From positions 1 to 64,000 of the IMG/VR virus record IMGVR_UViG_3300044846_001307: DNA of 64,000 nt, one strand, 5' to 3'. The DNA is from a virus. This document shows, piece after piece, positions 1 to 64,000 of this stretch. Under the pieces are notes generated by a model, which ran no database searches, was not told where the DNA came from, and saw only the letters and a list, made by a program, of their open reading frames with translations. Made by a program: the position numbers and the translations under genes. Numbering within the stretch: position 1 is the stretch's first letter; each line of letters opens with the position of its first letter.

Positions 1-14
1 AAATAAATGATATT

Positions 15-38
15 GGAGGGGATTTAACCCCTCCTTTT
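15..38 (+). terminator. Rho-independent terminator
   Basis: A 7-bp perfect stem (GGAGGGG / CCCCTCC) with a 6-base loop is followed by TTTT. It probably ends a plus-strand transcription unit that starts left of the window. The same G-rich arm / C-rich arm / T-run design recurs at six further places on this strand. Confidence 0.85.
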
Positions 39-136
39 CATTGTTAGCTATATATTACTGATTTTTATTACTGTATGTATTATGCATTCATTTATATGTT
101 TTATATTTATCAGCATATTTATCTATATGCATTTAA

Positions 137-406
137 ATGTTGTATCAATTACCGAACGGAAAAGTAGTACATCTATCTATTGAAGAATATCTTGATCTAA
201 CTGATGAAGACGTACAGTACTTGATGTCACTTGACTTTGGTGAGCATATACAAAATCCTTTTACAGGTTCTGCTGTAGATAAAAATATCAAAGAAAAATA
301 TTATGACTTCGAATTCCTTCCCGAGGATGATGAAGAAATAAATAATATAATATCAGATGATGTTCCATTTGATGATATTATAGACTTATCAAGTCCCACA
401 GAGTAA
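137..406 (+). CDS. Conserved small acidic phage protein, unknown function
   Basis: This is an 89-residue acidic protein with no domain I can name. It begins MLYQLPNGKVVHLSIEEY and has a run of Asp/Glu in the C-terminal half. I recognise this N-terminus as typical of small conserved proteins in crAss-like phages, but no function is known to me. The ATG follows an AT-rich leader without a Shine-Dalgarno sequence, as expected for a Bacteroidota phage. It sits between a terminator upstream and an inverted repeat just after its stop codon, so it may be a single-gene unit. The call as a real gene rests on its good coding character and spacing. Confidence 0.75.
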   Translation: MLYQLPNGKVVHLSIEEYLDLTDEDVQYLMSLDFGEHIQNPFTGSAVDKNIKEKYYDFEFLPEDDEEINNIISDDVPFDDIIDLSSPTE

Positions 407-411
407 ATATC

Positions 412-434
412 TTATATTACTATCCGTAATATAA
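412..434. repeat. Perfect 9-bp inverted repeat in intergenic region
   Basis: TTATATTAC and GTAATATAA are separated by 5 bases, 5 bp after a stop codon. There is no T-run, so a classic terminator is unlikely. An operator for a dimeric regulator or an RNA hairpin is possible. The 115-bp gap around it (407-521) holds nothing else I can identify. Confidence 0.6.
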
Positions 435-521
435 ACCACTTATTACAGTTTGAGTAGCTGTGATATAGTATCCACTCACAAAAATCTATTTATTTATTTA
501 TTAATTTTTAAAACTGAGATT

Positions 522-1001
522 ATGAACTCAAAAGTGATTGTATTAGCTGAAGAAACAACTGGAGCTGTTGTTAATGTTTCTCAAAACAATTCTGATTACG
601 GGTACATCCGTGTACAACAAGTAAGAACAATGATTGATGACAATGGTTTCTTACGTAGAAAACCAGTATCAGCATTAATCCCTGGATCTGTTTCTGAATT
701 ACAAGAAACTGGATTCTTTGCAGGACAACAATTAGATGGTAAAATTATTGTAGAGGAATCTCTTGAACCATTTAATGACAAAACACCAGAACGTGATCTT
801 AAGATTGCAGGTGAAACAGGTGTAGTATGTACATTAGGAGGATTACCTATCTACCGCAGAACTAAATTTAGTTTTGATTCTAATGGTGCAGACACATTGA
901 TTAAACATGATAATGTAGAGCAATTACGTGCAGCATATTCAGCACAGAATGCTAAGTCTACAGCTATCCAACCAAATGATGATTTTTCAATTGGTGGATA
1001 A
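522..1001 (+). CDS. Conserved hypothetical protein
   Basis: A 159-residue protein starting MNSKVIVLAEE. The reading frame is open further upstream (ATG at 450), but those 24 residues are hydrophobic and unlike the rest, and the ATG at 522 follows the A/T-rich stretch usual before starts here. The body has alternating beta-type stretches, with a basic patch (FLRRKPVSALIPG) and a segment GLPIYRRTKF. The C-terminus ends NDDFSIGG after an Asn/Asp-rich linker, which recalls the acidic tail of single-strand binding proteins, but no OB fold can be shown by eye. It forms its own unit and is closed by a terminator 24 bp later. Function unknown. Confidence 0.8.
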   Translation: MNSKVIVLAEETTGAVVNVSQNNSDYGYIRVQQVRTMIDDNGFLRRKPVSALIPGSVSELQETGFFAGQQLDGKIIVEESLEPFNDKTPERDLKIAGETGVVCTLGGLPIYRRTKFSFDSNGADTLIKHDNVEQLRAAYSAQNAKSTAIQPNDDFSIGG

Positions 1002-1024
1002 TTAACAATAGTTAACTAACAAAG

Positions 1025-1053
1025 AGGGGAGGCAAGTAAGTCTCCCCTTTTTT
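1025..1053 (+). terminator. Rho-independent terminator
   Basis: A 7-bp stem AGGGGAG / CTCCCCT with a 10-base loop runs directly into a T-run of 6. It lies between the 159-residue gene and the next unit, only 4 bp before the next ATG. Confidence 0.85.
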
Positions 1054-1057
1054 ATTT

Positions 1058-1564
1058 ATGAATTCAAATTGTATGATTAAAATGGAAAAGTTAAAACAAG
1101 ATGTAAGTCATTATCAATTGTATGCAGGTAAAACCTACATGCAGTATGAACAAGATAAATACTCAATTTATCAAAATTACTTATACAAAAGAGCACTCTA
1201 TGGATTAGAGTCTCTTACAGAGAAAGAACTTGCTACAATATGTAGTAAGAAAAAACAAAGAATAAACAATGTGTATAAACGTGCACAAACTGTGTTAAAC
1301 ACACTGAAACAAAAACTTACTATTAAATATAGTAATGATATATTTCAGCGTTTTTTCCCTAATTCTAAAATGACACAGGATATATTGAACTATTCAGAAA
1401 TTGATGAAAAGTATAAAAATACTTTAACTTTTAAAGATTTAAAGGTCTCAAAAGATGATATAATTCGTATATTTATAGCTGAAGGTATACTTCCTAAAAA
1501 CTTTTTAAGTTTAGAGAATGCACCTATTAGTTTACCAAGTCTAAAGAATGAAAGTAAAGCTTAA
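1058..1564 (+). CDS. Conserved hypothetical protein
   Basis: A 168-residue Lys- and Tyr-rich, mostly helical protein; not recognised. A basic segment near residues 64-90 (CSKKKQRINNVYKRAQTVLN) could touch nucleic acid, which is inference only. Met codons at positions 6 and 9 are alternative starts. The ATG is immediately behind a terminator hairpin, so its promoter must overlap or lie upstream of that hairpin. The 3' end overlaps the following HNH-type gene by 17 bp, implying translational coupling. Confidence 0.8.
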   Translation: MNSNCMIKMEKLKQDVSHYQLYAGKTYMQYEQDKYSIYQNYLYKRALYGLESLTEKELATICSKKKQRINNVYKRAQTVLNTLKQKLTIKYSNDIFQRFFPNSKMTQDILNYSEIDEKYKNTLTFKDLKVSKDDIIRIFIAEGILPKNFLSLENAPISLPSLKNESKA

Positions 1565-1958
1565 AGAATGTGATGGATGTAATAAACCATCTGTCATATG
1601 GAAGAACCATGAGGGATTCAAGTATTGCAAGTATTGTTGGAGTTGCCAAAAAGCCATTGATACAGACAGTTCACAGAAACCAACTGATTATAAAATCCCT
1701 CAGGTTTCTTCTAAAAAGAAAAAGAAAGATGCAGAGTATCTCAAGTTGAGAGAAAGGTTTCTTACTGAAAATCCAATATGTCAGGTCTCTGTAGCCGGTT
1801 GTATGCATGGTAGTACTGATGTACATCATACATATGCTGGCTCTAACAGAGATGCATTCTATTTAGTACAATCTACATGGAAATCAGTTTGTAGAAACTG
1901 TCACAACTATATCCATGAGCATCCTGAAGATGCAAGAACAATGGGTTGGTTGAAATAA
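1548..1958 (+). CDS. HNH-type endonuclease with N-terminal zinc finger
   Basis: This 136-residue protein has two Cys/His clusters. The N-terminal one is C8xxC11 with C27, C30 and C33, which looks like a treble-clef or zinc-ribbon knuckle. After a Lys-rich linker (residues 56-60) comes the C-terminal half: C78/C85, then VHH (92-94), then CRNCHNYIHEHP (115-126) with C115, C118, H119 and H123. The HH...CxxCHxxIH arrangement is that of small HNH endonucleases, where the first His of the HH pair activates water and the last His binds the metal. It may be a free-standing nuclease or a structure-specific enzyme used in phage DNA processing. It precedes the SF2 helicase by 14 bp. Confidence 0.75.
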   Translation: MKVKLKECDGCNKPSVIWKNHEGFKYCKYCWSCQKAIDTDSSQKPTDYKIPQVSSKKKKKDAEYLKLRERFLTENPICQVSVAGCMHGSTDVHHTYAGSNRDAFYLVQSTWKSVCRNCHNYIHEHPEDARTMGWLK

Positions 1959-1972
1959 CTTATAATATACTT

Positions 1973-3067
1973 ATGACAAAAGATCAAGTTCAATTAGAAG
2001 CGTTAGAAGCAACTAAGAATAAACAAAAATGCACAATAGTTTTGGGTACTGGTGTAGGGAAGACTCTTGTGGGTTTGACTCATATTGATTCCAATACTAA
2101 TGGATTGATGAGAGTTCTTATTGTTGCACCCAAGAAATCAATCTTTCAATCATGGAAGGATGATGCTGTAAAGTTTGGGAAAGAAGAATTATTAGGTAGA
2201 ATGGTATTTACTACTTATCTAAGTTTGAATAAACAAAATCCTAATGATTATGATGCAGTCTATTTAGATGAATGTCATAGTTTATTGGATAGTCACCGAG
2301 GATTCTTACAACTGTATAAGGGTAAAATACTTGGTTTGACTGGTACACCACCTAAAGTTAACTATTCAGAGAAAGGTAAGTTGATAAATGAATTCTGTCC
2401 TGTAGTGTACACATTCAAAGCAGATGATGCTGTAGAGAATGGAATACTAAATGATTATCAAATCGTGGTACACCAGATTAATTTATCTACAGAAAAAGAT
2501 TATTTGGTTAAAATGTCAAATAAGCAATTCATGACTGATGAAGATTCTAACTATGTGTATTGGTCAAGAAGGATTGATGTTGGTTCTGGTAACATGCACA
2601 TGCTCAGAGTTATGAGAATGAAAGCTATGATGGAGTATCCAAGCAAAGAAAGGTATGCAAAAAAGTTAATGAACAGTATTGACAATAAATGTATCTTGTT
2701 TGCAAATACTCAAGCTCAAGCTGATAAGTTGTGTCCATATAGTTATCATAGTAATAACAAAGATTCTGAAGAAAATCTGCAGATGTTTAAAGATGGTGAG
2801 ATTACAAAGTTATCTACTGTATTACAGTTGAATGAAGGTGTAAATATCCCTAATCTTAAACAGGGTATAATCATGCATGCTTATGGGAATGAAAGAAAAG
2901 CAAGTCAAAGAATTGGTAGGTTACTCCGTCTTAATCCTGATGATAAAGCTATTGTACATATACTTTGTTATGTAGGTACTGTAGATGAAAAATGGGTAAC
3001 TGAAGCCTTAGAAGGATTTGATCAAACTAAAATTGTATGGAAAGATTTCGGGGTTAATTTAAGTTAA
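1973..3067 (+). CDS. Superfamily II DNA/RNA helicase (DEAD/DEAH-type, UvsW-like)
   Basis: A 364-residue SF2 ATPase. Numbered from the ATG at 1973, it shows Walker A GTGVGKT (25-31), motif II DECH (99-102), motif III TGTPP (123-127) and motif VI QRIGRLLR (312-319), so both RecA-like lobes are complete. An in-frame TTG at 1946 would add 9 residues and overlap the HNH gene; the ATG fits the local pattern better. Phage SF2 helicases of this size, such as T4 UvsW, remodel branched DNA and R-loops during replication and recombination. The coupling to an HNH nuclease upstream would suit such a role. The exact substrate cannot be read from the sequence. Confidence 0.9.
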   Translation: MTKDQVQLEALEATKNKQKCTIVLGTGVGKTLVGLTHIDSNTNGLMRVLIVAPKKSIFQSWKDDAVKFGKEELLGRMVFTTYLSLNKQNPNDYDAVYLDECHSLLDSHRGFLQLYKGKILGLTGTPPKVNYSEKGKLINEFCPVVYTFKADDAVENGILNDYQIVVHQINLSTEKDYLVKMSNKQFMTDEDSNYVYWSRRIDVGSGNMHMLRVMRMKAMMEYPSKERYAKKLMNSIDNKCILFANTQAQADKLCPYSYHSNNKDSEENLQMFKDGEITKLSTVLQLNEGVNIPNLKQGIIMHAYGNERKASQRIGRLLRLNPDDKAIVHILCYVGTVDEKWVTEALEGFDQTKIVWKDFGVNLS

Positions 3068-3095
3068 TCCTGAAATTTTCTTATATTAGAGTAAT

Positions 3096-3350
3096 ATGGA
3101 GGACACAAAAACACATAAATTAGTTTTGTATAATGATTCAGTCAATGACTATGCATACATTATGGCATGCTTGATCAGATTCTGTAAACATGAACCAATA
3201 CAAGCTGAACAGTGTGCTATAATTGCTCATAATGTAGGTAAATGTTCTGTTAAATCTGGTGATTATTTAGAGATGTTAGAAATAAAATCTACTTTTGAAT
3301 CCTTACAGATTAAATCAGAAATAGAAATTTATGAAAGTTATATGCATTGA
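3096..3350 (+). CDS. clpS: ClpS-like adaptor for the host Clp protease
   Basis: An 84-residue protein that matches the ClpS core from end to end. It has HKLVLYNDSVND (7-18), the helix with CKHEPIQAEQC (30-40), AHNVGKCSVKSGD (44-56), and a final strand near IKSEIEIYE. ClpS binds N-degron residues and delivers substrates to ClpAP/ClpCP. The pattern is closest to Bacteroidota ClpS as I remember it (LYNDDVNTF, CKHDPIQAEQC). N13 and D14 of the alpha-amino pocket and H45 are kept, but the next Asp is Ser15. The long N-terminal extension of host ClpS is nearly absent. The gene overlaps the next by 20 bp. It could retarget host proteolysis or block the N-degron pathway. Confidence 0.85.
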   Translation: MEDTKTHKLVLYNDSVNDYAYIMACLIRFCKHEPIQAEQCAIIAHNVGKCSVKSGDYLEMLEIKSTFESLQIKSEIEIYESYMH

Positions 3351-3603
3351 TGCAAGTAACAAACCCAGCAAGATATCAACAGATGAATGGATAAAAGAAG
3401 GTGTAGTTTACACTGTTATCCATGCTGTTAATATGGGTTTGCAAGCTGGTAAAGTTGGTTTAAAATTAAAAGAAGTTCAGTTAACTGAAAAATCATTTCC
3501 TTATGAATTCTATGATGCTAACAGATTCCTTCCTATAGAAGGATTAATGGCTGATGCAAAAGTAGAAGAGGAAGAGATGGAATTAGAATTAGATATTATT
3601 TAA
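3331..3603 (+). CDS. Conserved hypothetical phage protein
   Basis: A 90-residue protein beginning MKVICIDASNKPSKIST, followed by a segment DEWIKEGVVYTVI that reads like a small beta-barrel (SH3-like) entry strand. The C-terminal 17 residues are almost all Glu, Leu, Met and Asp. I recognise this N-terminus as common in Bacteroidota phages, where it has no assigned function. It overlaps the ClpS-like gene by 20 bp and is followed after one base by the HTH gene, so these are one transcript. Confidence 0.8.
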   Translation: MKVICIDASNKPSKISTDEWIKEGVVYTVIHAVNMGLQAGKVGLKLKEVQLTEKSFPYEFYDANRFLPIEGLMADAKVEEEEMELELDII

Positions 3604-3604
3604 T

Positions 3605-4039
3605 ATGGAAGATTACACTAAAGAAGATGTTATAAATGAACTGATTCTTTTGGACCGTGATTCTCGTAAAAGACATCTTGTTGATCAAAGAAGTTATCTC
3701 ATAGCAATATTAGCATATAAGTTTGCAATGACTGAGCATGGGATTGCTAAAATTATAAACTTTAGAAGAGATAAAGTGCATTATAATAAGAAATTAGCTC
3801 TTCAATTTCATTCTGACAAGTCTTATAAACAAAACATATATGTTTATTCAGTTATGTTTCCTTTTGATCTTGATATTGTTGAAGTAACAAGAATACATAG
3901 ATCACAAAGAATTGAGTTAGATCTGGATCCTAAACTTTATAAAAAACTGAGAGCAGTAAGAGCTATTTTGGGTCACAAAGATATTAGAACAACTATTAAA
4001 TTATTTCTTGAAAAAAGTTTAAAATTATGGGAAGAATGA
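3605..4039 (+). CDS. DnaA domain IV-like helix-turn-helix protein
   Basis: A 144-residue protein. Residues about 20-65 contain SRKRHLVDQRSYLIAILAY, TEHGIAKIINF and RRDKVHY. This order (basic helix, a long helix, a T..IA...F turn, then RD.V/H) resembles the DnaA C-terminal DNA-binding domain, where the signature is ..R...m.l...t..sl..IG..fg.RDHttV. No AAA+ domain is present. The C-terminal half has LDLDPKLYKKLRAVRAILG and further helices, possibly for oligomerisation. It could mark the phage origin or act as a regulator. The assignment is by eye, and a generic HTH is the alternative. Confidence 0.5.
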   Translation: MEDYTKEDVINELILLDRDSRKRHLVDQRSYLIAILAYKFAMTEHGIAKIINFRRDKVHYNKKLALQFHSDKSYKQNIYVYSVMFPFDLDIVEVTRIHRSQRIELDLDPKLYKKLRAVRAILGHKDIRTTIKLFLEKSLKLWEE

Positions 4040-4281
4040 AAGAAGTTTGCATTCAAATTATGAATGCAAATGAAGGTATACCAGAAGGTATGACTATAGG
4101 AGATGTAGTTAGAATGAAAGATTTAGAAATTTATAATTGGGAAGAATATGAAAGAGAAGCGGAAAGACGGAGGGTCAAGTTTATTGAATCAGAGAATTCA
4201 ACAGAACTTAAGAAAGTTGACAATTGTAACAAAAAATTCTCTTCGTTTTATGGGGAAGCAAGAGAAGAAAAAAGGGATTAA
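4027..4281 (+). CDS. Hypothetical protein
   Basis: An 84-residue charged, helical protein with a basic/acidic segment EEYEREAERRRVKFIESE; not recognised. Translation may start at the ATG at 4036 instead, which makes an ATGA overlap with the stop of the preceding gene; that start removes three residues. It probably belongs to the same transcript as the HTH gene. Confidence 0.6.
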   Translation: MGRMKEVCIQIMNANEGIPEGMTIGDVVRMKDLEIYNWEEYEREAERRRVKFIESENSTELKKVDNCNKKFSSFYGEAREEKRD

Positions 4282-4283
4282 CA

Positions 4284-4493
4284 ATGAAGAAGGAGATTAA
4301 ATTATATATGTATTATACTAGTTTGTTTATTGTAGGTATGATGTTTACTTTATCAGTAAACAAAACTGATAAGAGTTTAAAACATACTTCTAATACAAAT
4401 ACTTTTCATTCTAATCCTGTAAAAGATTGGAGTAATGTAAATAATCCAAAGAAGAAAGAGTATTTGGAGCATCTTTACAATACCAGCAAATAA
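4284..4493 (+). CDS. Small single-pass membrane protein
   Basis: A 69-residue protein with a short basic N-terminus (MKKEIK) and one hydrophobic segment at about residues 7-24 (LYMYYTSLFIVGMMFTLS). A polar Asn/Lys-rich tail follows that would lie outside the membrane. The K-rich start plus hydrophobic stretch could also be an uncleaved signal peptide. It is first in a run of three tiny membrane genes (also 4506 and 5103). Function unknown. Confidence 0.65.
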   Translation: MKKEIKLYMYYTSLFIVGMMFTLSVNKTDKSLKHTSNTNTFHSNPVKDWSNVNNPKKKEYLEHLYNTSK

Positions 4494-4505
4494 TCTTATA
4501 GAAAG

Positions 4506-4700
4506 ATGAAACACTTTATTAAGTATACATTGGTATGGATAAGCCAAAACTTGTCCATACCATTTTGGATGGTGGGTCATGTACACCTGATGACTTCAGT
4601 GTATGCTGATCTACATGAAATAATTATGTCCTTTGGTATGAATATCATTGTGGCAGTAGGATTTATTATTGATTACATAGATACAAGAAAGAATGAATAA
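4506..4700 (+). CDS. Small membrane protein
   Basis: A 64-residue hydrophobic protein with two probable membrane-spanning stretches, about residues 5-24 and 40-57 (IIMSFGMNIIVAVGFIID), and a charged end (DTRKNE). It overlaps the next gene by 8 bp. CTTATA lies 5 bp before the ATG, as is seen near other starts here. It could be a holin-like or superinfection-immunity protein, but nothing in the sequence decides. Confidence 0.65.
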   Translation: MKHFIKYTLVWISQNLSIPFWMVGHVHLMTSVYADLHEIIMSFGMNIIVAVGFIIDYIDTRKNE

Positions 4701-5097
4701 GTATTTTAATTTTCCAGATCAAAAAATAAAGAATCTGATTAACGACATATGTCAAGAACATTGGGATGCCTCTAAAGCAGAAGATACCAACATGGGTTAT
4801 TTATGGTACATGTATGCAACTGGTCATAAAAAAGGAGACTTTAGACCTTTCATCTTTCATTCAGAAATGAATCTTTTGATGAAGACTGAATACATAACTG
4901 AAGATGAAAAAGAAAACATGTTAAAAATGTTACTTAGTGAAGATAAAGAGAATGCTGATATTCTTGCATACTCTTTATTAACATTAAGAAATCTAAGAAT
5001 AAAAGAAAAAGGAAAATGGCTTGGAGATAATGATAATTATAAACATTTGAATTATACATCTGATATCATAAACCCTGAATTTTTTACTAAACAATAA
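4693..5097 (+). CDS. Hypothetical protein
   Basis: A 134-residue soluble, mainly helical protein starting MNKYFNFPDQKIKNLIND; not recognised. A Trp/Tyr-rich stretch (NMGYLWYMYATGHKKGDF) is the most distinctive part. It overlaps the upstream membrane protein gene by 8 bp and ends 5 bp before a 28-residue membrane peptide. Confidence 0.7.
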   Translation: MNKYFNFPDQKIKNLINDICQEHWDASKAEDTNMGYLWYMYATGHKKGDFRPFIFHSEMNLLMKTEYITEDEKENMLKMLLSEDKENADILAYSLLTLRNLRIKEKGKWLGDNDNYKHLNYTSDIINPEFFTKQ

Positions 5098-5102
5098 TAA
5101 TT

Positions 5103-5189
5103 ATGGAAAATTATCCTAAGTGGTTAAATAACCTTGTTTACTTTTTAGCCGGAATTGGCTTTTACGGAGTTTTAATTTATTTTTTATAG
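5103..5189 (+). CDS. 28-residue membrane peptide
   Basis: An ATG-to-TAG frame of 29 codons sits exactly in the gap between two genes, with 5 and 3 bp to its neighbours. The product is a polar start (MENYPKWLNN) followed by 18 hydrophobic residues, including FLAGIGFYGVLIYFL. That composition suits a single membrane-spanning helix. It is too short for statistical proof; the tight packing is the main support. Confidence 0.5.
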   Translation: MENYPKWLNNLVYFLAGIGFYGVLIYFL

Positions 5190-5192
5190 ATA

Positions 5193-5381
5193 ATGAAATG
5201 TATTAAATGCAATTCAGAAGCAACTATAGTTTGTTCACCTGATCTAGACGTTAAAGGTATTGGTATGTGTGCTGAACATGAAGAAGAAGTAAAAATGGAT
5301 TTACTTATAACACAGTTTGATCCTAAAGGATGGGATAAATTTGAAAAAAAATACAACAATGACAGAAAATCAACTAGTTGA
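5193..5381 (+). CDS. Small putative zinc-binding protein
   Basis: A 62-residue protein with C3xxC6 (MKCIKCNSEA), C14 and C26AEH, a CxxC...C...CxxH layout that suits one zinc knuckle such as those in small regulators. The remainder is charged (EEEVKMD, KFEKKYNNDRK). It overlaps the next gene by 23 bp. Confidence 0.65.
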   Translation: MKCIKCNSEATIVCSPDLDVKGIGMCAEHEEEVKMDLLITQFDPKGWDKFEKKYNNDRKSTS

Positions 5382-5622
5382 ACATGGTTTTCAAAAACAA
5401 GTGTGTTCTGATTTAGAGAGTAACAATGGTTATGATTATTACTACTATATTTTAGAGCTTTGTGAAGGTGTTTGTCTTGTTTCTGAAGACAGTGATCATA
5501 TTAAAGATGATAACTGGTCAGTTGTTTCTTTTGACATCCCGGCATTGAAAATTGTGACTGAAGATAATTTAATTAATTTTCTTCAAGTAATGGAAACAGT
5601 AATAACTTGTGAAGATGTTTAG
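5359..5622 (+). CDS. Conserved hypothetical protein
   Basis: An 87-residue acidic protein beginning MTENQLVEHGFQKQV, with a central YDYYYYILELCEGVCLVSED and a C-terminal helix DNLINFLQVMETVI. The frame is open from a TTG at 5317, but the ATG at 5359 gives the N-terminus I associate with a small phage protein family (MTENQL...LGFQKQ). Function unknown. It overlaps the next gene by 8 bp. Confidence 0.7.
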   Translation: MTENQLVEHGFQKQVCSDLESNNGYDYYYYILELCEGVCLVSEDSDHIKDDNWSVVSFDIPALKIVTEDNLINFLQVMETVITCEDV

Positions 5623-5968
5623 TGGAAAGTTTATTAAAAAAGATGGCAAACTTGTATTTGCCCATCCACAAGATAAACTGGCTTATGAAATCTTCCTAGA
5701 GAAGATTCCAGAGGGTCAGAAAGTGGATATGTATTTAGATCTGGCTGATGCAGATCATAGTAAAGCACAACTTGCAAAAGTACATGCTTGTATTAGAGAA
5801 ATAGCAAAAGAATCTGGATATACCTTTGATGAAATGAAATGTGTCATTAAAGATGCATCAGGTATTGCAGATAAGTCTTTTGCTGACTGTAGTAAAGATG
5901 AATTGATGTTGGCTATTGAAGCTTGTATACAAATAGGAAGAGAACAGTTTAATATTAATCTAGCTTAG
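5615..5968 (+). CDS. Possible NinB-like recombination protein
   Basis: A 117-residue protein numbered from the ATG at 5615; a GTG two codons earlier is an alternative. It starts with a beta strand region (FSGKFIKKDGKLVFAHPQD). A helical core follows, AQLAKVHACIREIAKESGY and DEMKCVIKDASG, that resembles the helical part of NinB/Orf-type phage recombination mediators. Those bind single-stranded DNA and aid loading of recombinases. The similarity is only of pattern. The last 14 bp overlap the 3' end of a gene on the opposite strand, an unusual tail-to-tail overlap in this block. Confidence 0.5.
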   Translation: MFSGKFIKKDGKLVFAHPQDKLAYEIFLEKIPEGQKVDMYLDLADADHSKAQLAKVHACIREIAKESGYTFDEMKCVIKDASGIADKSFADCSKDELMLAIEACIQIGREQFNINLA

Positions 5969-6266
5969 GTGCAACATAACCTTCGTCTCCTGGTTCAGGA
6001 ATTTCTTTTTCTGTAAACAAGTTATTTTTAGTAGCTTGAGTTTCTATTTCAGCAAGAAGAAGTGCTAAAGTATAAAAAGCTCTTTGTTGTTCATCAAGAT
6101 CATTGTACTGTTTGTTCATGATATCTTTAAAGTATGCATCTCCTTTTTCAGGAATGTTCATACTTTGTAAAAGTACAAATGAAGCAGCTTTAGTCATTAA
6201 GTAGAAGCTTTTGTTTACTTGAATGTTTACAATAACATCATCTTTAAGCTCTTTAACCTTTATCAT
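5955..6266 (-). CDS. Conserved phage protein on the opposite strand
   Basis: A 103-residue protein starting MIKVKELKDDVIVNIQVNKS, with LDEQQRAFYTLALLLAEIET in the middle and an acidic end PGDEGYVAPKLD. The frame is open to 6437, but that extension would lie inside the glycosylase gene, and the ATG at 6266 gives a sensible start. I recognise the family (VNKSFYLMTKAASF...FYTLALLLAEIETQA) from Bacteroidota phage genomes, usually near virion genes; its function is unknown to me. It is the only minus-strand gene in the first 24.5 kb. It converges with the NinB-like gene (14-bp overlap) and diverges from the glycosylase gene with 31 bp between starts. Confidence 0.85.
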   Translation of the reverse strand: MIKVKELKDDVIVNIQVNKSFYLMTKAASFVLLQSMNIPEKGDAYFKDIMNKQYNDLDEQQRAFYTLALLLAEIETQATKNNLFTEKEIPEPGDEGYVAPKLD

Positions 6267-6297
6267 ATTTATAATTTTTATCAAAAATAACAAAAAA

Positions 6298-6990
6298 ATG
6301 GATTTAGAAGAAATTAAACAAAAAATGTTTGAGAAATTAAAACCAAATGGTTGGGATAGAATTCTTAAATCTTTTATATTTAGTTCTGAGTTTGATGATA
6401 TTCTCAACAAACTTCGGAGTCTAAGTGAATCAGACAAAAGATTTACTCCACCACTTAAACAAGTCTTTAGAGCATTTGAAGAATGTCCGTATGATGAACT
6501 TAAAATTGTGATGATTGGTCAAGACCCATATCCTCAGTTAGGTGTTGCTGATGGTATTGCATTCAGTTGTGGTAACACTTTAACAGAACAGCCTTCATTA
6601 AGATTTTTATTTAATGGAGTAGAGGAGGATTATCCTCACAGATATGAAAGAAATTGTGATCTGACTAGATGGTCAAATCAAGGTATTTTGATGCTTAATA
6701 CAGCTCTTACAACTGAAGTAGGTCAAATAGGTGGTCATTATGATATCTGGAAACCGTTTACTGCATACTTGTTAGATACTTTAAATAATCATAATAACGG
6801 ATTGATATATGTGTACATGGGTAAAAAAGCTGAAGAGTGGTCTAATCTTACCAATGATAATAATTATAGGTTTTATGTTAAACATCCTGCTTCTGCTGCT
6901 TATAATGGCTCTAAATGGGACTGTGATGATATATTTAAAAAAATATCTGTTCTAGTTAAAGAGAATTATGATCAAACAATAACTTGGTGA
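6298..6990 (+). CDS. ung: Uracil-DNA glycosylase (family 1)
   Basis: A 230-residue family 1 uracil-DNA glycosylase, close to the usual size. Visible motifs are the water-activating loop GQDPYPQ (74-80) with the catalytic Asp76, LMLNTALT (131-138), and the minor-groove loop HPASAA (196-201) with His196. An upstream extension to 6223 is possible but would be Ile/Phe-rich and overlap the divergent gene, so the ATG at 6298 after an A-run is chosen. It removes uracil from DNA in base excision repair. A phage keeping its own enzyme beside its replication genes implies it does not use uracil-substituted DNA and needs repair during replication. Confidence 0.93.
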   Translation: MDLEEIKQKMFEKLKPNGWDRILKSFIFSSEFDDILNKLRSLSESDKRFTPPLKQVFRAFEECPYDELKIVMIGQDPYPQLGVADGIAFSCGNTLTEQPSLRFLFNGVEEDYPHRYERNCDLTRWSNQGILMLNTALTTEVGQIGGHYDIWKPFTAYLLDTLNNHNNGLIYVYMGKKAEEWSNLTNDNNYRFYVKHPASAAYNGSKWDCDDIFKKISVLVKENYDQTITW

Positions 6991-6991
6991 T

Positions 6992-7579
6992 ATGAAAGAA
7001 ATCTTTAAAAAACTGGCTGACAATGGAATTACTCCTAATGCATTTTATATACTAGACTGCATAAAAGAGGGTATTGTTCCAAATACTTATGTTAAAGCTA
7101 GTCTTGAGGTAACTAGGTTGATTAGAGATAATTGGCTTACACAAGATTTGGAATTAACAGACAAAAGTATTATCTTTACTACGGAGATTGATGGTTATTT
7201 CAAAAAATCCAAGAAAAAAACTTCTACAGATTTACTAGGGCATAATTTTATGCAAAACATAGAGGCATATGTTCATATATTTCCTAATAAGAAGTTGTCT
7301 TCTGGAAAATATGCTAGAGTACCTGCTAAGAACTTAGAAAGTGGATTTAGATGGTTTTTTGAAAACTATGATTACGATTGGGAAACTATCTTTCAAGCTA
7401 CACAAAAGTATGTTGGTGAATATGAATCTAAAAACTATGAATACATGAGAACTGCTCAATATTTTTTGAGAAAGCAAAATGTAGACAAGAGTTGGGATTC
7501 TGATTTGGCAACTTATTGTGAATACTTAAAAGATAATCCTGACGATGAACAAGTATATTTTGGTGAGTTAATTGTATAA
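6992..7579 (+). CDS. Hypothetical replication-associated protein, possible helicase loader
   Basis: A 195-residue protein. The first 50 residues (ADNGITPNAFYILDCIKEG) read like a small winged-helix or HTH domain. The rest is helical, with FRWFFENYDYDWETIFQATQ and an acidic end (DNPDDEQVYFGELIV). It follows the glycosylase by 1 bp and precedes the DnaB-like helicase by 18 bp, the place where helicase loaders and replisome organisers are often found. That role is inference from position only; no catalytic motif is visible. Confidence 0.65.
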   Translation: MKEIFKKLADNGITPNAFYILDCIKEGIVPNTYVKASLEVTRLIRDNWLTQDLELTDKSIIFTTEIDGYFKKSKKKTSTDLLGHNFMQNIEAYVHIFPNKKLSSGKYARVPAKNLESGFRWFFENYDYDWETIFQATQKYVGEYESKNYEYMRTAQYFLRKQNVDKSWDSDLATYCEYLKDNPDDEQVYFGELIV

Positions 7580-7597
7580 TTTAAATTTTAAAAATCT

Positions 7598-8605
7598 ATG
7601 GCTAATTTATTTAATGGTGCCCGTCATTTATTACCAGTCAGTGAAAGAGACAGTTTAGAAAAGGGTCTCATTAAAATGAAAGCTAGGAGAGAAGGTAAGT
7701 TACCATCTCTTGTTAGTGCATGGCCCAAATTTAATGATGCCTTTTGTGATGGATTAGAATGGAAAACTATTACTGTAGTTGGTGCTCGACCAGGAACTGG
7801 AAAGACTCTTTTTATGGAACAACTGATATCTGATATCATTGATCTAAATAAAGCTCAAGACTTCCGTGTTCTTAAATTCCAAATGGAAATGGTTGATGAA
7901 ACAAGTGCAATAAGAAAGTTTGGTCTGAAAACAGGTGCTGATTACAATACATTAATGAGTAAGGACGGTAAATTAGTTGACAAAAGAATATTTCAGAAGT
8001 GCGTTGATTTTTATCATGAAAGTGCACAGACGGATGTTGTTAATGTTGTCTATGATGTATGTACTGTCAATGAAATGTGTGCTACTATCCATCATGAATT
8101 GGAAAGACACAGAAGAGAAGATGGTTCTTACAGAAACATGCTTGTTGCAATAGATCATTCAGCTTTATTTAAGAATGATGTAGGACAGAAAGATAAATTT
8201 GAAATGCTGGGAGCATTGGGTGAGGCCTTGACTCAAATGAAGAAGAAATATCCAGTTGCATTTATTGTCCTAAGTCAGTTAAATAGAAACATTGATGATG
8301 TTAAAAGACAAGTAGAAGGTAATTACGGTAATTATGTATTAGATTCTGATATCTATGGTTCTGATGCTTTGTTACAGCATGCAGATGTAGTAATGGGTAT
8401 TAATAAACCCTCTATAAGAAAAATTAAACAATATGGTCCTGAGAAGTTTCTGATTGAAGACCCGGATACATTAGTGTTTCATTTTTTGAAGTCCAGGAAT
8501 GGCACAACAAGAATAAGTTTCTTTAAACTTGATAGGGTAACTATGAGGATTATAGAAATGAATACCCCTGCTAGAGCTGTAGCACAAAAAATCCAAGTAA
8601 ATTAA
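7598..8605 (+). CDS. DnaB-like replicative helicase (RecA-fold core)
   Basis: A 335-residue superfamily 4 helicase. It shows Walker A GARPGTGKT (62-70), Walker B MLVAIDH (181-187) and the sensor-like SQLNRN (226-231). The body corresponds to the DnaB C-terminal domain; the N-terminal primase-interacting domain of bacterial DnaB (about 150 residues) is missing, which is common in phage versions. It would unwind DNA ahead of the fork, working with the Toprim primase (10683) and the family B polymerase (19474). The preceding gene may load it. Confidence 0.9.
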   Translation: MANLFNGARHLLPVSERDSLEKGLIKMKARREGKLPSLVSAWPKFNDAFCDGLEWKTITVVGARPGTGKTLFMEQLISDIIDLNKAQDFRVLKFQMEMVDETSAIRKFGLKTGADYNTLMSKDGKLVDKRIFQKCVDFYHESAQTDVVNVVYDVCTVNEMCATIHHELERHRREDGSYRNMLVAIDHSALFKNDVGQKDKFEMLGALGEALTQMKKKYPVAFIVLSQLNRNIDDVKRQVEGNYGNYVLDSDIYGSDALLQHADVVMGINKPSIRKIKQYGPEKFLIEDPDTLVFHFLKSRNGTTRISFFKLDRVTMRIIEMNTPARAVAQKIQVN

Positions 8606-8610
8606 TAAAT

Positions 8611-9213
8611 ATGAGTAGTAATTTAAGAAAAGAAAAAGAAAGAGAGTTCTATATGCAACATATGGATGCTTTCAAAGCAATTGGTATTGCTGATCCTTTT
8701 TTCACAATTAAAACTGCATTCTTCAAGAAAGGAAAGTTTGGAAGACAATGTCAGTTTTTTGAGTGGGAATTGAAGAAAGGTGAAGATATCTACATTGAGT
8801 TTTATGACAATGCCTATGATGGTAATGGTAGAACTATTGATATCGTACCAATGAATGAAGACAGAGCACTCTTTAAACTCAAATTCAATCCTTATTTTCA
8901 AGAGGAGTATGATGTGATTGAAGGAGTAGACAGTGAAGGAAAACCAGATAGAAAATATCTTATTCCTGTTAATGAGATGATGGTTGTATTATCTAGTGGT
9001 CAAGAGATTAGTCATTCTCTTTATGATAAGAGAAAAGAAGATGCTAAAAATGATTTGCCAGAATTACAAAAATCATTAAGTTTGTTTCCCGATTTTGAAA
9101 AAGAATACTCTCCTAAAGTAGAGGAAGTTTCTTTGAATGATGGAGATGAATCCGTTTCTGATATTTTAATGAGAATAAGTGTAGAATTTCAAAAATTAGC
9201 AAAAAGGTTATGA
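8611..9213 (+). CDS. Conserved hypothetical protein of the replication block
   Basis: A 200-residue protein; not recognised. The N-terminus is highly charged (LRKEKEREFYMQHMDAFKAI). The middle has beta-type strands (FFEWELKKGEDIYIEFYDNA), and the last 60 residues are acidic with a helical end. It lies between the helicase and the Sak4-like ATPase and overlaps the latter by 4 bp (ATGA), so it is translated with the replication/recombination set. Confidence 0.75.
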   Translation: MSSNLRKEKEREFYMQHMDAFKAIGIADPFFTIKTAFFKKGKFGRQCQFFEWELKKGEDIYIEFYDNAYDGNGRTIDIVPMNEDRALFKLKFNPYFQEEYDVIEGVDSEGKPDRKYLIPVNEMMVVLSSGQEISHSLYDKRKEDAKNDLPELQKSLSLFPDFEKEYSPKVEEVSLNDGDESVSDILMRISVEFQKLAKRL

Positions 9214-9932
9214 GTATTGTACTTCCAACTAAAAAAGTTAAAGCAGAAAGAACTAATCCTAAGAGACTGATTATTTATTCTAAACCAAAGACTGGTAAGA
9301 CCAGTGCATTTGCAGGATTAGATGATAATCTTATCATAGATTTAGAAAATGGTGCTGATTATGTAGAAGCTCTGAAGATTAAAGTTACTTCTCTTCAGGA
9401 GTTATTAGAAGCAGGTAAAGCTATCAAAGAAGCTGGTAAACCATACAAGTATGTAACAGTAGATACTGTGACTGCATTAGAAGATATGGTTATGCCTCTT
9501 GCAATCAAATTGTATAAACAAACTAGTATGGGTAAGAATTATGATGGAGACAATGTCTTGTCATTACCTAACGGTGCAGGTTATTTATATTTGAGACAAG
9601 CTTTCTTTCAAGTTTTAGATTTTATTGATACTTTAGCTCCCCACATTATTTTATCTGGTCACATTAAGGACAAACAGGTAGATGATAAAGGTGAAATGGT
9701 ATTAGCTGCCAATATTGATTTGACAGGTAAAATCAAATCTTTGATCTGTGCAAATGCAGATGCAATTGGTTATATGTTTAGAAAAGGTAATAAGACTGTT
9801 CTATCATTTAAAACTAGTGAAGAAGTGACTTGTGGTGCAAGACCAGAGCACTTAAGAAATGAAGAAATAGTAGTTTCTGAGATGAATGAAAAAGGTGAAC
9901 TAGAGTTTCACTGGGATAAAATTTATGTGTAA
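9210..9932 (+). CDS. Sak4-like RecA-family ATPase (single-strand annealing)
   Basis: A 240-residue P-loop ATPase. SKPKTGKT (24-31) is the Walker A site and YVTVDTVTAL (81-90) the Walker B with Asp85. Size and layout match the RecA-like ATPases of phages grouped with Sak4 (Rad55/Rad51-like), which promote single-strand annealing and recombination, usually with a cognate SSB. The next gene here is a probable SSB, supporting this. It starts inside the stop of the preceding gene (ATGA). Confidence 0.85.
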   Translation: MSIVLPTKKVKAERTNPKRLIIYSKPKTGKTSAFAGLDDNLIIDLENGADYVEALKIKVTSLQELLEAGKAIKEAGKPYKYVTVDTVTALEDMVMPLAIKLYKQTSMGKNYDGDNVLSLPNGAGYLYLRQAFFQVLDFIDTLAPHIILSGHIKDKQVDDKGEMVLAANIDLTGKIKSLICANADAIGYMFRKGNKTVLSFKTSEEVTCGARPEHLRNEEIVVSEMNEKGELEFHWDKIYV

Positions 9933-9952
9933 TAATTAAAAAGTAAAATAAA

Positions 9953-10633
9953 ATGGCGTTAAGTACAGATGATTTAGGTAACGGTGGATCCGGTTTACCA
10001 AAGACAATTAGTCCAGGAAACAAAGTGTTGAAAATCAACAATGTTGAATTAGAACAGTTTAAATTTATTGACAATGCATTTCATTTGATATTGCATGTTG
10101 AAACCGAACCTATTGAAGGTTTTGAAGGATTTGCTTTAGATAAAGACAATCCTGACAGAGGTCACTTCAAAGGTCAAATTGGTAGAGTTAAAGCAAGCCA
10201 GTATGCATTTGCAGATGGTGAGACCAAAACTGGTATCAAAATACAAAGAGATAGATCAATTTTAATGTTCTTACAGAATCTTTGTAAAACAATGGGAATC
10301 AATGATTGGATGTCAGCACAACATAACAAGCATGATACTATTGAAGCTTTTGTTGAAGAATTTAATAAAACTGCACCAATTAAAGATAGATATCTTGAAT
10401 TCTGTGTTGCAGGTAAAGAGTATGTTGGTAGAACTGGTTATACCAATTACGATATGTGGTTACCAAAAGCAGAAAGTGGAAAGTATGCATTTGGTGAAGT
10501 TGAAGAAGGTAAAGTTATTAGATATGATGAATCTAAACATTTGAAAAAACTTGAAGTAAACAATGTTGAAAGTTTTGGAGATGATGATTTAAACATGCCA
10601 AACAAACCTTCTACTGATTTCTCTCTAGACTAA
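9953..10633 (+). CDS. Probable single-stranded DNA-binding protein
   Basis: A 226-residue protein. The body is rich in beta strands (KVLKINNVELEQFKF, FHLILHVETEPI) as in an OB-type fold, and the C-terminal 25 residues are acidic and disordered (SFGDDDLNMPNKPSTDFSLD). That combination, and the position directly after the Sak4-like ATPase, suit an SSB that coats single-stranded DNA and recruits partners by its tail. The OB fold is inferred, not shown. A strong terminator follows 5 bp later, so it is last in its operon. Confidence 0.7.
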   Translation: MALSTDDLGNGGSGLPKTISPGNKVLKINNVELEQFKFIDNAFHLILHVETEPIEGFEGFALDKDNPDRGHFKGQIGRVKASQYAFADGETKTGIKIQRDRSILMFLQNLCKTMGINDWMSAQHNKHDTIEAFVEEFNKTAPIKDRYLEFCVAGKEYVGRTGYTNYDMWLPKAESGKYAFGEVEEGKVIRYDESKHLKKLEVNNVESFGDDDLNMPNKPSTDFSLD

Positions 10634-10638
10634 TATAG

Positions 10639-10670
10639 TTAGGGGGAGTCAGTGATTCCCCCTAATTTTT
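10639..10670 (+). terminator. Rho-independent terminator
   Basis: A 9-bp perfect stem TTAGGGGGA / TCCCCCTAA with a 9-base loop is followed by TTTTT. It ends the operon that closes with the SSB-like gene. Confidence 0.9.
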
Positions 10671-10682
10671 AAATTTTGGTAT

Positions 10683-11660
10683 ATGATTTCTACACAAACA
10701 ATAATTTCTGATTTAAATGAAGTACCTAGAGAATGGGTATTTGAGTATTATTTAAACCTCACTGAAAGACTTTGTGGTCAAAGTTTAAAAATAAAATCTG
10801 CATTCAATCCTACTGATAAAGTTCCTTCTATGTGTATATACACAGATAACAAAGGATTTTATAAGTTCAAAGATTTCTCATCTGGATTTGGTGGTGATGG
10901 TTTAAATCTAGTTATGCATTTGTATAATCTAGATGGAAGAGGTAAAGCTTCTTTTAAAATCATGGCTGATTATGATGCATACATTTCTAATAACACATAC
11001 GTTCCACTAGATTATGTTCCACAAAGTAAATACACTGTCTCAGATTATGAAATCAGACACTGGAACACTTTAGATCAATCATATTGGAAAGGTTTTAAAT
11101 TAAGTTCTAGTATATTAGAGCATTATAATGTGCATCCTTTAGAGTTTTATAACATGGTTAAGGAAGACGATGGTCAAATTCTTGATACTGTTAATATAAA
11201 AGGTAATTTTATTTATGGCTTCTTTAGGGAAGATGGTAGTTTGTATAAAATATATACACCAAAAGTAAAAGATAACAAGTTTATTAAAGTAAAAGATTAC
11301 ATCCAGGGTTCTGATCAACTTGAGTTTAAATCTAAATATTTGATTATTACTTCTTCTTTAAAAGACTTAATGTGTTTTAAGAAGTTAGGAATAAATGGTA
11401 TTGAAAGTATTGCTCCAGACAGTGAGAACAGTGTTATTCCGGAAAACTTCATGCAACCTCTTCTAAGTAAGTATCAAAAGATACTTGTACTGTTTGATAA
11501 TGATGATCCTGGTCTTAAATCTGCTCAGAGATACAAAGAAAAGTATGGTTTTAATTTTGTAGTACTTGAAATGTCTAAAGATCTTTCTGATTCTGTAAGA
11601 GATCATGGTGTTGAAGCTGTGAGAGATGTATTGTTTCCATTATTAAAACAAGCATTATGA
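10683..11660 (+). CDS. DnaG-type primase with Toprim domain
   Basis: A 325-residue primase-like protein. Residues 36-72 (KIKSAFNPTDKVPSM, YKFKDFSSGFGGDG) match the N-terminal part of phage DnaG-like primases but without zinc-binding Cys pairs. The Toprim domain is at about 218-305: LIITSSLKD (220-228), FDNDDPG (271-277) with the DxD acidic pair, and SKDLSD (298-303). The Glu that normally opens Toprim (TEGxxD) is Ser here, so catalysis may rely on the other acids. It would make primers for lagging-strand synthesis. It overlaps the next gene by 4 bp. Confidence 0.85.
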   Translation: MISTQTIISDLNEVPREWVFEYYLNLTERLCGQSLKIKSAFNPTDKVPSMCIYTDNKGFYKFKDFSSGFGGDGLNLVMHLYNLDGRGKASFKIMADYDAYISNNTYVPLDYVPQSKYTVSDYEIRHWNTLDQSYWKGFKLSSSILEHYNVHPLEFYNMVKEDDGQILDTVNIKGNFIYGFFREDGSLYKIYTPKVKDNKFIKVKDYIQGSDQLEFKSKYLIITSSLKDLMCFKKLGINGIESIAPDSENSVIPENFMQPLLSKYQKILVLFDNDDPGLKSAQRYKEKYGFNFVVLEMSKDLSDSVRDHGVEAVRDVLFPLLKQAL

Positions 11661-12082
11661 GTTGGATATATAAAGGAAAAGAGTTTGATGAATTGTGTAT
11701 CCCAGAAGGTGCTGTTGGATTTATCTACAATATGACTGCTATTATAGATGGCAAGTCTGTTGCATATATTGGTAAGAAGAACTTCTTTGCTAATATAAAG
11801 AAACCTATGGGTAAGAAAGCTTTGGCTATGTCTACAGACAAAAGGTTAAAGAAATATACCCGGGAGCTTAAACCTGACTTTATGAGATACTATAGTAGTA
11901 ACAAGACTCTTAAAGAAGCTCACAAAGCAGGTGTTGTAATTAAAAGGGAAATTCTAATGATTTGCTACTCAGCAATGGAATTGACTTATCAAGAAGTAAA
12001 GCATCAGTTTAAATATGAGGTGCTTGAAAAAGAAGAATATTTGAATGCCAACATTCTTGGCAGGTTTTACAAAACAAAATAG
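11657..12082 (+). CDS. GIY-YIG-like (Seg-type) endonuclease
   Basis: A 141-residue protein whose conserved residues fall in the order expected of a GIY-YIG nuclease: GFIYNM (21-26) for GIY, YIGKK (37-41) for YIG, KREIL (96-100) with the Arg, YQEVKHQF (111-118) with the Glu, and YLNANILG (128-135) with the Asn. The YYSSN at 78-82 is also typical of the phage Seg-like group. Such enzymes nick or cut DNA and may act as free-standing homing endonucleases or in DNA processing. It starts within the primase stop codon (ATGA). Confidence 0.7.
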   Translation: MSWIYKGKEFDELCIPEGAVGFIYNMTAIIDGKSVAYIGKKNFFANIKKPMGKKALAMSTDKRLKKYTRELKPDFMRYYSSNKTLKEAHKAGVVIKREILMICYSAMELTYQEVKHQFKYEVLEKEEYLNANILGRFYKTK

Positions 12083-12084
12083 TT

Positions 12085-12507
12085 ATGACAGAAAATGATA
12101 TGACAGGCCTTCTTTTACAGTTGGCTGACCGTGGTGTGACCGGAATTAGAGTACACTACGCAGGTGGTGGAGACAGTGGTTGTATTGAAGATATTAATTA
12201 TACTACTCAAACTTTAAGTAAAGATGAAGAAGCTGCATTTGAGTATATTTCACTATTATCTACTTATGGACATGAGGCAGCCCCAAATTTAAAAGATCTA
12301 GATAGCGGAATCTATTCTGATATTGAAGACTTTGCTAATGATAGAATTCTTAATGATATTGAGGATTGGTGGAATAATGATGGAGGTTATGGTGTACTGT
12401 GTATTATGGTTCCTTCTGGTAAATATAAAATTGATAACACAATTTATATTACTAATACAGAAGAGTATACACATGAAGGGAGTTTAATTGATGAAGCTTT
12501 AAACTAA
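12085..12507 (+). CDS. DUF6878-like conserved protein
   Basis: A 140-residue acidic protein. The segments HYAGGGDSGCIEDI and WWNNDGGYGVLCI, plus YTHEG near the end, match a widespread family of unknown function that I recall as DUF6878 or similar (GSGDSG..., W.NNDGAYG..., Y.HEG). No catalytic role is known. It shares its last base with the next start codon. A related small-protein group (12507, 12772) follows. Confidence 0.7.
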   Translation: MTENDMTGLLLQLADRGVTGIRVHYAGGGDSGCIEDINYTTQTLSKDEEAAFEYISLLSTYGHEAAPNLKDLDSGIYSDIEDFANDRILNDIEDWWNNDGGYGVLCIMVPSGKYKIDNTIYITNTEEYTHEGSLIDEALN

Positions 12508-12770
12508 TGGAAGAAAAACACTTTAATGAAGCTAACCATATAAAAGACATGATTGAAAAGCTTCGTACTAGATCTCTTAAACTTAATGAAGCACTATCAG
12601 GAACCATGACAAAAATAACTGTAGATTATTTTAGTGGTGAAGAAAGATTTAGAAGACCTGGAGAAATTTACTTAAATGATGTTGCAGGTATTAAAGATCT
12701 TATGCAAAAAGAATATGCCGAGATAAAGCTTGAGTTAGAGCAATTAACAGAAAAATTTAAAAATCTGTAA
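12507..12770 (+). CDS. Small coiled-coil protein
   Basis: An 87-residue protein with heptad-like helices at both ends (HIKDMIEKLRTRSLKLNEAL and EYAEIKLELEQLTEKFKNL) around a short polar loop. Its ATG overlaps the preceding stop by one base. Function unknown. Confidence 0.7.
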   Translation: MEEKHFNEANHIKDMIEKLRTRSLKLNEALSGTMTKITVDYFSGEERFRRPGEIYLNDVAGIKDLMQKEYAEIKLELEQLTEKFKNL

Positions 12771-12771
12771 C

Positions 12772-13113
12772 ATGTCACATCCATATGAACATAGTAAAAG
12801 CAGTGCCCGTAAATGGGGAGGAGAACCATCAGAATATATGCATATTCATGAATGGTTTGATGCTACAAAAGCCTGGATAGGACATAGTAAACATAGAATG
12901 TTCCGTCACCACAGTGAAGGTATATTTGAATGTGAAGTACATTTTGGTACTTACTTTGTTAATTCTGTAGGAAAAAGAGTGTATATAAGATATGTTGGGG
13001 AACAACATGTCAAAGAAGATTGCAATGGCTATATTCCAAGTGCAAAAGAGTGGGTGGATAATATTAATACACCCACAGAATGGATGATTAAAACACTTAA
13101 AATTGAAGACTAA
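12772..13113 (+). CDS. DUF6915-like conserved protein
   Basis: A 113-residue His-rich protein matching a widespread family of unknown function that I recall as DUF6915: HPYEHSKSSARKWGG, YMHIHEWFDATKAW, HRMFRHHSEGIFECE, GEQHVKEDCNGYIPS and a final TEWM. The clustered His residues (HIH, HRMFRHH, GEQHV) suggest a metal site, but no reaction is known. The family occurs across bacteria and phages, so it is probably a useful accessory function rather than a core phage part. Confidence 0.75.
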   Translation: MSHPYEHSKSSARKWGGEPSEYMHIHEWFDATKAWIGHSKHRMFRHHSEGIFECEVHFGTYFVNSVGKRVYIRYVGEQHVKEDCNGYIPSAKEWVDNINTPTEWMIKTLKIED

Positions 13114-13114
13114 T

Positions 13115-13540
13115 ATGATTTTTGACAAAGAAGAAACGAAGAATTTGTTGAACATGCTACGTTCTACAGATACTGAAAATGCTATCATAGCATTTGAAGC
13201 TCTTAAAGGAGTTGAAATACAAAAATATTTAGGGGAACTAATTGTATTATATAAGTTTGGTAAACAACCTATTAAAGCATGGGATGATAACTGTAATAAT
13301 TGTTCTGTAGCACTTAGAACAGCTTTACATCCTTATACTAAAGAAGATGGTGCTGAGTTAAGCACTGGGTCTTGTTTATCAGCAATGATAAGTAGTAAAG
13401 CAAGTCATCAAGCAGTTGAACTTTTTATGGAGTACTTTACTGTAAATATGATTGGCTTCCTAGGTCAGATGGGTTACCCCGCTGACAAATTTGAAATTAA
13501 TGTAAAACTAAAAGATGATGGACAAACAACAGAGTCTTAG
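13115..13540 (+). CDS. Hypothetical protein
   Basis: A 141-residue protein numbered from the ATG at 13115; a TTG four codons earlier overlaps the preceding gene and is less likely. It contains a Cys-containing loop (DDNCNNCSVAL) and helical segments (AVELFMEYFTVNMIGFLGQM); not recognised. Its last 26 bp overlap the start of the zincin/VWA gene, so the two are translationally coupled. Confidence 0.7.
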   Translation: MIFDKEETKNLLNMLRSTDTENAIIAFEALKGVEIQKYLGELIVLYKFGKQPIKAWDDNCNNCSVALRTALHPYTKEDGAELSTGSCLSAMISSKASHQAVELFMEYFTVNMIGFLGQMGYPADKFEINVKLKDDGQTTES

Positions 13541-14828
13541 TAAAACAGCCAAAGATTTAATGTTGAAAGAGCCCTATTACGGGTTCTTTCTTATTATGTT
13601 GAATAAGCTTTGGAATAAAAGAGTACCTACTGCAGGTGTTAGTAAGAATGGAATCAATTATCAGTTAGTGATAAATGAAGAGTTCTGGACAAGTTTAACT
13701 GAATTAGAAAGGTTAGGTTTACTCAAGCATGAATTATTACATATTGCATTTGGACATCTTACTACTGTATTTAAGTTCAGTGATAGAAAGTTAGCAAATG
13801 TGGCTATGGATATGGAAATCAATCAGTATATTGATGCTTCCTGGCTTCCAGGTGGAGAATTATCTTCAGACCAATTTAAACAACTTAAAGAATCTGTTAA
13901 AGCTGAATTAGAAACAGCTAAAGAGAATGGTGCATCTGTTGAAGATCTTCTTGCTATTAGTAAGAAACTTCCTGCAAGAGGTATCATGATTGATGATTAT
14001 GCTGAACTTAATTTAGATAGAAAAGCAGGTGCTAGATACTATTATGATAAACTTAAAGAAGCAAAAGATAAGAAAGACCAGACTGGTACAAGTGGCTCTC
14101 CAAGCTTTGATGATCTTTGTGATCAAATGGATTCTGGTGACGGTGATGGTTTGCCTGACCATGCTACTTGGGATGACTTTGAAGATCTTAGTGAAGCTGA
14201 ACAAAAGTTAATTGATAAACAATTACAAAAAGTTCTATCTGATGCCAAGGAACAGACTGTTAAGAAAAGAGGGACTGTACCTGGTGAAATTGAAGGAGTT
14301 ATTGTAATAGAGGAAATAGTACCACCTAAGTTTGATTGGCGTGGATACATTAGAAGATTCACAGGAATCAGTACTAAAGTCTTTACTAAAAAGATTAGAC
14401 GTAAAGAAAACCGAAGATTTGAAGCTAATCCAGGATTAAAAGTAAAAATGAGACAACATATGTTGTTGGCCATTGATACTTCAGGTTCTGTAAGTGATTC
14501 TGAATTAAAAGAGTTTATGGTAGAAATGCATCATATTTTTAAATGTGGTGTAGATATTACTATTATTCAGTGTGATACAAGAATCAGGTCTGTTGAACCT
14601 TACAAAGGTAAACACGAACTAAGTGTACAAGGAAGAGGAGGAACAGAATTTGATCCTGTCTTAGAGTATTTTAATGAGAATTTAGGTAAATATACTAGTC
14701 TAGTATATTTTACTGATGGAGAATGTAATGCAGATGTAAAACCTAGAGGTAATGTCCTATGGGTTTTGTCAGAAAGATCAAGTATGAATGATAGCCTTCC
14801 AGGAAAGGTAATTAAGTTAGAATTATAA
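13515..14828 (+). CDS. Zincin-like and von Willebrand A (VWA/DUF2201) protein
   Basis: A 437-residue two-domain protein. The N-terminal domain has LKHELLHIAFGHL with HELLH at 72-76, the zinc-binding motif of the DUF2201 metallopeptidase-like family. The C-terminal domain is a VWA domain with the metal-ion-dependent adhesion site DTSGS at 321-325, then a Thr in GRGGTEFDP and an Asp in YFTDGE. An acidic linker (GDGDGLPDHATWDDFEDL) joins them. Proteins of this type work with MoxR AAA+ ATPases in chaperone or assembly machines, and the MoxR gene follows 11 bp downstream. Whether the zincin part cleaves protein is open. Confidence 0.9.
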   Translation: MMDKQQSLSKTAKDLMLKEPYYGFFLIMLNKLWNKRVPTAGVSKNGINYQLVINEEFWTSLTELERLGLLKHELLHIAFGHLTTVFKFSDRKLANVAMDMEINQYIDASWLPGGELSSDQFKQLKESVKAELETAKENGASVEDLLAISKKLPARGIMIDDYAELNLDRKAGARYYYDKLKEAKDKKDQTGTSGSPSFDDLCDQMDSGDGDGLPDHATWDDFEDLSEAEQKLIDKQLQKVLSDAKEQTVKKRGTVPGEIEGVIVIEEIVPPKFDWRGYIRRFTGISTKVFTKKIRRKENRRFEANPGLKVKMRQHMLLAIDTSGSVSDSELKEFMVEMHHIFKCGVDITIIQCDTRIRSVEPYKGKHELSVQGRGGTEFDPVLEYFNENLGKYTSLVYFTDGECNADVKPRGNVLWVLSERSSMNDSLPGKVIKLEL

Positions 14829-14839
14829 AAATTAAAGTT

Positions 14840-16009
14840 ATGAGTCAAGTTCAATTAAACGTAGATGAATTAAAAAGTTTTATTAAACACATGGTTGGAA
14901 ATAACCAACACATTCAGTCTGAAGGAAAAGTTCCTGTGGCAATTAATATAGAAGGTGATGCTGGTTTAGGTAAAACTTCTGCTATTATGCAGTTGGGTAA
15001 AGAAATGAACATGCAAGTAGTAAAACTTAATTTATCTCAGTTAGAAGAATTAGGTGATTTAGTAGGTTTTCCTGTGAAAGAATTTCAAATTCAAAATGCT
15101 GAAGGTAAGACTACATGGATTAATGAGTCTCAGATATCTGCAGCAAGTGCAAAAGGTTATAAAGTTGTAGATAAAAGAATGTCACATGCTGCTCCTGAAT
15201 GGATTCAGGGTAAAGGAGAAGGTGGATTCTTAATCTTAGATGATTATACTCGTGCTGATCAAAGATTCATGCAAGCAACTATGGAAATATTAGATAGACA
15301 AGAATATGTTTCTTGGAAGTTACCTAAGAACTGGCATGTTATCTTAACTACTAATCCAGACAACGGTGATTATAATGTCACAAGTCTAGATGTAGCTCAG
15401 AAGACTAGATTTATCTCTGTTGAGTTAAAGTATGATTCTGAAGTATGGGCTAAGTGGGCAGAGAGTGCAAACATTGATGGTAGATGTATTAACTTCATGT
15501 TGATGCACCCGGAATTGGTAACTCAAAGAATTAATCCAAGAGCTATCACTACGTTCTTTAATGCTATCAGTTCTATTCCTAAGTTTGAAAGTGATTTACC
15601 TCTAATTCAGATGATTGGTGAGGGTTCTGTTGGTGTTGACTTTAGTTCTATGTTTACTATGTTTATTAATAACAAGTTGGATAGAATTATTAGTCCTGCA
15701 GATATCTTAACTAAAGATGAAACATATGTATTAGGGTCTTTAACTTCTGCAGTAGGGGAGGAAGGGGATTTCCGTGCTGATATATCTAGTGTAATTGCAA
15801 CCAGAATTATTAATTATTCTCTTGCTTTAGCAGATAAAACAAGCATTGGTAAACCTATTATTGATAGAATTGCTAAATTAACTACAGACTGTAAAGCATT
15901 CACAGATGATTTAAGATATTACATGGTGAAGGAGATAGTTAACGGTAATAAAATTAAGTTCTCACAATTGATGATGAATCAGAACGTGGTGAAGATGGCT
16001 GTAAAGTAA
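14840..16009 (+). CDS. MoxR-family AAA+ ATPase
   Basis: A 389-residue AAA+ ATPase with Walker A GDAGLGKT (39-46), Walker B LILDDY (131-136), a sensor region LTTNPDNGDYN and arginines after ATMEILDRQEY. The order and the loop WHVILTTNPD fit the MoxR/YifB-like branch. These enzymes remodel or activate partner proteins, usually one with a VWA domain encoded next door, as here. The pair therefore probably forms one machine. It is last in its operon; a terminator follows 57 bp later. Confidence 0.88.
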   Translation: MSQVQLNVDELKSFIKHMVGNNQHIQSEGKVPVAINIEGDAGLGKTSAIMQLGKEMNMQVVKLNLSQLEELGDLVGFPVKEFQIQNAEGKTTWINESQISAASAKGYKVVDKRMSHAAPEWIQGKGEGGFLILDDYTRADQRFMQATMEILDRQEYVSWKLPKNWHVILTTNPDNGDYNVTSLDVAQKTRFISVELKYDSEVWAKWAESANIDGRCINFMLMHPELVTQRINPRAITTFFNAISSIPKFESDLPLIQMIGEGSVGVDFSSMFTMFINNKLDRIISPADILTKDETYVLGSLTSAVGEEGDFRADISSVIATRIINYSLALADKTSIGKPIIDRIAKLTTDCKAFTDDLRYYMVKEIVNGNKIKFSQLMMNQNVVKMAVK

Positions 16010-16066
16010 ATCTAACGTAGAAGGTTTCCACTTTAAAAACCCATTATTTTAATTAAATACAAACAT

Positions 16067-16092
16067 AGGGAGAGGTAATACTCTCCCTTTTT
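16067..16092 (+). terminator. Rho-independent terminator
   Basis: An 8-bp perfect stem AGGGAGAG / CTCTCCCT with a 6-base loop runs into TTTT. It ends the MoxR operon. The 57 bp between the MoxR stop and this stem show no other feature. Confidence 0.88.
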
Positions 16093-16104
16093 AATATTTT
16101 GAAC

Positions 16105-17463
16105 ATGAATATTATAAAAATAACATCAGATATTCCAAGACACAGTGAAAACTATAATCGTCTTCCAGATGCAACATTTGACATTAATATCCTAACAGGA
16201 GGTTTTGATACGGAAGTTATTGATTCATTTAACTTGATTAAAACACCGTATACCCCTAATAAAGGAGATAAAATCTATTTTTTACCCGGTGTAAATGTAC
16301 CTAGAGTAAAATTTAAAAATGTATGTGTAGAACATGGCATTAAAACTATACGAGATGTAGAACAAGCAACTGTTATATTTGCTTCTAAGAAAAGTATAAG
16401 TGATCTTACTACATCTCATTGGGCATACAAATGTAATACTCAGGAGTTCAAAGATTTTATTAAACATTACGAGTCTGATATAGATAATCACGATCTTGAT
16501 AAAATAGAAACTGCATTAGAGTTTTATAATCAAGAGTTTATTGCAGTAGATTATAATCTATTTGATTGGATTGTAAACACAATCCCTGCAACAAATTCTA
16601 GTAGATACAGTGAAAGATTATCTATGATTAAAGATGAGTATGTTGATTTATTTAATTCAATTCAAGGTAAAGAAATTCTTGATGAATCAAGTGTAATCAA
16701 TGTATTGAATGGTGAAGATGCTGCTGAGATTGATAAAAGTATGTTTGAACATCTTTCAGATATGTTTGAGAGTTCAGATACAGATAATCATGTTCTGGCT
16801 ATGGAAATCATGGCCAACTCTAAGTATGTAGAAAGTTTGATTTATTTAGAACTTTTATTCTATAAATACTCTCATAAGATATATGATAGACATACTAAGA
16901 ATCATGTTAATTTTAAATCTTTAATTAGTTATTTAGGTAAAGATAAAAGTTATCTTAATACTGATATTGATGGTATTGCTCATAGTTTAGTTAATAAAGA
17001 TCAGTTTACTACAGATAAATTAGAAATTATCATGGAGTATTTAAGTAATGATATCCAACGCACTGGAGACAGCCAATATTTTACTGTAAAAACTATAACT
17101 GTGCATCCTGATCATATTGCAAAACTAAATTCTAATTATACTTATGAGGTGCAAAAAGATTATATTCCTACAGTAGAGGAAATTGCTGAAGTAGAAGAGT
17201 TACCAGCTTACGAGGGGTCAGAGGGACCGATAGGACCACAAGGACATGCTGATCCAGTAGGAGAACTTGGAGCCCCAGGAGTAGATGGAATTGAATCTGT
17301 AGAGTCTGAATTTGCAGTTGAAGATAACTTTGATATCTCAACTGAAGAAGATGAAGATGACACAGATGTATTAGAGCCAGAACCTATTTCAGAAGTTTCC
17401 GAATCCCAATCAAATAACAATCAAATAGAAACAAATGACACTAATGACTTTGAATGGTTCTGA
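16105..17463 (+). CDS. Hypothetical protein with collagen-like patch and acidic tail
   Basis: A 452-residue protein, numbered from the ATG at 16105 (a TTG lies two codons before). The first 350 residues are not recognised and contain helical, Asp/Tyr-rich stretches. Residues around 370-397 form a Gly-X-Y run (GSEGPIGPQGHADPVGELG and on to GAPGVDGIE) that looks collagen-like with one imperfect triplet. The last 60 residues are strongly acidic and end NDFEWF, similar to the protein-binding tail of SSBs. It overlaps the exonuclease gene by 29 bp, suggesting a role in DNA transactions. Confidence 0.75.
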   Translation: MNIIKITSDIPRHSENYNRLPDATFDINILTGGFDTEVIDSFNLIKTPYTPNKGDKIYFLPGVNVPRVKFKNVCVEHGIKTIRDVEQATVIFASKKSISDLTTSHWAYKCNTQEFKDFIKHYESDIDNHDLDKIETALEFYNQEFIAVDYNLFDWIVNTIPATNSSRYSERLSMIKDEYVDLFNSIQGKEILDESSVINVLNGEDAAEIDKSMFEHLSDMFESSDTDNHVLAMEIMANSKYVESLIYLELLFYKYSHKIYDRHTKNHVNFKSLISYLGKDKSYLNTDIDGIAHSLVNKDQFTTDKLEIIMEYLSNDIQRTGDSQYFTVKTITVHPDHIAKLNSNYTYEVQKDYIPTVEEIAEVEELPAYEGSEGPIGPQGHADPVGELGAPGVDGIESVESEFAVEDNFDISTEEDEDDTDVLEPEPISEVSESQSNNNQIETNDTNDFEWF

Positions 17464-18442
17464 TGAACTTGAGCTTTTCTACAAGAAGAAGTTCTATTTT
17501 AGTTACAGTGGGATCAATAAGCTATTGTTTTCTCCTGTAATGTTTTACAATCATTATGTGCTCAACCAAAGAGAAGACAGTACAGACACGCACCTGGTAT
17601 CAGGTCGTGTCTTACACTGTCTCCTATTGGAGGAGGACAACTTTGATAAACAATTTTTAATATTACCTGGCAAATTACCAACAGAGAGCCAGAAGAAAAT
17701 TATTGACAATATTTTCAAATATCACTTGACATTAGGAAATAATTCCTTAAATTTGTCTGATTACTCTCAGGAAATACTCACACAATTACTTACAGTTAAC
17801 TTATATCAGAATCTCAAGACTGATCAACAAAGAATTGACAAGCTTTTAACTCAGGAGAACCTTGATTATTTTGAATTCCTCAAATCTAGTTTAGATAAAA
17901 CAGTAGTTGATGAGCCTACATTAGCAGCATGTAGAATGTCTGTAGATGTTCTTAGAGCTAATCAGGATGTAAGAGCACTGTTACAATTAGACAAAGATGA
18001 AGATGACAAAACTATTGAGGTTTACAATGAGTTATTTATTAAAGCCGAACCAAGTGAACAAACATTTGGCTTTCATGGAATGCTTGACAATATTGTTATA
18101 GATCACAATACAAAAACTATCTTTATTAATGACTTAAAGACTCTTGGTAAGTCTATACAAGATTTTCCGGATTCTGTGGAGTATTATAGGTATTGGATTC
18201 AAGCCATTATTTATATACAATTAGCAAAGCATTATTTCACAGCATTTGCAGATTATAATTTTCAGATTACATTTATTGTAATTGACAAGTATAATCAAGT
18301 ATATCCTTATCAAGTATCTTCAGAAACACTAACTAAATGGAAATCTGATTTTGATACTGTAATAACCAAAGTTGCTTGGCATTATAATAACAAAAAATAT
18401 GATCTTCCATATGAGTTAGCATTAGGTAATGTAAAACTGTAA
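17435..18442 (+). CDS. PD-(D/E)XK exonuclease (RecE/Exo VIII-like)
   Basis: A 335-residue nuclease. The core shows VSGRVLHCLLLE (55-66), as in the RecE/exonuclease VIII type, GFHGMLDNIVID with Asp218, INDLKT with Asp233 and Lys235, and a later QAIIYIQLAKHYF carrying the Gln of motif QxxxY. Such enzymes resect double-stranded ends to make single strands for annealing, and would supply the Sak4-like ATPase and SSB encoded upstream. The start overlaps the preceding acidic-tailed protein by 29 bp. Confidence 0.85.
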   Translation: MTLMTLNGSDELELFYKKKFYFSYSGINKLLFSPVMFYNHYVLNQREDSTDTHLVSGRVLHCLLLEEDNFDKQFLILPGKLPTESQKKIIDNIFKYHLTLGNNSLNLSDYSQEILTQLLTVNLYQNLKTDQQRIDKLLTQENLDYFEFLKSSLDKTVVDEPTLAACRMSVDVLRANQDVRALLQLDKDEDDKTIEVYNELFIKAEPSEQTFGFHGMLDNIVIDHNTKTIFINDLKTLGKSIQDFPDSVEYYRYWIQAIIYIQLAKHYFTAFADYNFQITFIVIDKYNQVYPYQVSSETLTKWKSDFDTVITKVAWHYNNKKYDLPYELALGNVKL

Positions 18443-18447
18443 AGATT

Positions 18448-19029
18448 ATGGCTTTAAATTCTGTTTATAAGAAGTATTTTCAAAAATCCAAGGTGTTTTT
18501 ATATCCGCTCCTTGGAATAAAAAGAGGTGTAAGTGTTGTTCCAGTTGAAACTTATTTCAGTTGGGAGGGTTACTATAACTCTGAGGATATGAAATTGATA
18601 TGTGTATATGATATAAGAACAGATGAAGAGTACGTTTTATTTGAGAAAAATACTTTGTTGAAACACAATAGACTTTGTGATTATATAAAAGTAAACTCTC
18701 AAGCTATATTTACATTTGATTTTTCCGACATGGAAGATGATTGGTTCCATTTAATTAATGGAAGATATAGTAAAATACGTTTAGAATTAAAGCAAAAAAT
18801 CCTTGGCTTTTTTGATAAATACAGTGGCAATTATGCATACATACATAGTTATTTGATACCTGAAAAGTATTTTAGTAACTATGCTGAACTTTTAGATGTT
18901 GAGCCTGAGATGTTGATAAAAGTTGGAGAACTATGCAGCAAACCAGATACTGCTAAAGAAACTTTAGTAATTGAAATAGCAGATTTGGATAATATAAATG
19001 AAAAATTGTTAAATTTGTCAAAACCATAA
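18448..19029 (+). CDS. Conserved hypothetical protein
   Basis: A 193-residue protein starting MALNSVYKKYFQKSKVFLYP, followed by LLGIKRG and a beta-rich middle. I recognise this N-terminus from crAss-like and related Bacteroidota phages, where it usually lies near replication genes, but it has no function known to me. It is 5 bp after the exonuclease stop and 3 bp before the next start, so it is part of the same transcript. Confidence 0.8.
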   Translation: MALNSVYKKYFQKSKVFLYPLLGIKRGVSVVPVETYFSWEGYYNSEDMKLICVYDIRTDEEYVLFEKNTLLKHNRLCDYIKVNSQAIFTFDFSDMEDDWFHLINGRYSKIRLELKQKILGFFDKYSGNYAYIHSYLIPEKYFSNYAELLDVEPEMLIKVGELCSKPDTAKETLVIEIADLDNINEKLLNLSKP

Positions 19030-19032
19030 GAA

Positions 19033-19389
19033 ATGAATAAATCAATGATGCTTGTACAAGCAACTTGGCAAGAAAGCCAAACTTTTAGAATGATTCCTAC
19101 TAGCACAGACTGTCCATATGTAGAATGTATCTTTGACCCTACTAGTAATGTATTTGTAGTGATCTCTAATATTAAGAAAACAACATTACACATGTTGCCA
19201 AAATTAGATGAATACGGTCAACCTTCTACAGGAAGTAAAGGAATGAAACAAGAAAGACATAAATTGGAAGTTTTTCAAGAATTCTATGTTGAAGATAAAA
19301 AAGCAACAGAAGAATTAATTAAAGGATTTGCAATTAATGCAGATAGTTTTGATTACAAGAAGTTTATGAAAGAAGCTAAAAAAGCATAA
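19033..19389 (+). CDS. Conserved hypothetical protein
   Basis: A 118-residue protein with TDCPYVECIFDPTSNVFVVI in a beta-rich first half and a Lys-rich helical end (FDYKKFMKEAKKA). Not recognised. It is last in its operon; a strong terminator begins 18 bp after the stop. Confidence 0.75.
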   Translation: MNKSMMLVQATWQESQTFRMIPTSTDCPYVECIFDPTSNVFVVISNIKKTTLHMLPKLDEYGQPSTGSKGMKQERHKLEVFQEFYVEDKKATEELIKGFAINADSFDYKKFMKEAKKA

Positions 19390-19406
19390 ATTAATTATCA
19401 CTTGAG

Positions 19407-19435
19407 AAGGGTGAGTATATGCTCACCCTTTTTTT
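19407..19435 (+). terminator. Rho-independent terminator
   Basis: A 9-bp perfect stem AAGGGTGAG / CTCACCCTT with a 6-base loop flows into a T-run. It separates the exonuclease operon from the DNA polymerase gene, which begins 39 bp later. Confidence 0.9.
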
Positions 19436-19473
19436 ATTTACTAAAAGGGGGAACAGCTTAACTGAACTAGCCT

Positions 19474-21378
19474 ATGAGAACACATTGGGTAATGGATTAT
19501 GAAACTCTTAGAAATTGTTTCATAGGGGTGTTTGAAGATGTAAAATCTGAACACCAAGAAGTGTTTGTATGTCACAAGTCTCAAAATGACATTGTGGACT
19601 TAATACACTTTCTAAAAAGAAATCAAAATTTAAATGAATGGCATATATCCTTTAATGGATTAGCATTTGACAGTCAAATAACTGAACACATTCTTCGTAA
19701 TGAAGATCAGTTAATTTATGGTTATGGGGATGGTGAAGAAATTGCAAGATGGATTTATGGTAAAGCACAAGAAGCTATCCAGAAAAGTAATGATAGGGAG
19801 TTTGCTACATTTAGTCCTAAAGATTTAAGCATTAGACAAATTGATGTCTTTAAACTTAACCATTGGGATAATCCTGCTAAGAGAAGTTCATTAAAGTGGA
19901 TTCAGTATACAATGGATTGGAAGAACATTATGGACATGCCAATACATCACACTACTGAAGTAGAGAGTTCTCAGATTCCTGAAATTATCAAGTATTGTAT
20001 TAATGATGTTAAGTCTACTAAGAAGATTATGCACTTAAGTAAAGAGCAAATTAATCTTAGGAAAGCATTAACAGAAGAATATGATATAGATTTGTTTTCA
20101 GCTTCAGAGCCTCGTATATCTAAAGAATTGTTTTTACATTTCTTAAGTAAAGAAACTGGTATAAAGAAGTATGATCTAAAACAGATGCGAACACAAAGGG
20201 ATCAGATTGTCTTTAAAGATATTATATTACCTTATATTGAATTTAAGACAGCTACGTTTCAAAATCTCCTAAAGAAGTTTCAAGAAGTGGTTTTATATCC
20301 CGGAGAAACTAAAGGAGGTTTTAAATATTCTGTCCAGTATAAAGGTGTAAAGACTGATTATGGTCTTGGTGGTATTCATGGTGCAAGGTCTAGTAAAGTT
20401 TACAACTCAACTGATGATATGATTATTATGAGCTCAGACGTTGTAAGTTTCTATCCTAATTTAGCAATTAGAAACAATTGGGCACCAGCACATTTACCAA
20501 AACAAGAATTTTCTCAACTGTATGAGTGGTTCTTTGAAGAAAGAAAAAAGATTCCAAAGTCTGATCCTAAAAATTATGTATACAAAATTATCTTAAACTC
20601 AACCTATGGGTTAAGTAATGATGAGAATAGTTTCCTGTATGATCCTCAATTTACAATGAGTATCACTATAAATGGTCAACTAAGTCTTAGCATGCTGTAT
20701 GAGATGATTTGTGAAGAGATTCCAGGTGCAGTTCCACTGATGCAGAATACAGATGGTCTTGAGACTATGATTCCTAGAGAATATGAAGCACAGTATATGG
20801 AGATTTGTGCAAGATGGGAAAAGATGACTAATCTTTTATTAGAACATGATAAGTATTCTAAGATTGTTCTGGGTGATGTCAACAATTATATTGCAGTAAA
20901 TGAAGCTGGTAAATCTAAATGTAAAGGTAGATTTGAGTATAAAGATCTTGCTCTTCATAAGAATAAAAGTTTTCTAGTAATACCTAAAGCATTGCATGCA
21001 TATTTTGTAGAAGGTGTTAAACCTGAAATATTTATAAAAGAAAATCTAAACATTTTTGATTTTTGTGGTGGAGTAAAAATTAAAGGAGATTGGAAGTTTG
21101 TTGAACGTAAAGTGACAAATGGTCTCTATGAAGAACAATCTTTACAACACACAATAAGATATTATATCTCTAAAACAGGGTCTAAAGTTATTAAAAAGAA
21201 TAACTCAGATCGTAGAGAAATCCAGGTAGAAGCTGGGAAATGGATGCAGAGTCTAATGATTGACTATGTAGAAAAACCATTTGAAGAATATGATATTAAC
21301 TATGATTACTATCTAGAGAAGATAAGAAAAGAAATAAATTCTCTAGAACCATTTTCAAACCAATTAAGTTTATTTTAA
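19474..21378 (+). CDS. Family B DNA polymerase
   Basis: A 634-residue family B polymerase, short for the family. The 3'-5' exonuclease motifs are MDYET (7-11; Asp8, Glu10), ISFNGLAFD (58-66) and YCINDV (174-179; Asp178). The polymerase motifs are A SSDVVSFYPNL (320-330), B YKIILNSTYGL (370-380) and C QNTDGLE (424-430, Asp427). The C-terminus ends QLSLF (630-634), the consensus peptide that binds the bacterial beta sliding clamp, so it probably borrows the host clamp. Together with the helicase, primase and SSB it forms the phage replisome. No protein-primed TPR-type insertion was noticed. Confidence 0.93.
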   Translation: MRTHWVMDYETLRNCFIGVFEDVKSEHQEVFVCHKSQNDIVDLIHFLKRNQNLNEWHISFNGLAFDSQITEHILRNEDQLIYGYGDGEEIARWIYGKAQEAIQKSNDREFATFSPKDLSIRQIDVFKLNHWDNPAKRSSLKWIQYTMDWKNIMDMPIHHTTEVESSQIPEIIKYCINDVKSTKKIMHLSKEQINLRKALTEEYDIDLFSASEPRISKELFLHFLSKETGIKKYDLKQMRTQRDQIVFKDIILPYIEFKTATFQNLLKKFQEVVLYPGETKGGFKYSVQYKGVKTDYGLGGIHGARSSKVYNSTDDMIIMSSDVVSFYPNLAIRNNWAPAHLPKQEFSQLYEWFFEERKKIPKSDPKNYVYKIILNSTYGLSNDENSFLYDPQFTMSITINGQLSLSMLYEMICEEIPGAVPLMQNTDGLETMIPREYEAQYMEICARWEKMTNLLLEHDKYSKIVLGDVNNYIAVNEAGKSKCKGRFEYKDLALHKNKSFLVIPKALHAYFVEGVKPEIFIKENLNIFDFCGGVKIKGDWKFVERKVTNGLYEEQSLQHTIRYYISKTGSKVIKKNNSDRREIQVEAGKWMQSLMIDYVEKPFEEYDINYDYYLEKIRKEINSLEPFSNQLSLF

Positions 21379-21380
21379 TT

Positions 21381-22559
21381 ATGCCAAAGAAAATTCAACA
21401 CACAACAAAAGCAAATTTATTATCTATTGATTTGCCACAACATGGAGCTAGTTACACTGTAATTAGTCATGAATTTATTATTGATTATGCACACCAAGCC
21501 CTGTCTTCTGCAGGGTTTATAGTATTAGATGAGGAGTACAGATGTACTGCTGATGGACAAATTGCTCAAGGGATTTATAAACTAAACTATAATAATGATC
21601 CTGATTTAGCTATGATGTTTGCATGGACAAACAGTTATAATAAACAAGTAAAGTTTAAATGTGTAATTGGTGCTTATGTAAATAACACTGGTTCAGTTAT
21701 GATTTCTGGAGATATTGGTAGCTGGGTTAGAAAACATACAGGAACTGCAGATACAGAAACACAAGAGACAATAGATTCTTACATTTCTAATGCACACATG
21801 TACTACAATCAATTATGTAGTGACAAAGCTTCCATGGAAACAATCTCCCTAAATAAGAGAAAACAATCACAGCTATTGGGTGTACTATTTGCAGAGTATG
21901 AAATTCTAACAACTGAGCAAGCTAGTATGGTTAGAGATCAAATGAAGAAACCTTATCATGTATTTACTAATACAGATAGTTTATGGGCCTTTTACAACTA
22001 CATAACTATAGCTCTTCAGACATCACATCCTAAAACATGGATGGAGGATCAAAGAATATTACACTACTTTATTTCTAGTATTAATAACTTTGCACAGGCT
22101 CCAGCAGTTGTTGTTGTTCCTGTAGTAGAAGAGGTAGTTGTACCGGTTGTCTATTCAGATCCTAATCAAACAAACTTGTTAGATCAGATTGCTGATATGG
22201 AAGCTGATATCATAGATGAAGATATCAGATATGCTGCAAATGATGAAGAAGAAGTCATTGATCGTAATATTACGATAGATGAAGTAATTGATGAAGAAGT
22301 ACAGGAGTATGAATTCAAGGAAGAACAGGAAGACAAGGTATGTGATGAAACCATTATTTACACTGATCCAATGGGTAATACATTTGAGACAACTTCAATT
22401 GCTCCTTGTGCAGGACATGATACTGAAACAGAAAAAGAAATTGAAAAAGAAACTATTAAAGAAGTCACTGAAGATGAATTTGCAGCAGCAGATAATTTTG
22501 ATTTAGACTTCAATGAAGAAACTAATGAAGACCCGGATAGCATCCCGGACTTCTTTTAG
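21381..22559 (+). CDS. DUF932-like protein with acidic C-terminal tail
   Basis: A 392-residue protein. The N-terminal 230 residues resemble the DUF932 / phage-plasmid-like family: SHEFIIDYAHQALSSAGF, GQIAQGIYKL, MFAWTNSYNKQVKF, CVIGAYV and WVRKHTG. This family of unknown function is common on mobile elements. A Val-rich linker leads to about 130 residues rich in Asp/Glu ending DSIPDFF, much like an SSB tail. It starts 2 bp after the polymerase stop, suggesting a link to replication. A terminator follows. Confidence 0.75.
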   Translation: MPKKIQHTTKANLLSIDLPQHGASYTVISHEFIIDYAHQALSSAGFIVLDEEYRCTADGQIAQGIYKLNYNNDPDLAMMFAWTNSYNKQVKFKCVIGAYVNNTGSVMISGDIGSWVRKHTGTADTETQETIDSYISNAHMYYNQLCSDKASMETISLNKRKQSQLLGVLFAEYEILTTEQASMVRDQMKKPYHVFTNTDSLWAFYNYITIALQTSHPKTWMEDQRILHYFISSINNFAQAPAVVVVPVVEEVVVPVVYSDPNQTNLLDQIADMEADIIDEDIRYAANDEEEVIDRNITIDEVIDEEVQEYEFKEEQEDKVCDETIIYTDPMGNTFETTSIAPCAGHDTETEKEIEKETIKEVTEDEFAAADNFDLDFNEETNEDPDSIPDFF

Positions 22560-22579
22560 TAATGAATAATTTATCAATT

Positions 22580-22608
22580 AAGGGGTGGTGGAAACTGCCC
22601 CTTTTTTT
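22580..22608 (+). terminator. Rho-independent terminator
   Basis: A stem AGGGGT / GCCCCT (one G-U pair) with a 10-base loop is followed by seven Ts. It lies 20 bp after the DUF932-like gene and 11 bp before the next ATG. Confidence 0.85.
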
Positions 22609-22619
22609 AACTTTGTAAC

Positions 22620-23006
22620 ATGAAAAAACAACTAGAAGCAGTAGAAAAGTTCCATAATGCATTTGGACAAGAGAACGGTAAATATCCAAGACCTATTAGT
22701 AAAGATGACTATGATCTTAGATATAAGTTAATGGCTGAAGAAAACTATGAGTATCTTGAGGGATGTGAAGCTAATTCATTAGTAGAGATTGCTGATGCAT
22801 TGGGAGACCAACTATATATTCTTTGTGGGACAATTCTAAAACATGGTATGCAACATATCATACAAGATGTGTTTGATGAGATTCAAGCAAGTAACATGAG
22901 CAAGTTAGGAGAAGATGGTAAACCTGTTCTTAGAGACGATGGTAAAATTTTAAAAGGACCTGAGTACTTTAAACCAGACTTGACAAAATTTATTAAAGAA
23001 GACTGA
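22620..23006 (+). CDS. MazG-like nucleoside triphosphate pyrophosphohydrolase
   Basis: A 128-residue all-alpha NTP pyrophosphohydrolase. AEENYEYLEG carries the ExxE metal ligands and LVEIADALGDQLYILCG the second (ExxD) pair. The C-terminal part FDEIQASNMSKLGEDGKPV and GPEYFKPDL is characteristic of the phage MazG/PRA-PH-like group. Such enzymes hydrolyse (d)NTPs or related nucleotides to monophosphates, and phage versions have been proposed to lower ppGpp or clean up dNTP pools. The start overlaps nothing upstream but its stop shares a base with the next ATG. Confidence 0.88.
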   Translation: MKKQLEAVEKFHNAFGQENGKYPRPISKDDYDLRYKLMAEENYEYLEGCEANSLVEIADALGDQLYILCGTILKHGMQHIIQDVFDEIQASNMSKLGEDGKPVLRDDGKILKGPEYFKPDLTKFIKED

Positions 23007-23617
23007 TGTTTAGTATAAACCCAAATCAAAATAAAAGATTCTTTGTAGTAGATGACTTCTATGAAGATCCTATGGCAGTAAGAGAGCATGCATTAGCTCA
23101 AACATACTTTCCTGGAGAAGGTGCTGTTGGTGAAAGAACCCGTGATCAATTCTTATTTGAAGGTCTTAAGGAAAAGTTTGAAGAAATCATGCAAGTTAAA
23201 ATAGCTGATTTAACTGAAGACGGTTTTGGTTGGTATAATGTAGGGATTAATGGTAGATTCCAATCTTGTATTGGTGGTGTACCTCAAGTATTTCACTGTG
23301 ATGCACAGAAATGGGCAGGTGTAATATTTTTGACCCCAGATGCTCCTCCTCAATCAGGTACTAGCTTCTATAGAAACAAACAATCTAAAGTGTATCATAA
23401 TGAGCAAATTGATTGGACTGTAGGTGAGAATGGTAATGCATTTTCTAAGCATACATTTCTAGATCCTACTCCATTTGAGAGACAGGATACTGTAGGTAAT
23501 GTATTTAATAGACTAGTTATATTTGACGGAGGATTAATCCATTCAGGTAATGATTACTTTGGTCACAGTAGAGAAACTGGTAGATTATTCCAGATTTTCT
23601 TTTTTAATGAAATATGA
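23006..23617 (+). CDS. 2-oxoglutarate/Fe(II)-dependent oxygenase-like protein (DUF6445-like)
   Basis: A 203-residue protein with the jelly-roll metal triad: H97 and D99 in VFHCDAQ, H179 in LIHSGNDYFG, and Arg193 in TGRLFQIFFF for the 2-oxoglutarate carboxylate. The opening VVDDFYEDPMAVREHALAQT and the segment AGVIFLTPDAPPQSGTSFY match a family I recall as DUF6445. The substrate is unknown. Candidates are a nucleobase, a protein residue or a host metabolite. It shares one base with the MazG-like stop and overlaps the next gene by 4 bp. Confidence 0.8.
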   Translation: MFSINPNQNKRFFVVDDFYEDPMAVREHALAQTYFPGEGAVGERTRDQFLFEGLKEKFEEIMQVKIADLTEDGFGWYNVGINGRFQSCIGGVPQVFHCDAQKWAGVIFLTPDAPPQSGTSFYRNKQSKVYHNEQIDWTVGENGNAFSKHTFLDPTPFERQDTVGNVFNRLVIFDGGLIHSGNDYFGHSRETGRLFQIFFFNEI

Positions 23618-23985
23618 TGGAAGATAATACAGAAATATCTCAAGAGTTAATTACGTATATTACTTTATTATCTGCAATGCAGGTTGTACAGAATTGTACT
23701 CTTGAATTACAAGGTACAATTTATGACCAAGGAAAAGTAAAAATAAAAACTAGGGAAGCTCTTAATGCTATGACCCAACTGAATGATAAAAGAAAAAGAC
23801 AAATGTGGGATAATGATCCAATTATGGCACCTACATTTATGCAAGCTATTCATATCATAGGGGAGCAATTAGCAAAAGGTGATGGTACTGCATTAGCAAA
23901 CATCACAGCTCTGACAAGACAAGGTATTGATTTATCTAAATACAAACTGGTAGAAATAGAAGAAGATGAACAAAGCAATGATTAA
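23614..23985 (+). CDS. Hypothetical protein
   Basis: A 123-residue helical protein with VKIKTREALNAMTQLNDKRK and an acidic end (VEIEEDEQSND); not recognised. It starts in the ATGA overlap with the oxygenase gene and its last 20 bp overlap the next small gene. Confidence 0.7.
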   Translation: MMEDNTEISQELITYITLLSAMQVVQNCTLELQGTIYDQGKVKIKTREALNAMTQLNDKRKRQMWDNDPIMAPTFMQAIHIIGEQLAKGDGTALANITALTRQGIDLSKYKLVEIEEDEQSND

Positions 23986-24151
23986 AAAGCTTATTATTGA
24001 AGCTTATCTCTCTGGTGCAGAATCTATGTACTGTGGATGTTATGAAAGACCAACAAAAGCTGAGGCTAGAGATTGGTATGATCAAGAATATGGTGTAGAA
24101 GATGCAGAAATCACGGAAGATTGTGATTGTTGTGAAGAAGAAGAAGATTAA
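23966..24151 (+). CDS. Small Cys-rich acidic protein
   Basis: A 61-residue protein with CGCY near the middle and CDCC at the end, embedded in Glu/Asp runs. The paired Cys could bind zinc. It overlaps the preceding gene by 20 bp and is 2 bp before the next ATG. Function unknown. Confidence 0.65.
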   Translation: MNKAMIKKLIIEAYLSGAESMYCGCYERPTKAEARDWYDQEYGVEDAEITEDCDCCEEEED

Positions 24152-24153
24152 CT

Positions 24154-24510
24154 ATGATTTGGTACATAACTGAATGGAAAACCAATAAGAAGATAACTCT
24201 TCCTACTGGAACACTTCTTGATCTTACATTTATGGAAAAAGGTTGGGGTAATGGTTATGTTGCTATTCCTCCTACACATCCTGCATACAAAATGGATTGG
24301 GATACTATGTTATATGCCATAGATGTACATGGTGGAATTACATATAATGATTTTGGAGATGGTATAAGAGCACCAAAAGATTGGTGGGTTATTGGTTTTG
24401 ATACATCTCACTATGGAGACACTATGGAAAGATGGCCAAAAGAAGCTGTAGAAGCTGAAACAAAAAGATTATTTTGTCAATTACTTGACATAGAATTAGG
24501 GGGACTGTAA
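24154..24510 (+). CDS. Conserved phage/prophage hypothetical protein
   Basis: A 118-residue protein with GYVAIPPTHPAYKMDWD, YAIDVHGGITYNDFGDGI and WWVIGFDTSHYGDTMERWP. I recognise the pattern GYV.lP..HP...VHGGlT....WviGFD..H.gD from many phage and prophage proteins without known function. It is the last plus-strand gene. Its stop codon lies inside the terminator stem, so transcription ends right at the gene's end. Confidence 0.8.
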   Translation: MIWYITEWKTNKKITLPTGTLLDLTFMEKGWGNGYVAIPPTHPAYKMDWDTMLYAIDVHGGITYNDFGDGIRAPKDWWVIGFDTSHYGDTMERWPKEAVEAETKRLFCQLLDIELGGL

Positions 24511-24528
24511 TGGTCCCCCTTTTTTTTT
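24498..24528 (+). terminator. Rho-independent terminator at the strand switch
   Basis: An 8-bp perfect stem AGGGGGAC / GTCCCCCT with a 7-base loop is followed by a long T-run. The left arm and loop contain the end of the last plus-strand gene. Reading on the minus strand there is no T-run after the hairpin, so it acts mainly for plus-strand transcripts at the junction of the two convergent arms. Confidence 0.9.
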
Positions 24529-24533
24529 CCTTG

Positions 24534-24674
24534 TTACCTTCCTTGAGAATTATACTTCTTTTTATAATTCTTGGAGCTTTTAAGTTTTGATGACTTAGTT
24601 TTTGAATGTATCCCAGGACGTGATACCTTTACTTTATCATACGTTTTTGCTGATCCTGTTGTTGTTTTTGCCAT
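24534..24674 (-). CDS. 46-residue basic conserved crAss-like phage protein
   Basis: An ATG-to-TAA frame of 47 codons directly after the 1978-residue gene (2 bp apart). The product is very basic: it starts MAKTTTGSAKTYDKVKVSRP and continues with repeated Lys/Ser motifs (KSSKLKSSKNYKKKY, ending SQGR). I recognise very similar short proteins (VSRPG...KxKxSxLKxSKNY) in crAss-like and other Bacteroidota phages. The charge suggests DNA or RNA binding, perhaps as a packaged basic peptide. It is the last gene of the minus-strand virion block. Confidence 0.8.
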   Translation of the reverse strand: MAKTTTGSAKTYDKVKVSRPGIHSKTKSSKLKSSKNYKKKYNSQGR

Positions 24675-24676
24675 TT

Positions 24677-27600
24677 TTAACTTCCTCTTTTAGAACTGTT
24701 TTTAACCATATTTTCAAATTGTGTAACTGGATCCCCAGTACCTCCGGATAAACCAAATATCTTACCTAATTTACTCCAAATCTTTAGTTCCCCTTCTTGT
24801 TTCCAAGAATAAGGTCCAGTATCTCTTTTATATCTATCCATTTCTGAAAATGTTACAAAGTCTAACACGTCTCCAAATATATCAATATAAAGTACAACTG
24901 TGTTATACCACGATGTTGTTGTTTGTGTAATCATCTTAACGTAGTCATCTGAACCAAAGTTAATTCCTTTTACATTAGGTAGTGGAACAAATGCACTAGA
25001 CTCTGCTTGTACCCCCATTGCTAATAACAACATGTGATTAGCTAAGAATCCGTATGTATTGAAACTATCTTCATTGATTGCACCAGACTTAGCTCTTAGT
25101 TTTTTCCATTTCTCATCATCTTCTGGATCAAATCCAAACAACATTAATGATAATAGAGCAAGACCAATAGCAAAGAATCCTTCACCGGCCATTTTTCTTA
25201 CAGCACCTTTTTCCTGGTCTGTTAAATAACTGTAGTTTTTAAAACCAGACTTCATAGTTTTAAGCATGGTTTGAAATGCAGTTATGTAAAAACCTTTACC
25301 ATAAGAAGTTGTAGCCCAATCATATCTGTCACCACCACCGGTCCATGAAATAGTTTTAGAATCAAAACCAAATCTATTCATCAACATTGGTGTAAACCAT
25401 TTTCTCATGAAGAAGAACATTCTGTAGAGTAATAACTTATTACCTTCAGGTTGTCCCATCTCATCATATGCACCAAATAACTTTCTAGAAGTTCCCTGGA
25501 TTCTATTCTTAAGTCCCATGAATAACTCTGACTTAGCAATAATAAGCTCTTGACCATCTTCAAGCTGCACTTCAGATTTAATCCTGTTCTTAGCTTTAAG
25601 TTCATCAACACTTATGTAATACTTCTTAGCTATTTCTGCTAAAGTCTCACCTTTAACATACTCATGATAAACTGCAAGATTATTCCATCCTGGGTGTACT
25701 CCTTTTTTAAGTCTGATAATTCCATCTTCATCTTTCTCCCAAGCTTCAATGTATCTTAATGCTTTCTTTGTACCATCACCAAGAATCTGATCTACTTTCT
25801 GACCATACATGAATGCACCAAACAATGAGACTGCAACTTGCATCTCACCAAATTTTCTGTGCATGTACATCCACTCCATGTTGACTAGATCTTTTACTAA
25901 TGATCTCTCAACCTCTCTACCGAATTGATCTTTAGATTTAAAGTTAGGATCAAAGATCTGAATCAACTGTGTAGATATAGCTCCAGGTCCTGTTTGATAG
26001 ATACCTTTTGTTGACCATTCTAACATAGCTTTTTCTGCCCAAGGTCTTGCTAATGCAATATCTTTAAGATTGATAAACTCAGCACCTGCACCTTCAATAA
26101 TTAACTGGACGTAACCACCATACTTGTTTTTCAAATCTGAAGGAATATTAACAGCTAATGAACCCATAGCAGATAAACCTTGAAGTTGATTTATCCATTT
26201 ACCAAAACCAGGGTGAGTTTCCTCAATACCTTCAACCATCTTACCATAGTACTCTCTTTCAATAAGAGATTTTACTTGACCAAGTCTATTGTTAGTAGCA
26301 AACTTTTTCTTTGCATTTGTTAGGGCCCCTTTCAAACTGTAGATGTTCTTATCAAACTTCTCTAATTCTTTAGGAGCATTATCAGGATCCTCTAAAGTGT
26401 CCAAGATACTTTGCACAAGAGGTAAGCTTTCTAAAAGTTTTCCTTGTGTTTGTACAGACAACGCATATCTAAATAAACCTTGGAAGATATCAGCATCTTG
26501 TACTTCAATATCTAAGTTATAGATACCAGATACAGGAACGTATGATATTTGATTTCCATCAAGATCCGTGTTTACTAAGTTGTTTTCAGGATTGTAGTTC
26601 AAGTCATTCTCAGCATCCATTACAGATTTACCTAATGCTTGTTTGTACCACTCCTTTACATTTGCCCCTAATTCAGAGAACCTCTGACCGTAAGCACCTT
26701 TTTGAATAGCTTGGTAGATGTCTCCTTTTTTAAGAGCATATCTAGGCATGTCAAGATACAACTTACTATAACTACTCTGACCTTTCTGATTATCTAAATG
26801 GTATTCCTTAATTGCTTCAAGTAACTTAAATTCATTACTGTTAGCAGCTTGCATTTGAAAGTACTTCTCATTCATGAATCTGTTATCAAGAGCACTGTAT
26901 TTTGAATTTGGTTCATAAAGTCTAGGTAACCATTGATTCTTATTATCAATGTACTTACCTATATACTCTGACTTGTCTGCTCCAAAAGGAATAGTTCTAT
27001 ACTCATCTTTAACCTGATATCTAGAGTGTCTTGCATTTGGTGTACCCATAAGAACAACCTCGTCTCCGTTTCTGTCTAAGATTCTAGTAAACTTGATGTT
27101 ACTTTCATCTTTAGGTACAGACACAGTATTGGCTTTTGTTCTTTTATATCTAGCAATGTAAGCTCTAGATGGTTTATCATACTGTTGTACAACATAGTGA
27201 TTAGTTTCAAACCAACTCTTAAATGCATCATCTGCATCTAGAATTTCTTCAAACTCTTCAGTATTAATAAAGTCATCAATCTCATCAATCTCCAACTCTT
27301 TAATATTTTGCTTAGATAAATTATAGTTTAATGTCTCTAAGTAATATGTAGTAGGTATGTTTACTGATAAGTCAGATAACTCTGAGAAGATATCTTGGAT
27401 TCTAGCGGCATCTTCAGGACTTATTCCCTGGTCATTTAACAAGTCTAATAGATACATATATCTTTTAGATTCTGCAGACCCTGCTTGTAGTAATCCTTTT
27501 CTAGCTTTTTCTGACAGTTCTCTCAACTCTTCAGAGTCTTCTTTAGAGAGACCTGTGGAAGAATCAAATCTGAATTTGAAATCTGCAATAGATTGTTCCA

Positions 27601-30600
27601 AGTCTCTGATTCTCTCAAGTCTTGTTTTACCCATAGCACCACTATCAGGTTCTCCTTGCTCATCCCTGTAACTGTAGATTAGATCATTAATAGTTTTAAA
27701 TGCTTCAGCTACATCAAATTTAGATTTGGTAGCTTCATTCATTCTAGTTTGCAGTTCTCTAAGTTCTGTTATCAATGCATTTCTACTTTCCCAGTACTTA
27801 GGATCGTATTCCATTCTTAGATTCTGTCTTCTCCATTTTTCTAACTCAGCTTTAAAGTCTGCTGAACCAGGGGAGATTCCTTTAGTTTCTAATAAATCTG
27901 CAAACTCATTGTATGCACTTTGTAGTAATCCTTCAATAGGTCTCCACTCATAGAAACCTTTTGTAGCGGCTCTGTGTTCTTGTAAAACTTCAGCAATGCT
28001 TAAGTCATAGATTCCATTCTCCGGATCATCTACTTTAGAAGTACCATCTTCATAAGTAAGAGAATATAATTGTTGAAACTCTCTGAATGCAGCTTGAATA
28101 GTAGAGTATTTTTCAAATCTCTCATACTCATTCTCCATACTGTTTAGTAAGTTGTTGTAAGCTTGTAGCTTTTGCTTTCTAACAAAGTATGCTAATTTAC
28201 CTACCTCAGACTTTTTAAAGATATCATCTTTCTCATAGAATTCTGGCACATATTCTTGCCACATGAAGTCTCTTTTAAACTGTTCAAACTCCATAACTGC
28301 ATCAGCAAGTTTTGTTTGATCTTCAGTTTTCTTTGCTTCTTCAATGTTCCACTCTAATAAATCATAATGGTATCTGTAGTCTTTGTATTTATCAAGATAA
28401 GCATAAACTTCTTTCTCAATAGGTTTACCTGTTTCTTTATCAAAATACATTATCTTATCTTTGAACCCAAGCTTTTCTCTTAACTGAATAGAGTTAAGTT
28501 TGCTGAATCCTACTTTAGGTAGAAGTTCTTCTAGTTTTTTTCTAAACTTCATAGACTGCTCCCAAACAACGTTTTGAACTTGAGTTCTCTCATTCTGAAT
28601 AAACATTGCTAATGGTCCTACTATAACATCATTACTTGAACTATAGCTTTCCAACCATCTATTGAACCAGGTAACATCCTGTGCACCTCCTGTAAGAGCT
28701 GCTCGGATCTTATCCTCATCAACTACTAAGTCTTTGTATTCTTTTAAAAACCCTTTTAAAACATCCGCGGGAATACCTTTCTGTACTAATGCATCCACAT
28801 CAGCATCTGTAAGAGTTTGTTGAACAACTTTATTATATAAGTCATCAACTTCTTTCTCTAACTGATCTGCAGAGAAAGTTTGTTTTAATGCAATACCAAG
28901 GTTTCCTTTAAGTCTATCTTGAATATACTTAGACATGTATCCAGTAATCTCCACATAGAACTGTACGTTATTGTTCTTAAGGATATTTGCAATATTGGTA
29001 TTGATTCTTGTAATGTTTAATACAATCTCATTCAAGGTTTGATAGAAAGGATTACTACTTTCAATCAATTGACCTTCTGATGAAAGAGATTCATCAATTG
29101 CTTGAATCATTTTCAACCATGCTTTTGAATTTTGTTTGTATAACATTAACAAAGCAATAGTACTTCTATTGTTTATATTGGTATTGCTGATTCTTGAAAC
29201 ATCAAGTAACATGTTTTGGGTCATGCTGTTGATATTATCTAATGTATTTACCAATGCTACTGCTCTTTGAAGATCTACATCTAGGGCCCCTTTGGCAGCA
29301 TCTAATGCATTTTGAATCATCTGATCTTCTGTAAAACTTTCAGTGTCTACATTAAGATTGTCTTTTAGTGTGCTAACCACCTCACGTAGATATCTGTTTG
29401 TTCCCTGTTCAAATAATGAATCCTTTAAGAATTTTCTTGATGCTTTGTCTCCTTTAAAGTTCTCAGCTTCTGTAAGAATTCTTCTATTAGTTTCATATAT
29501 TTCACGGACCACTTTAAGTTGTGACTCAGCATTAGAGAACTTGTTAAGTTCTTTTGCTCGGTCAACAACATTCCGTGAGAACATAACCAGATCTTCTTCT
29601 GTAATATTGTCTGTGTTAAACTCAAACTCTTTATCCAAGAGCATATCAGCTAACTCCTCTAGAGTAGTATCAACATCTAGTTTAGCAACGTTTACTTTAT
29701 TCCCAAACAATTTTCTTAATAGCTGTTTAATAGCAGCCATAAGTTTGTTCATGAAACTTTGGAAACCTTCTGTTTCTATTTCATTGTTTATTCTATTAAG
29801 TGCTTTCAACTGCATTGCGTATGCTAGCACTTCTTCTTTGAATAGATCAGAGTTCTCTTCTAGTTCAGGATAGTTATTTAATACATAGTATTTAATACCT
29901 TGACCTTCTTCTGTAGCTAATGCTTGATCATATAGTTTCTGAAATAGGATGTTGTTTGTCTTTCTCAGGCCTTGGAGAACCGGGTGAGAGAATTCGTGAA
30001 GTACAGTTCTTACATTTACATTATCACCTACTATATAAACAGTACCAGCATAATAAAATGCGGGTTCTCCATTGTATTTAACGGCTCTATTCTTTAAAAT
30101 GTTTGCTGCTTCGTCTTGTGTAATAGTTTCAAATTGTGCACCAATACCTTTAGATAATCTTTGTGCAAGTACTTCAGCAATTTCTCTTGATCTTTCGTTT
30201 TGTAACTCATCAAGTTTTACATCCATAAATAATACACCATTAATCTCTTGTAAAGATTGATCTACTTTAGGATTATCTAAAGCTGGCATATCTTTCATCA
30301 TCATTGCATCATCTGGTCTTGCATTATACAAGTCCTGCAATCTCTCAAAAAGTTTTACATTAGGTTCAGCTCTAAGTACTCTATACTTTGCATCTCTCCA
30401 GTATGTAGATCTTTGTGGATCTACATGCTCAGACATATTAGTACTAAATAACTTAGTACCATCAGTTTTTAGACCATACTTTGTTTCAGCTAATGCTGTT
30501 ATCTGATCATTTAACTTATCAAAAAGATCTTCATTGATGATTCTTCTCACATCATTTGTAGCTCCTTTATCTTGTAAAAACTTTATTGAATTTAATTGTA

Positions 30601-30613
30601 CCTGACAAACCAT
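24677..30613 (-). CDS. Giant virion protein with zincin-like motif and LysM repeat
   Basis: A 1978-residue protein, last of three giants and 1 bp after the RNA polymerase gene. Visible parts: a gluzincin-like VLHEFSHPVLQG (HEFSH at 206-210) with a later FKEEVLAYAMQL as possible third ligand, then IKQLLRKLFG; long coiled-coil and charged helices from about 350 to 1300; a LysM-type repeat at about 1650-1695 (GETLAEIAKKYYISVDELKA); and a hydrophobic stretch GFFAIGLALLSLMLFGF near 1815. In crAss-like phages the giant proteins next to the polymerase are packaged and ejected. LysM suggests contact with peptidoglycan, the zincin a proteolytic step, and the hydrophobic part membrane passage. All of that is inference. 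Confidence 0.8.
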   Translation of the reverse strand: MVCQVQLNSIKFLQDKGATNDVRRIINEDLFDKLNDQITALAETKYGLKTDGTKLFSTNMSEHVDPQRSTYWRDAKYRVLRAEPNVKLFERLQDLYNARPDDAMMMKDMPALDNPKVDQSLQEINGVLFMDVKLDELQNERSREIAEVLAQRLSKGIGAQFETITQDEAANILKNRAVKYNGEPAFYYAGTVYIVGDNVNVRTVLHEFSHPVLQGLRKTNNILFQKLYDQALATEEGQGIKYYVLNNYPELEENSDLFKEEVLAYAMQLKALNRINNEIETEGFQSFMNKLMAAIKQLLRKLFGNKVNVAKLDVDTTLEELADMLLDKEFEFNTDNITEEDLVMFSRNVVDRAKELNKFSNAESQLKVVREIYETNRRILTEAENFKGDKASRKFLKDSLFEQGTNRYLREVVSTLKDNLNVDTESFTEDQMIQNALDAAKGALDVDLQRAVALVNTLDNINSMTQNMLLDVSRISNTNINNRSTIALLMLYKQNSKAWLKMIQAIDESLSSEGQLIESSNPFYQTLNEIVLNITRINTNIANILKNNNVQFYVEITGYMSKYIQDRLKGNLGIALKQTFSADQLEKEVDDLYNKVVQQTLTDADVDALVQKGIPADVLKGFLKEYKDLVVDEDKIRAALTGGAQDVTWFNRWLESYSSSNDVIVGPLAMFIQNERTQVQNVVWEQSMKFRKKLEELLPKVGFSKLNSIQLREKLGFKDKIMYFDKETGKPIEKEVYAYLDKYKDYRYHYDLLEWNIEEAKKTEDQTKLADAVMEFEQFKRDFMWQEYVPEFYEKDDIFKKSEVGKLAYFVRKQKLQAYNNLLNSMENEYERFEKYSTIQAAFREFQQLYSLTYEDGTSKVDDPENGIYDLSIAEVLQEHRAATKGFYEWRPIEGLLQSAYNEFADLLETKGISPGSADFKAELEKWRRQNLRMEYDPKYWESRNALITELRELQTRMNEATKSKFDVAEAFKTINDLIYSYRDEQGEPDSGAMGKTRLERIRDLEQSIADFKFRFDSSTGLSKEDSEELRELSEKARKGLLQAGSAESKRYMYLLDLLNDQGISPEDAARIQDIFSELSDLSVNIPTTYYLETLNYNLSKQNIKELEIDEIDDFINTEEFEEILDADDAFKSWFETNHYVVQQYDKPSRAYIARYKRTKANTVSVPKDESNIKFTRILDRNGDEVVLMGTPNARHSRYQVKDEYRTIPFGADKSEYIGKYIDNKNQWLPRLYEPNSKYSALDNRFMNEKYFQMQAANSNEFKLLEAIKEYHLDNQKGQSSYSKLYLDMPRYALKKGDIYQAIQKGAYGQRFSELGANVKEWYKQALGKSVMDAENDLNYNPENNLVNTDLDGNQISYVPVSGIYNLDIEVQDADIFQGLFRYALSVQTQGKLLESLPLVQSILDTLEDPDNAPKELEKFDKNIYSLKGALTNAKKKFATNNRLGQVKSLIEREYYGKMVEGIEETHPGFGKWINQLQGLSAMGSLAVNIPSDLKNKYGGYVQLIIEGAGAEFINLKDIALARPWAEKAMLEWSTKGIYQTGPGAISTQLIQIFDPNFKSKDQFGREVERSLVKDLVNMEWMYMHRKFGEMQVAVSLFGAFMYGQKVDQILGDGTKKALRYIEAWEKDEDGIIRLKKGVHPGWNNLAVYHEYVKGETLAEIAKKYYISVDELKAKNRIKSEVQLEDGQELIIAKSELFMGLKNRIQGTSRKLFGAYDEMGQPEGNKLLLYRMFFFMRKWFTPMLMNRFGFDSKTISWTGGGDRYDWATTSYGKGFYITAFQTMLKTMKSGFKNYSYLTDQEKGAVRKMAGEGFFAIGLALLSLMLFGFDPEDDEKWKKLRAKSGAINEDSFNTYGFLANHMLLLAMGVQAESSAFVPLPNVKGINFGSDDYVKMITQTTTSWYNTVVLYIDIFGDVLDFVTFSEMDRYKRDTGPYSWKQEGELKIWSKLGKIFGLSGGTGDPVTQFENMVKNSSKRGS

Positions 30614-30614
30614 A

Positions 30615-33600
30615 TTATGAACATTTAAACGGATCTTCTTCTAATTCCAATTGTGTTAATATTTCAGCATCTGAAATTCCTTGACTTGCACTCACTAAGT
30701 CTCTCATTTGGTCATACTTAGTAGAACCTGGATTAACATATTGAAACTCTTCAAATAACCTCTTACTTAAATATACAAATAATTCTTGAGGCATGGTATT
30801 AGGATCACCAAATCCATACTCTGGAAATGCAATTTTACCATCTTTATCTTGAATTTGTTTGATTATATTAATTCTCTTTTCCCAAATATTTTTTAGTGTT
30901 TGGTATTGGTCAGGACTAAGCTCAACTTGTTTACCATTAACAACACTTGCAAATAAATTAGTTGGGAAATTAATAGACATGCTAGGTATTTCTGACATAA
31001 AGTTAGATGCACCACCTAGATTAGTACCTTTTGCAATTTGCTCAGGTTTAATCTCATAGACACTTGTGTTGTGTACAAAGACTACGTCCGGATTATTTTT
31101 ACCTATGTTAGTGTAATAGTATATATTTTTAGCATTGCTATCATTATACATAAATACTCCTTCTTTATCTGTAGATCTTAAACCAAGTCTTTTTACTTCA
31201 GCTGTAGTATCTAGATTTGTAGAATCTTCTTCAGCTACTTGCTCACCTCTTTGTGGTGTAGGTGCAACTGTAGGACTAATTCTTTCAGGATTAGCATAAT
31301 CCATATTAGACAAGTAGTCTTTAAATCTATTTTTGTTTAGATTAGTAACTGAGTTCTGTCTGATAAACTGATCATAGAAGTTATCCAACACTGTAAATCC
31401 TTTTTTATTCAAAGCATCCATAAACTCACCAACCTCATCTTCTACAACAGCTAAGAAATCTGTGTAGTCAACAACATTTGTAAAGCTTAATTTAGTTTTG
31501 TTTAGACCTGTTTGCAAGAAAGCAAATGTGTTTAAGTATTTAAACATATCACTGATTCTAGCATTCTCTTGTGGATCACTAACTTTTTGTACAGTTGGAT
31601 CTGCTAATCTTTTAAGATCATTACTATAAAGATTGGCCTTATCATTATCAAAACTCTTCTCAGCTAACAAGATGTTAAATGCAGTCTCAGTTTTATCTGA
31701 ATCAAGTTTTAATCTACCCAATACTGGATAGTCTTTTGCAAGCTCTGGATTGTTTTGTAACAACTTAGACATTCTTACAGCAAAAGCATTATCACTATCT
31801 TGGAATAAGTGGAAGAAGTTGTATGAATTATCTAAAGCTTTGACAGCTAATAGTTTTTCATATGTATATCTTGCAGCTTTTTCACTTGATAAATCTGGGA
31901 ACAGTTCTTTTGTAGTTTTTAGTTCTTCTTGGAATTCTACTGAAGTAGAGAAGTCTGTTGTAAGAGGGTATACTGATCTCAAGTACTCACGTTCTGAAAC
32001 AAATTTCTGATATTCATTGAAGTTTGTTTCTTCATTATTCATGAATGTTGATGGATGTAATGGGTATAAACCTCTATCCTCGTAACTATTCTCTACATCT
32101 GATCCTTCTACCCAAGCCTGTGCTTTGAATTCTTTCTGTAATTGTTTAACATCTACATATAAAGTACCACCTTTAACAAATGCACCTCTCTTAAGTTCTT
32201 TTACAAGTGCAGTAGGAATTTTAGTCTCCATGTTTAAAGACATAAATCCTTCTTCAGCTTTATATTTTCTTAGAGCATTCTGAAGAATAAAACTTACAAT
32301 ATCATTTCTAAATACATTGCTGAACATTTCAACATTCTTACCTGGAAAAGTAGTTTCAAGATCATTTCTGATTTGATTCTTTCTTGCAATTAAGTAATCA
32401 CTAATCTGTTTGTGGTATCTTAATTTAAATAAAGGTCTACTTACAGCTAAAGCCATAGGTCCATTAAAGAAAGAACTAATTACAGAGTCATTCATCATTC
32501 TATCCAAAATTTCTCTTGGAATTCTTTCATCATACTGTAATTCATCAATGTTAGCTTCACTTTGCTCTACATCAGATAAAGTAGACTTAGTAGCTGTATC
32601 TGGATTAGAACTCATTTTAAGTGCTGTATATCCAGAAATTTGTTGTTCTAATTCAAGGTAATGTAGGAACATAGCTTTTGCAATATCACTATCTGCATCA
32701 TTATCCATGATAAGTTTTTCCATCTCCTTTTCAGTAAATGTTTGTTCTTTTCTACCATTGAAATGAGCATCCAATAATTCTTGGCCTTTTAAATATCTAG
32801 CATCATTACTAGAATTTTTAGCTAACTCAGCTTTGTCAAAATGTTTTCTAATAACTTCAGATGCAGCTTTGTATTTTGCTAATCCTGGACTATCTGGTTT
32901 CTTGTTAAGTACATCAGCAAAAGTAGATTTAGCAAGACGTTGTTCATCCACATACTCTCTCACCAATGGGTTAGATACAAAATAGATTGCTTCTTGAACA
33001 GGTACACCAGCTTTAACTAGATAAAGTAAAGTTGGAGCTACCTCATAGTTACCTTGGATAAAGAAGATCCATGCATCTTTCTCAACATCCACCCAACCAT
33101 TCATCATCTGAGAAATAACATCAGCTACTTTATTGACACCATCAACATCATATAAATTTGACATAGAGATGACTTCTTTACCGTCCACAATCATTTTATT
33201 GTTTCTCAACCTCATGTTGCTCTTTCTCAATTCTTTCTTGATAGTATATTCATCCGGCATATAAGCACCAATTGAATTCATAATAACATTGAAAGTATTT
33301 TCAATAGCACCGAGACCTAAAGTTTTCTTACCTACAATATTAGATTCATGTTTGTATATGTTATACATTGCTTCTAATACTCTTGTAGGACTAATTTCTC
33401 CAGTATTGTCAGTCATTTTATTATTCTTAGGATTGTACTCCGAAACATACTCTGATAATTTTTCAGCAATGTCTTTAAGAATAAACGTACCATTTGGCAT
33501 AATAAGAGATGCATAGTTATCAGGAAGCTCAAGAATGTTTCTGATATCTTCTATAAGTTCATTTTCTAATGCAGCTTTTTGTTCTTTAACAGCTTTGGTA

Positions 33601-36600
33601 AAATTATCACCACCTCTAAGATTTTTTATAGCTTCATTATCTTTATAACTACGTTTGATTATATTACCGTTTTCATCAATTGTATTCATGAAAATTGTAA
33701 GTTTATCAATATCAAAGTCACCCCCTGACTTAGCAACGATCTCTGCCGGTGGAATAATTATATTACCAGCTTGTGGAGGAAGGAATTCAAATACCTCAGC
33801 AAACTCCATAGAGTTAAGACCTTGTACAGGAATACGTACACCCACTATAGTAATAGCTTTTCTGATTGCACCATCATTAGCATCTAACCAAGAGTCATCT
33901 TTGATTTTTTCATTTAATCTAGCTAATGATTTATCCATATCAAGTGTACCATCTTCAAGATAAACACCTACAGTTTCTTCATTAGCATATTCTAAATTGA
34001 ATAGGTTATAATATGAGCCCTGCATAGCTATCATAACTTTAGCAGCAGCAGTATAACCATTAGATTTTTTATGATAAGTAGGTAACAAGTATGTTGTAGA
34101 GGCCCATTTTTTGATCTCATCTTTACTTGCTTTTCTTAAATCAGGCTCTGTAAATTGATTTGCATACAAACCAACAGATACTTGAATTAATGGCTCACCT
34201 GTAACTTTTTGTTTGATTACTCTCTTATTAATCATAGAAAGTAATAACTTCTCTATTTTAGCAGCTTCCGGGTGGAAAGAAAGATCATGGACTAAGTCTC
34301 CATTATTATCAAATACATCAATAAACTCAATAAGATCATCACTCAAAACTTCTTCTCTTTCAAGATTTGTTCTGATCATGTTTACAAGTTTAGCAATGCT
34401 TGACTTATCTTTAGCTTTGTATTCTCCAGGAGTAGTTTCTTCATACCCCATCTCTTCAAGAAGTTCTATCTTAAGTAGGTTAGTATACTCTTCAACGTGA
34501 TCTAGATATTTTTTTACTCTAGTGTTAGTAATGTCTTGATATTTTGTAGACTTGATTACACCTTGCTCATATAGACCCTCAAGAATTAACTTTCTCAACT
34601 GTGTAGAGAAGATTGATTTACCTTTGTAAGTTGCATTAACCTCTGTTTGGTTCTTCAAATACTCAGCATAAATAGTGTTAATTGTAAATTCTGAGTTTTT
34701 ATTGAATGTTCCATCAGGGTTTAAAACAACATCTCCGTTTCCAATATGACCTACTTTGGAACCAGACTCAAATAAAACGTAGTCTATTTGGTCTTTCATC
34801 ATTTTCTCATGCAAGTCAAATAACGGAGTACCCTCTCTTCCTACTCCAGGAATAATAGGAGCAAGAGAGAACTTGTGGAAAGAGTTAACAGGAAGACCTG
34901 TTGATTCTATATTACCAAAGTACTGTAATTTATATGGAGGGAAGAACTCTACTACATCCTCTACAGTGATATTCTCACCCATAGCAACTTTTCTGTATAG
35001 TAATTCTTGTTGATCACCCCAGTTACCTTCTAGATGTTTTAATCTTCTATAAGTCTCAAAGGATACAATACCCTGACCATCAGCAATCTTCATCTGTGCT
35101 TTGTCAGCTGAGAAGTATTCAGATGCTGCTTTGTCTGCAATTTCTTTTGCTTTCTTCTTGTCTTTAGTTCTTTCATATGCAGCTGCTTCAATCTCATCTC
35201 TGTACTCTTTGTACATAACAGAATTGAACTGCATTTCTTTTATAATAGCTGTTTGTAAAGTACCATCATAGTTTCTAACTTCATAACCTCTTCTATCAGC
35301 ATAGTAGTTTTTCAAAGAACTAACATAGATTTGTGCTCTTTTGTCTGCTCTAAATCCTTTACCACCAGATGCTAGACCTGCATTACGTTTGTGGAATTCT
35401 TCTTTAGCATGATTATATTGTACTAAATCTCCATATGCAATGATAACAGTCTCCATCTTATGGATGAAAGAGTTATATGTGTAAGCTTTTACTAATGCAG
35501 TTTCTATGTCTTTTTCAGTAAGATCTTCATTAGTAACTCTGATTCTTTCAATAAGACCTTTGTCTACATACTTAGCTTTTTGAAGTCTACCATAGTTAGC
35601 AGCAGTATCAATATCAAAATAATCTTCAACATCTTTTCTAATTTGATCTCTTAACTCCGGGTTATTATCTAACTCAGTCATTAAATCAAAATCAGAAAGA
35701 CTATTGTCTGAAGCTTTATCAATTATAGCATACAAACTTTTTTGTGTGGTTGCTCTAAGGACATCATCAAATGCAGTAAAGGCTTGTCCAGCCATAACTG
35801 CAGTTTTTTGACCATCTTTTCTTTTTACTTTTCTATTATAGCCAGCATAATTCTTGAACTTATCTTTATCCTGTTGGAATCTAAAGATTCTATTACCCTC
35901 ACCAACAAGATATCCTTCAATGATATCATATGATTTTAGTGTACCATCAGCATAAGGTAAGAAAGACTCCATATCTACATAAAGTTTAGAAGCTTTTTTA
36001 CCATTATAAGTCTTGATATCACCATCAAGAGTCATACCCATTGCAGTGTTTTTAGAAGCATGTCTCATGAATTCCTCAACACCACTCAATAACATCGTGT
36101 GAAACTCTTGTAGGTATTTACTAGTAGCATCCATTGATGCTGTAGAAGTACCTCCTTCATTTCTACGACTTACCATCTGAGTACCAGCAACATTTTGCAA
36201 TACAATTTTTGTATCTGAAATTTTTTGACCATATGTTTGAGACATAGGATCAAGATCAAATATTGAAGTTAAAAGTTTTGAGAAAGGACTGAATGTATTA
36301 TTTGATTCATTCAACCATCTCATATGTTTAAATCTACCATTTGGATCAGCTTCAGCTGTTGTAAGTTGTTGCCAATTGTCAGCATAATTAATAGCTGCAA
36401 TAATTCTTGTGATAGTATTATCAACCATGTGTTCCCATACTCTGTTTCCTTCAGGGGTTTGTACACTAAAGTTTGAATAACTATCAGAGAATGCATTTTG
36501 AATTCCTGCTAATGCTCTGATTCTACCTCTTACTTCATCACTTTGTGCTTGGTTATCTCTAAGTGATTCAGGAAGACCATTAAGTAAGTATGTAAGTGGG

Positions 36601-39600
36601 TCTTTCTTAAATAAGAATGCGTCAGAAGATGCACTTTTATTTACTTTTTTGATAACCTCATACATTCTATCAACACCAAATGTTGTACTGAATGGCGTAG
36701 TTCTGTTGTTAATCATCTCTTTGATTGCAGAACTAGATTGATCTAACACAACACCAATAGCTTGTAAGAACTCATTAGCTTTACGGTAGTTAAATCTACC
36801 ATCAGTACCAAAGTCTTTTACAATTTTAGCTGTGTTCAATATATTATTACCATACTTATCTTTTGATACATATGGGTTAATTGTACTATCTGCAGTAACA
36901 AAGTTAGATTTCCAATCTTGAATTACCTGGTATACATCAAAGTTAGCTTTAGCAACACGGGCTTCAAAAGATTTATTTATACCTTCCTCAGTTCTAGCTT
37001 CTTCTTTGTTTAAGTTAAGCTGAACATATGGGATTCTTGGTTTCTTAAAGTCTTGCCAGAAATTTGTTTCTGATGCAAACTCCATTGAAGTATACTCCCC
37101 TAGAGCAGTCTTCTCATTAAAGAATGGATTAGGTAGTAACGTTTGTAGTTGTTCAAGCTCAGGATAATTCTCAGAATTTTCAAAGATTCTTGAGTACATA
37201 TCCATTTCATCAAATGAACCTTCTAAGATTTTAGCAAGTCTATTCCAAGTAATGTCAATGTCCTGTAATACAGGAAGACCAAAAAGACCTTCTCTACTAG
37301 TTACAATCTCTCCATTTTCTTTGGATACTTTGAAGATACTAGCTAATAACATCATAGTGTCTTCACTAGCAAGTTCTTTTGAAGAAATAGTGTTACCGTC
37401 ATTTAACTTAAACAAGTTACTCTTCTCAATATTGCTTGGATCTTCAATCTCTATATATTCATCTCTTAGTACACGGAATCTAGACTTCTCAAGATGATAT
37501 GCTATAACATTGTTTTTTTCTTTACCATCAAGACTATCTGTTAGATTACCAAAATTAGCTGTGATCTTATCTAACAATTCTAATTCTTCAATGAATTTAG
37601 GATCAGTTAATAACTCATCATCAGCCTCTAGATCAGTAACATAAGCAATTCTTAATCTTTCAAATCTGTCATAGATATCTCTGTAAAGATCTTTTTTGTT
37701 TTCTGGATCTTTAAGAAGTTTTAATGCAGCAGCTGTTGTATTGAAGTCTCTGTTGTGAGCTTGAAATATAACAGACATCATGCTGTCCATTGCATCAGCA
37801 ATTTTCTTAGACTCTTCTAATGTAAAGTTATCATTGATGATCTTACTTCTGTTTAGTTTCCCAAACATTACATTATCCATAGAAGGTTTTAAGCTAGATA
37901 GAATACTTGGATTCTCTGAAGCTCTGTATAATTTGTCAAACAATTCTTTTACAGACTCAACATCTTGCAAGCTTGTAGCAGCTTGTTTCTTACTAACTTT
38001 ACCAAATAGCTTTTGGATAAACTGGTAGATCTTGTCAAACAGTCTACCTAAAAGACCTTTAACTTCTTTCTTACCTTTTGATTTAGCATATGATCTAAAT
38101 TCTTCAGCCAAAGATTCCTCTATATCAAAGAAACTTTTGCCTTTGTATTTAGGTAACGATTGTATTTCTTCATAAAGTTTGATCTTCTCATCCTTAGTTA
38201 AAAGTAATTGAGAGAAACCGTGCCATGCTTCATGATAAACATCAACCATGGTACCACCATCAGCTTCATAAAGAGTAATACCATAACCAGACCAGGTAGC
38301 AAATGCATCTGAGTTTACAATTTCTGTTACTCTCTCAAGACTAATGAACTTACTCAAAGGTGAATTGTTCCACCATGTCTCTGCTTTTTGTCTGTCAGAT
38401 TTAGAAGTAAAGACTTTGTCTAAGAATCTATCACGCAGTTTACTTCTGTCTAATCCTTTCTTTTTATATAAAGCACTGTTTGATGAACCATTAATGATAT
38501 CATCTAATAGAGATACTCTAGTTGATGGATTGTTCTTAATGTTTGTTTCTTTAGCTTCAGCTTCTGTTTTAGAAGGAGTTTCTTTTGCAGTTACTGGCTT
38601 GGTACGGATCTGTTTTTTAGGAGCAGCTTTTGGTGCTTCTTTATCAACCTTAGTTTTAGCAACAGGTGTTGATTGAGTAGGTTTTGGTCTACCAACAGGA
38701 ATGATTCCATCAAACTCAACAGTACCTTCAGGTATTGCATAAGTCAGATAAGCATTCATACCATTCTCATATGCATTAGTCTCAGCTGTATATGTAATTT
38801 TGATAAATGGTTTAATTACTTCAAAATAATTCTTAGAGACTTCAGTAATTTTATCTCCTTCAATATTATAATCAGTAATAGTTTTACCCTTATACTTATT
38901 ATTGTATTGCACATTAGCTGGCCAAAACTGATCTTTAACTTTGTCTTTTGGTCTAGCATTTAATAAATGATCTATAATAAGTTTTTTACCTTCTTCAGTA
39001 TAAAGAACATCTTGAGGTATCTCTTTACCATTGATCTCTACAAAGAATGTTTTCTCATTATTTACAATAAGAACCTTTGCTCTAATTCTATCTCTGTTAT
39101 ATGGAAGATTTGTTTTGTATCCTGTTTTAGGATCTTTCATCAAAGCATTATTGATAAAGATTTCAAAGTATGCTTTTCTTTCATCCGGTGTCAACTCTCT
39201 ACCTTTTAACTTTGCTGTAGTAGTTAATACTGTTGCAAGTTGTTCAGCCAAAGACTGATCAATGTCTGATCTTTGTAAAAATACTTCTTGGTCAACATTT
39301 AATCCTCCAGCTTTAGTTTTCTGAATAATAACATATTGTTTACCACTATCTTTACCAGTTGTGATACCAGTATAATTTTTGATATCTGCTTCAGTAAGAC
39401 CAGCTTCTTCCAAAGTCATAGTCTTAATTGCTGTTCTTGGAATACCAAATGTTCCTCCTAAAATTGGAAGAATGATTTGTAACTCACCATTAGACTCTTC
39501 AATTAATTTTCTTAATTGATAAAGCTCATTCATTTCTCTGTCTTGACGATCTTTGATAGTTTTAACAAGTTGTTTGAATTGAGCTTCGGTTACTTTAACC

Positions 39601-40562
39601 TTACCATTACTCTCTTCTTCAATCAAAGCTTTCTGTCTACCAGCAATTACTTCTGGTTGAACAAGATTATAATGACGATTACTTCTGTTAGATAATAATA
39701 ACTTACCATCTACAAGGTTTACTTTTCTAAGATATTGGTAAACTATTCTACCCTCTTGAGGATTGTCTGTAATTGTACCGTCTTCTTTAAAATAAACTAG
39801 ATCTCCTTTTGCATCAGTTATAACAGCTGCTATACCATTATCATTAGGATTCTTCTCTAGGAATAATCTATCATCAGTAGTCAATAACTCAGGAGAAATG
39901 TTTCTTGTAAGTTGAGTAGTCAATGCAAGTATTACTCCATTGTATTCAATCTCTTCTGTACCTACTCTTTGTTTAGATATTTCTACTATAGCTTTAACTA
40001 CTTCAGAAAATAGTTTCTTTTCAGGATCTATATTATTTCTGTCAGCCTCAGATAGTGTTTCTGGATTTCCTGCAAATGCCATTTGGATAGAGGTAGCCCA
40101 AGGAGTTGTTACTTTAGCACCATTATCTTCATTAAATGACCAGAACTCCTTCTCGTCTACTTCAGGAACAAAGTCTTTTTTACCTTTGTTTGTATTTTTA
40201 ATCTCAGAATCAATCTGCTGCTTGCTCTTTTTTTTAGTTGCAATATCCTTTCCTACCTCAGTAAGATCAGCATATCTTTTTCTCATTTGTGCAAGAGCAG
40301 TAAAATCAAAACCATTATCAACTAGATAATCATTAGCTTCATTGTCTTGAGTAACTAAATGGAATACATCAGGAATAGCTTGTGCATATAACATAGCTTT
40401 AACTTGATCTCCTGTAGCTTCTTTTACAACATTGTATGTGTCTTGAACAATTTTATTCAAGTCAATTGCAGGTAATTCAGAATTACCTAATCTATCAGTT
40501 ACTTCACCATAAAGTACTTCATATAAATCTAATACCTGCTCTCTATTTAAACTACATGCCAT
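30615..40562 (-). CDS. Giant virion RNA polymerase catalytic subunit
   Basis: A 3315-residue protein carrying the active-site signature AKSGGDFDIDKLTIF (Asp2282, Asp2284, Asp2286). This DxDxD metal-binding loop in a double-psi beta-barrel is the hallmark of the single-chain RNA polymerase of crAss-like phages (phi14:2 gp66), which is ejected into the cell and transcribes early genes. Upstream are a Pro/Lys linker (about 625-690) and a zincin-like MVDVYHEAWHGFSQLL (HEAWH at 777-781) with FDIEESLAEEFRSY as possible third ligand. The gene is 1 bp from each giant neighbour. It is longer than the about 2200-residue phi14:2 protein, so extra domains are fused to the polymerase. Confidence 0.92.
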   Translation of the reverse strand: MACSLNREQVLDLYEVLYGEVTDRLGNSELPAIDLNKIVQDTYNVVKEATGDQVKAMLYAQAIPDVFHLVTQDNEANDYLVDNGFDFTALAQMRKRYADLTEVGKDIATKKKSKQQIDSEIKNTNKGKKDFVPEVDEKEFWSFNEDNGAKVTTPWATSIQMAFAGNPETLSEADRNNIDPEKKLFSEVVKAIVEISKQRVGTEEIEYNGVILALTTQLTRNISPELLTTDDRLFLEKNPNDNGIAAVITDAKGDLVYFKEDGTITDNPQEGRIVYQYLRKVNLVDGKLLLSNRSNRHYNLVQPEVIAGRQKALIEEESNGKVKVTEAQFKQLVKTIKDRQDREMNELYQLRKLIEESNGELQIILPILGGTFGIPRTAIKTMTLEEAGLTEADIKNYTGITTGKDSGKQYVIIQKTKAGGLNVDQEVFLQRSDIDQSLAEQLATVLTTTAKLKGRELTPDERKAYFEIFINNALMKDPKTGYKTNLPYNRDRIRAKVLIVNNEKTFFVEINGKEIPQDVLYTEEGKKLIIDHLLNARPKDKVKDQFWPANVQYNNKYKGKTITDYNIEGDKITEVSKNYFEVIKPFIKITYTAETNAYENGMNAYLTYAIPEGTVEFDGIIPVGRPKPTQSTPVAKTKVDKEAPKAAPKKQIRTKPVTAKETPSKTEAEAKETNIKNNPSTRVSLLDDIINGSSNSALYKKKGLDRSKLRDRFLDKVFTSKSDRQKAETWWNNSPLSKFISLERVTEIVNSDAFATWSGYGITLYEADGGTMVDVYHEAWHGFSQLLLTKDEKIKLYEEIQSLPKYKGKSFFDIEESLAEEFRSYAKSKGKKEVKGLLGRLFDKIYQFIQKLFGKVSKKQAATSLQDVESVKELFDKLYRASENPSILSSLKPSMDNVMFGKLNRSKIINDNFTLEESKKIADAMDSMMSVIFQAHNRDFNTTAAALKLLKDPENKKDLYRDIYDRFERLRIAYVTDLEADDELLTDPKFIEELELLDKITANFGNLTDSLDGKEKNNVIAYHLEKSRFRVLRDEYIEIEDPSNIEKSNLFKLNDGNTISSKELASEDTMMLLASIFKVSKENGEIVTSREGLFGLPVLQDIDITWNRLAKILEGSFDEMDMYSRIFENSENYPELEQLQTLLPNPFFNEKTALGEYTSMEFASETNFWQDFKKPRIPYVQLNLNKEEARTEEGINKSFEARVAKANFDVYQVIQDWKSNFVTADSTINPYVSKDKYGNNILNTAKIVKDFGTDGRFNYRKANEFLQAIGVVLDQSSSAIKEMINNRTTPFSTTFGVDRMYEVIKKVNKSASSDAFLFKKDPLTYLLNGLPESLRDNQAQSDEVRGRIRALAGIQNAFSDSYSNFSVQTPEGNRVWEHMVDNTITRIIAAINYADNWQQLTTAEADPNGRFKHMRWLNESNNTFSPFSKLLTSIFDLDPMSQTYGQKISDTKIVLQNVAGTQMVSRRNEGGTSTASMDATSKYLQEFHTMLLSGVEEFMRHASKNTAMGMTLDGDIKTYNGKKASKLYVDMESFLPYADGTLKSYDIIEGYLVGEGNRIFRFQQDKDKFKNYAGYNRKVKRKDGQKTAVMAGQAFTAFDDVLRATTQKSLYAIIDKASDNSLSDFDLMTELDNNPELRDQIRKDVEDYFDIDTAANYGRLQKAKYVDKGLIERIRVTNEDLTEKDIETALVKAYTYNSFIHKMETVIIAYGDLVQYNHAKEEFHKRNAGLASGGKGFRADKRAQIYVSSLKNYYADRRGYEVRNYDGTLQTAIIKEMQFNSVMYKEYRDEIEAAAYERTKDKKKAKEIADKAASEYFSADKAQMKIADGQGIVSFETYRRLKHLEGNWGDQQELLYRKVAMGENITVEDVVEFFPPYKLQYFGNIESTGLPVNSFHKFSLAPIIPGVGREGTPLFDLHEKMMKDQIDYVLFESGSKVGHIGNGDVVLNPDGTFNKNSEFTINTIYAEYLKNQTEVNATYKGKSIFSTQLRKLILEGLYEQGVIKSTKYQDITNTRVKKYLDHVEEYTNLLKIELLEEMGYEETTPGEYKAKDKSSIAKLVNMIRTNLEREEVLSDDLIEFIDVFDNNGDLVHDLSFHPEAAKIEKLLLSMINKRVIKQKVTGEPLIQVSVGLYANQFTEPDLRKASKDEIKKWASTTYLLPTYHKKSNGYTAAAKVMIAMQGSYYNLFNLEYANEETVGVYLEDGTLDMDKSLARLNEKIKDDSWLDANDGAIRKAITIVGVRIPVQGLNSMEFAEVFEFLPPQAGNIIIPPAEIVAKSGGDFDIDKLTIFMNTIDENGNIIKRSYKDNEAIKNLRGGDNFTKAVKEQKAALENELIEDIRNILELPDNYASLIMPNGTFILKDIAEKLSEYVSEYNPKNNKMTDNTGEISPTRVLEAMYNIYKHESNIVGKKTLGLGAIENTFNVIMNSIGAYMPDEYTIKKELRKSNMRLRNNKMIVDGKEVISMSNLYDVDGVNKVADVISQMMNGWVDVEKDAWIFFIQGNYEVAPTLLYLVKAGVPVQEAIYFVSNPLVREYVDEQRLAKSTFADVLNKKPDSPGLAKYKAASEVIRKHFDKAELAKNSSNDARYLKGQELLDAHFNGRKEQTFTEKEMEKLIMDNDADSDIAKAMFLHYLELEQQISGYTALKMSSNPDTATKSTLSDVEQSEANIDELQYDERIPREILDRMMNDSVISSFFNGPMALAVSRPLFKLRYHKQISDYLIARKNQIRNDLETTFPGKNVEMFSNVFRNDIVSFILQNALRKYKAEEGFMSLNMETKIPTALVKELKRGAFVKGGTLYVDVKQLQKEFKAQAWVEGSDVENSYEDRGLYPLHPSTFMNNEETNFNEYQKFVSEREYLRSVYPLTTDFSTSVEFQEELKTTKELFPDLSSEKAARYTYEKLLAVKALDNSYNFFHLFQDSDNAFAVRMSKLLQNNPELAKDYPVLGRLKLDSDKTETAFNILLAEKSFDNDKANLYSNDLKRLADPTVQKVSDPQENARISDMFKYLNTFAFLQTGLNKTKLSFTNVVDYTDFLAVVEDEVGEFMDALNKKGFTVLDNFYDQFIRQNSVTNLNKNRFKDYLSNMDYANPERISPTVAPTPQRGEQVAEEDSTNLDTTAEVKRLGLRSTDKEGVFMYNDSNAKNIYYYTNIGKNNPDVVFVHNTSVYEIKPEQIAKGTNLGGASNFMSEIPSMSINFPTNLFASVVNGKQVELSPDQYQTLKNIWEKRINIIKQIQDKDGKIAFPEYGFGDPNTMPQELFVYLSKRLFEEFQYVNPGSTKYDQMRDLVSASQGISDAEILTQLELEEDPFKCS

Positions 40563-40563
40563 T

Positions 40564-43500
40564 TTAACAAGTTTTTGAATTTTCAGCTAATTTATCTAAT
40601 CTTGATTTTTTATCAGATGCTTTTGATTTTTCTTTTGCTTCAGCAAGTGCTGCTGCATCATTTTGAATATCCTTGATAGTATCTTTTGATTCATTAGAAT
40701 CTTCGATATCTACAGGAGTTATTTCTACATTTGCTTCAGGTTGTGTTGCTTCCATAGTTGTTTTTTCAAAATTTTCTATAAGTTCTGCTTCAGTAAAATC
40801 TCTTGATTCTTCAGTTTTAATATTTTTTAATTTAACTGAATCTTTACCTTTTTTCACCACGATTACTTCTTCACCAGCGAAGTCTGTAAAGATAGGATTT
40901 TTACTTATAAGATACTCATCCACAGCAATGTTTTGAATAGAAACTATTGTTTTTAATTCCTGTAATCTATTAGCATAAGCTTCTCTTATTGCAGCTGTAT
41001 TCTGATCATTTTTCACAGCATCCAAGAATGCTTTTTCATATACAGTTTCAATAGTATCTAACGTAGCATTATTTATTTCTTCTACAGAATCTAACACTTC
41101 TTCAAACTCTACTGGCTCTTCAAAAGTTTCACTTAAACCTTCTTGTCTTGCTTGTTTGACAAGGTCTTCAAGTTCCGTTCTTGTAGCTGGTCTAGAAACT
41201 CCTTCTGCTGGTTTTCTGCTAGACCTTTCATCCGTAGGTACACTAGTCCCTTTCTGTACTTCTGTTGATCCTGGCCCGAAGACTTGGTCTGCTGCTTCTT
41301 GTTTTTTGCTGATTCTTCCATTCTTAGTTAAATTAATTAATTGCATGTCATTAAGTAAATCATTCAATGCATTAATTTGATTAGTAATATCATCTACTAT
41401 GTCTCCACGGTTGATTACACTGTAACCTAATGACTCTAATTTTTTAATAGTGTTTTGAGCCCATTTTGTAATAGTGTTGAGATCTGATTTCTTTAAAGCT
41501 TGAACACCACTCTCTATCAAAGTATCTAATACTTCAGGGTACTCAGCACTCATTATTTCTGTAATTGCTGTACCAATGCTACGTGATAAAGATAAGTTAT
41601 CTATTGCTTTTAAGTCTTGTGTTTCATTTGCTTTTGTAGCATTTCTAGTAGCTCTTTGGAAACTATTAGGTAATCTGTTAAGAGCAAAAATAAAAGTATC
41701 TGCATTCTCTCCATAGACAAACATTTTTTTGTTTGATTCTGCAAGAGAAACTCTCTTATTACCTAGTTGTTTAATTTGATCTTGTAGTTTTGCTATTTTA
41801 GTAATTAAAGCATCTCTTTTATCAGAATCTACATCTTCTGTAGAGACAATGTTACGGAGGTCTCCTATTCTTTGAGACAGTACACCAATTTGTTTATCAA
41901 TCTTACTGATTGTTTCATCATTAGACATATAACTTAACACAGTTATAGTTCCAGTTGAATCTCTCAATACATCATATCTTACACCGTTAATGGTTGCAAC
42001 AGTATCATCATTGTTTGAGAAGGCTGCATTAATTACTTGACCATTTACAGTTGATACTTGACCAACGTTTTGTGTTTCTATTACTAAACTTGCACCAGCA
42101 TCACTTAAAGTCAGCTCACCATTGTATACATTTCTGCTATCTTTTTGTAATGGATATACTTCAGTAAACCCTTCTGCTGAATTTATTGCATCAGATATTC
42201 TTTTAATATCATTCTTTAATGCTTGAAGAGTTTCTTCAGTACCATATTCTTTCTCTACTGACAAGTTAGCTTCTAAAGTATCTAATGTAAGCTGTAGTGT
42301 TGAGATATCATTATTTACAGTTACCTCTATACCAAAAGCCCCATCAGGCATTGTTACTAGTTTACCAATACGACCATTCAAAACAATTGGTTTATTGATA
42401 TTATCAATAAGTTTGTTTTTAGCTGGATCAGATTCTTGTATACCTGGATTTGTAGTACTTTCTTTAGCTGCCTCTTTTTTAATAGGTGCTTTAATTTCAG
42501 GCGTTGTTTTAGTAATACCGTAGTTTTCAATTTCCGGTAAGTATTCTAAATCAATTGTGTCTTTTCCATCCTCTACAATAGAAGCAAGCTCAATATCATT
42601 GATATAACCATCAATAGTTACATCAATTTCAAACGGCATTAACTTCAAGTCAGGTGTAATAGCTGTATTGTTATGGAACATGTATCCATATATAGACTGT
42701 TGAGCACGGAAATATGTAGACTTATCTTTAAGTTTACCTGTTCCAAATGCTGCCCACTTGTCTTTACCTGCAGTTTTAATATCCACAATAGCAACGGATC
42801 CATCTTCTCTTACTAAAAGTAAGTCAAGCTCTCCTGTTACACCATTTCCGTCTCGTAAATTTCTATCAAATAGTTTTACGTTCTCTGATAAAATAGTATA
42901 TGTACCATCAACTATACCTAGTCTAAATTTAGTAACTATACCACCTGGGCTGCTAGAAGTAACCGGTGCAAAAAGTTTATCAAAAACTTTTCTGGCCATT
43001 ACATCTGAGATCTTAACCATTTTACCTTTTATCTCTACTGTAGAATCATAATCAAATTCTGAAAAGTTTGATTTAGTTCCTGCATTAGGAGTAAGGAATA
43101 CTCTGATTAAGTTATCCACCACGTCACCAGCATCTGCAAATTCTCTGAATGCTGTTCTTGAAACAACATTTTTTAAATTTTCATATGTAGGTTTAGTACC
43201 TAAGGCATCCTCAATAGTTTTTAATTTATTCTCAGATCTAAATACTTTCCATCCACCTTGTGATTGGTAAACTTTTCTTTTAAAAGCTTCCATGAACAAA
43301 CGTACTCTGTCTTCAGGTACTATATCTGGATCATTAAAGAACTGATTAAATAAATTTTCAAGAGGAGCAGCAGTAACATTACCGTCTGCATCAACTCCTG
43401 GTTTTAATGGGTTGTATATAAATGGATCTTTACCTAACAAGTTTGTTTCAACTTCTTCAGCAACTTGAGTAGAACGAGCTGGCATAGGATCATTAGGACC

Positions 43501-46500
43501 TCTATCAGCAAAAGTTCTACCAATTACATTACCATCTTCATCTACTACATCAACAAGTTCCTCTTGTTTGTTAATAACATACTCTTGTATGATATTAATA
43601 GTCTGTTCTGCAATGTTTCTGGGCTCTGCAGCAGTTACTCTTGCATTAAGATATCCTGTTAAACCTTCTATATCATCTTTTATATTAGAAATGTCTTCTG
43701 GAGTCAACTGTATAAACTCACCTTTCTTTTTTACATTTGGATACTGACCATCTTCTAAAAACTTTTGGAATCTTTTGATGATGCTAGATATAGTGTACGT
43801 AGTTGTTTGAGCATTTATCTTTGTAGAAATAAATTTAAGAACAGGTGGTTGAGCTAATCTCTGAGCTTTAACCAATGCATTCTGTTTTGATTGCTCATTA
43901 AAAGAATCAATCAAAGCAGCTTGTGTTTCCAACCAGTTACTTCTAAGTCTATCATATTCAATAGGGTTGTTTGTCTTAATGTCTAATGGTTCCATTAAAA
44001 CATTAACCAAATACTCATCAAATAAGGTAGTTATCTCATCTTGAAACTCTACATCAAAATCTTCAAATTGAGTTTTAGTTGTATAGTTATCAGGAGTATT
44101 CTCATCTATACCTTTCTTTTTAAAATCATTTTTTACTTCAGCAATAAGTTCATCATATCTGTCATTAATAGCATCTATAGCTTCTTGATAAGCTAAAAAC
44201 TCTTTTGTTTTTTCTACATCAATAGTTGGAGCTGCCGGTTTTTTACTTAACTCAGTTTCAATTTCTGCAAGTCTTCCTGCAGCATATTCACCATAGATAG
44301 TAGATTTAAGAGCAGCATCTATTCTTGTATTAAATGCTTCTTGTTGATCATCTATATCAGAAGTATCATACTTTTGAGACAAGTTAAAAATATTTCTATT
44401 TTTATCTTTATCATTCTTTTGTATTTCTTCTTGCTGACTAAAAAATTCTTGAGCATTAAGACCTTGTTTTTCTAAAACTTCTGTAGCAAGAACTTCAGCA
44501 GCTGCTTGAACATCTACATAATTATCAGAAGCTAATTTATCAATAGCTTTTGTAACTAATTCTTTTTCTTGCTCAAGTGCTTTACGTTCTTCCTCTGTAA
44601 GTTCCTCACTAGCAATACGTTCTGATTCTTGTTGTAAGTATTCTTCTTCAGTTAAACCGTATTTTTCTTTAAACTTATTATCGTATTTAGAACGTTCAGC
44701 ATTTAATAACTCACCTCTTTCATTTTCAAGAGTTTGAATTCTTTTATCAAGTACTTGTTTTTGTGTAAGAGGATCACCAGCAGGTTTCTTTTCTGCAAGT
44801 TCTGCAGCTTTTATAAATATTCCAATGTAATCTTCATACAAGATAGAACCTTTGTTAATCATTCTGTTATTTGTAACATCAATGAAGTATTCCGGTAAAT
44901 ATCTTGGATCTTGTGACCACTTAGAAAATTCTTCTAGATCAACAAATATTCCTTGATCAGCTAACGTATTTAATAAAGTATTTTTTTCAATAGCTGATAT
45001 CTCTTGATTTACAATATCTCTAACAATTTCTTCTCTGTTATTATATAGATCCTTCATGAATTTGAAGTTTCTCATAATGTGTTCATAGAAGTCTCTTGGA
45101 TTAGACAGTAAATTTACATGTTCAGCAAGTCTTGCTGACTCATTTTTTAATATATGTGTATCAAGTAAACTATCAAATAAATCATCAATACCACCAATGT
45201 TCTGCAACTCTTGTTCTAATTGCATTCTTTTTTCATTACTACCAGCTAGACCATTTAACAAATCAGAAAATGCTTCTTTGTAGTCTAAAAACTCATTGCT
45301 TTCTCCATTGTCGTATTGTTTAACAATTTGATCTATGCTTGCTAAAGAAGCATCAGTATCAGACATGTCTGGATTCTCTCTTAATATCTCATTTTTAATA
45401 TTTTCAAGTAAAGTTTTATTGACAAATAAGTCTACAAGACTTTCTTGTCTCTCTTGGAAGTTGGAATATAACTCAAGAAGTTCTCTTTTTCTAGAAGCTT
45501 CTGCAATTGATTCTGAAGTATTAAAACCTTCTAAGTTTTCTATTTCAGTTTTCAACATCTCAACCTCTCGTTGTAATTTGTTAGGCTCAGTTAATGTTGT
45601 AAAGTCAGTAAAATTAGATTCTTTTATAGCAGATAAAGAAGCTAGGGTTTCATATAATTTCTTTTCTCTTTTAACATTGTTATCAAATGACTCATGTAAG
45701 AAAACATAGTTATACAAAGCTTGATTATATGCTTTATTATAAATCTCAGCCATTCTATATTGCTCAGTATCCTTTTCATAGTCATCTAAGTTGGCCATAA
45801 ATTTCATTTTGGACTTAGCATTATCCCATCTAGTAGCAATTTTCTTAGCATTTTCCAATGACTGATCAAATCTTTCTAGTGCTTTAACACCTTGACCTGG
45901 AGCTAAACTCCATGCTTCTTCAAGATCAGTTGGAGAAGCTTGTTTATAACCTTCGTAATGTTTTAAGAAAGAGTTAAAGGTTCCGTTTTGTAATGAACCT
46001 AATACTGCAGATTGAAATGCAGCAAACTCAGTATCTCTAATTTCTTTTGTTGTATGATTTTCTGGATCATCTATTACTTTACCTAACAGAGATTGATTAA
46101 CATAGTTGTTGATTCTATTGTCAAAGAAATACTGTGGATTTTTATACATAGTATTTAATTGATCTACAACTGTATCAGCTAATTCTTCTCTGCTATCTAA
46201 GTACTCTTTATATGAAGCATCTTTTTTAAGATAATCATTGTAACCAACCGTTGCATATTTTTTAATATGACCCGGAGCCTGTAAGATAGAGCCCATTAAA
46301 AACCCTGATAAAAATGTCTCAAGACCTTGAGAACTAAATTGTTTTTTAACTGAGTCTCCTAATAAAGCAGCACCGTATCTAAAACTTCTTGCATCAGGAT
46401 TATTATAAGTATCTACATAATAATTTTGTGTAGCTTCTTGTAAAACATCTTGAGCTAACTCTTGACCACCTTCTACTACGTTTGCTTTAAAATAATTTAA

Positions 46501-47955
46501 ACCAACTTTACCATATGTAGCAGGTTTAGCTAAAGACTTTATTGCATTAGCTAAGTTTACTCTTTGTTTAACAAAAGCTCCTTCTAATGCAGTTTTTCCT
46601 GGTTGAAAAAGAATTTGAAAATCTTTCCCTACATTAGTAACTACTTTACCAAAAGCAAACTTTGGTGCACCTTTTAAGAAACTAGCATTTGTAATTGAAG
46701 GAAACACAAGTTTATTAGAAAGAAATATAAGAGCAGAGTTAGAAGCTGTATTTAAAAAAGCACCTTCAGATGCTTGTCTCATCATACTTTCTTGTTCTTC
46801 TAAACTTGGCCCTTGACCATTATGATCTTGAACAAATTTATTGTACAATCTATCATATGTCTGATATCTTGTAAAACCTCCTTCAAGTTTACCTTCAGAA
46901 AGAGCCATGTTTAAGTTCATCATATCATGCCACAAAGCACCTGCCGTTGTTGCACTTCTTGCTATGTTAGTTATGTTGTCTGTATTCTTTAACTGATTGT
47001 ATGCTTGTAATGTATTCTGTAAAGGATTAATAAAATTACCAAAATGTTTAGCAGAAGATCCAAACAACTCTTTAGCTTTACTTAAGTTGGAATAGTTCTT
47101 TACACTTGCTAATAGTTCTTTTGTTCCTTTAGTTGCTTCTACTAATGATTTAGGGAGGCTCCCTAATTTGTTTAAGAATGTAGTACCACCTTCAACAGCT
47201 CCTGTAGCAGCATTTCCACCACTAAATAAACTACCTATCAAAGCTCCTTCTACAGCACCTTCCATTAGGATACCCATGGAATAAGCTGCTGAGTTAAATA
47301 AGTTTACTGTAAACCCACCTAAACCACCTTTTGAGGATGCTCCAATAGCATTATAGTATTCATAGTCTCTTGCACTTTCAGGATCTGCATCAAATAAACC
47401 ATTACCTTGTACTATACTTTGGTAAGATTTAATAGGATCCATGAAACCTTTAGTCAACATTGGCCATGCAGAATGTGTTGCCCATCTAGTCAAGTCATCT
47501 CCAAATGTTGTGTTTTGATTGAAAAGAGCTTCATTATCAATAAGTGGATGAAATCCAATCTTATTAAATGTTTCTTGACCATAACCTTTATACCTTGCTC
47601 TGAATGTACCTTTAGGAGATGCATCAAAAGCATAAGGTTCAGCATAATTACTTACATCTGAAACACTGTTTATACCAGCCATACCTTTGTCAAGCATAGC
47701 TCCAAAACCACCTTGACTAACACCATTTACTGAAGATGCTTTAACAGATGATGGATAATAATCAGGAGATACACCTGATGTATTATCTTTAATGTAGTTT
47801 GTAGGATTAGCAAAATTATCTTTCCAATTTACTTTTGGAGCAAGTGGTTGATCTACTGATGCTGGATTTAAGAAATCACTTTCAGCCATCAACTGATTAA
47901 AAGCAGATGGTTGATTGTTTAAATTCTCTACAGTATTTAAGGTTTCTTCAGCCAT
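40564..47955 (-). CDS. Giant virion protein with PD-(D/E)XK nuclease motif
   Basis: A 2463-residue protein, the first of the three giants in transcription order. A nuclease core is visible at about 1690-1745: TGELDLLLVREDG with Asp1711, then VAIVDIKTAGK with Asp1725 and Lys1727, and later FRAQQSIYGYMF with the Gln-x3-Tyr motif. An amphipathic, Gly/Ala-rich stretch near 222-255 (GAVEGALIGSLFSGGNAATG) could interact with membranes. About 1010-1240 is highly charged coiled coil. In crAss-like phages the gene upstream of the polymerase encodes another ejected giant protein. A role in attacking host DNA or processing phage DNA is possible. Confidence 0.8.
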   Translation of the reverse strand: MAEETLNTVENLNNQPSAFNQLMAESDFLNPASVDQPLAPKVNWKDNFANPTNYIKDNTSGVSPDYYPSSVKASSVNGVSQGGFGAMLDKGMAGINSVSDVSNYAEPYAFDASPKGTFRARYKGYGQETFNKIGFHPLIDNEALFNQNTTFGDDLTRWATHSAWPMLTKGFMDPIKSYQSIVQGNGLFDADPESARDYEYYNAIGASSKGGLGGFTVNLFNSAAYSMGILMEGAVEGALIGSLFSGGNAATGAVEGGTTFLNKLGSLPKSLVEATKGTKELLASVKNYSNLSKAKELFGSSAKHFGNFINPLQNTLQAYNQLKNTDNITNIARSATTAGALWHDMMNLNMALSEGKLEGGFTRYQTYDRLYNKFVQDHNGQGPSLEEQESMMRQASEGAFLNTASNSALIFLSNKLVFPSITNASFLKGAPKFAFGKVVTNVGKDFQILFQPGKTALEGAFVKQRVNLANAIKSLAKPATYGKVGLNYFKANVVEGGQELAQDVLQEATQNYYVDTYNNPDARSFRYGAALLGDSVKKQFSSQGLETFLSGFLMGSILQAPGHIKKYATVGYNDYLKKDASYKEYLDSREELADTVVDQLNTMYKNPQYFFDNRINNYVNQSLLGKVIDDPENHTTKEIRDTEFAAFQSAVLGSLQNGTFNSFLKHYEGYKQASPTDLEEAWSLAPGQGVKALERFDQSLENAKKIATRWDNAKSKMKFMANLDDYEKDTEQYRMAEIYNKAYNQALYNYVFLHESFDNNVKREKKLYETLASLSAIKESNFTDFTTLTEPNKLQREVEMLKTEIENLEGFNTSESIAEASRKRELLELYSNFQERQESLVDLFVNKTLLENIKNEILRENPDMSDTDASLASIDQIVKQYDNGESNEFLDYKEAFSDLLNGLAGSNEKRMQLEQELQNIGGIDDLFDSLLDTHILKNESARLAEHVNLLSNPRDFYEHIMRNFKFMKDLYNNREEIVRDIVNQEISAIEKNTLLNTLADQGIFVDLEEFSKWSQDPRYLPEYFIDVTNNRMINKGSILYEDYIGIFIKAAELAEKKPAGDPLTQKQVLDKRIQTLENERGELLNAERSKYDNKFKEKYGLTEEEYLQQESERIASEELTEEERKALEQEKELVTKAIDKLASDNYVDVQAAAEVLATEVLEKQGLNAQEFFSQQEEIQKNDKDKNRNIFNLSQKYDTSDIDDQQEAFNTRIDAALKSTIYGEYAAGRLAEIETELSKKPAAPTIDVEKTKEFLAYQEAIDAINDRYDELIAEVKNDFKKKGIDENTPDNYTTKTQFEDFDVEFQDEITTLFDEYLVNVLMEPLDIKTNNPIEYDRLRSNWLETQAALIDSFNEQSKQNALVKAQRLAQPPVLKFISTKINAQTTTYTISSIIKRFQKFLEDGQYPNVKKKGEFIQLTPEDISNIKDDIEGLTGYLNARVTAAEPRNIAEQTINIIQEYVINKQEELVDVVDEDGNVIGRTFADRGPNDPMPARSTQVAEEVETNLLGKDPFIYNPLKPGVDADGNVTAAPLENLFNQFFNDPDIVPEDRVRLFMEAFKRKVYQSQGGWKVFRSENKLKTIEDALGTKPTYENLKNVVSRTAFREFADAGDVVDNLIRVFLTPNAGTKSNFSEFDYDSTVEIKGKMVKISDVMARKVFDKLFAPVTSSSPGGIVTKFRLGIVDGTYTILSENVKLFDRNLRDGNGVTGELDLLLVREDGSVAIVDIKTAGKDKWAAFGTGKLKDKSTYFRAQQSIYGYMFHNNTAITPDLKLMPFEIDVTIDGYINDIELASIVEDGKDTIDLEYLPEIENYGITKTTPEIKAPIKKEAAKESTTNPGIQESDPAKNKLIDNINKPIVLNGRIGKLVTMPDGAFGIEVTVNNDISTLQLTLDTLEANLSVEKEYGTEETLQALKNDIKRISDAINSAEGFTEVYPLQKDSRNVYNGELTLSDAGASLVIETQNVGQVSTVNGQVINAAFSNNDDTVATINGVRYDVLRDSTGTITVLSYMSNDETISKIDKQIGVLSQRIGDLRNIVSTEDVDSDKRDALITKIAKLQDQIKQLGNKRVSLAESNKKMFVYGENADTFIFALNRLPNSFQRATRNATKANETQDLKAIDNLSLSRSIGTAITEIMSAEYPEVLDTLIESGVQALKKSDLNTITKWAQNTIKKLESLGYSVINRGDIVDDITNQINALNDLLNDMQLINLTKNGRISKKQEAADQVFGPGSTEVQKGTSVPTDERSSRKPAEGVSRPATRTELEDLVKQARQEGLSETFEEPVEFEEVLDSVEEINNATLDTIETVYEKAFLDAVKNDQNTAAIREAYANRLQELKTIVSIQNIAVDEYLISKNPIFTDFAGEEVIVVKKGKDSVKLKNIKTEESRDFTEAELIENFEKTTMEATQPEANVEITPVDIEDSNESKDTIKDIQNDAAALAEAKEKSKASDKKSRLDKLAENSKTC

Positions 47956-47960
47956 TTCAA

Positions 47961-50900
47961 TTATTTATTATATTGCCAAAAAGGACTATTAGTTATACCA
48001 CTGAAATTTTGTTGAGCATTTTGAATAGCTTTTTGATCCCCTGCTTGGTGGATTCTTCTAAACATATCAAAGTTCATACTAGCTGCTTGATTTAAAATTG
48101 AATTCATACTTTGTTCTTTTCCTTCAATTTCTCTACCACTTTTAACATCTACACCAAAATATTTGTAATGTGTTTTTTTAGATCCATCAGGCATCATCTC
48201 ATAAAACTCTCCAACACCTGAGTAATCTCCAACACCTGGAGTTTTCTCAATGGTATATTTACCATTACCAGAAGGATCAGTATATTTAATTGGTCCCTGT
48301 CTTAGGAGGACTTCTGTAGGAGTTGGGAACTGTTTTGAAAATAATGGATTGCTATCCCAGATATTTTTTGGTGCAATAAATGTAAGACCATTTTGGTAAA
48401 TAGCATCAATTTTATTTTTAAGAGCTTTTTCATCTCCACCATCTGACATACCTTTAATTACTTTTTCAATTACATCTCTTGGAGCTGTAAGTTTCATAGA
48501 ACCTAACTTTGTGCTTTCCATTGACATAGTTGTAGCATGAACCATAAAAGGTTTCAGTTCAGGATCTGAATTTAATCTTGATTGAAGTTCTCTTACAATA
48601 GCTGTTGCTTCATTTTGTGTAACACCAGTATTATCCCATTCTTCATCTGAACCAGGTAATTTGTTTCCATTAATGGAAATTCTAAATTTATTTTTATCTT
48701 GATTCCAGTTTGTACTTAAAATAGTACTAAACATTTGAGAGGCTGATTGATTTCCTGGATCCCAAGCAATACCTGGAGCAACTATCATAGTACCAGTCTC
48801 TGCAGCTAAAGCCACTTTATTACCAGATCTTTGAGTTCCACTAATAGGATATATTTGTAAACCTGTTTCAGGATTCATGTCTTTTGCAAGTTCTTCAAAT
48901 GATTGATCAAATACATCAGATACCCAAGAAGCTTTGTCTTTTACATTTTCTCTACCATCACCAATCATTCTAGGTAATGCTGTTAATGGAACAACATAAT
49001 TGTACCATTTTGATTCAGCTTTTTGATTTGTAGATTTACCAATACTAAAACCAAGAATAGCTGATATTTGTGCATCTACTTCAGGAGCCATAGCTTTAAA
49101 CTCATCTGTATTACCATGACTATCTAAAGCATATTTAGACATCATTAAGTTTACAGCTTGTTGAATTTTAGCATCATTTATATTTCTATATGTTTCTGGA
49201 TCTTTACTTTTTACATTCTGTACAATATAATTTATATCCTGTGTAAATTTAGTTCTGATTTTATCATAGTTATTATTTCTAACAACATTCAATGCATCAT
49301 CAGTTCTAGCAAGTTGATCTAGTTTGATCATTGATTGATCTCTGAAATACTCTTGTGCTAAACCACTTCCAGAGTGTGTAGCAGTCCAACTTTGCATCAA
49401 GTTATTTACGTTATAAATTTGACCAGAGTTAACTGTTCTAGCTGTAAAACCATTAGGATCAGATTTATATCCACTCCAAATTTGATTCCATACTTTTACA
49501 ATATCTGGTTTGTAATTCTTACTTCCTTCTTTTAGAATTCTTTTTGCAGTTGGTTCACTTGGATTTAATTTCAATACAAATTGAGCTAACTGAGCAGCAG
49601 TAAATGAATCACTAGTTACACCATTATTAATAAACTTCATTAAGTTATTCACTGGTTCAGTAGCATTCTGACTGATCATTTGATCTCTCATGTATTTATT
49701 TGCTGCATCAAGAGACATTTCTTCAGCTGTAGTTCCATCTGGTGTAACCATATTGATGTTAAAGCCTTGACTTTGAGGATTGGTATTTAATTGACCATCT
49801 TTAGTAAAGCCCCAGTATCCTTTTTTAACATTATAGTCAACAGCTTTTTGATACATTTTTGCTTGATTTGCTCTGTCTATTTCAGACTCTCTATCAAGAT
49901 GTGCTTGTTGTTGTCTTGCTCTAGCATGTTTATCTCTTAAAAATTCTAGACCTACAGGATTAGCTTTGTATTCAATCTCTTGATTAATTGTTGCATAATC
50001 ATTGGATGCTCTCATTATATCTTGCTCTGCATTAACAGAAGCAAATCCAGCATCTACTTTTAATCTAGCTAACTCAATATCACTTAAAATATCTTCATCA
50101 TAACCTTGAGTTGTACCAGTAGATTGTTTGTCATTAATTTGATCATTTAATTTTTTTGCATCATCTGCTACAGCAGTATTTACTTTTAATGCTTGATTAA
50201 GTCTATCAGCATATGATAATTGTTGAGGATTAACATTACCATTGTTTACATCTTTTTCAAGATTACCTTGTAAACTTTTAGTAGTACTTAAATCATCTTG
50301 AGCTTTAACATTTTTATCAGAAGCATAATTTTTTAACCAATCATATTTTTCTTTAATGTATTGTTTCTCTGCTTCTAATTTATTACCACCAAACTTTTCT
50401 GCATTTTGATTAGCATAAGTCATTCTTTCTACAAATGCTTTTTCTCTATACATATCTTGAATATCCGGTCTATTTGTATATTCAGCTAAAAACATATTTT
50501 GAAGAGTAGGTAAAATCAACTCTCCATTTTTCTTTCTTACTAAATATAAACCTGATTGGTCTGGTACTTGAGATACAGCTCCAACATTATACTTCTTAGC
50601 AAGATCCATATACTCTTGATATGCATTAACAAAAGGAGTATACTGTGCATTAGTCATATTTAAAGTACCCTCTAAATCAGCATCCTTAAACATTTGTCTT
50701 CTTAACTCTAAACCTTGGATACCAAGAGGCCACCATTGTTTTCTTTGTTTATCATCTTGTGAGGTTTTCAATGCATTAGCTGAGTTGTAAGTATTCTTCC
50801 AATTTTTAGTCCAAGCCATATCTTTCATTAAGTACTTGTCTTCATAGAAAGGTTTGAATACTTGCATAGCTTGATTTACATTCTGCTCTAGAGAAAGGTC

Positions 50901-51143
50901 AAGTCCGGATACTCTTTTTAGATTGAAGTCTATTTGTTTTAATAGTTCATCTTTCTTCTTGATATTTAAATCATGTGTTAAGTCAGCACCATAGAGTTGA
51001 CCATATAGATTATTTAAGGATTGCCAGTTTGTATCATACTGAGTTTGTTTTGTCTGCATGACATTTCCATAGAAATTTAAGTCAGGCTGAAACGGCTGAT
51101 AATCTGGTATATAATCTGTAACCCCTTGTAAATACGTTGCCAT
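47961..51143 (-). CDS. crAss-like virion cargo protein
   Basis: A 1060-residue protein beginning MATYLQGVTDYIPDYQPFQ and continuing with LNFYGNVMQTKQTQYD. I recognise this N-terminus from cargo-type virion proteins conserved across crAss-like phages; in phicrAss001 such proteins fill the capsid and tail and are ejected. The rest is Asn/Gln/Lys-rich and helical with no catalytic motif. It lies 5 bp before the first giant protein gene. It lacks the N- and C-terminal elements shared by the three large proteins encoded upstream. Confidence 0.82.
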   Translation of the reverse strand: MATYLQGVTDYIPDYQPFQPDLNFYGNVMQTKQTQYDTNWQSLNNLYGQLYGADLTHDLNIKKKDELLKQIDFNLKRVSGLDLSLEQNVNQAMQVFKPFYEDKYLMKDMAWTKNWKNTYNSANALKTSQDDKQRKQWWPLGIQGLELRRQMFKDADLEGTLNMTNAQYTPFVNAYQEYMDLAKKYNVGAVSQVPDQSGLYLVRKKNGELILPTLQNMFLAEYTNRPDIQDMYREKAFVERMTYANQNAEKFGGNKLEAEKQYIKEKYDWLKNYASDKNVKAQDDLSTTKSLQGNLEKDVNNGNVNPQQLSYADRLNQALKVNTAVADDAKKLNDQINDKQSTGTTQGYDEDILSDIELARLKVDAGFASVNAEQDIMRASNDYATINQEIEYKANPVGLEFLRDKHARARQQQAHLDRESEIDRANQAKMYQKAVDYNVKKGYWGFTKDGQLNTNPQSQGFNINMVTPDGTTAEEMSLDAANKYMRDQMISQNATEPVNNLMKFINNGVTSDSFTAAQLAQFVLKLNPSEPTAKRILKEGSKNYKPDIVKVWNQIWSGYKSDPNGFTARTVNSGQIYNVNNLMQSWTATHSGSGLAQEYFRDQSMIKLDQLARTDDALNVVRNNNYDKIRTKFTQDINYIVQNVKSKDPETYRNINDAKIQQAVNLMMSKYALDSHGNTDEFKAMAPEVDAQISAILGFSIGKSTNQKAESKWYNYVVPLTALPRMIGDGRENVKDKASWVSDVFDQSFEELAKDMNPETGLQIYPISGTQRSGNKVALAAETGTMIVAPGIAWDPGNQSASQMFSTILSTNWNQDKNKFRISINGNKLPGSDEEWDNTGVTQNEATAIVRELQSRLNSDPELKPFMVHATTMSMESTKLGSMKLTAPRDVIEKVIKGMSDGGDEKALKNKIDAIYQNGLTFIAPKNIWDSNPLFSKQFPTPTEVLLRQGPIKYTDPSGNGKYTIEKTPGVGDYSGVGEFYEMMPDGSKKTHYKYFGVDVKSGREIEGKEQSMNSILNQAASMNFDMFRRIHQAGDQKAIQNAQQNFSGITNSPFWQYNK

Positions 51144-51180
51144 AATTTATCTTTGTGTAAATCTATTAAAATTTTTTAAG

Positions 51181-51209
51181 TTTACTAAACCTATAAAGTT
51201 TATAGTAAA
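51181..51209 (-). repeat. AT-rich imperfect hairpin between virion genes
   Basis: TTTACTAAAC and GTTTATAGTAAA pair over 10 bp with a 2-base bulge around a 7-base loop, and CTATAAAGTTTATAG is itself a 7-bp inverted repeat. It overlaps the stop of the 1133-residue gene and sits in the longest gap of this part of the block (51144-51199). It has no T-run, so it is more likely an RNA-processing or attenuating hairpin than a full terminator. Confidence 0.4.
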
Positions 51210-54200
51210 AATGGAAGCCATGAACTAATGTCAATATAACCACTGTTTTCACGTACTGAACCACCTTTTTTTGTTGTTTGTTGTGATCCATAAACATTAT
51301 TAATTATGTTTGGATCCGGTGCAGTATTAGTACCACCTCCACTTCCTCCAGTTCTAGCACAGTCTCTTAGTAGTGCTTCACTCATACCTGGATTGTTTGC
51401 TTTACATGCATCATATGCTTTTTGCCAACTACTAGTATTATTACTTCCTTGACCAGTAACTGTTTTATCAGTAGGTCTAAAATCCATACGTCCACCAGAA
51501 GGTGCATTAACAGCATAGTTAGGGTACATCTGGTTTAATGCATCTGTTTTCCATTTATTAGTAATACCCTGTGTATAATAGTTTCTAACATTATTTCTCA
51601 TTGCTAATTTAGCATTGTCAAACTGTTGATTAGCAACTGTATTTTGATCATACAATCTTTGATTAGTTGCTTGATTCAACATACTACTTTGATTTCTAAT
51701 ATCATTTGCTTTTAATTCAAATTGATTAGCAATATTGACATTGGCATTATTATACTTAGCTAGTATATCAGCAGCATTTTTAGCAGCAGCACCTTGAACA
51801 CCTGATGATCTTAAACCTTGAGGACCAGCAAACTGTGCTAAAGCATTTGTCTGAATAGCTGCTTGTTCAGCATTAGTACCAAGTTCTTTTGTAGGATCTT
51901 GAAACACAGGTCTAGGTACACCCATTGATAATGGAGGAGCTGCCGGCATTCTTTTCTTAAGACCCATCAGATCTCCAAATGCACCTGTAGTTTTAATAGT
52001 ATCTTGTAACCACATTCCAGGAGGTTCACCCGGTACAGGAATAGTTGTATCATCTGTACAAGGAGGACAATTACCATTTTGATCAGCAGTCATCTCTAAT
52101 ACAGTACCATCAGCTTTTTGACATGGACATGTTTTAGGTTTTGCTGGTTCACATGTACAGTTGTTTTGAGCATCTTTTGGTTTATAATTTGGTTTATTTG
52201 GATCATCACATTGACATGGACCACCTTCTGGTAGATCTTCAAATTCTAAATTTCTTTTACCAACCATATATTTATGACCAGCTGTTGTATCACCATATGT
52301 AGTATAAGTACCTCTTTTTGAACCATACCAATTTTTATCATTATAATCATATGTATCATCAAGAGGAGAAATTTTATTACCTATTGGACCATATAATGCA
52401 CCCATAGATGTTTCATCTGCTGCTCCTGAATGTACAAGACTAACATTACCTAAAAAATTATCCATTGCATATTTTGCATCAGGATCATTATTATAAGAAC
52501 CACTTTCAAAATCTTTATATGCTTTTGCATAAGCATGCATAGTAGATTGTTGTAATAATCTATCTTTTCCTTTAGGTTCTAATGGTACATTAAGTTTATC
52601 TGACATTGCTGCTACAGTGGTATAACCGGCATCAGTCATACGTTTTGTTTCAGCTTGAGCTTCAGATAATGTATAAGGTTTACCTGTTTTTGGATTTATA
52701 TATTTTTCATCTAAAATTTCTTGAGGAGTATCCAGTCTATTACCTATATCAGAAAACAATTGCGGATCTACTTCATTAGCTTCAAACATTAAATTTCTTT
52801 TCTGATGCATTAAAGCTGCATTTATAACTTCATCATCTGTTGGTAAATCTCCATATTTAACAGACCATTTTCTATTTGGATCTATAGATGTAGAAGTTTT
52901 ACCTTTCCATGCTGCTGGATCATCAACAATTTGTTTTGTATTTTTTATAATCTCAGCTCTAACGGTTGGGTTATTAAGATTATCTTTAATTAACATGTAT
53001 TGAGAAGCTGCCACTCTTCCTGTAGGTGTATCTGGAAAACCATCTAAGCCATCTGCTTTAATATCAGATCCACTAGGAATTGTAAAACCAGAACTTTTTA
53101 ATTTTTGAGTCTTAACTTTTCCATCTTCTCCTTTACGTGTTACTTGTATTTCAGCATTTTTATCTTTATCTTTTGCATTCCATATAGCTCTCTGAAGTTG
53201 ATCTTCAGTCATATTAGTTGCATCAATAATTACAGGTCCACCTTGTGTAGTTGCTATACCATCTCTAGCTTTAACCATACGTGTTATTGGACCTGATGCA
53301 GGAATTCTTTTTGGTCTACCTTGATAGTTTTGAGACATACCTGCACCCATTGACATACCATACTCTGCTTCTGGCATATCATAGAAAGGCATATCATAAC
53401 CACCCATAGACATTCCATAGGCAGCCATTGGTGGTGCCATTTGTTCTTCTTCCATAGGAGGTTGTTGACCCATTGCTTGTTCTTGTCCACCTTGACCTTG
53501 GGACATTACTGATTGAATAAGACCCACAGCCTCTTCTTGAGAAACACCCAATTGAGTAAATACTTGTACTACAGCTTCAGGTGGAAGACCATTCTGTAAT
53601 AAACTCATAACAACTTCAGCAGGTTCAGCACCTCTTTGTAAAGCACCTTGAACCTCTTGCATGATTTCCATCATCTGATCTTGACCACCTTGTGCACCTT
53701 GTGCACCTTGTTGTTCTATCATTGCCATTTCTTCAGGAGATGGTTGTTGCATACCTTCTGCAGCTCTTCTTAATCTTCTCATACCACCACCATACATCAT
53801 CATTTCTTCTTGAGACATTTGTGGTTGTTGAGCTTGTGCAACAGGTTGACCTTGGTTCATTTCCTCAGCTTGCATCATTTGATTCTGATCATACTCTGAT
53901 TCCATTGTCTGATCTGAATTCTCCTGTTGTTTCATTTGTTTTTTCAACTGATCATTTAATGCACTGATTTCTTTAGCAGGTAGAATTTGTTCTTCTGTAA
54001 GACCTCTTGCTTCCATACAAGGTTTAGCTACAGCAGGAATTCCTTGAGGAAAACCTTTCATTGATTCTTGAGCTAATGCTAAACAACCTAACTTAATGAC
54101 ATACTTCTTCATCATCAACTCAGCTGATTTTCTTTCTATAGCATCAGTATCAGGATCTTCTAAGATTTTTCTATACTTCTGTAAGTCATATTGTTTTGCA

Positions 54201-54601
54201 AGTTCTGCAGGAGTGTATGATTTGTTTATACCACCTTTACCAAACATAGCAAGTACAGCTGGATCTTTTATTCTCATACCTCTAGTATCACTAAAAATAA
54301 AAGTATCCTCAGGTAAATTTAATGGTACTCCACCATTATGGTGTCTTGGACCTTTAATGATTTGTTGTTCTGGCATTCCATCACCATTGATGTCTCCATA
54401 TACAGTTTCTCCACCCTCTGCTTCTAAGTTAGCTTCATCTCTTGGTACGGCAGTAATATACTTACTAGCTATAAGTTTAGGCTTCCCTATATAAGCATTA
54501 TAGTCTGCTCCACCCATTGCTGGAACATCATTTACTAAAGCACCTTGGACTTGATATCCTGTTTTTGCTTGAGGTAATTTTTTAATTCTAACTTTTATCA
54601 T
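51200..54601 (-). CDS. Large virion protein with sorting-type motifs and Cys-rich module
   Basis: A 1133-residue protein. It starts MIKVRIKKLPQAKTG and has an EF-hand-like YGDINGDGMPEQ near residue 70, then GPRHHNGGVPLNLP and TFIFSDTRGMRIKDP, a pattern I know from phage virion proteins. Residues about 215-400 are Gln/Met-rich, with tandem helices such as GAEPAEVVMSLLQNGLPPEA. A Cys-rich stretch near 795 (CQCDDPNKPNYKPKD, then CTC and CPC) resembles one in the 1446-residue neighbour. The end is KKGGSVRENSGYIDI. It shares the N-terminal and ARxG-type motifs with two neighbours. Function as virion or ejected cargo is inferred. Confidence 0.78.
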   Translation of the reverse strand: MIKVRIKKLPQAKTGYQVQGALVNDVPAMGGADYNAYIGKPKLIASKYITAVPRDEANLEAEGGETVYGDINGDGMPEQQIIKGPRHHNGGVPLNLPEDTFIFSDTRGMRIKDPAVLAMFGKGGINKSYTPAELAKQYDLQKYRKILEDPDTDAIERKSAELMMKKYVIKLGCLALAQESMKGFPQGIPAVAKPCMEARGLTEEQILPAKEISALNDQLKKQMKQQENSDQTMESEYDQNQMMQAEEMNQGQPVAQAQQPQMSQEEMMMYGGGMRRLRRAAEGMQQPSPEEMAMIEQQGAQGAQGGQDQMMEIMQEVQGALQRGAEPAEVVMSLLQNGLPPEAVVQVFTQLGVSQEEAVGLIQSVMSQGQGGQEQAMGQQPPMEEEQMAPPMAAYGMSMGGYDMPFYDMPEAEYGMSMGAGMSQNYQGRPKRIPASGPITRMVKARDGIATTQGGPVIIDATNMTEDQLQRAIWNAKDKDKNAEIQVTRKGEDGKVKTQKLKSSGFTIPSGSDIKADGLDGFPDTPTGRVAASQYMLIKDNLNNPTVRAEIIKNTKQIVDDPAAWKGKTSTSIDPNRKWSVKYGDLPTDDEVINAALMHQKRNLMFEANEVDPQLFSDIGNRLDTPQEILDEKYINPKTGKPYTLSEAQAETKRMTDAGYTTVAAMSDKLNVPLEPKGKDRLLQQSTMHAYAKAYKDFESGSYNNDPDAKYAMDNFLGNVSLVHSGAADETSMGALYGPIGNKISPLDDTYDYNDKNWYGSKRGTYTTYGDTTAGHKYMVGKRNLEFEDLPEGGPCQCDDPNKPNYKPKDAQNNCTCEPAKPKTCPCQKADGTVLEMTADQNGNCPPCTDDTTIPVPGEPPGMWLQDTIKTTGAFGDLMGLKKRMPAAPPLSMGVPRPVFQDPTKELGTNAEQAAIQTNALAQFAGPQGLRSSGVQGAAAKNAADILAKYNNANVNIANQFELKANDIRNQSSMLNQATNQRLYDQNTVANQQFDNAKLAMRNNVRNYYTQGITNKWKTDALNQMYPNYAVNAPSGGRMDFRPTDKTVTGQGSNNTSSWQKAYDACKANNPGMSEALLRDCARTGGSGGGTNTAPDPNIINNVYGSQQTTKKGGSVRENSGYIDISSWLPFLL

Positions 54602-54609
54602 CGGGTTCT

Positions 54610-57600
54610 TTATAAATATTCAACTTGTCCTCCTGCTGCTAAGAATTGTTCTAATTCTTCTGGAGTCATATATACTTCTTCATCATCCATGTAACCACCA
54701 TCTTGCATGTAACCACCATATTGAGCAGCATTACTGTTTGCATAATTACCAAAGGTTGCTCTACTGTTTCTGTCTGATCCCATTTCATCGTATCTAAACA
54801 TACCAGTTTTACTACCTATATCTCCCCAATCTCCCTTATCAGTTTGATTAGATGCCATTACATTAGCCATTGGATCAAACTTGTCTAACAACATATTGTT
54901 TTCAATTGGATTGTTTTGCATTCTTTCCATAAAACCTAGACCTGCATTAGCCATTGAATTAAATGCATTAACTCCTGCTTCACCATCAAAGTTTCTAGCT
55001 GTTTTACGTTGTCTTTCTACACCAACATACTGATTTGGATTAGGTTGAGGTGCTGGCTCTTGAGGTATAATTTCTTGACCTTGGTTACCTAATGTATGAC
55101 CAGTATTTGCAGTTTCAGCATAAGAACCTGTCCCAGTCTGAGTTATAAAGTTGAATGGGTTTTGTTGTTGTGGCATTTTGTTAGGAGCTTGTGCACCAAA
55201 CAGATCATTTTCAAATTGAGATTGTTGAGAATAAGGATTATATCCTGCTTGATTTTGACCAGCTCCCATACCAAAACCAGTACCTACTTCAAATGCACCA
55301 CCCATTCTTTTAAAAGAAGGATTTTTTATTCTATCAACTAATGTTTTAAGAGTACCATATGCATTCTTTACATTATCAACTGCATCTCTAGCACCATAAT
55401 AAACTTGATCAGTATTGTATCTAGCACCACGTCCTTGTTCATATCTCTCAGCTTGTCTTAGATTTCTTTGACCTCTTCTAGTTTGCTCATCCCACTCTTC
55501 ATCACTAAATTGGAATCTTTCTTTTGCTTGATCTTCTAAACGATCTCTTCTACTTGTCTTTTCAGGCTTGTCATTGTTTTTGTAATTAACCATTGACCAA
55601 CCATCTTGAAGTGCATCTTTTACCATTTTTTTATCAAGACGACCAAGATTAGACTTGTTTCCAGAACCTCTACGGTTATCTAACATACCCTCAAGGTTTT
55701 GTAAATCACCCATAGGAACTCCAGTACCATCACCATCTACTTGATAGATGTCAATCCATTTTTTTCTACCACCTAATAAACCTTTCTTAGTAGTGTAACT
55801 TGCAACAGGTTTGTCTGGTATAAGACCATTATAAGATCTACCATCATTTAAATAATATGGAGAACCTTTTTGTTTAACCCATGATCCTGCAGCACCAAAC
55901 ACTGGATTCCACGGAACTAAGTTACGACCATAACCACCTGGATTTCTAACCTGTGTATACTTATAGTTCATTTTAGCTATTGGAATACACATGTTGTATT
56001 TGTCATTCCAAACTGTACCAGGACCACACTGAGTTTTCTTTGATTGCAAGCTTGCACTTGAATTTGATACACAAGCAGATCCATTCCAAGTATATCCTGC
56101 TGGACACTTCTGAGTACTTCCTTCTTCTTCTTGTTCTTCACCACCTATATTAGTATAATCTTTCAATGCTTCATCATAAAAATTTTGATAATCATCATAT
56201 GTCCTATCATCTAATTTAACATCAACATCATAGTCCCCATCTGGATTAGCAGCTTCCCAATCTTCTCTTTCACTTTTTCTATTTAATATTTCATTATCTG
56301 CCCATTCTTGATAATTCATTTTATCTTGCATACCTCTTAGCTCTCCAGCTTTGTTAGTAATAGTAATACCATCTCTAGCTTGTTCTAAATCATATGGTTC
56401 ATAGTATTCACTCTCATCACCACCATAAATAAATTTAACAAGTGGTTCTTCAGCATTCATATCTACAAATCCACCAAATGCTGCAGTAAAATCTGTATTC
56501 ATTGGTTCTTCTTCAGCAAGATTTTCTTTATAACCATCTTGCGTTAACATGTTTAGAATCTTTGGATTACCCTGAGCATTCTTATAAATATCTTTTGATA
56601 TAGCTTTATTAGAATTAGTTTTTAATGTACTAATGAAAGAGTTTTTCATGTTAGCAACATCATCTGTCAAAGTATCTTTTCTATTACCTTTACCTAATGC
56701 TTCAGTATCACCACCTTCTGCATACATTGAAACCATTTTTTTAATAAATCTGTTTTCAGAAACACCACCTTTTGCAAAATCATCAGGTAATACTTGGTTT
56801 TGTAAATTTGGGTTTACAACATTTGAATCTTGGTATCTATAATAGTTATAGTCACTAGGAGTTTGTCCTTTTAAGAATTTTAAACTATCTGGTGTCCGTA
56901 ATGAATTCGGATCAATAGTACCATCTTCTCTAATAGGAGTAGGGTCTAAAACTCTACTTGGCCCTACATCAGTACCACATGTACATTTACCAAGAGCATT
57001 TTTAGGTTGGAAGTTTGGTAAATTACGATCCTCACATTGACACGGATGTGCTAATGCATCATATGTTTGATAACCTAGATAACCTAAACCACCACCAATA
57101 AGTGTAGTCTTTAAACCTAATCTATACTTATAGTTAATAGCATTCTTAATATCAGATGCTGTTTGTGAATAAGGTATAGCAGCAGGGTCTTGAATGTTTG
57201 GTCCAAGAGCCATGTTTGCATAACCATATACAGGTTGATCAATATTTTCAATTCCTTTTGCACCAGTTCTGAATAATTGGTTTAATCCAGTTGTTCCATA
57301 TGTTTCTAAACCTCTACCAATTTTTCCTCTGTTACTTAAAGTATCCCATGTAGATGGTGGTAGACCTGTTATATCAACTTTGTTTACACCTTTAAAATCA
57401 TCCATGTAATTAGGAAAAGGAGTTGTTCCAAAATCTTTTAATAACAACTCATTCATGCTACCTGTAAATGAAGAACCAATTGGTCTTGTAACTCTTGATT
57501 TTGTTTGAACACCCATTGTTAATGGATTACCTAATGGATCAAATACATTTAATCCACCTGTCTCAGGGTCTTGATTGTAATAAAATCTATTTTTAAATGT

Positions 57601-58950
57601 AACTTCTTTAGCTTTAGGAGGTGTTGTACCAAAAGGTAAATTTTGGTTAGGACCAAAAGTATGTTTAAACTCAAAAAATTTATTACCAGCATCATCTTCA
57701 CCACCAATAACTTTTGTTTGAGGAGGGTAAATACCACTAATCAAACCTTCTTGTTGAGACATGTTACCGTAAAGGTCTTCTAATGTAAAAGGTTCATTAT
57801 TGGTTCTTTCTAATTGCATTATTAAATCTTGAACATCTGCTTGATCTAATACTAACCTATCAGCTTGTAAGCTACCATCAGTTCCACCAGCATATGTCCC
57901 ATTCTGACTAAACACTCCTGTTTTTGGAGTAGCTCCATTAATAACATTCCAAAGCTCAGTTCTATTCTGTGTAAATGGAGTAGCTAATTTTGGAGCAAAC
58001 TTTGCTCCTACATAAGGTAACCTAGTCATTGCATCACCAATACCTGTAAATACAGGTAATGCTTTACGTACTGTAGATAAATTAGATAAAGGATTTGCTT
58101 TGTTAGCATATCCAATAGTTGGAACATACTCAGCTAATTTTTGAAGTGCATTTTTAACAGGAGGTGTATTTAATCCATATTGTGCTCTTGGTAAATAATC
58201 TTGAGGTTGGTAAGAATCAGATGCACTTCTGTAATCACCTAAGTAATAAGATAGATCTGGAGTTGCTGGCATCTGTTGTGCACCTGGTGTCATAGCAATT
58301 AAATCTTCCATAGAGAAAGGTTTTCCTTCAGGTGTTTTCCCCGGTGTACCATACTGATTTATTACAGTTTGTTCTCTACTTGGTTGTTGGTTAGGGTTCA
58401 TATCTTCAAATTCAGGATACTCTCCACCATCATCAAAGTAACCACCATATTTAAAAGCTTGTTCTTCTTCATCCTGTGTCATTTCTAAAGCAGAATTCTG
58501 ATTCATTTGTGCATCTTCCTCATCATATAAACCACCATCAGAAATTGCTAGTTCTTCTTGCTCTGCATCTGAAGCTGCTCTTTCATTATCTTCATCTGTT
58601 TGTTGCTGTGGATTAGCTGGTTCTTCTGTTTGAGTTTTATCTTCAACTAATTCTGGATCAACATAACCTTCTTCTGCAAGTTTACTCATAGCAGATTTAA
58701 TAAGCATTATAGATGTATTCTCATCTAATGCATACTCATTAATAAGTTGATTAAATAACATATCAGGTGTAGCATCATTTTTTAATGATATATAAACCTG
58801 ATCATATATTTGATTTAGTTTAGCCGGATCCATACTTGGAGTTCCTACTTCCATACCCATAGCTGCTTTTTCTAAAAACTTAGCAGTTTTGTTATAGTAC
58901 CCTGGAGTTTCACCTGGAAGTGCTTTTCTAATCCTTACTTGCTTCTTCAT
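54610..58950 (-). CDS. Large virion protein with Cys-rich modules and GG tail
   Basis: A 1446-residue protein starting MKKQVRIRKALPGETPGYYN. The helical part near 45-105 (ATPDMLFNQLINEYALDENT) matches the tandem helices of the 1133-residue neighbour. Cys-rich pieces follow: CQCEDRNLPNFQPKN near 635, CPAGYTWNGSAC near 945 and CGPGTVWNDKYNMC near 975. Acidic Gly-Tyr motifs such as KYGGYFDDGG and QYGGYMQDGG recur. The last residues are MTPEELEQFLAAGGQVE, homologous to the ends of two other proteins here. It is separated from the 1133-residue gene by 8 bp. No enzyme domain was identified; a structural or ejected role is inferred. Confidence 0.78.
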   Translation of the reverse strand: MKKQVRIRKALPGETPGYYNKTAKFLEKAAMGMEVGTPSMDPAKLNQIYDQVYISLKNDATPDMLFNQLINEYALDENTSIMLIKSAMSKLAEEGYVDPELVEDKTQTEEPANPQQQTDEDNERAASDAEQEELAISDGGLYDEEDAQMNQNSALEMTQDEEEQAFKYGGYFDDGGEYPEFEDMNPNQQPSREQTVINQYGTPGKTPEGKPFSMEDLIAMTPGAQQMPATPDLSYYLGDYRSASDSYQPQDYLPRAQYGLNTPPVKNALQKLAEYVPTIGYANKANPLSNLSTVRKALPVFTGIGDAMTRLPYVGAKFAPKLATPFTQNRTELWNVINGATPKTGVFSQNGTYAGGTDGSLQADRLVLDQADVQDLIMQLERTNNEPFTLEDLYGNMSQQEGLISGIYPPQTKVIGGEDDAGNKFFEFKHTFGPNQNLPFGTTPPKAKEVTFKNRFYYNQDPETGGLNVFDPLGNPLTMGVQTKSRVTRPIGSSFTGSMNELLLKDFGTTPFPNYMDDFKGVNKVDITGLPPSTWDTLSNRGKIGRGLETYGTTGLNQLFRTGAKGIENIDQPVYGYANMALGPNIQDPAAIPYSQTASDIKNAINYKYRLGLKTTLIGGGLGYLGYQTYDALAHPCQCEDRNLPNFQPKNALGKCTCGTDVGPSRVLDPTPIREDGTIDPNSLRTPDSLKFLKGQTPSDYNYYRYQDSNVVNPNLQNQVLPDDFAKGGVSENRFIKKMVSMYAEGGDTEALGKGNRKDTLTDDVANMKNSFISTLKTNSNKAISKDIYKNAQGNPKILNMLTQDGYKENLAEEEPMNTDFTAAFGGFVDMNAEEPLVKFIYGGDESEYYEPYDLEQARDGITITNKAGELRGMQDKMNYQEWADNEILNRKSEREDWEAANPDGDYDVDVKLDDRTYDDYQNFYDEALKDYTNIGGEEQEEEGSTQKCPAGYTWNGSACVSNSSASLQSKKTQCGPGTVWNDKYNMCIPIAKMNYKYTQVRNPGGYGRNLVPWNPVFGAAGSWVKQKGSPYYLNDGRSYNGLIPDKPVASYTTKKGLLGGRKKWIDIYQVDGDGTGVPMGDLQNLEGMLDNRRGSGNKSNLGRLDKKMVKDALQDGWSMVNYKNNDKPEKTSRRDRLEDQAKERFQFSDEEWDEQTRRGQRNLRQAERYEQGRGARYNTDQVYYGARDAVDNVKNAYGTLKTLVDRIKNPSFKRMGGAFEVGTGFGMGAGQNQAGYNPYSQQSQFENDLFGAQAPNKMPQQQNPFNFITQTGTGSYAETANTGHTLGNQGQEIIPQEPAPQPNPNQYVGVERQRKTARNFDGEAGVNAFNSMANAGLGFMERMQNNPIENNMLLDKFDPMANVMASNQTDKGDWGDIGSKTGMFRYDEMGSDRNSRATFGNYANSNAAQYGGYMQDGGYMDDEEVYMTPEELEQFLAAGGQVEYL

Positions 58951-59007
58951 AACATGTTATATATATAAATATACTAAATTTTAATTTAATCAATACACTT
59001 TAAAAGT

Positions 59008-62000
59008 TTACTCATCCTCAATGATATAACCATCTTTAATATACTGATCTATTTCTTTTTTAGATAACTTGGCTACCATACCACCTTTTTTATTTTTTGG
59101 TTTTACCCACGGGTTAGTTAATAACTCTTCAGCTTTACTATAAACTTTTTTAACAGGCTCTGTAACATATTCATCAAGATATTCTTGAGGTGCAGCCATA
59201 CCCATACCAGCAAGAGCTGCAGCATAAGCAGCACCATAACCATATCGTTCTATTAAACTTTGTAAATTTCCTCCTTGAGTTCTCCAATCAAACTCATCAT
59301 TTCTAAGTTTATCCATGTTAACAGGAATGTATCTATTAGAAAAAGGTAATCTTCTATGGAATGAAAGACCTGGTTCAGATAAAGGAATACTAGGCTTTCT
59401 ATTACCAAGAGCATCTGTAACTAAAACACCATTTCTATTAGACATTTTTTGAAAACTTATATCAGAACCAGGAACATTTCTATTAAATTGAGCACCAAAT
59501 ACTCCTGAATATTGTTCATTAGGTTCATTAAGTTCAGCCCAATTACCTTCAGACATAATTTGATTTTTACCCATTCTTAATAATGGACCAGCTGAAGGAT
59601 TTAATTCTCCAGACATTTTTACATAATCTAATGTATCACCAAATTTTCTAAATGCTGTACCATCCATAGGATTCATTTTTTCTCCATAGAAAGGAAGAGC
59701 ATTTAAAGGACTTCCTGTAAATGGACCCATTTTTTCAATGCTTGTACCAAACAAAGGTATCCTTACTGGATTTATCATTATAGGTGCTATATTTTTAGCT
59801 AATGAATTTACAGTACCTATAGTACCTATGTTAGCCATTCTTGCTGCAGTTTTACCTGATGCACCTAAAGATTGTAATCCTTTAACAATTGCACCAGTTC
59901 TAGCTTTAATTAAACCACCATCTGAATAACCTAACAAATTTGTATTCATTGGTTGTTGAGGTACTCTCCATCCAGGATTAACTTTATTAATATTAAACTC
60001 ACCAAAACCTAAACCTTTACTTAATGTATTAATAGGTTTTGTGATAGATTGAAATTTTGGTTGACCTATACCAGGAATAGCAGTACTTGGATTACCCATA
60101 AATATTCCAGATCCAGGTGTTGCAGCATTATATGTAAATGCATATCTACTTTCCGGACTAAGATTTGCTATCATAGTTCCCGGAGTTTTTAAAGTATTAA
60201 GTGTCTTAAAAGCATTTTTAGCAACTCCTACAGCAGGTAGTGCACCTAAAGCATCTAATGCAGCTGTACCATAGTTTCCTTTCTCAAAGTTATCATATGC
60301 ACTTTCAGCAAAAGCTGGTGCATTTGCATAGTAACTAAGTTGACTAATTGGATTATTAAATACATTAGACATAAGTGGTTTTATCAAATTGGGCTTATAC
60401 CATTTAGCACCTTTTGTAATTGCATTTAATCCTTTGATACCACCATATGTGGATCCAACATCCCATAATTCTTTCCCTACAGCAGGAAGAAACTCTCCTT
60501 TATCATAACCTTCTCTTAGATTGAAACCAATCTTAAATGGATTAAAAGGTTGTAAAAGAAAGTTAAAAGGACTCATTACACTTACAGGCATTGTACCTAA
60601 ATCCTCTCCTGTCTCATCTTCAATCTGTTTTCTTTGAGAATAGGTTAAATTTTTAGGTCCATCCCACATACCTTCTCTCGCATTCATTGCATAGTACATA
60701 CAATCAAAAGGATGTTTTAAACAATCTTTTACTTTAGCTCCAGTATTTTCATCAATATTAAATTGATTTCCTGAAACTTGTTTTATTGTGTCAGGATTTT
60801 TTTCATATAAAAGTCTAGCCTCTATACTGTTATTTAATATATCGGCATATGTTTCTTTTTTATCACCAGTTTTTTGTTCTAATAATTTTTGCATTGCTTG
60901 ACTAGGATCCTCTTGAAATGATTTTAATATTTCAAGTTTACTTTTTTGTGTAGAACCTGCATTATCTAATGCTTGTTTAAGAACTTGTTTAGTAGCATCT
61001 GATTGAAAATTTTGCATGTATGCTAAATAAGCATCATTAAAATCTTTAGCTTTAGCAGTATTTGCAGCAGCTAGTGCATTCTTTTGATTTAAAGTTTGGT
61101 TCAATAATGCATTGTTCTGTCTAACATTAGCCATAGCATCATCTTTTGCAAAAGTAAGTCCATCATACTGACCTGCTTTTCCATACTTATCCATCCAATC
61201 TGAATAAGCTTTCTCACCTCTTTCAGTTTTTTGAGATTGATAATTAATAAAATCTCCTAAGTTATTTGTACCACTATGATATCTCTTTTCCCATGCAGTC
61301 ATTGGGTCATCAGATTCTAAAAATATTTTACGATCCTGATCAACCTTAGCTCTATCAGTTCCGGGTATAGAATCTATATTTGAAACAAGACTTGCATATG
61401 CATCATCTATTATTTTATTTGTAGGTTTTTCAAATGTAGATTTTAAACCTGACTGTGTCCCTATTTTAGGAGAAAGTCCTTTAATAACTTGGTCTACAGG
61501 TTTACCTTGCTCAATGGCTTTTGTAAGTATACTCTTAGTTACTTCAGCTTCATAGTTAGCTTTAGCTGCTCCCATTAAATCTCCAAGTTGTTCTTTAACT
61601 TGTTTAGGATCTAAACCCCAATAGTTTTTAAATTGCTCTGCTTGAAAACCATTTGTAATAATTCTATCTTGAACTATGTTTTTAGGAAACAATTCTATAT
61701 AACCATCTTTCTTATGAACAAGAAAATTATTTTTTAACTCAGCTTCTTCTTCCGGTGAAACATTAGATTCTGGAATTTTTTTCCAAGGTTCAATTTTATC
61801 TTGTTTTTTAGATTTAGCAAATGTCTCACGATATTTATCACTCTCTTCTTTATACCATCTTTTTTGTTGTTCATTTGCTTTAGTACGTATATCATTTATG
61901 TCTTTAGCTAAAGCTGTATTTCTAGCTAATTGTTTAGCTTCAAAGTCTTTTTGTATTTGATTCATTTCTGCTTTAGAAGCAGCAATATATTCTGATTCAG

Positions 62001-62265
62001 GTAAACATTGTCCATTAAACTCATACATACCTGGAGGACATCCTTCACCTCTCATATAACCTGGCAATGATTCATTCCAATATGATGGTTGCTGTACTCC
62101 TTGTACTTCTACCATAGGAGAAGCTGGTGTTTCCCCATCATATGGATCTTGTGATTTATTTGAAGATTTAAATTTACTTTTTTTAAGTCTACTATTTTTA
62201 ATTGTTTTACCAAATCTGGCTTGAGGTAATTCCTGTGGAATACTAGTTATTCTGTACTTTGCCAT
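59008..62265 (-). CDS. Large virion protein with shared N- and C-terminal elements
   Basis: A 1085-residue protein, numbered from the ATG at 62265 (a GTG one codon earlier is also possible). It begins MAKYRITSIPQELPQARFG, followed by a Lys/Ser-rich stretch resembling the basic 46-residue protein. CPPGMYEFNGQC lies near 75-86. The middle is charged and helical (about 100-500). Gly/Ala-rich stretches near 600-700 may be membrane-active (YGTAALDALGALPAVGVAKN). LIKARTG sits near 785. It ends LSKKEIDQYIKDGYIIE plus DE. A 57-bp AT-rich gap separates it from the next gene. Its role is unknown but it is probably a virion cargo protein. Confidence 0.78.
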   Translation of the reverse strand: MAKYRITSIPQELPQARFGKTIKNSRLKKSKFKSSNKSQDPYDGETPASPMVEVQGVQQPSYWNESLPGYMRGEGCPPGMYEFNGQCLPESEYIAASKAEMNQIQKDFEAKQLARNTALAKDINDIRTKANEQQKRWYKEESDKYRETFAKSKKQDKIEPWKKIPESNVSPEEEAELKNNFLVHKKDGYIELFPKNIVQDRIITNGFQAEQFKNYWGLDPKQVKEQLGDLMGAAKANYEAEVTKSILTKAIEQGKPVDQVIKGLSPKIGTQSGLKSTFEKPTNKIIDDAYASLVSNIDSIPGTDRAKVDQDRKIFLESDDPMTAWEKRYHSGTNNLGDFINYQSQKTERGEKAYSDWMDKYGKAGQYDGLTFAKDDAMANVRQNNALLNQTLNQKNALAAANTAKAKDFNDAYLAYMQNFQSDATKQVLKQALDNAGSTQKSKLEILKSFQEDPSQAMQKLLEQKTGDKKETYADILNNSIEARLLYEKNPDTIKQVSGNQFNIDENTGAKVKDCLKHPFDCMYYAMNAREGMWDGPKNLTYSQRKQIEDETGEDLGTMPVSVMSPFNFLLQPFNPFKIGFNLREGYDKGEFLPAVGKELWDVGSTYGGIKGLNAITKGAKWYKPNLIKPLMSNVFNNPISQLSYYANAPAFAESAYDNFEKGNYGTAALDALGALPAVGVAKNAFKTLNTLKTPGTMIANLSPESRYAFTYNAATPGSGIFMGNPSTAIPGIGQPKFQSITKPINTLSKGLGFGEFNINKVNPGWRVPQQPMNTNLLGYSDGGLIKARTGAIVKGLQSLGASGKTAARMANIGTIGTVNSLAKNIAPIMINPVRIPLFGTSIEKMGPFTGSPLNALPFYGEKMNPMDGTAFRKFGDTLDYVKMSGELNPSAGPLLRMGKNQIMSEGNWAELNEPNEQYSGVFGAQFNRNVPGSDISFQKMSNRNGVLVTDALGNRKPSIPLSEPGLSFHRRLPFSNRYIPVNMDKLRNDEFDWRTQGGNLQSLIERYGYGAAYAAALAGMGMAAPQEYLDEYVTEPVKKVYSKAEELLTNPWVKPKNKKGGMVAKLSKKEIDQYIKDGYIIEDE

Positions 62266-62267
62266 CA

Positions 62268-64000
62268 CTATATTTTTTCAAACGTATAACCTAATTTCTT
62301 TAATTGTTGCATAGTAGCTTCATCTATTTCATCTCCAAGTTCATAATCAATAGAACCTCCTTGTTGAGCATATTGCATTTCTTCTTGAGAATCATTTTTT
62401 GCAATATAGTTAAATAGATCTTTTAATCCTTTCTCATCTTTTACAACTTTGAAAAGATTGTATAATGCAGGATCATAATTAGGATTATTTTTATCCAATG
62501 CACCATTTTTCTCTGCTTCAGATTTCCAAGACTTAATATCCTCATCTGTAATAACTTGTGTTGGTTGAAGACCTTTACTTTGTCTTACCTCAAATATTAA
62601 AGACTGTATGTTGTCTTGACTAGGATCTGTAAGATAATCATAATAATCCCTAGCTGCTTTTTTATCTGCACCTTTAAGATCACCCCAACCTTCTTCAAAT
62701 GATTTTAAGTTAGGTTGAATAATAATTTGTTCAGCAGGTAATATTTTATCACCAAATTTATCCCAAAGTCTTGTTCTTTCTTCATGTGCAATAGTTGAAT
62801 TTAATTCTTTTGGATCAGCTTTCAACTTTTCATTTAGTAATATTTTTTCAGCATCACCCTCATCATCATACACTAACTCTCCCATTACATTTGGATCATC
62901 ATTAATTATACTAGCATACTCATAAGGCACAGATTGATTTAATTCATCCAATAGTGGAGATTGCGGATTATAAACTGGTAAGAATTGTTTTAATGTACGT
63001 TCATATGTCTTATTACCTATTTCATCAAAAGGTAATTGTCTATTCCCATACCAGTTACTAAAGTAAGAGTTTGCATCTATTAAATTACTTGAAGGATCAT
63101 TTTCTTCAATAGGTGTATCCATTTGAACAGGAGCTGGGCCACCATTTCTTTTTTGGTTTAAAGCACCTCCATATTTTCTTTCAGCATCTATTAATTTCTG
63201 TTTATTACCAGTTGTTAAATACTCTTCAAATGATTTTACTAATTTTTTTTCAACGTCACTTTGTTGTTCTTGATTTTTTGAAGCAGCATTTAAGTAAGAC
63301 ATTATCAAAGCATCATCAAGATCTTTATATAACTCCTGTTGTTTTATTTTCTTTACATCACTCTCATCAAAAACTGTTATTTCTCTTGGATCAAAAGCAC
63401 CAGTAAAACCTTTATCTCTTAATGCATCTGCAGCTTGAGCTTGACTTGTTCTAATTAAATCTTCATTACCAGTTGGATTAAAACTTGTTCTTAAAGCCTG
63501 TTCATACTCATATCCATTTTGAAAATTTCTTGGATCTACACCATTTATCAAGCCTACTTTTTTTATAAAGTCATTAGTCATTGGTGCATTATAATTTAAA
63601 AAGTTTTGAGGATTTTTAAATAAAGCTTCTGAAACATAAGGTGTAAATGTTTTAGATTGAGGTATTAAACCATAACCACCTAAACTACTACTTCTAGCTG
63701 CACTTGCAGCAAAGTCAGGATGTTGTGTAAAATATGCACCACCTTCTTGATTACCTAAACCACTACCTCTAAAAGATCTATCAAAATTTTCAAATGATGT
63801 TTTATGTCCAGTTAAACCACCTGTTATTATTGGTTGATCACCATCATACATAATTGGATTGTAACCACTATACTGAGTTAAAAAATCACTCTCTAGCATA
63901 GGAACTTTTTCCAATAATTTTTTTGTTTGCTGTAAGTCTAACTTTGGCAATTCAAACTGAGCACCTGGAATAGCAGCTGGAAGATTAATCTGACTAGATA
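62268..64000 (-). CDS. Partial large virion protein with ART-like and degenerate zincin-like regions
   Basis: The frame stays open to the right edge (about 577 codons visible), so the N-terminus is missing; the first in-frame start-like codon, TTG at 63950, is probably internal. The region with GHKTSFENFDRSFRGSGLG, GGAYFTQHPDFAASAA and later FTGAFDPREITVFDESD resembles ADP-ribosyltransferase-like domains of large phage polyvalent proteins. STIAHEERTRLWDKF looks like a zincin helix whose second His is lost (HEERT instead of HExxH). The end is IDEATMQQLKKLGYTFE after a GG, shared with two other proteins. It probably is an ejected effector or virion protein. Confidence 0.75.
   Translation of the reverse strand, partial: SSQINLPAAIPGAQFELPKLDLQQTKKLLEKVPMLESDFLTQYSGYNPIMYDGDQPIITGGLTGHKTSFENFDRSFRGSGLGNQEGGAYFTQHPDFAASAARSSSLGGYGLIPQSKTFTPYVSEALFKNPQNFLNYNAPMTNDFIKKVGLINGVDPRNFQNGYEYEQALRTSFNPTGNEDLIRTSQAQAADALRDKGFTGAFDPREITVFDESDVKKIKQQELYKDLDDALIMSYLNAASKNQEQQSDVEKKLVKSFEEYLTTGNKQKLIDAERKYGGALNQKRNGGPAPVQMDTPIEENDPSSNLIDANSYFSNWYGNRQLPFDEIGNKTYERTLKQFLPVYNPQSPLLDELNQSVPYEYASIINDDPNVMGELVYDDEGDAEKILLNEKLKADPKELNSTIAHEERTRLWDKFGDKILPAEQIIIQPNLKSFEEGWGDLKGADKKAARDYYDYLTDPSQDNIQSLIFEVRQSKGLQPTQVITDEDIKSWKSEAEKNGALDKNNPNYDPALYNLFKVVKDEKGLKDLFNYIAKNDSQEEMQYAQQGGSIDYELGDEIDEATMQQLKKLGYTFEKI

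Follow-up and report, generated by a model that had tools for sequence, protein, structure and literature searches.

How do crAss-like phages choose the protein cargo that they take up in large amounts? In the locus described here, three adjacent proteins of 1261, 1086 and 1446 aa end in one short element of roughly 20 residues. The locus lies at one end of the window, i.e., the whole 64,000-nt stretch of viral DNA analyzed here, which represents a little-studied crAss-like group. Judged from sequence, the tail on its large cargo-type proteins looks like an address label for particle loading. A short conserved tail on effector-type proteins would be a testable answer to the question; it could make virion cargo predictable from the sequence, and it might provide a loading tag for engineering.

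One tail on three neighboring proteins

The tagged genes are located between a gp44-like and a gp47-like gene (Table 1), where crAss001 carries its cargo genes gp45 and gp46. Both crAss001 proteins were detected in virions by mass spectrometry, according to the part of the report used here (PMC10172136). Comparison of the 1446-, 1133- and 1060-families with single gp45 or gp46 sequences by hhalign gave values of at most 0.4%, i.e., no detectable homology.

Table 1. Coordinates of genes, terminal elements and N-terminal motifs in the window.
Feature	Position	Strand	Remarks
1261-aa cargo-slot protein, C-terminal part	62268..64000	-	remainder (SET domain, internal copy) beyond window
1086-aa cargo-slot protein (1085 aa from ATG)	59008..62268	-	
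1446-aa cargo-slot protein	54610..58950	-	
1133-aa neighbor without element	51200..54601	-	
1060-aa protein, source gene of independent sample	47961..51143	-	
gp47-like protein, 2463 aa	40564..47955	-	hhalign 98.2% to crAss001 gp47
RNA polymerase, 3315 aa, DFDID motif	30615..40562	-	hhalign 100% to crAss001 gp50 / phi14:2 gp77 pair
gp49-like protein, 1978 aa, LysM domain (PF01476)	24677..30613	-	hhalign 95.8% to crAss001 gp49
1261-aa protein, terminal element GDEIDEATMQQLKKLGYTFEKI	62271..62336	-	25.5 bits, held-out PSSM
1086-aa protein, terminal element VAKLSKKEIDQYIKDGYIIEDE	59011..59076	-	40.5 bits, held-out PSSM
1446-aa protein, terminal element EVYMTPEELEQFLAAGGQVEYL	54613..54678	-	43.3 bits, held-out PSSM; kept in 23 aligned relatives
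1133-family separate conserved ending GGSVRENSGYIDISSWLPFLL	51203..51265	-	41/45 distinct family ends fit post hoc regex
1086-aa protein, N-terminal motif MMAKYRITSIPQELPQARFGK	62206..62268	-	
1133-aa protein, N-terminal motif MIKVRIKKLPQAKTGYQVQG	54542..54601	-	
1446-aa protein, N-terminus MKKQVRIRKALPGETPGYYN	58891..58950	-	alike in type by eye; N-motif regexes unmatched

The three tails read ...GGSIDYELGDE-IDEATMQQLKKLGYTFE-KI in the 1261-aa protein, ...GGMVAK-LSKKEIDQYIKDGYIIE-DE in the 1086-aa protein and ...GGYMDDEEVY-MTPEELEQFLAAGGQVE-YL in the 1446-aa protein. An initial annotation had described them from the window alone, and each of the tails was indeed present where it had been placed, with a GG 9, 4 and 8 residues upstream, respectively. 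The protein listed there as having more than 560 residues has the tail; its full size, however, is 1261 aa, since it extends past the window. Among 68 distinct tails, every one has Gly13, and conservation reaches at least 90% for Glu17 as well as for the upstream GG. In contrast, Gln at position 8, which had been called constant, holds for the window's three tails and fails in relatives. The element is probably built as helix-GG-strand; AlphaFold2 models were too weak for fold searching.

A narrow HMM built from pattern matches failed to detect the 1446 and 1261 tails, and we therefore used an iterated PSSM and later a held-out PSSM, trained on 165 elements minus every element occurring in ten test genomes. 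Its controls were 20 shuffles of the 1076 ORFs of these genomes, which reached at most 10.6 bits, and the reversed ORFs, which reached at most 1.4 bits. The window's three tails share identical residues at three positions only, which together with the unconserved Gln8 could suggest a chance resemblance; this is extremely improbable, given that their held-out scores of 25.5–43.3 bits far exceed those of the shuffles and that intermediate tails join the subtypes.

When 13 tails were compared pairwise in every combination, 437 codon differences were nonsynonymous and 314 synonymous; the neutral ratio would be 3.52. This is consistent with constraint at the protein level, but the counts are saturated and the pairs non-independent. 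Between the window and its relative L126, the last 22 codons show no synonymous and no nonsynonymous differences in the 1446-type gene, one and three in the 1261-type gene, and four and five in the 1086-type gene, so that this pair alone demonstrates no constraint.

Distribution in relatives and internal copies

In the ten test genomes the held-out PSSM detected the element in 24 of 1076 ORFs. All 24 carry a terminal copy and all 24 sit among the two to three genes that follow the gp44-like gene; none was found in a non-virion protein, and the element is kept across relatives. An independent sample consisted of previously unseen 3′ ends retrieved via the neighboring gene of the 1060-aa protein. 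Here, the element was terminal in 18 of 19 ORFs at the position of the 1446-type gene (−2) and in 14 of 24 ORFs further upstream; about five ORFs at the first cargo position lacked it. It was absent from all 104 ORFs at the remaining positions, i.e., position −1 (0/31), the 1060 gene itself (0/37) and the genes downstream (0/36).

No element was detected in crAss001 (30–79 kb), phi14:2 (1–98.5 kb) or the 25%-identical relatives L207–L213, and the exact element pattern had no match in a collection of bacterial and archaeal genomes. The tblastn searches of GenBank phages with the 560-aa fragment, two element peptides and a 345-aa protein returned nothing relevant; one of them gave Rhodobacter matches alone, with E values of at least 4.

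Not all copies are terminal. The ten genomes contain 10 internal and 24 terminal copies, and the internal ones occur within the same proteins as the terminal ones. A wider set, whose retrieval pattern favors the internal type, yielded 131 copies away from any known C-terminus, and 11 of its 121 element-bearing ORFs had no terminal copy. A second copy in the 1261-aa protein itself, ELTPKEIQEYAKGGFIIED, lies outside the window, some 860 residues ahead of the C-terminus. The first PSSM also gave a score of 12.9 to a degenerate copy that starts at residue 156 of the 1446-aa protein; the held-out PSSM did not recover this copy, and it was left uncounted.

After 50 of 104 internal copies comes the N-terminal motif of neighboring cargo proteins. 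We therefore read internal copies as ends of fused modules, and most of them would be tags of modules joined head to tail. An equally frequent internal position, which would speak against a tag, was thus seen in part: internal copies are the rarer kind in the ten genomes and numerous in the wider set. The tag is missing in four ORFs that fuse a 1446-type to a 1133-type protein. These fused cases are few and perhaps related to one another.

A putative loading tag and known packaging signals

We consider it somewhat more probable than its opposite that the element serves cargo loading in this crAss-like group, as a docking tag at the C-terminus. Such a tag would join a short amphipathic helix through GG or GY to a short strand, and it would single out two to three modular proteins, cargo or effectors, that enter the virion during assembly. 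Helix and strand may bind a receptor which the tagged proteins have in common and which would be part of the prohead or its cargo core, most likely the assembly that includes the neighboring 1133-family protein; the tag would stay while effector modules such as SET, ADP-ribosyltransferase and murein hydrolases are swapped. The initial annotation had likewise proposed a docking or sorting tag. A conserved terminal element on adjacent, largely unrelated cargo-slot proteins, absent elsewhere in the ten genomes, is as such a tag would predict and supports the proposal in part; that the proteins are present in the virion and loaded into it by way of a receptor is what we infer. The absence of the tag from the four fused ORFs speaks for this reading. 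Points against a tag are the many internal copies, the ORFs without a terminal copy, the 1133-type neighbor without such a tag, the lack of the element in crAss001, phi14:2 and L207–L213, and the three families without homology to gp45 or gp46.

The domains found in the slot are of the effector type. The 1261-aa protein has a SET domain. Of 35 slot proteins, 11 have one, and ART-PolyVal (PF18760), SLT, Phage_lysozyme2 and PG_binding_1 occur in one protein each; PHROGs and Pfam searches with the tagged window proteins gave no match except SET. Encapsulin cargo-loading peptides, which sit at a terminal position, are also short and load cargo into HK97-fold shells; they have other sequences and another receptor. 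Polyvalent proteins, which occur in phages and in conjugative elements (PMC5512222), are likewise large and multidomain with swappable effector domains, and one slot protein carries the PF18760 domain. However, the sections of that study consulted describe no common short C-terminal tag, and the term "SET domain" is absent from its main text.

A functional parallel may be the capsid targeting sequence (CTS) of T4, a short terminal sequence that, in the excerpts used here, is the sole feature common to the diverse injected internal proteins and Alt (PMC3012670, PMC5694885). In the tagged proteins, which are known here from their genes, the element is the main common feature and N-terminal motifs are common, too. 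The T4 CTS is N-terminal, 10–20 residues long and cleaved after Glu, whereas the element described here is C-terminal (24/24), also occurs internally and has another sequence. By analogy, the best reading is that the element would work like the CTS without belonging to it.

Alternative readings and other shared segments

The 1446-type tails resemble the RNA-polymerase-binding segment of SutA, a small bacterial regulator, whereas the tagged proteins are phage virion-slot proteins. In a SutA-type RNA-polymerase-binding element, helix, GG and an added strand would clamp the β protrusion of the host or phage polymerase and hold injected effectors there. Of the 26 tails of the 1446 type, 22 matched the SutA-RBD family (PF20661), at best with an E of 5.5e-5; the tails being homologous, these matches are not independent. 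The family matched none of the 68 control C-termini taken from these loci, for which the best value with any family was 0.019. For 10 of 12 records, PF20661 matched nowhere but at the end of the 1446-type protein. The order helix-GG-strand is identical, and 7 of 10 tested SutA interface residues (M71, F74, L75, G78, G79, V81 and I84), taken from the part of PMC9300723 consulted, fall on positions 6, 9, 10, 13, 14, 16 and 19 of the window's 1446 tail when mapped by hand; L67, K60 and R64 have no counterpart. However, the best score was 22.2 bits against a cut-off of 29.3, with 0/12 records above it, control genomes also match PF20661 at E up to 10 (10/14), and the proportion of matching tails was just 15/68 in a mixed set. 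SutA was not among the matches listed in PDB searches with the tails, in which the SutA chain may be missing from the set searched, and weak matches in these lists included unrelated proteins that have a helix-GG-strand turn. We regard a polymerase-binding tail as unlikely. A more doubtful suggestion still is that a SutA-like tail has two uses: it would be the handle for packaging next to the virion polymerase, and once injected it would anchor its protein on RNA polymerase, so that the transcription machinery is reached by modules such as SET methyltransferase and ADP-ribosyltransferase. If functional, the likeness would tie protein packaging to transcription takeover.

The highly conserved Glu17 and the motif after internal copies, which is also found at the N-termini of neighboring proteins, would fit a processing site or propeptide as well, with a phage protease cutting after Glu17, trimming tails and splitting polyproteins into modules. 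For the proteases of T4 and SPN3US, the passages used of PMC5694885 describe short motifs with cleavage after Glu, and for T4 Alt the loss of a C-terminal propeptide. Yet cleavage after Glu17 of a terminal copy would take off just 2–4 residues, and no S78 protease was found in 12 records, in which the control matched; the S77 search gave no match either, but has no weight since its control was silent, too. Processing is rather improbable in our view.

A structural cap or oligomerization mini-domain on long flexible proteins, with no sorting role, would agree with the helix and strand weakly predicted for the internal copy and with DUF7210 (PF23843), a short domain matched by 4 of 68 tails (some 1261-type and others; best E 9e-6). 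None of 12 records exceeded its cut-off of 27 bits, with one weak match. If the element were a general cap, other large proteins should carry it as well, whereas it is confined to one gene slot in the ten genomes and missing from fusions of the 1446-type protein with its neighbor, which makes a cap quite improbable. A type 9 secretion C-terminal signal was also considered and rejected: at E up to 10, the 68 tails match 16 NCBIfam families, none of that kind.

Besides the putative docking tag, the slot proteins share further segments. The 1133-aa protein lacks the element, as first described, but it has a conserved ending of its own: the pattern P[FPIY].., a regex made after seeing the ends, fits 41 of 45 distinct family ends and 3 of 178 other ORFs. 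A fold combining an N-terminal strand and the C-terminal element in one domain is not supported, because 1261-type proteins have the tail without the N-terminal motif and 1133-type proteins the motif without the tail. The proteins had been called otherwise different. They are largely unrelated, except that N-terminal motifs are common and that the 1133- and 1446-aa proteins have in common a 23-aa Cys-rich segment.

Tail conservation and genomic setting

The initial annotation had described a gapless C-terminal tail in three large proteins of the window, and the tail sequences, their spacing and the upstream GG are as claimed; the protein entered there as 560+ residues does end in the tail, and its true length is 1261 aa. 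A comparison of 68 distinct tails shows an invariant Gly13 and at least 90% conservation of Glu17 and the upstream GG, in agreement with the annotation, whereas Gln8, which it had called constant, is not conserved. The 1261-aa protein also contains an internal copy of the element; when the window proteins were compared by BLAST, this copy aligned with the 1086-aa protein's tail over 20 residues at 60% identity (E 0.016). When 35 full-length proteins of these positions were aligned blind, the glycines of the internal and terminal elements were the only invariant columns. AlphaFold2 models the internal copy as a helix followed by a strand (the best model has a mean pLDDT of 59.5, and the remaining four are below 40) and the tail of the 1446-aa protein as a helix only (mean pLDDT 54.7, ∼72 over the last 20 residues). 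Because confidence is low, the putative helix-GG-strand architecture is drawn from the sequence pattern, with weak model support.

Bases 1-64000 of G000, a viral record of 76,724 bases, make up the window; the remainder of the record was read as locus L004. Judged by profile comparison, the minus-strand block of the window is the virion block of a crassvirus. Its 1846-aa protein resembles gp44 of the reference phage crAss001 (hhalign 70.5%; 92.3% against the pair of gp44 and phi14:2 gp82), the 2463-aa protein gp47 (98.2%), the 1978-aa protein gp49 (95.8%), and the 3315-aa protein, which has a DFDID motif, the RNA polymerase (99.8% to phi14:2 gp77, 100% to the gp50/gp77 pair). crAss001 gp44 is the muzzle protein; its GenBank annotation is 'stabilization protein'. 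The interval bounded by the gp44-like and gp47-like genes, occupied in crAss001 by gp45 and gp46, holds genes for proteins of 1261, 1086, 1446, 1133 and 1060 aa (the first three, element-ended, in the positions here called the cargo slot). Neither gp45 nor gp46, used as single-sequence hhalign targets, showed homology to the 1446-, 1133- and 1060-aa families (≤0.4%). Mass spectrometry of crAss001 virions detected gp45, gp46, gp47, gp49 and gp50, according to PMC10172136.

Coordinates and strands of features in the block
Feature	Protein	Location	Residues	Strand	Remark
LysM domain PF01476	gp49-like	window 24677-30613	1654-1692	-	
SET methyltransferase domain	1261-aa	L004:2269-6054	58-138	-	
Conserved hydrophobic ending, e.g. 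GGFVYGDIVYPFIL	1133-family	window 51203-51265		-	post hoc regex
Shared Cys-rich segment, 23 residues	1133-aa, 1446-aa	window 52151-52219, 56977-57045		-	

Distribution and position of the element

An exact DNA search for EI..Y..GG[YF][IV][IV]E[DE] matched 118 viral-contig stretches and nothing in the bacterial and archaeal genome collection; by our rough, uncomputed estimate, fewer than one match in the viral set would be due to chance. The pattern is biased in that it caught mostly internal copies, and other subtypes are found at the C-termini of these loci (GDEVYMTEEELEEFLANGGEVEYL, GDEVDEATMKQLKKLGFTFEQI, VAELSDDEIQDYINQGYIVEEV, WEDELDDHTIELLRKAGYTVEELD), joined by intermediates such as GDEVELTEAEVKRLRSLGYTIEQI. 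The 1846-aa protein was found at 50–94% identity in all 16 records checked, 15 bearing the pattern and one (L124) fetched by protein search, indicating that, within this sample, the element is a feature of a single group. With a position-specific scoring matrix (PSSM), nothing reached 10 bits in crAss001 (30–79 kb) or phi14:2 (1–98.5 kb), where the best score was 6.1, or in the 25%-identical relatives L207-L213. A cargo-slot protein of these element-less distant relatives (L207:16772-19939, plus strand) begins NWLDKYEQGG and finishes GWEKYNKGGWLNKYK, possibly an analogous tag, though of a different type. No prior description of the element was found in the open-licence literature searched.

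Position was scored with a held-out PSSM of 165 distinct elements, the number left once the 34 occurring in ten test genomes or the nearest relative, L002, had been removed; homologues of these 34 were kept. The test set, the window record plus nine of the 16 records, most of them picked for holding the pattern, comprised 1076 non-overlapping ORFs (minimum length 60 aa; 361,158 residues in total). In it we found 34 copies of at least 10 bits in 24 proteins, compared to 0.1 hits per shuffled set and a maximum of 1.4 bits in reversed ORFs. All 24 proteins have a terminal copy, with 2–4 residues following Glu17; the other ten copies are internal. These proteins are encoded by the genes directly after the 1846-aa homologue, two in six genomes and three in four (the second gene of G007 is split by the ends of the record, which was treated as circular).

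Another sample was drawn through the 1060-aa family, for which the best 80 of 157 relatives were kept; 58 of these loci had a recognised 1060-gene start and were used, and 22 were dropped. Counting all distinct 3′ ends, from loci that in part overlap the training loci, element-ended ORFs made up 37/41 at position −2 and 38/58 further upstream, and 0/45 at −1, 0/47 at the 1060 gene itself and 0/41 downstream. When only new 3′ ends were admitted, whose last 90 bases are absent from every previously fetched locus, the element was present in 18/19 at −2 and 14/24 further upstream, and in none at −1 (0/31), at the 1060 gene (0/37) or downstream (0/36). The only one of the 19 without it at −2 is in L268; this ORF has a 1133-type end and is shifted by an extra 223-aa ORF. 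Among the ten misses further upstream, five have 1846-aa-like ends, as judged by eye, and the other five (L217, L240, L247, L267, L270) are genuine exceptions. In L206, the same contig as L272 and fetched through the 1846-aa protein only, both genes after this protein are element-ended. An inserted ORF of 223–224 aa ending SRKLSGKR.NKTTFKYI precedes the 1060 gene in L227, L228, L236, L268 and L270; it sits between the 1133- and 1060-type genes and is perhaps a homing endonuclease, a guess by eye.

Alternative endings, fusions and internal copies

The first PSSM was applied to a wider set. Among its 121 element-bearing ORFs whose 3′ end is known, 110 finish in a copy and 11 do not. Four of the latter (L040, L128, L026, L054) share another ending, GG..[IL].KL.KF[IT].; a GG...KL.KF..-type ending stands in place of the element in cargo-slot proteins of these four loci and of L240 and L247. 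The 1133-family has its own conserved ending, which a regex devised post hoc matches in 41 of 45 distinct cases; this ending may be a second, different tag.

In L249, L254, L259/L260 and L264, 1446-type and 1133-type proteins are fused into one ORF (1714, 1772, 1865 and 1477 aa). The C-terminal part is filled by 1133-type homology, and BLAST detected 1446-type homology at the N-termini of L249 (E 3.6e-9), L264 (1e-7) and L254 (5.6e-5); for L259 this link comes from a similar N-terminus only. No element copy was scored in the fused ORFs, which carry the 1133-type ending instead. These few, possibly related cases suggest that a protein joined to its neighbour can do without the tag.

An N-terminal motif defined post hoc (LP.A[QKR].G or P.L[TN]-type) is present at 10 of the 568 N-termini that the ten genomes have among ORFs with a minimum length of 150 aa, exclusively in 1086- or 1133-type proteins, and lies within 30 residues after an internal copy in 50 of 104 cases; shuffles gave means of 0.1 and 0.0, respectively. 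By sequence, roughly half of the internal copies therefore resemble a junction of two modules, where the C-terminal tag of the first meets the N-terminal tag of the second. A [KR][VY][RK][IVL] start is found in 21 ORFs, 20 of them inside the cargo block.

Candidate function and cargo domains

Our best reading, which we hold somewhat above even chances, is that the element serves as a docking tag at the C-terminus through which cargo is loaded. It would work like the T4 capsid targeting sequence, as described in PMC3012670, but is not one, because position and sequence differ.

Likeness to SutA was also seen. PF20661 matched 22 of 26 1446-type tails (best E 5.5e-5) and did not match any of the 68 other C-termini taken from these loci, whose best match to any family was 0.019. 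The end of the 1446-type protein was the sole PF20661 match in 10 of 12 records, never above the cut-off, and some match at E ≤10 occurred in 10 of 14 control genomes. Ten SutA residues were tested in PMC9300723; seven of them have matching tail residues (M71, F74, L75, G78, G79, V81 and I84 at positions 6, 9, 10, 13, 14, 16 and 19), while L67, K60 and R64 do not. In PDB searches with the tails, SutA was not among the matches, and unrelated proteins matched weakly. The PF20661 match may reflect a shared docking mode rather than a shared partner.

Among 35 tagged-position proteins, of which 33 have the tail and those of L129 and L040 lack it, Pfam searches identified SET in 11 and ART-PolyVal, SLT, Phage_lysozyme2 and PG_binding_1 in one each. 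Such a repertoire would suit injected effectors and enzymes that open the wall, and domains of this kind are described for polyvalent proteins in PMC5512222. The Cys-rich segment CQC...CTC shared by two of the window proteins (61% identity; E 3e-6 in BLAST without composition correction) is possibly a small metal-binding module. Another Cys-rich module, starting LLTKKVTCKKC and zinc-ribbon-like by eye, recurs near element copies in L002:6465-10001 (plus strand), L026, L033, L054, L078 and L091.
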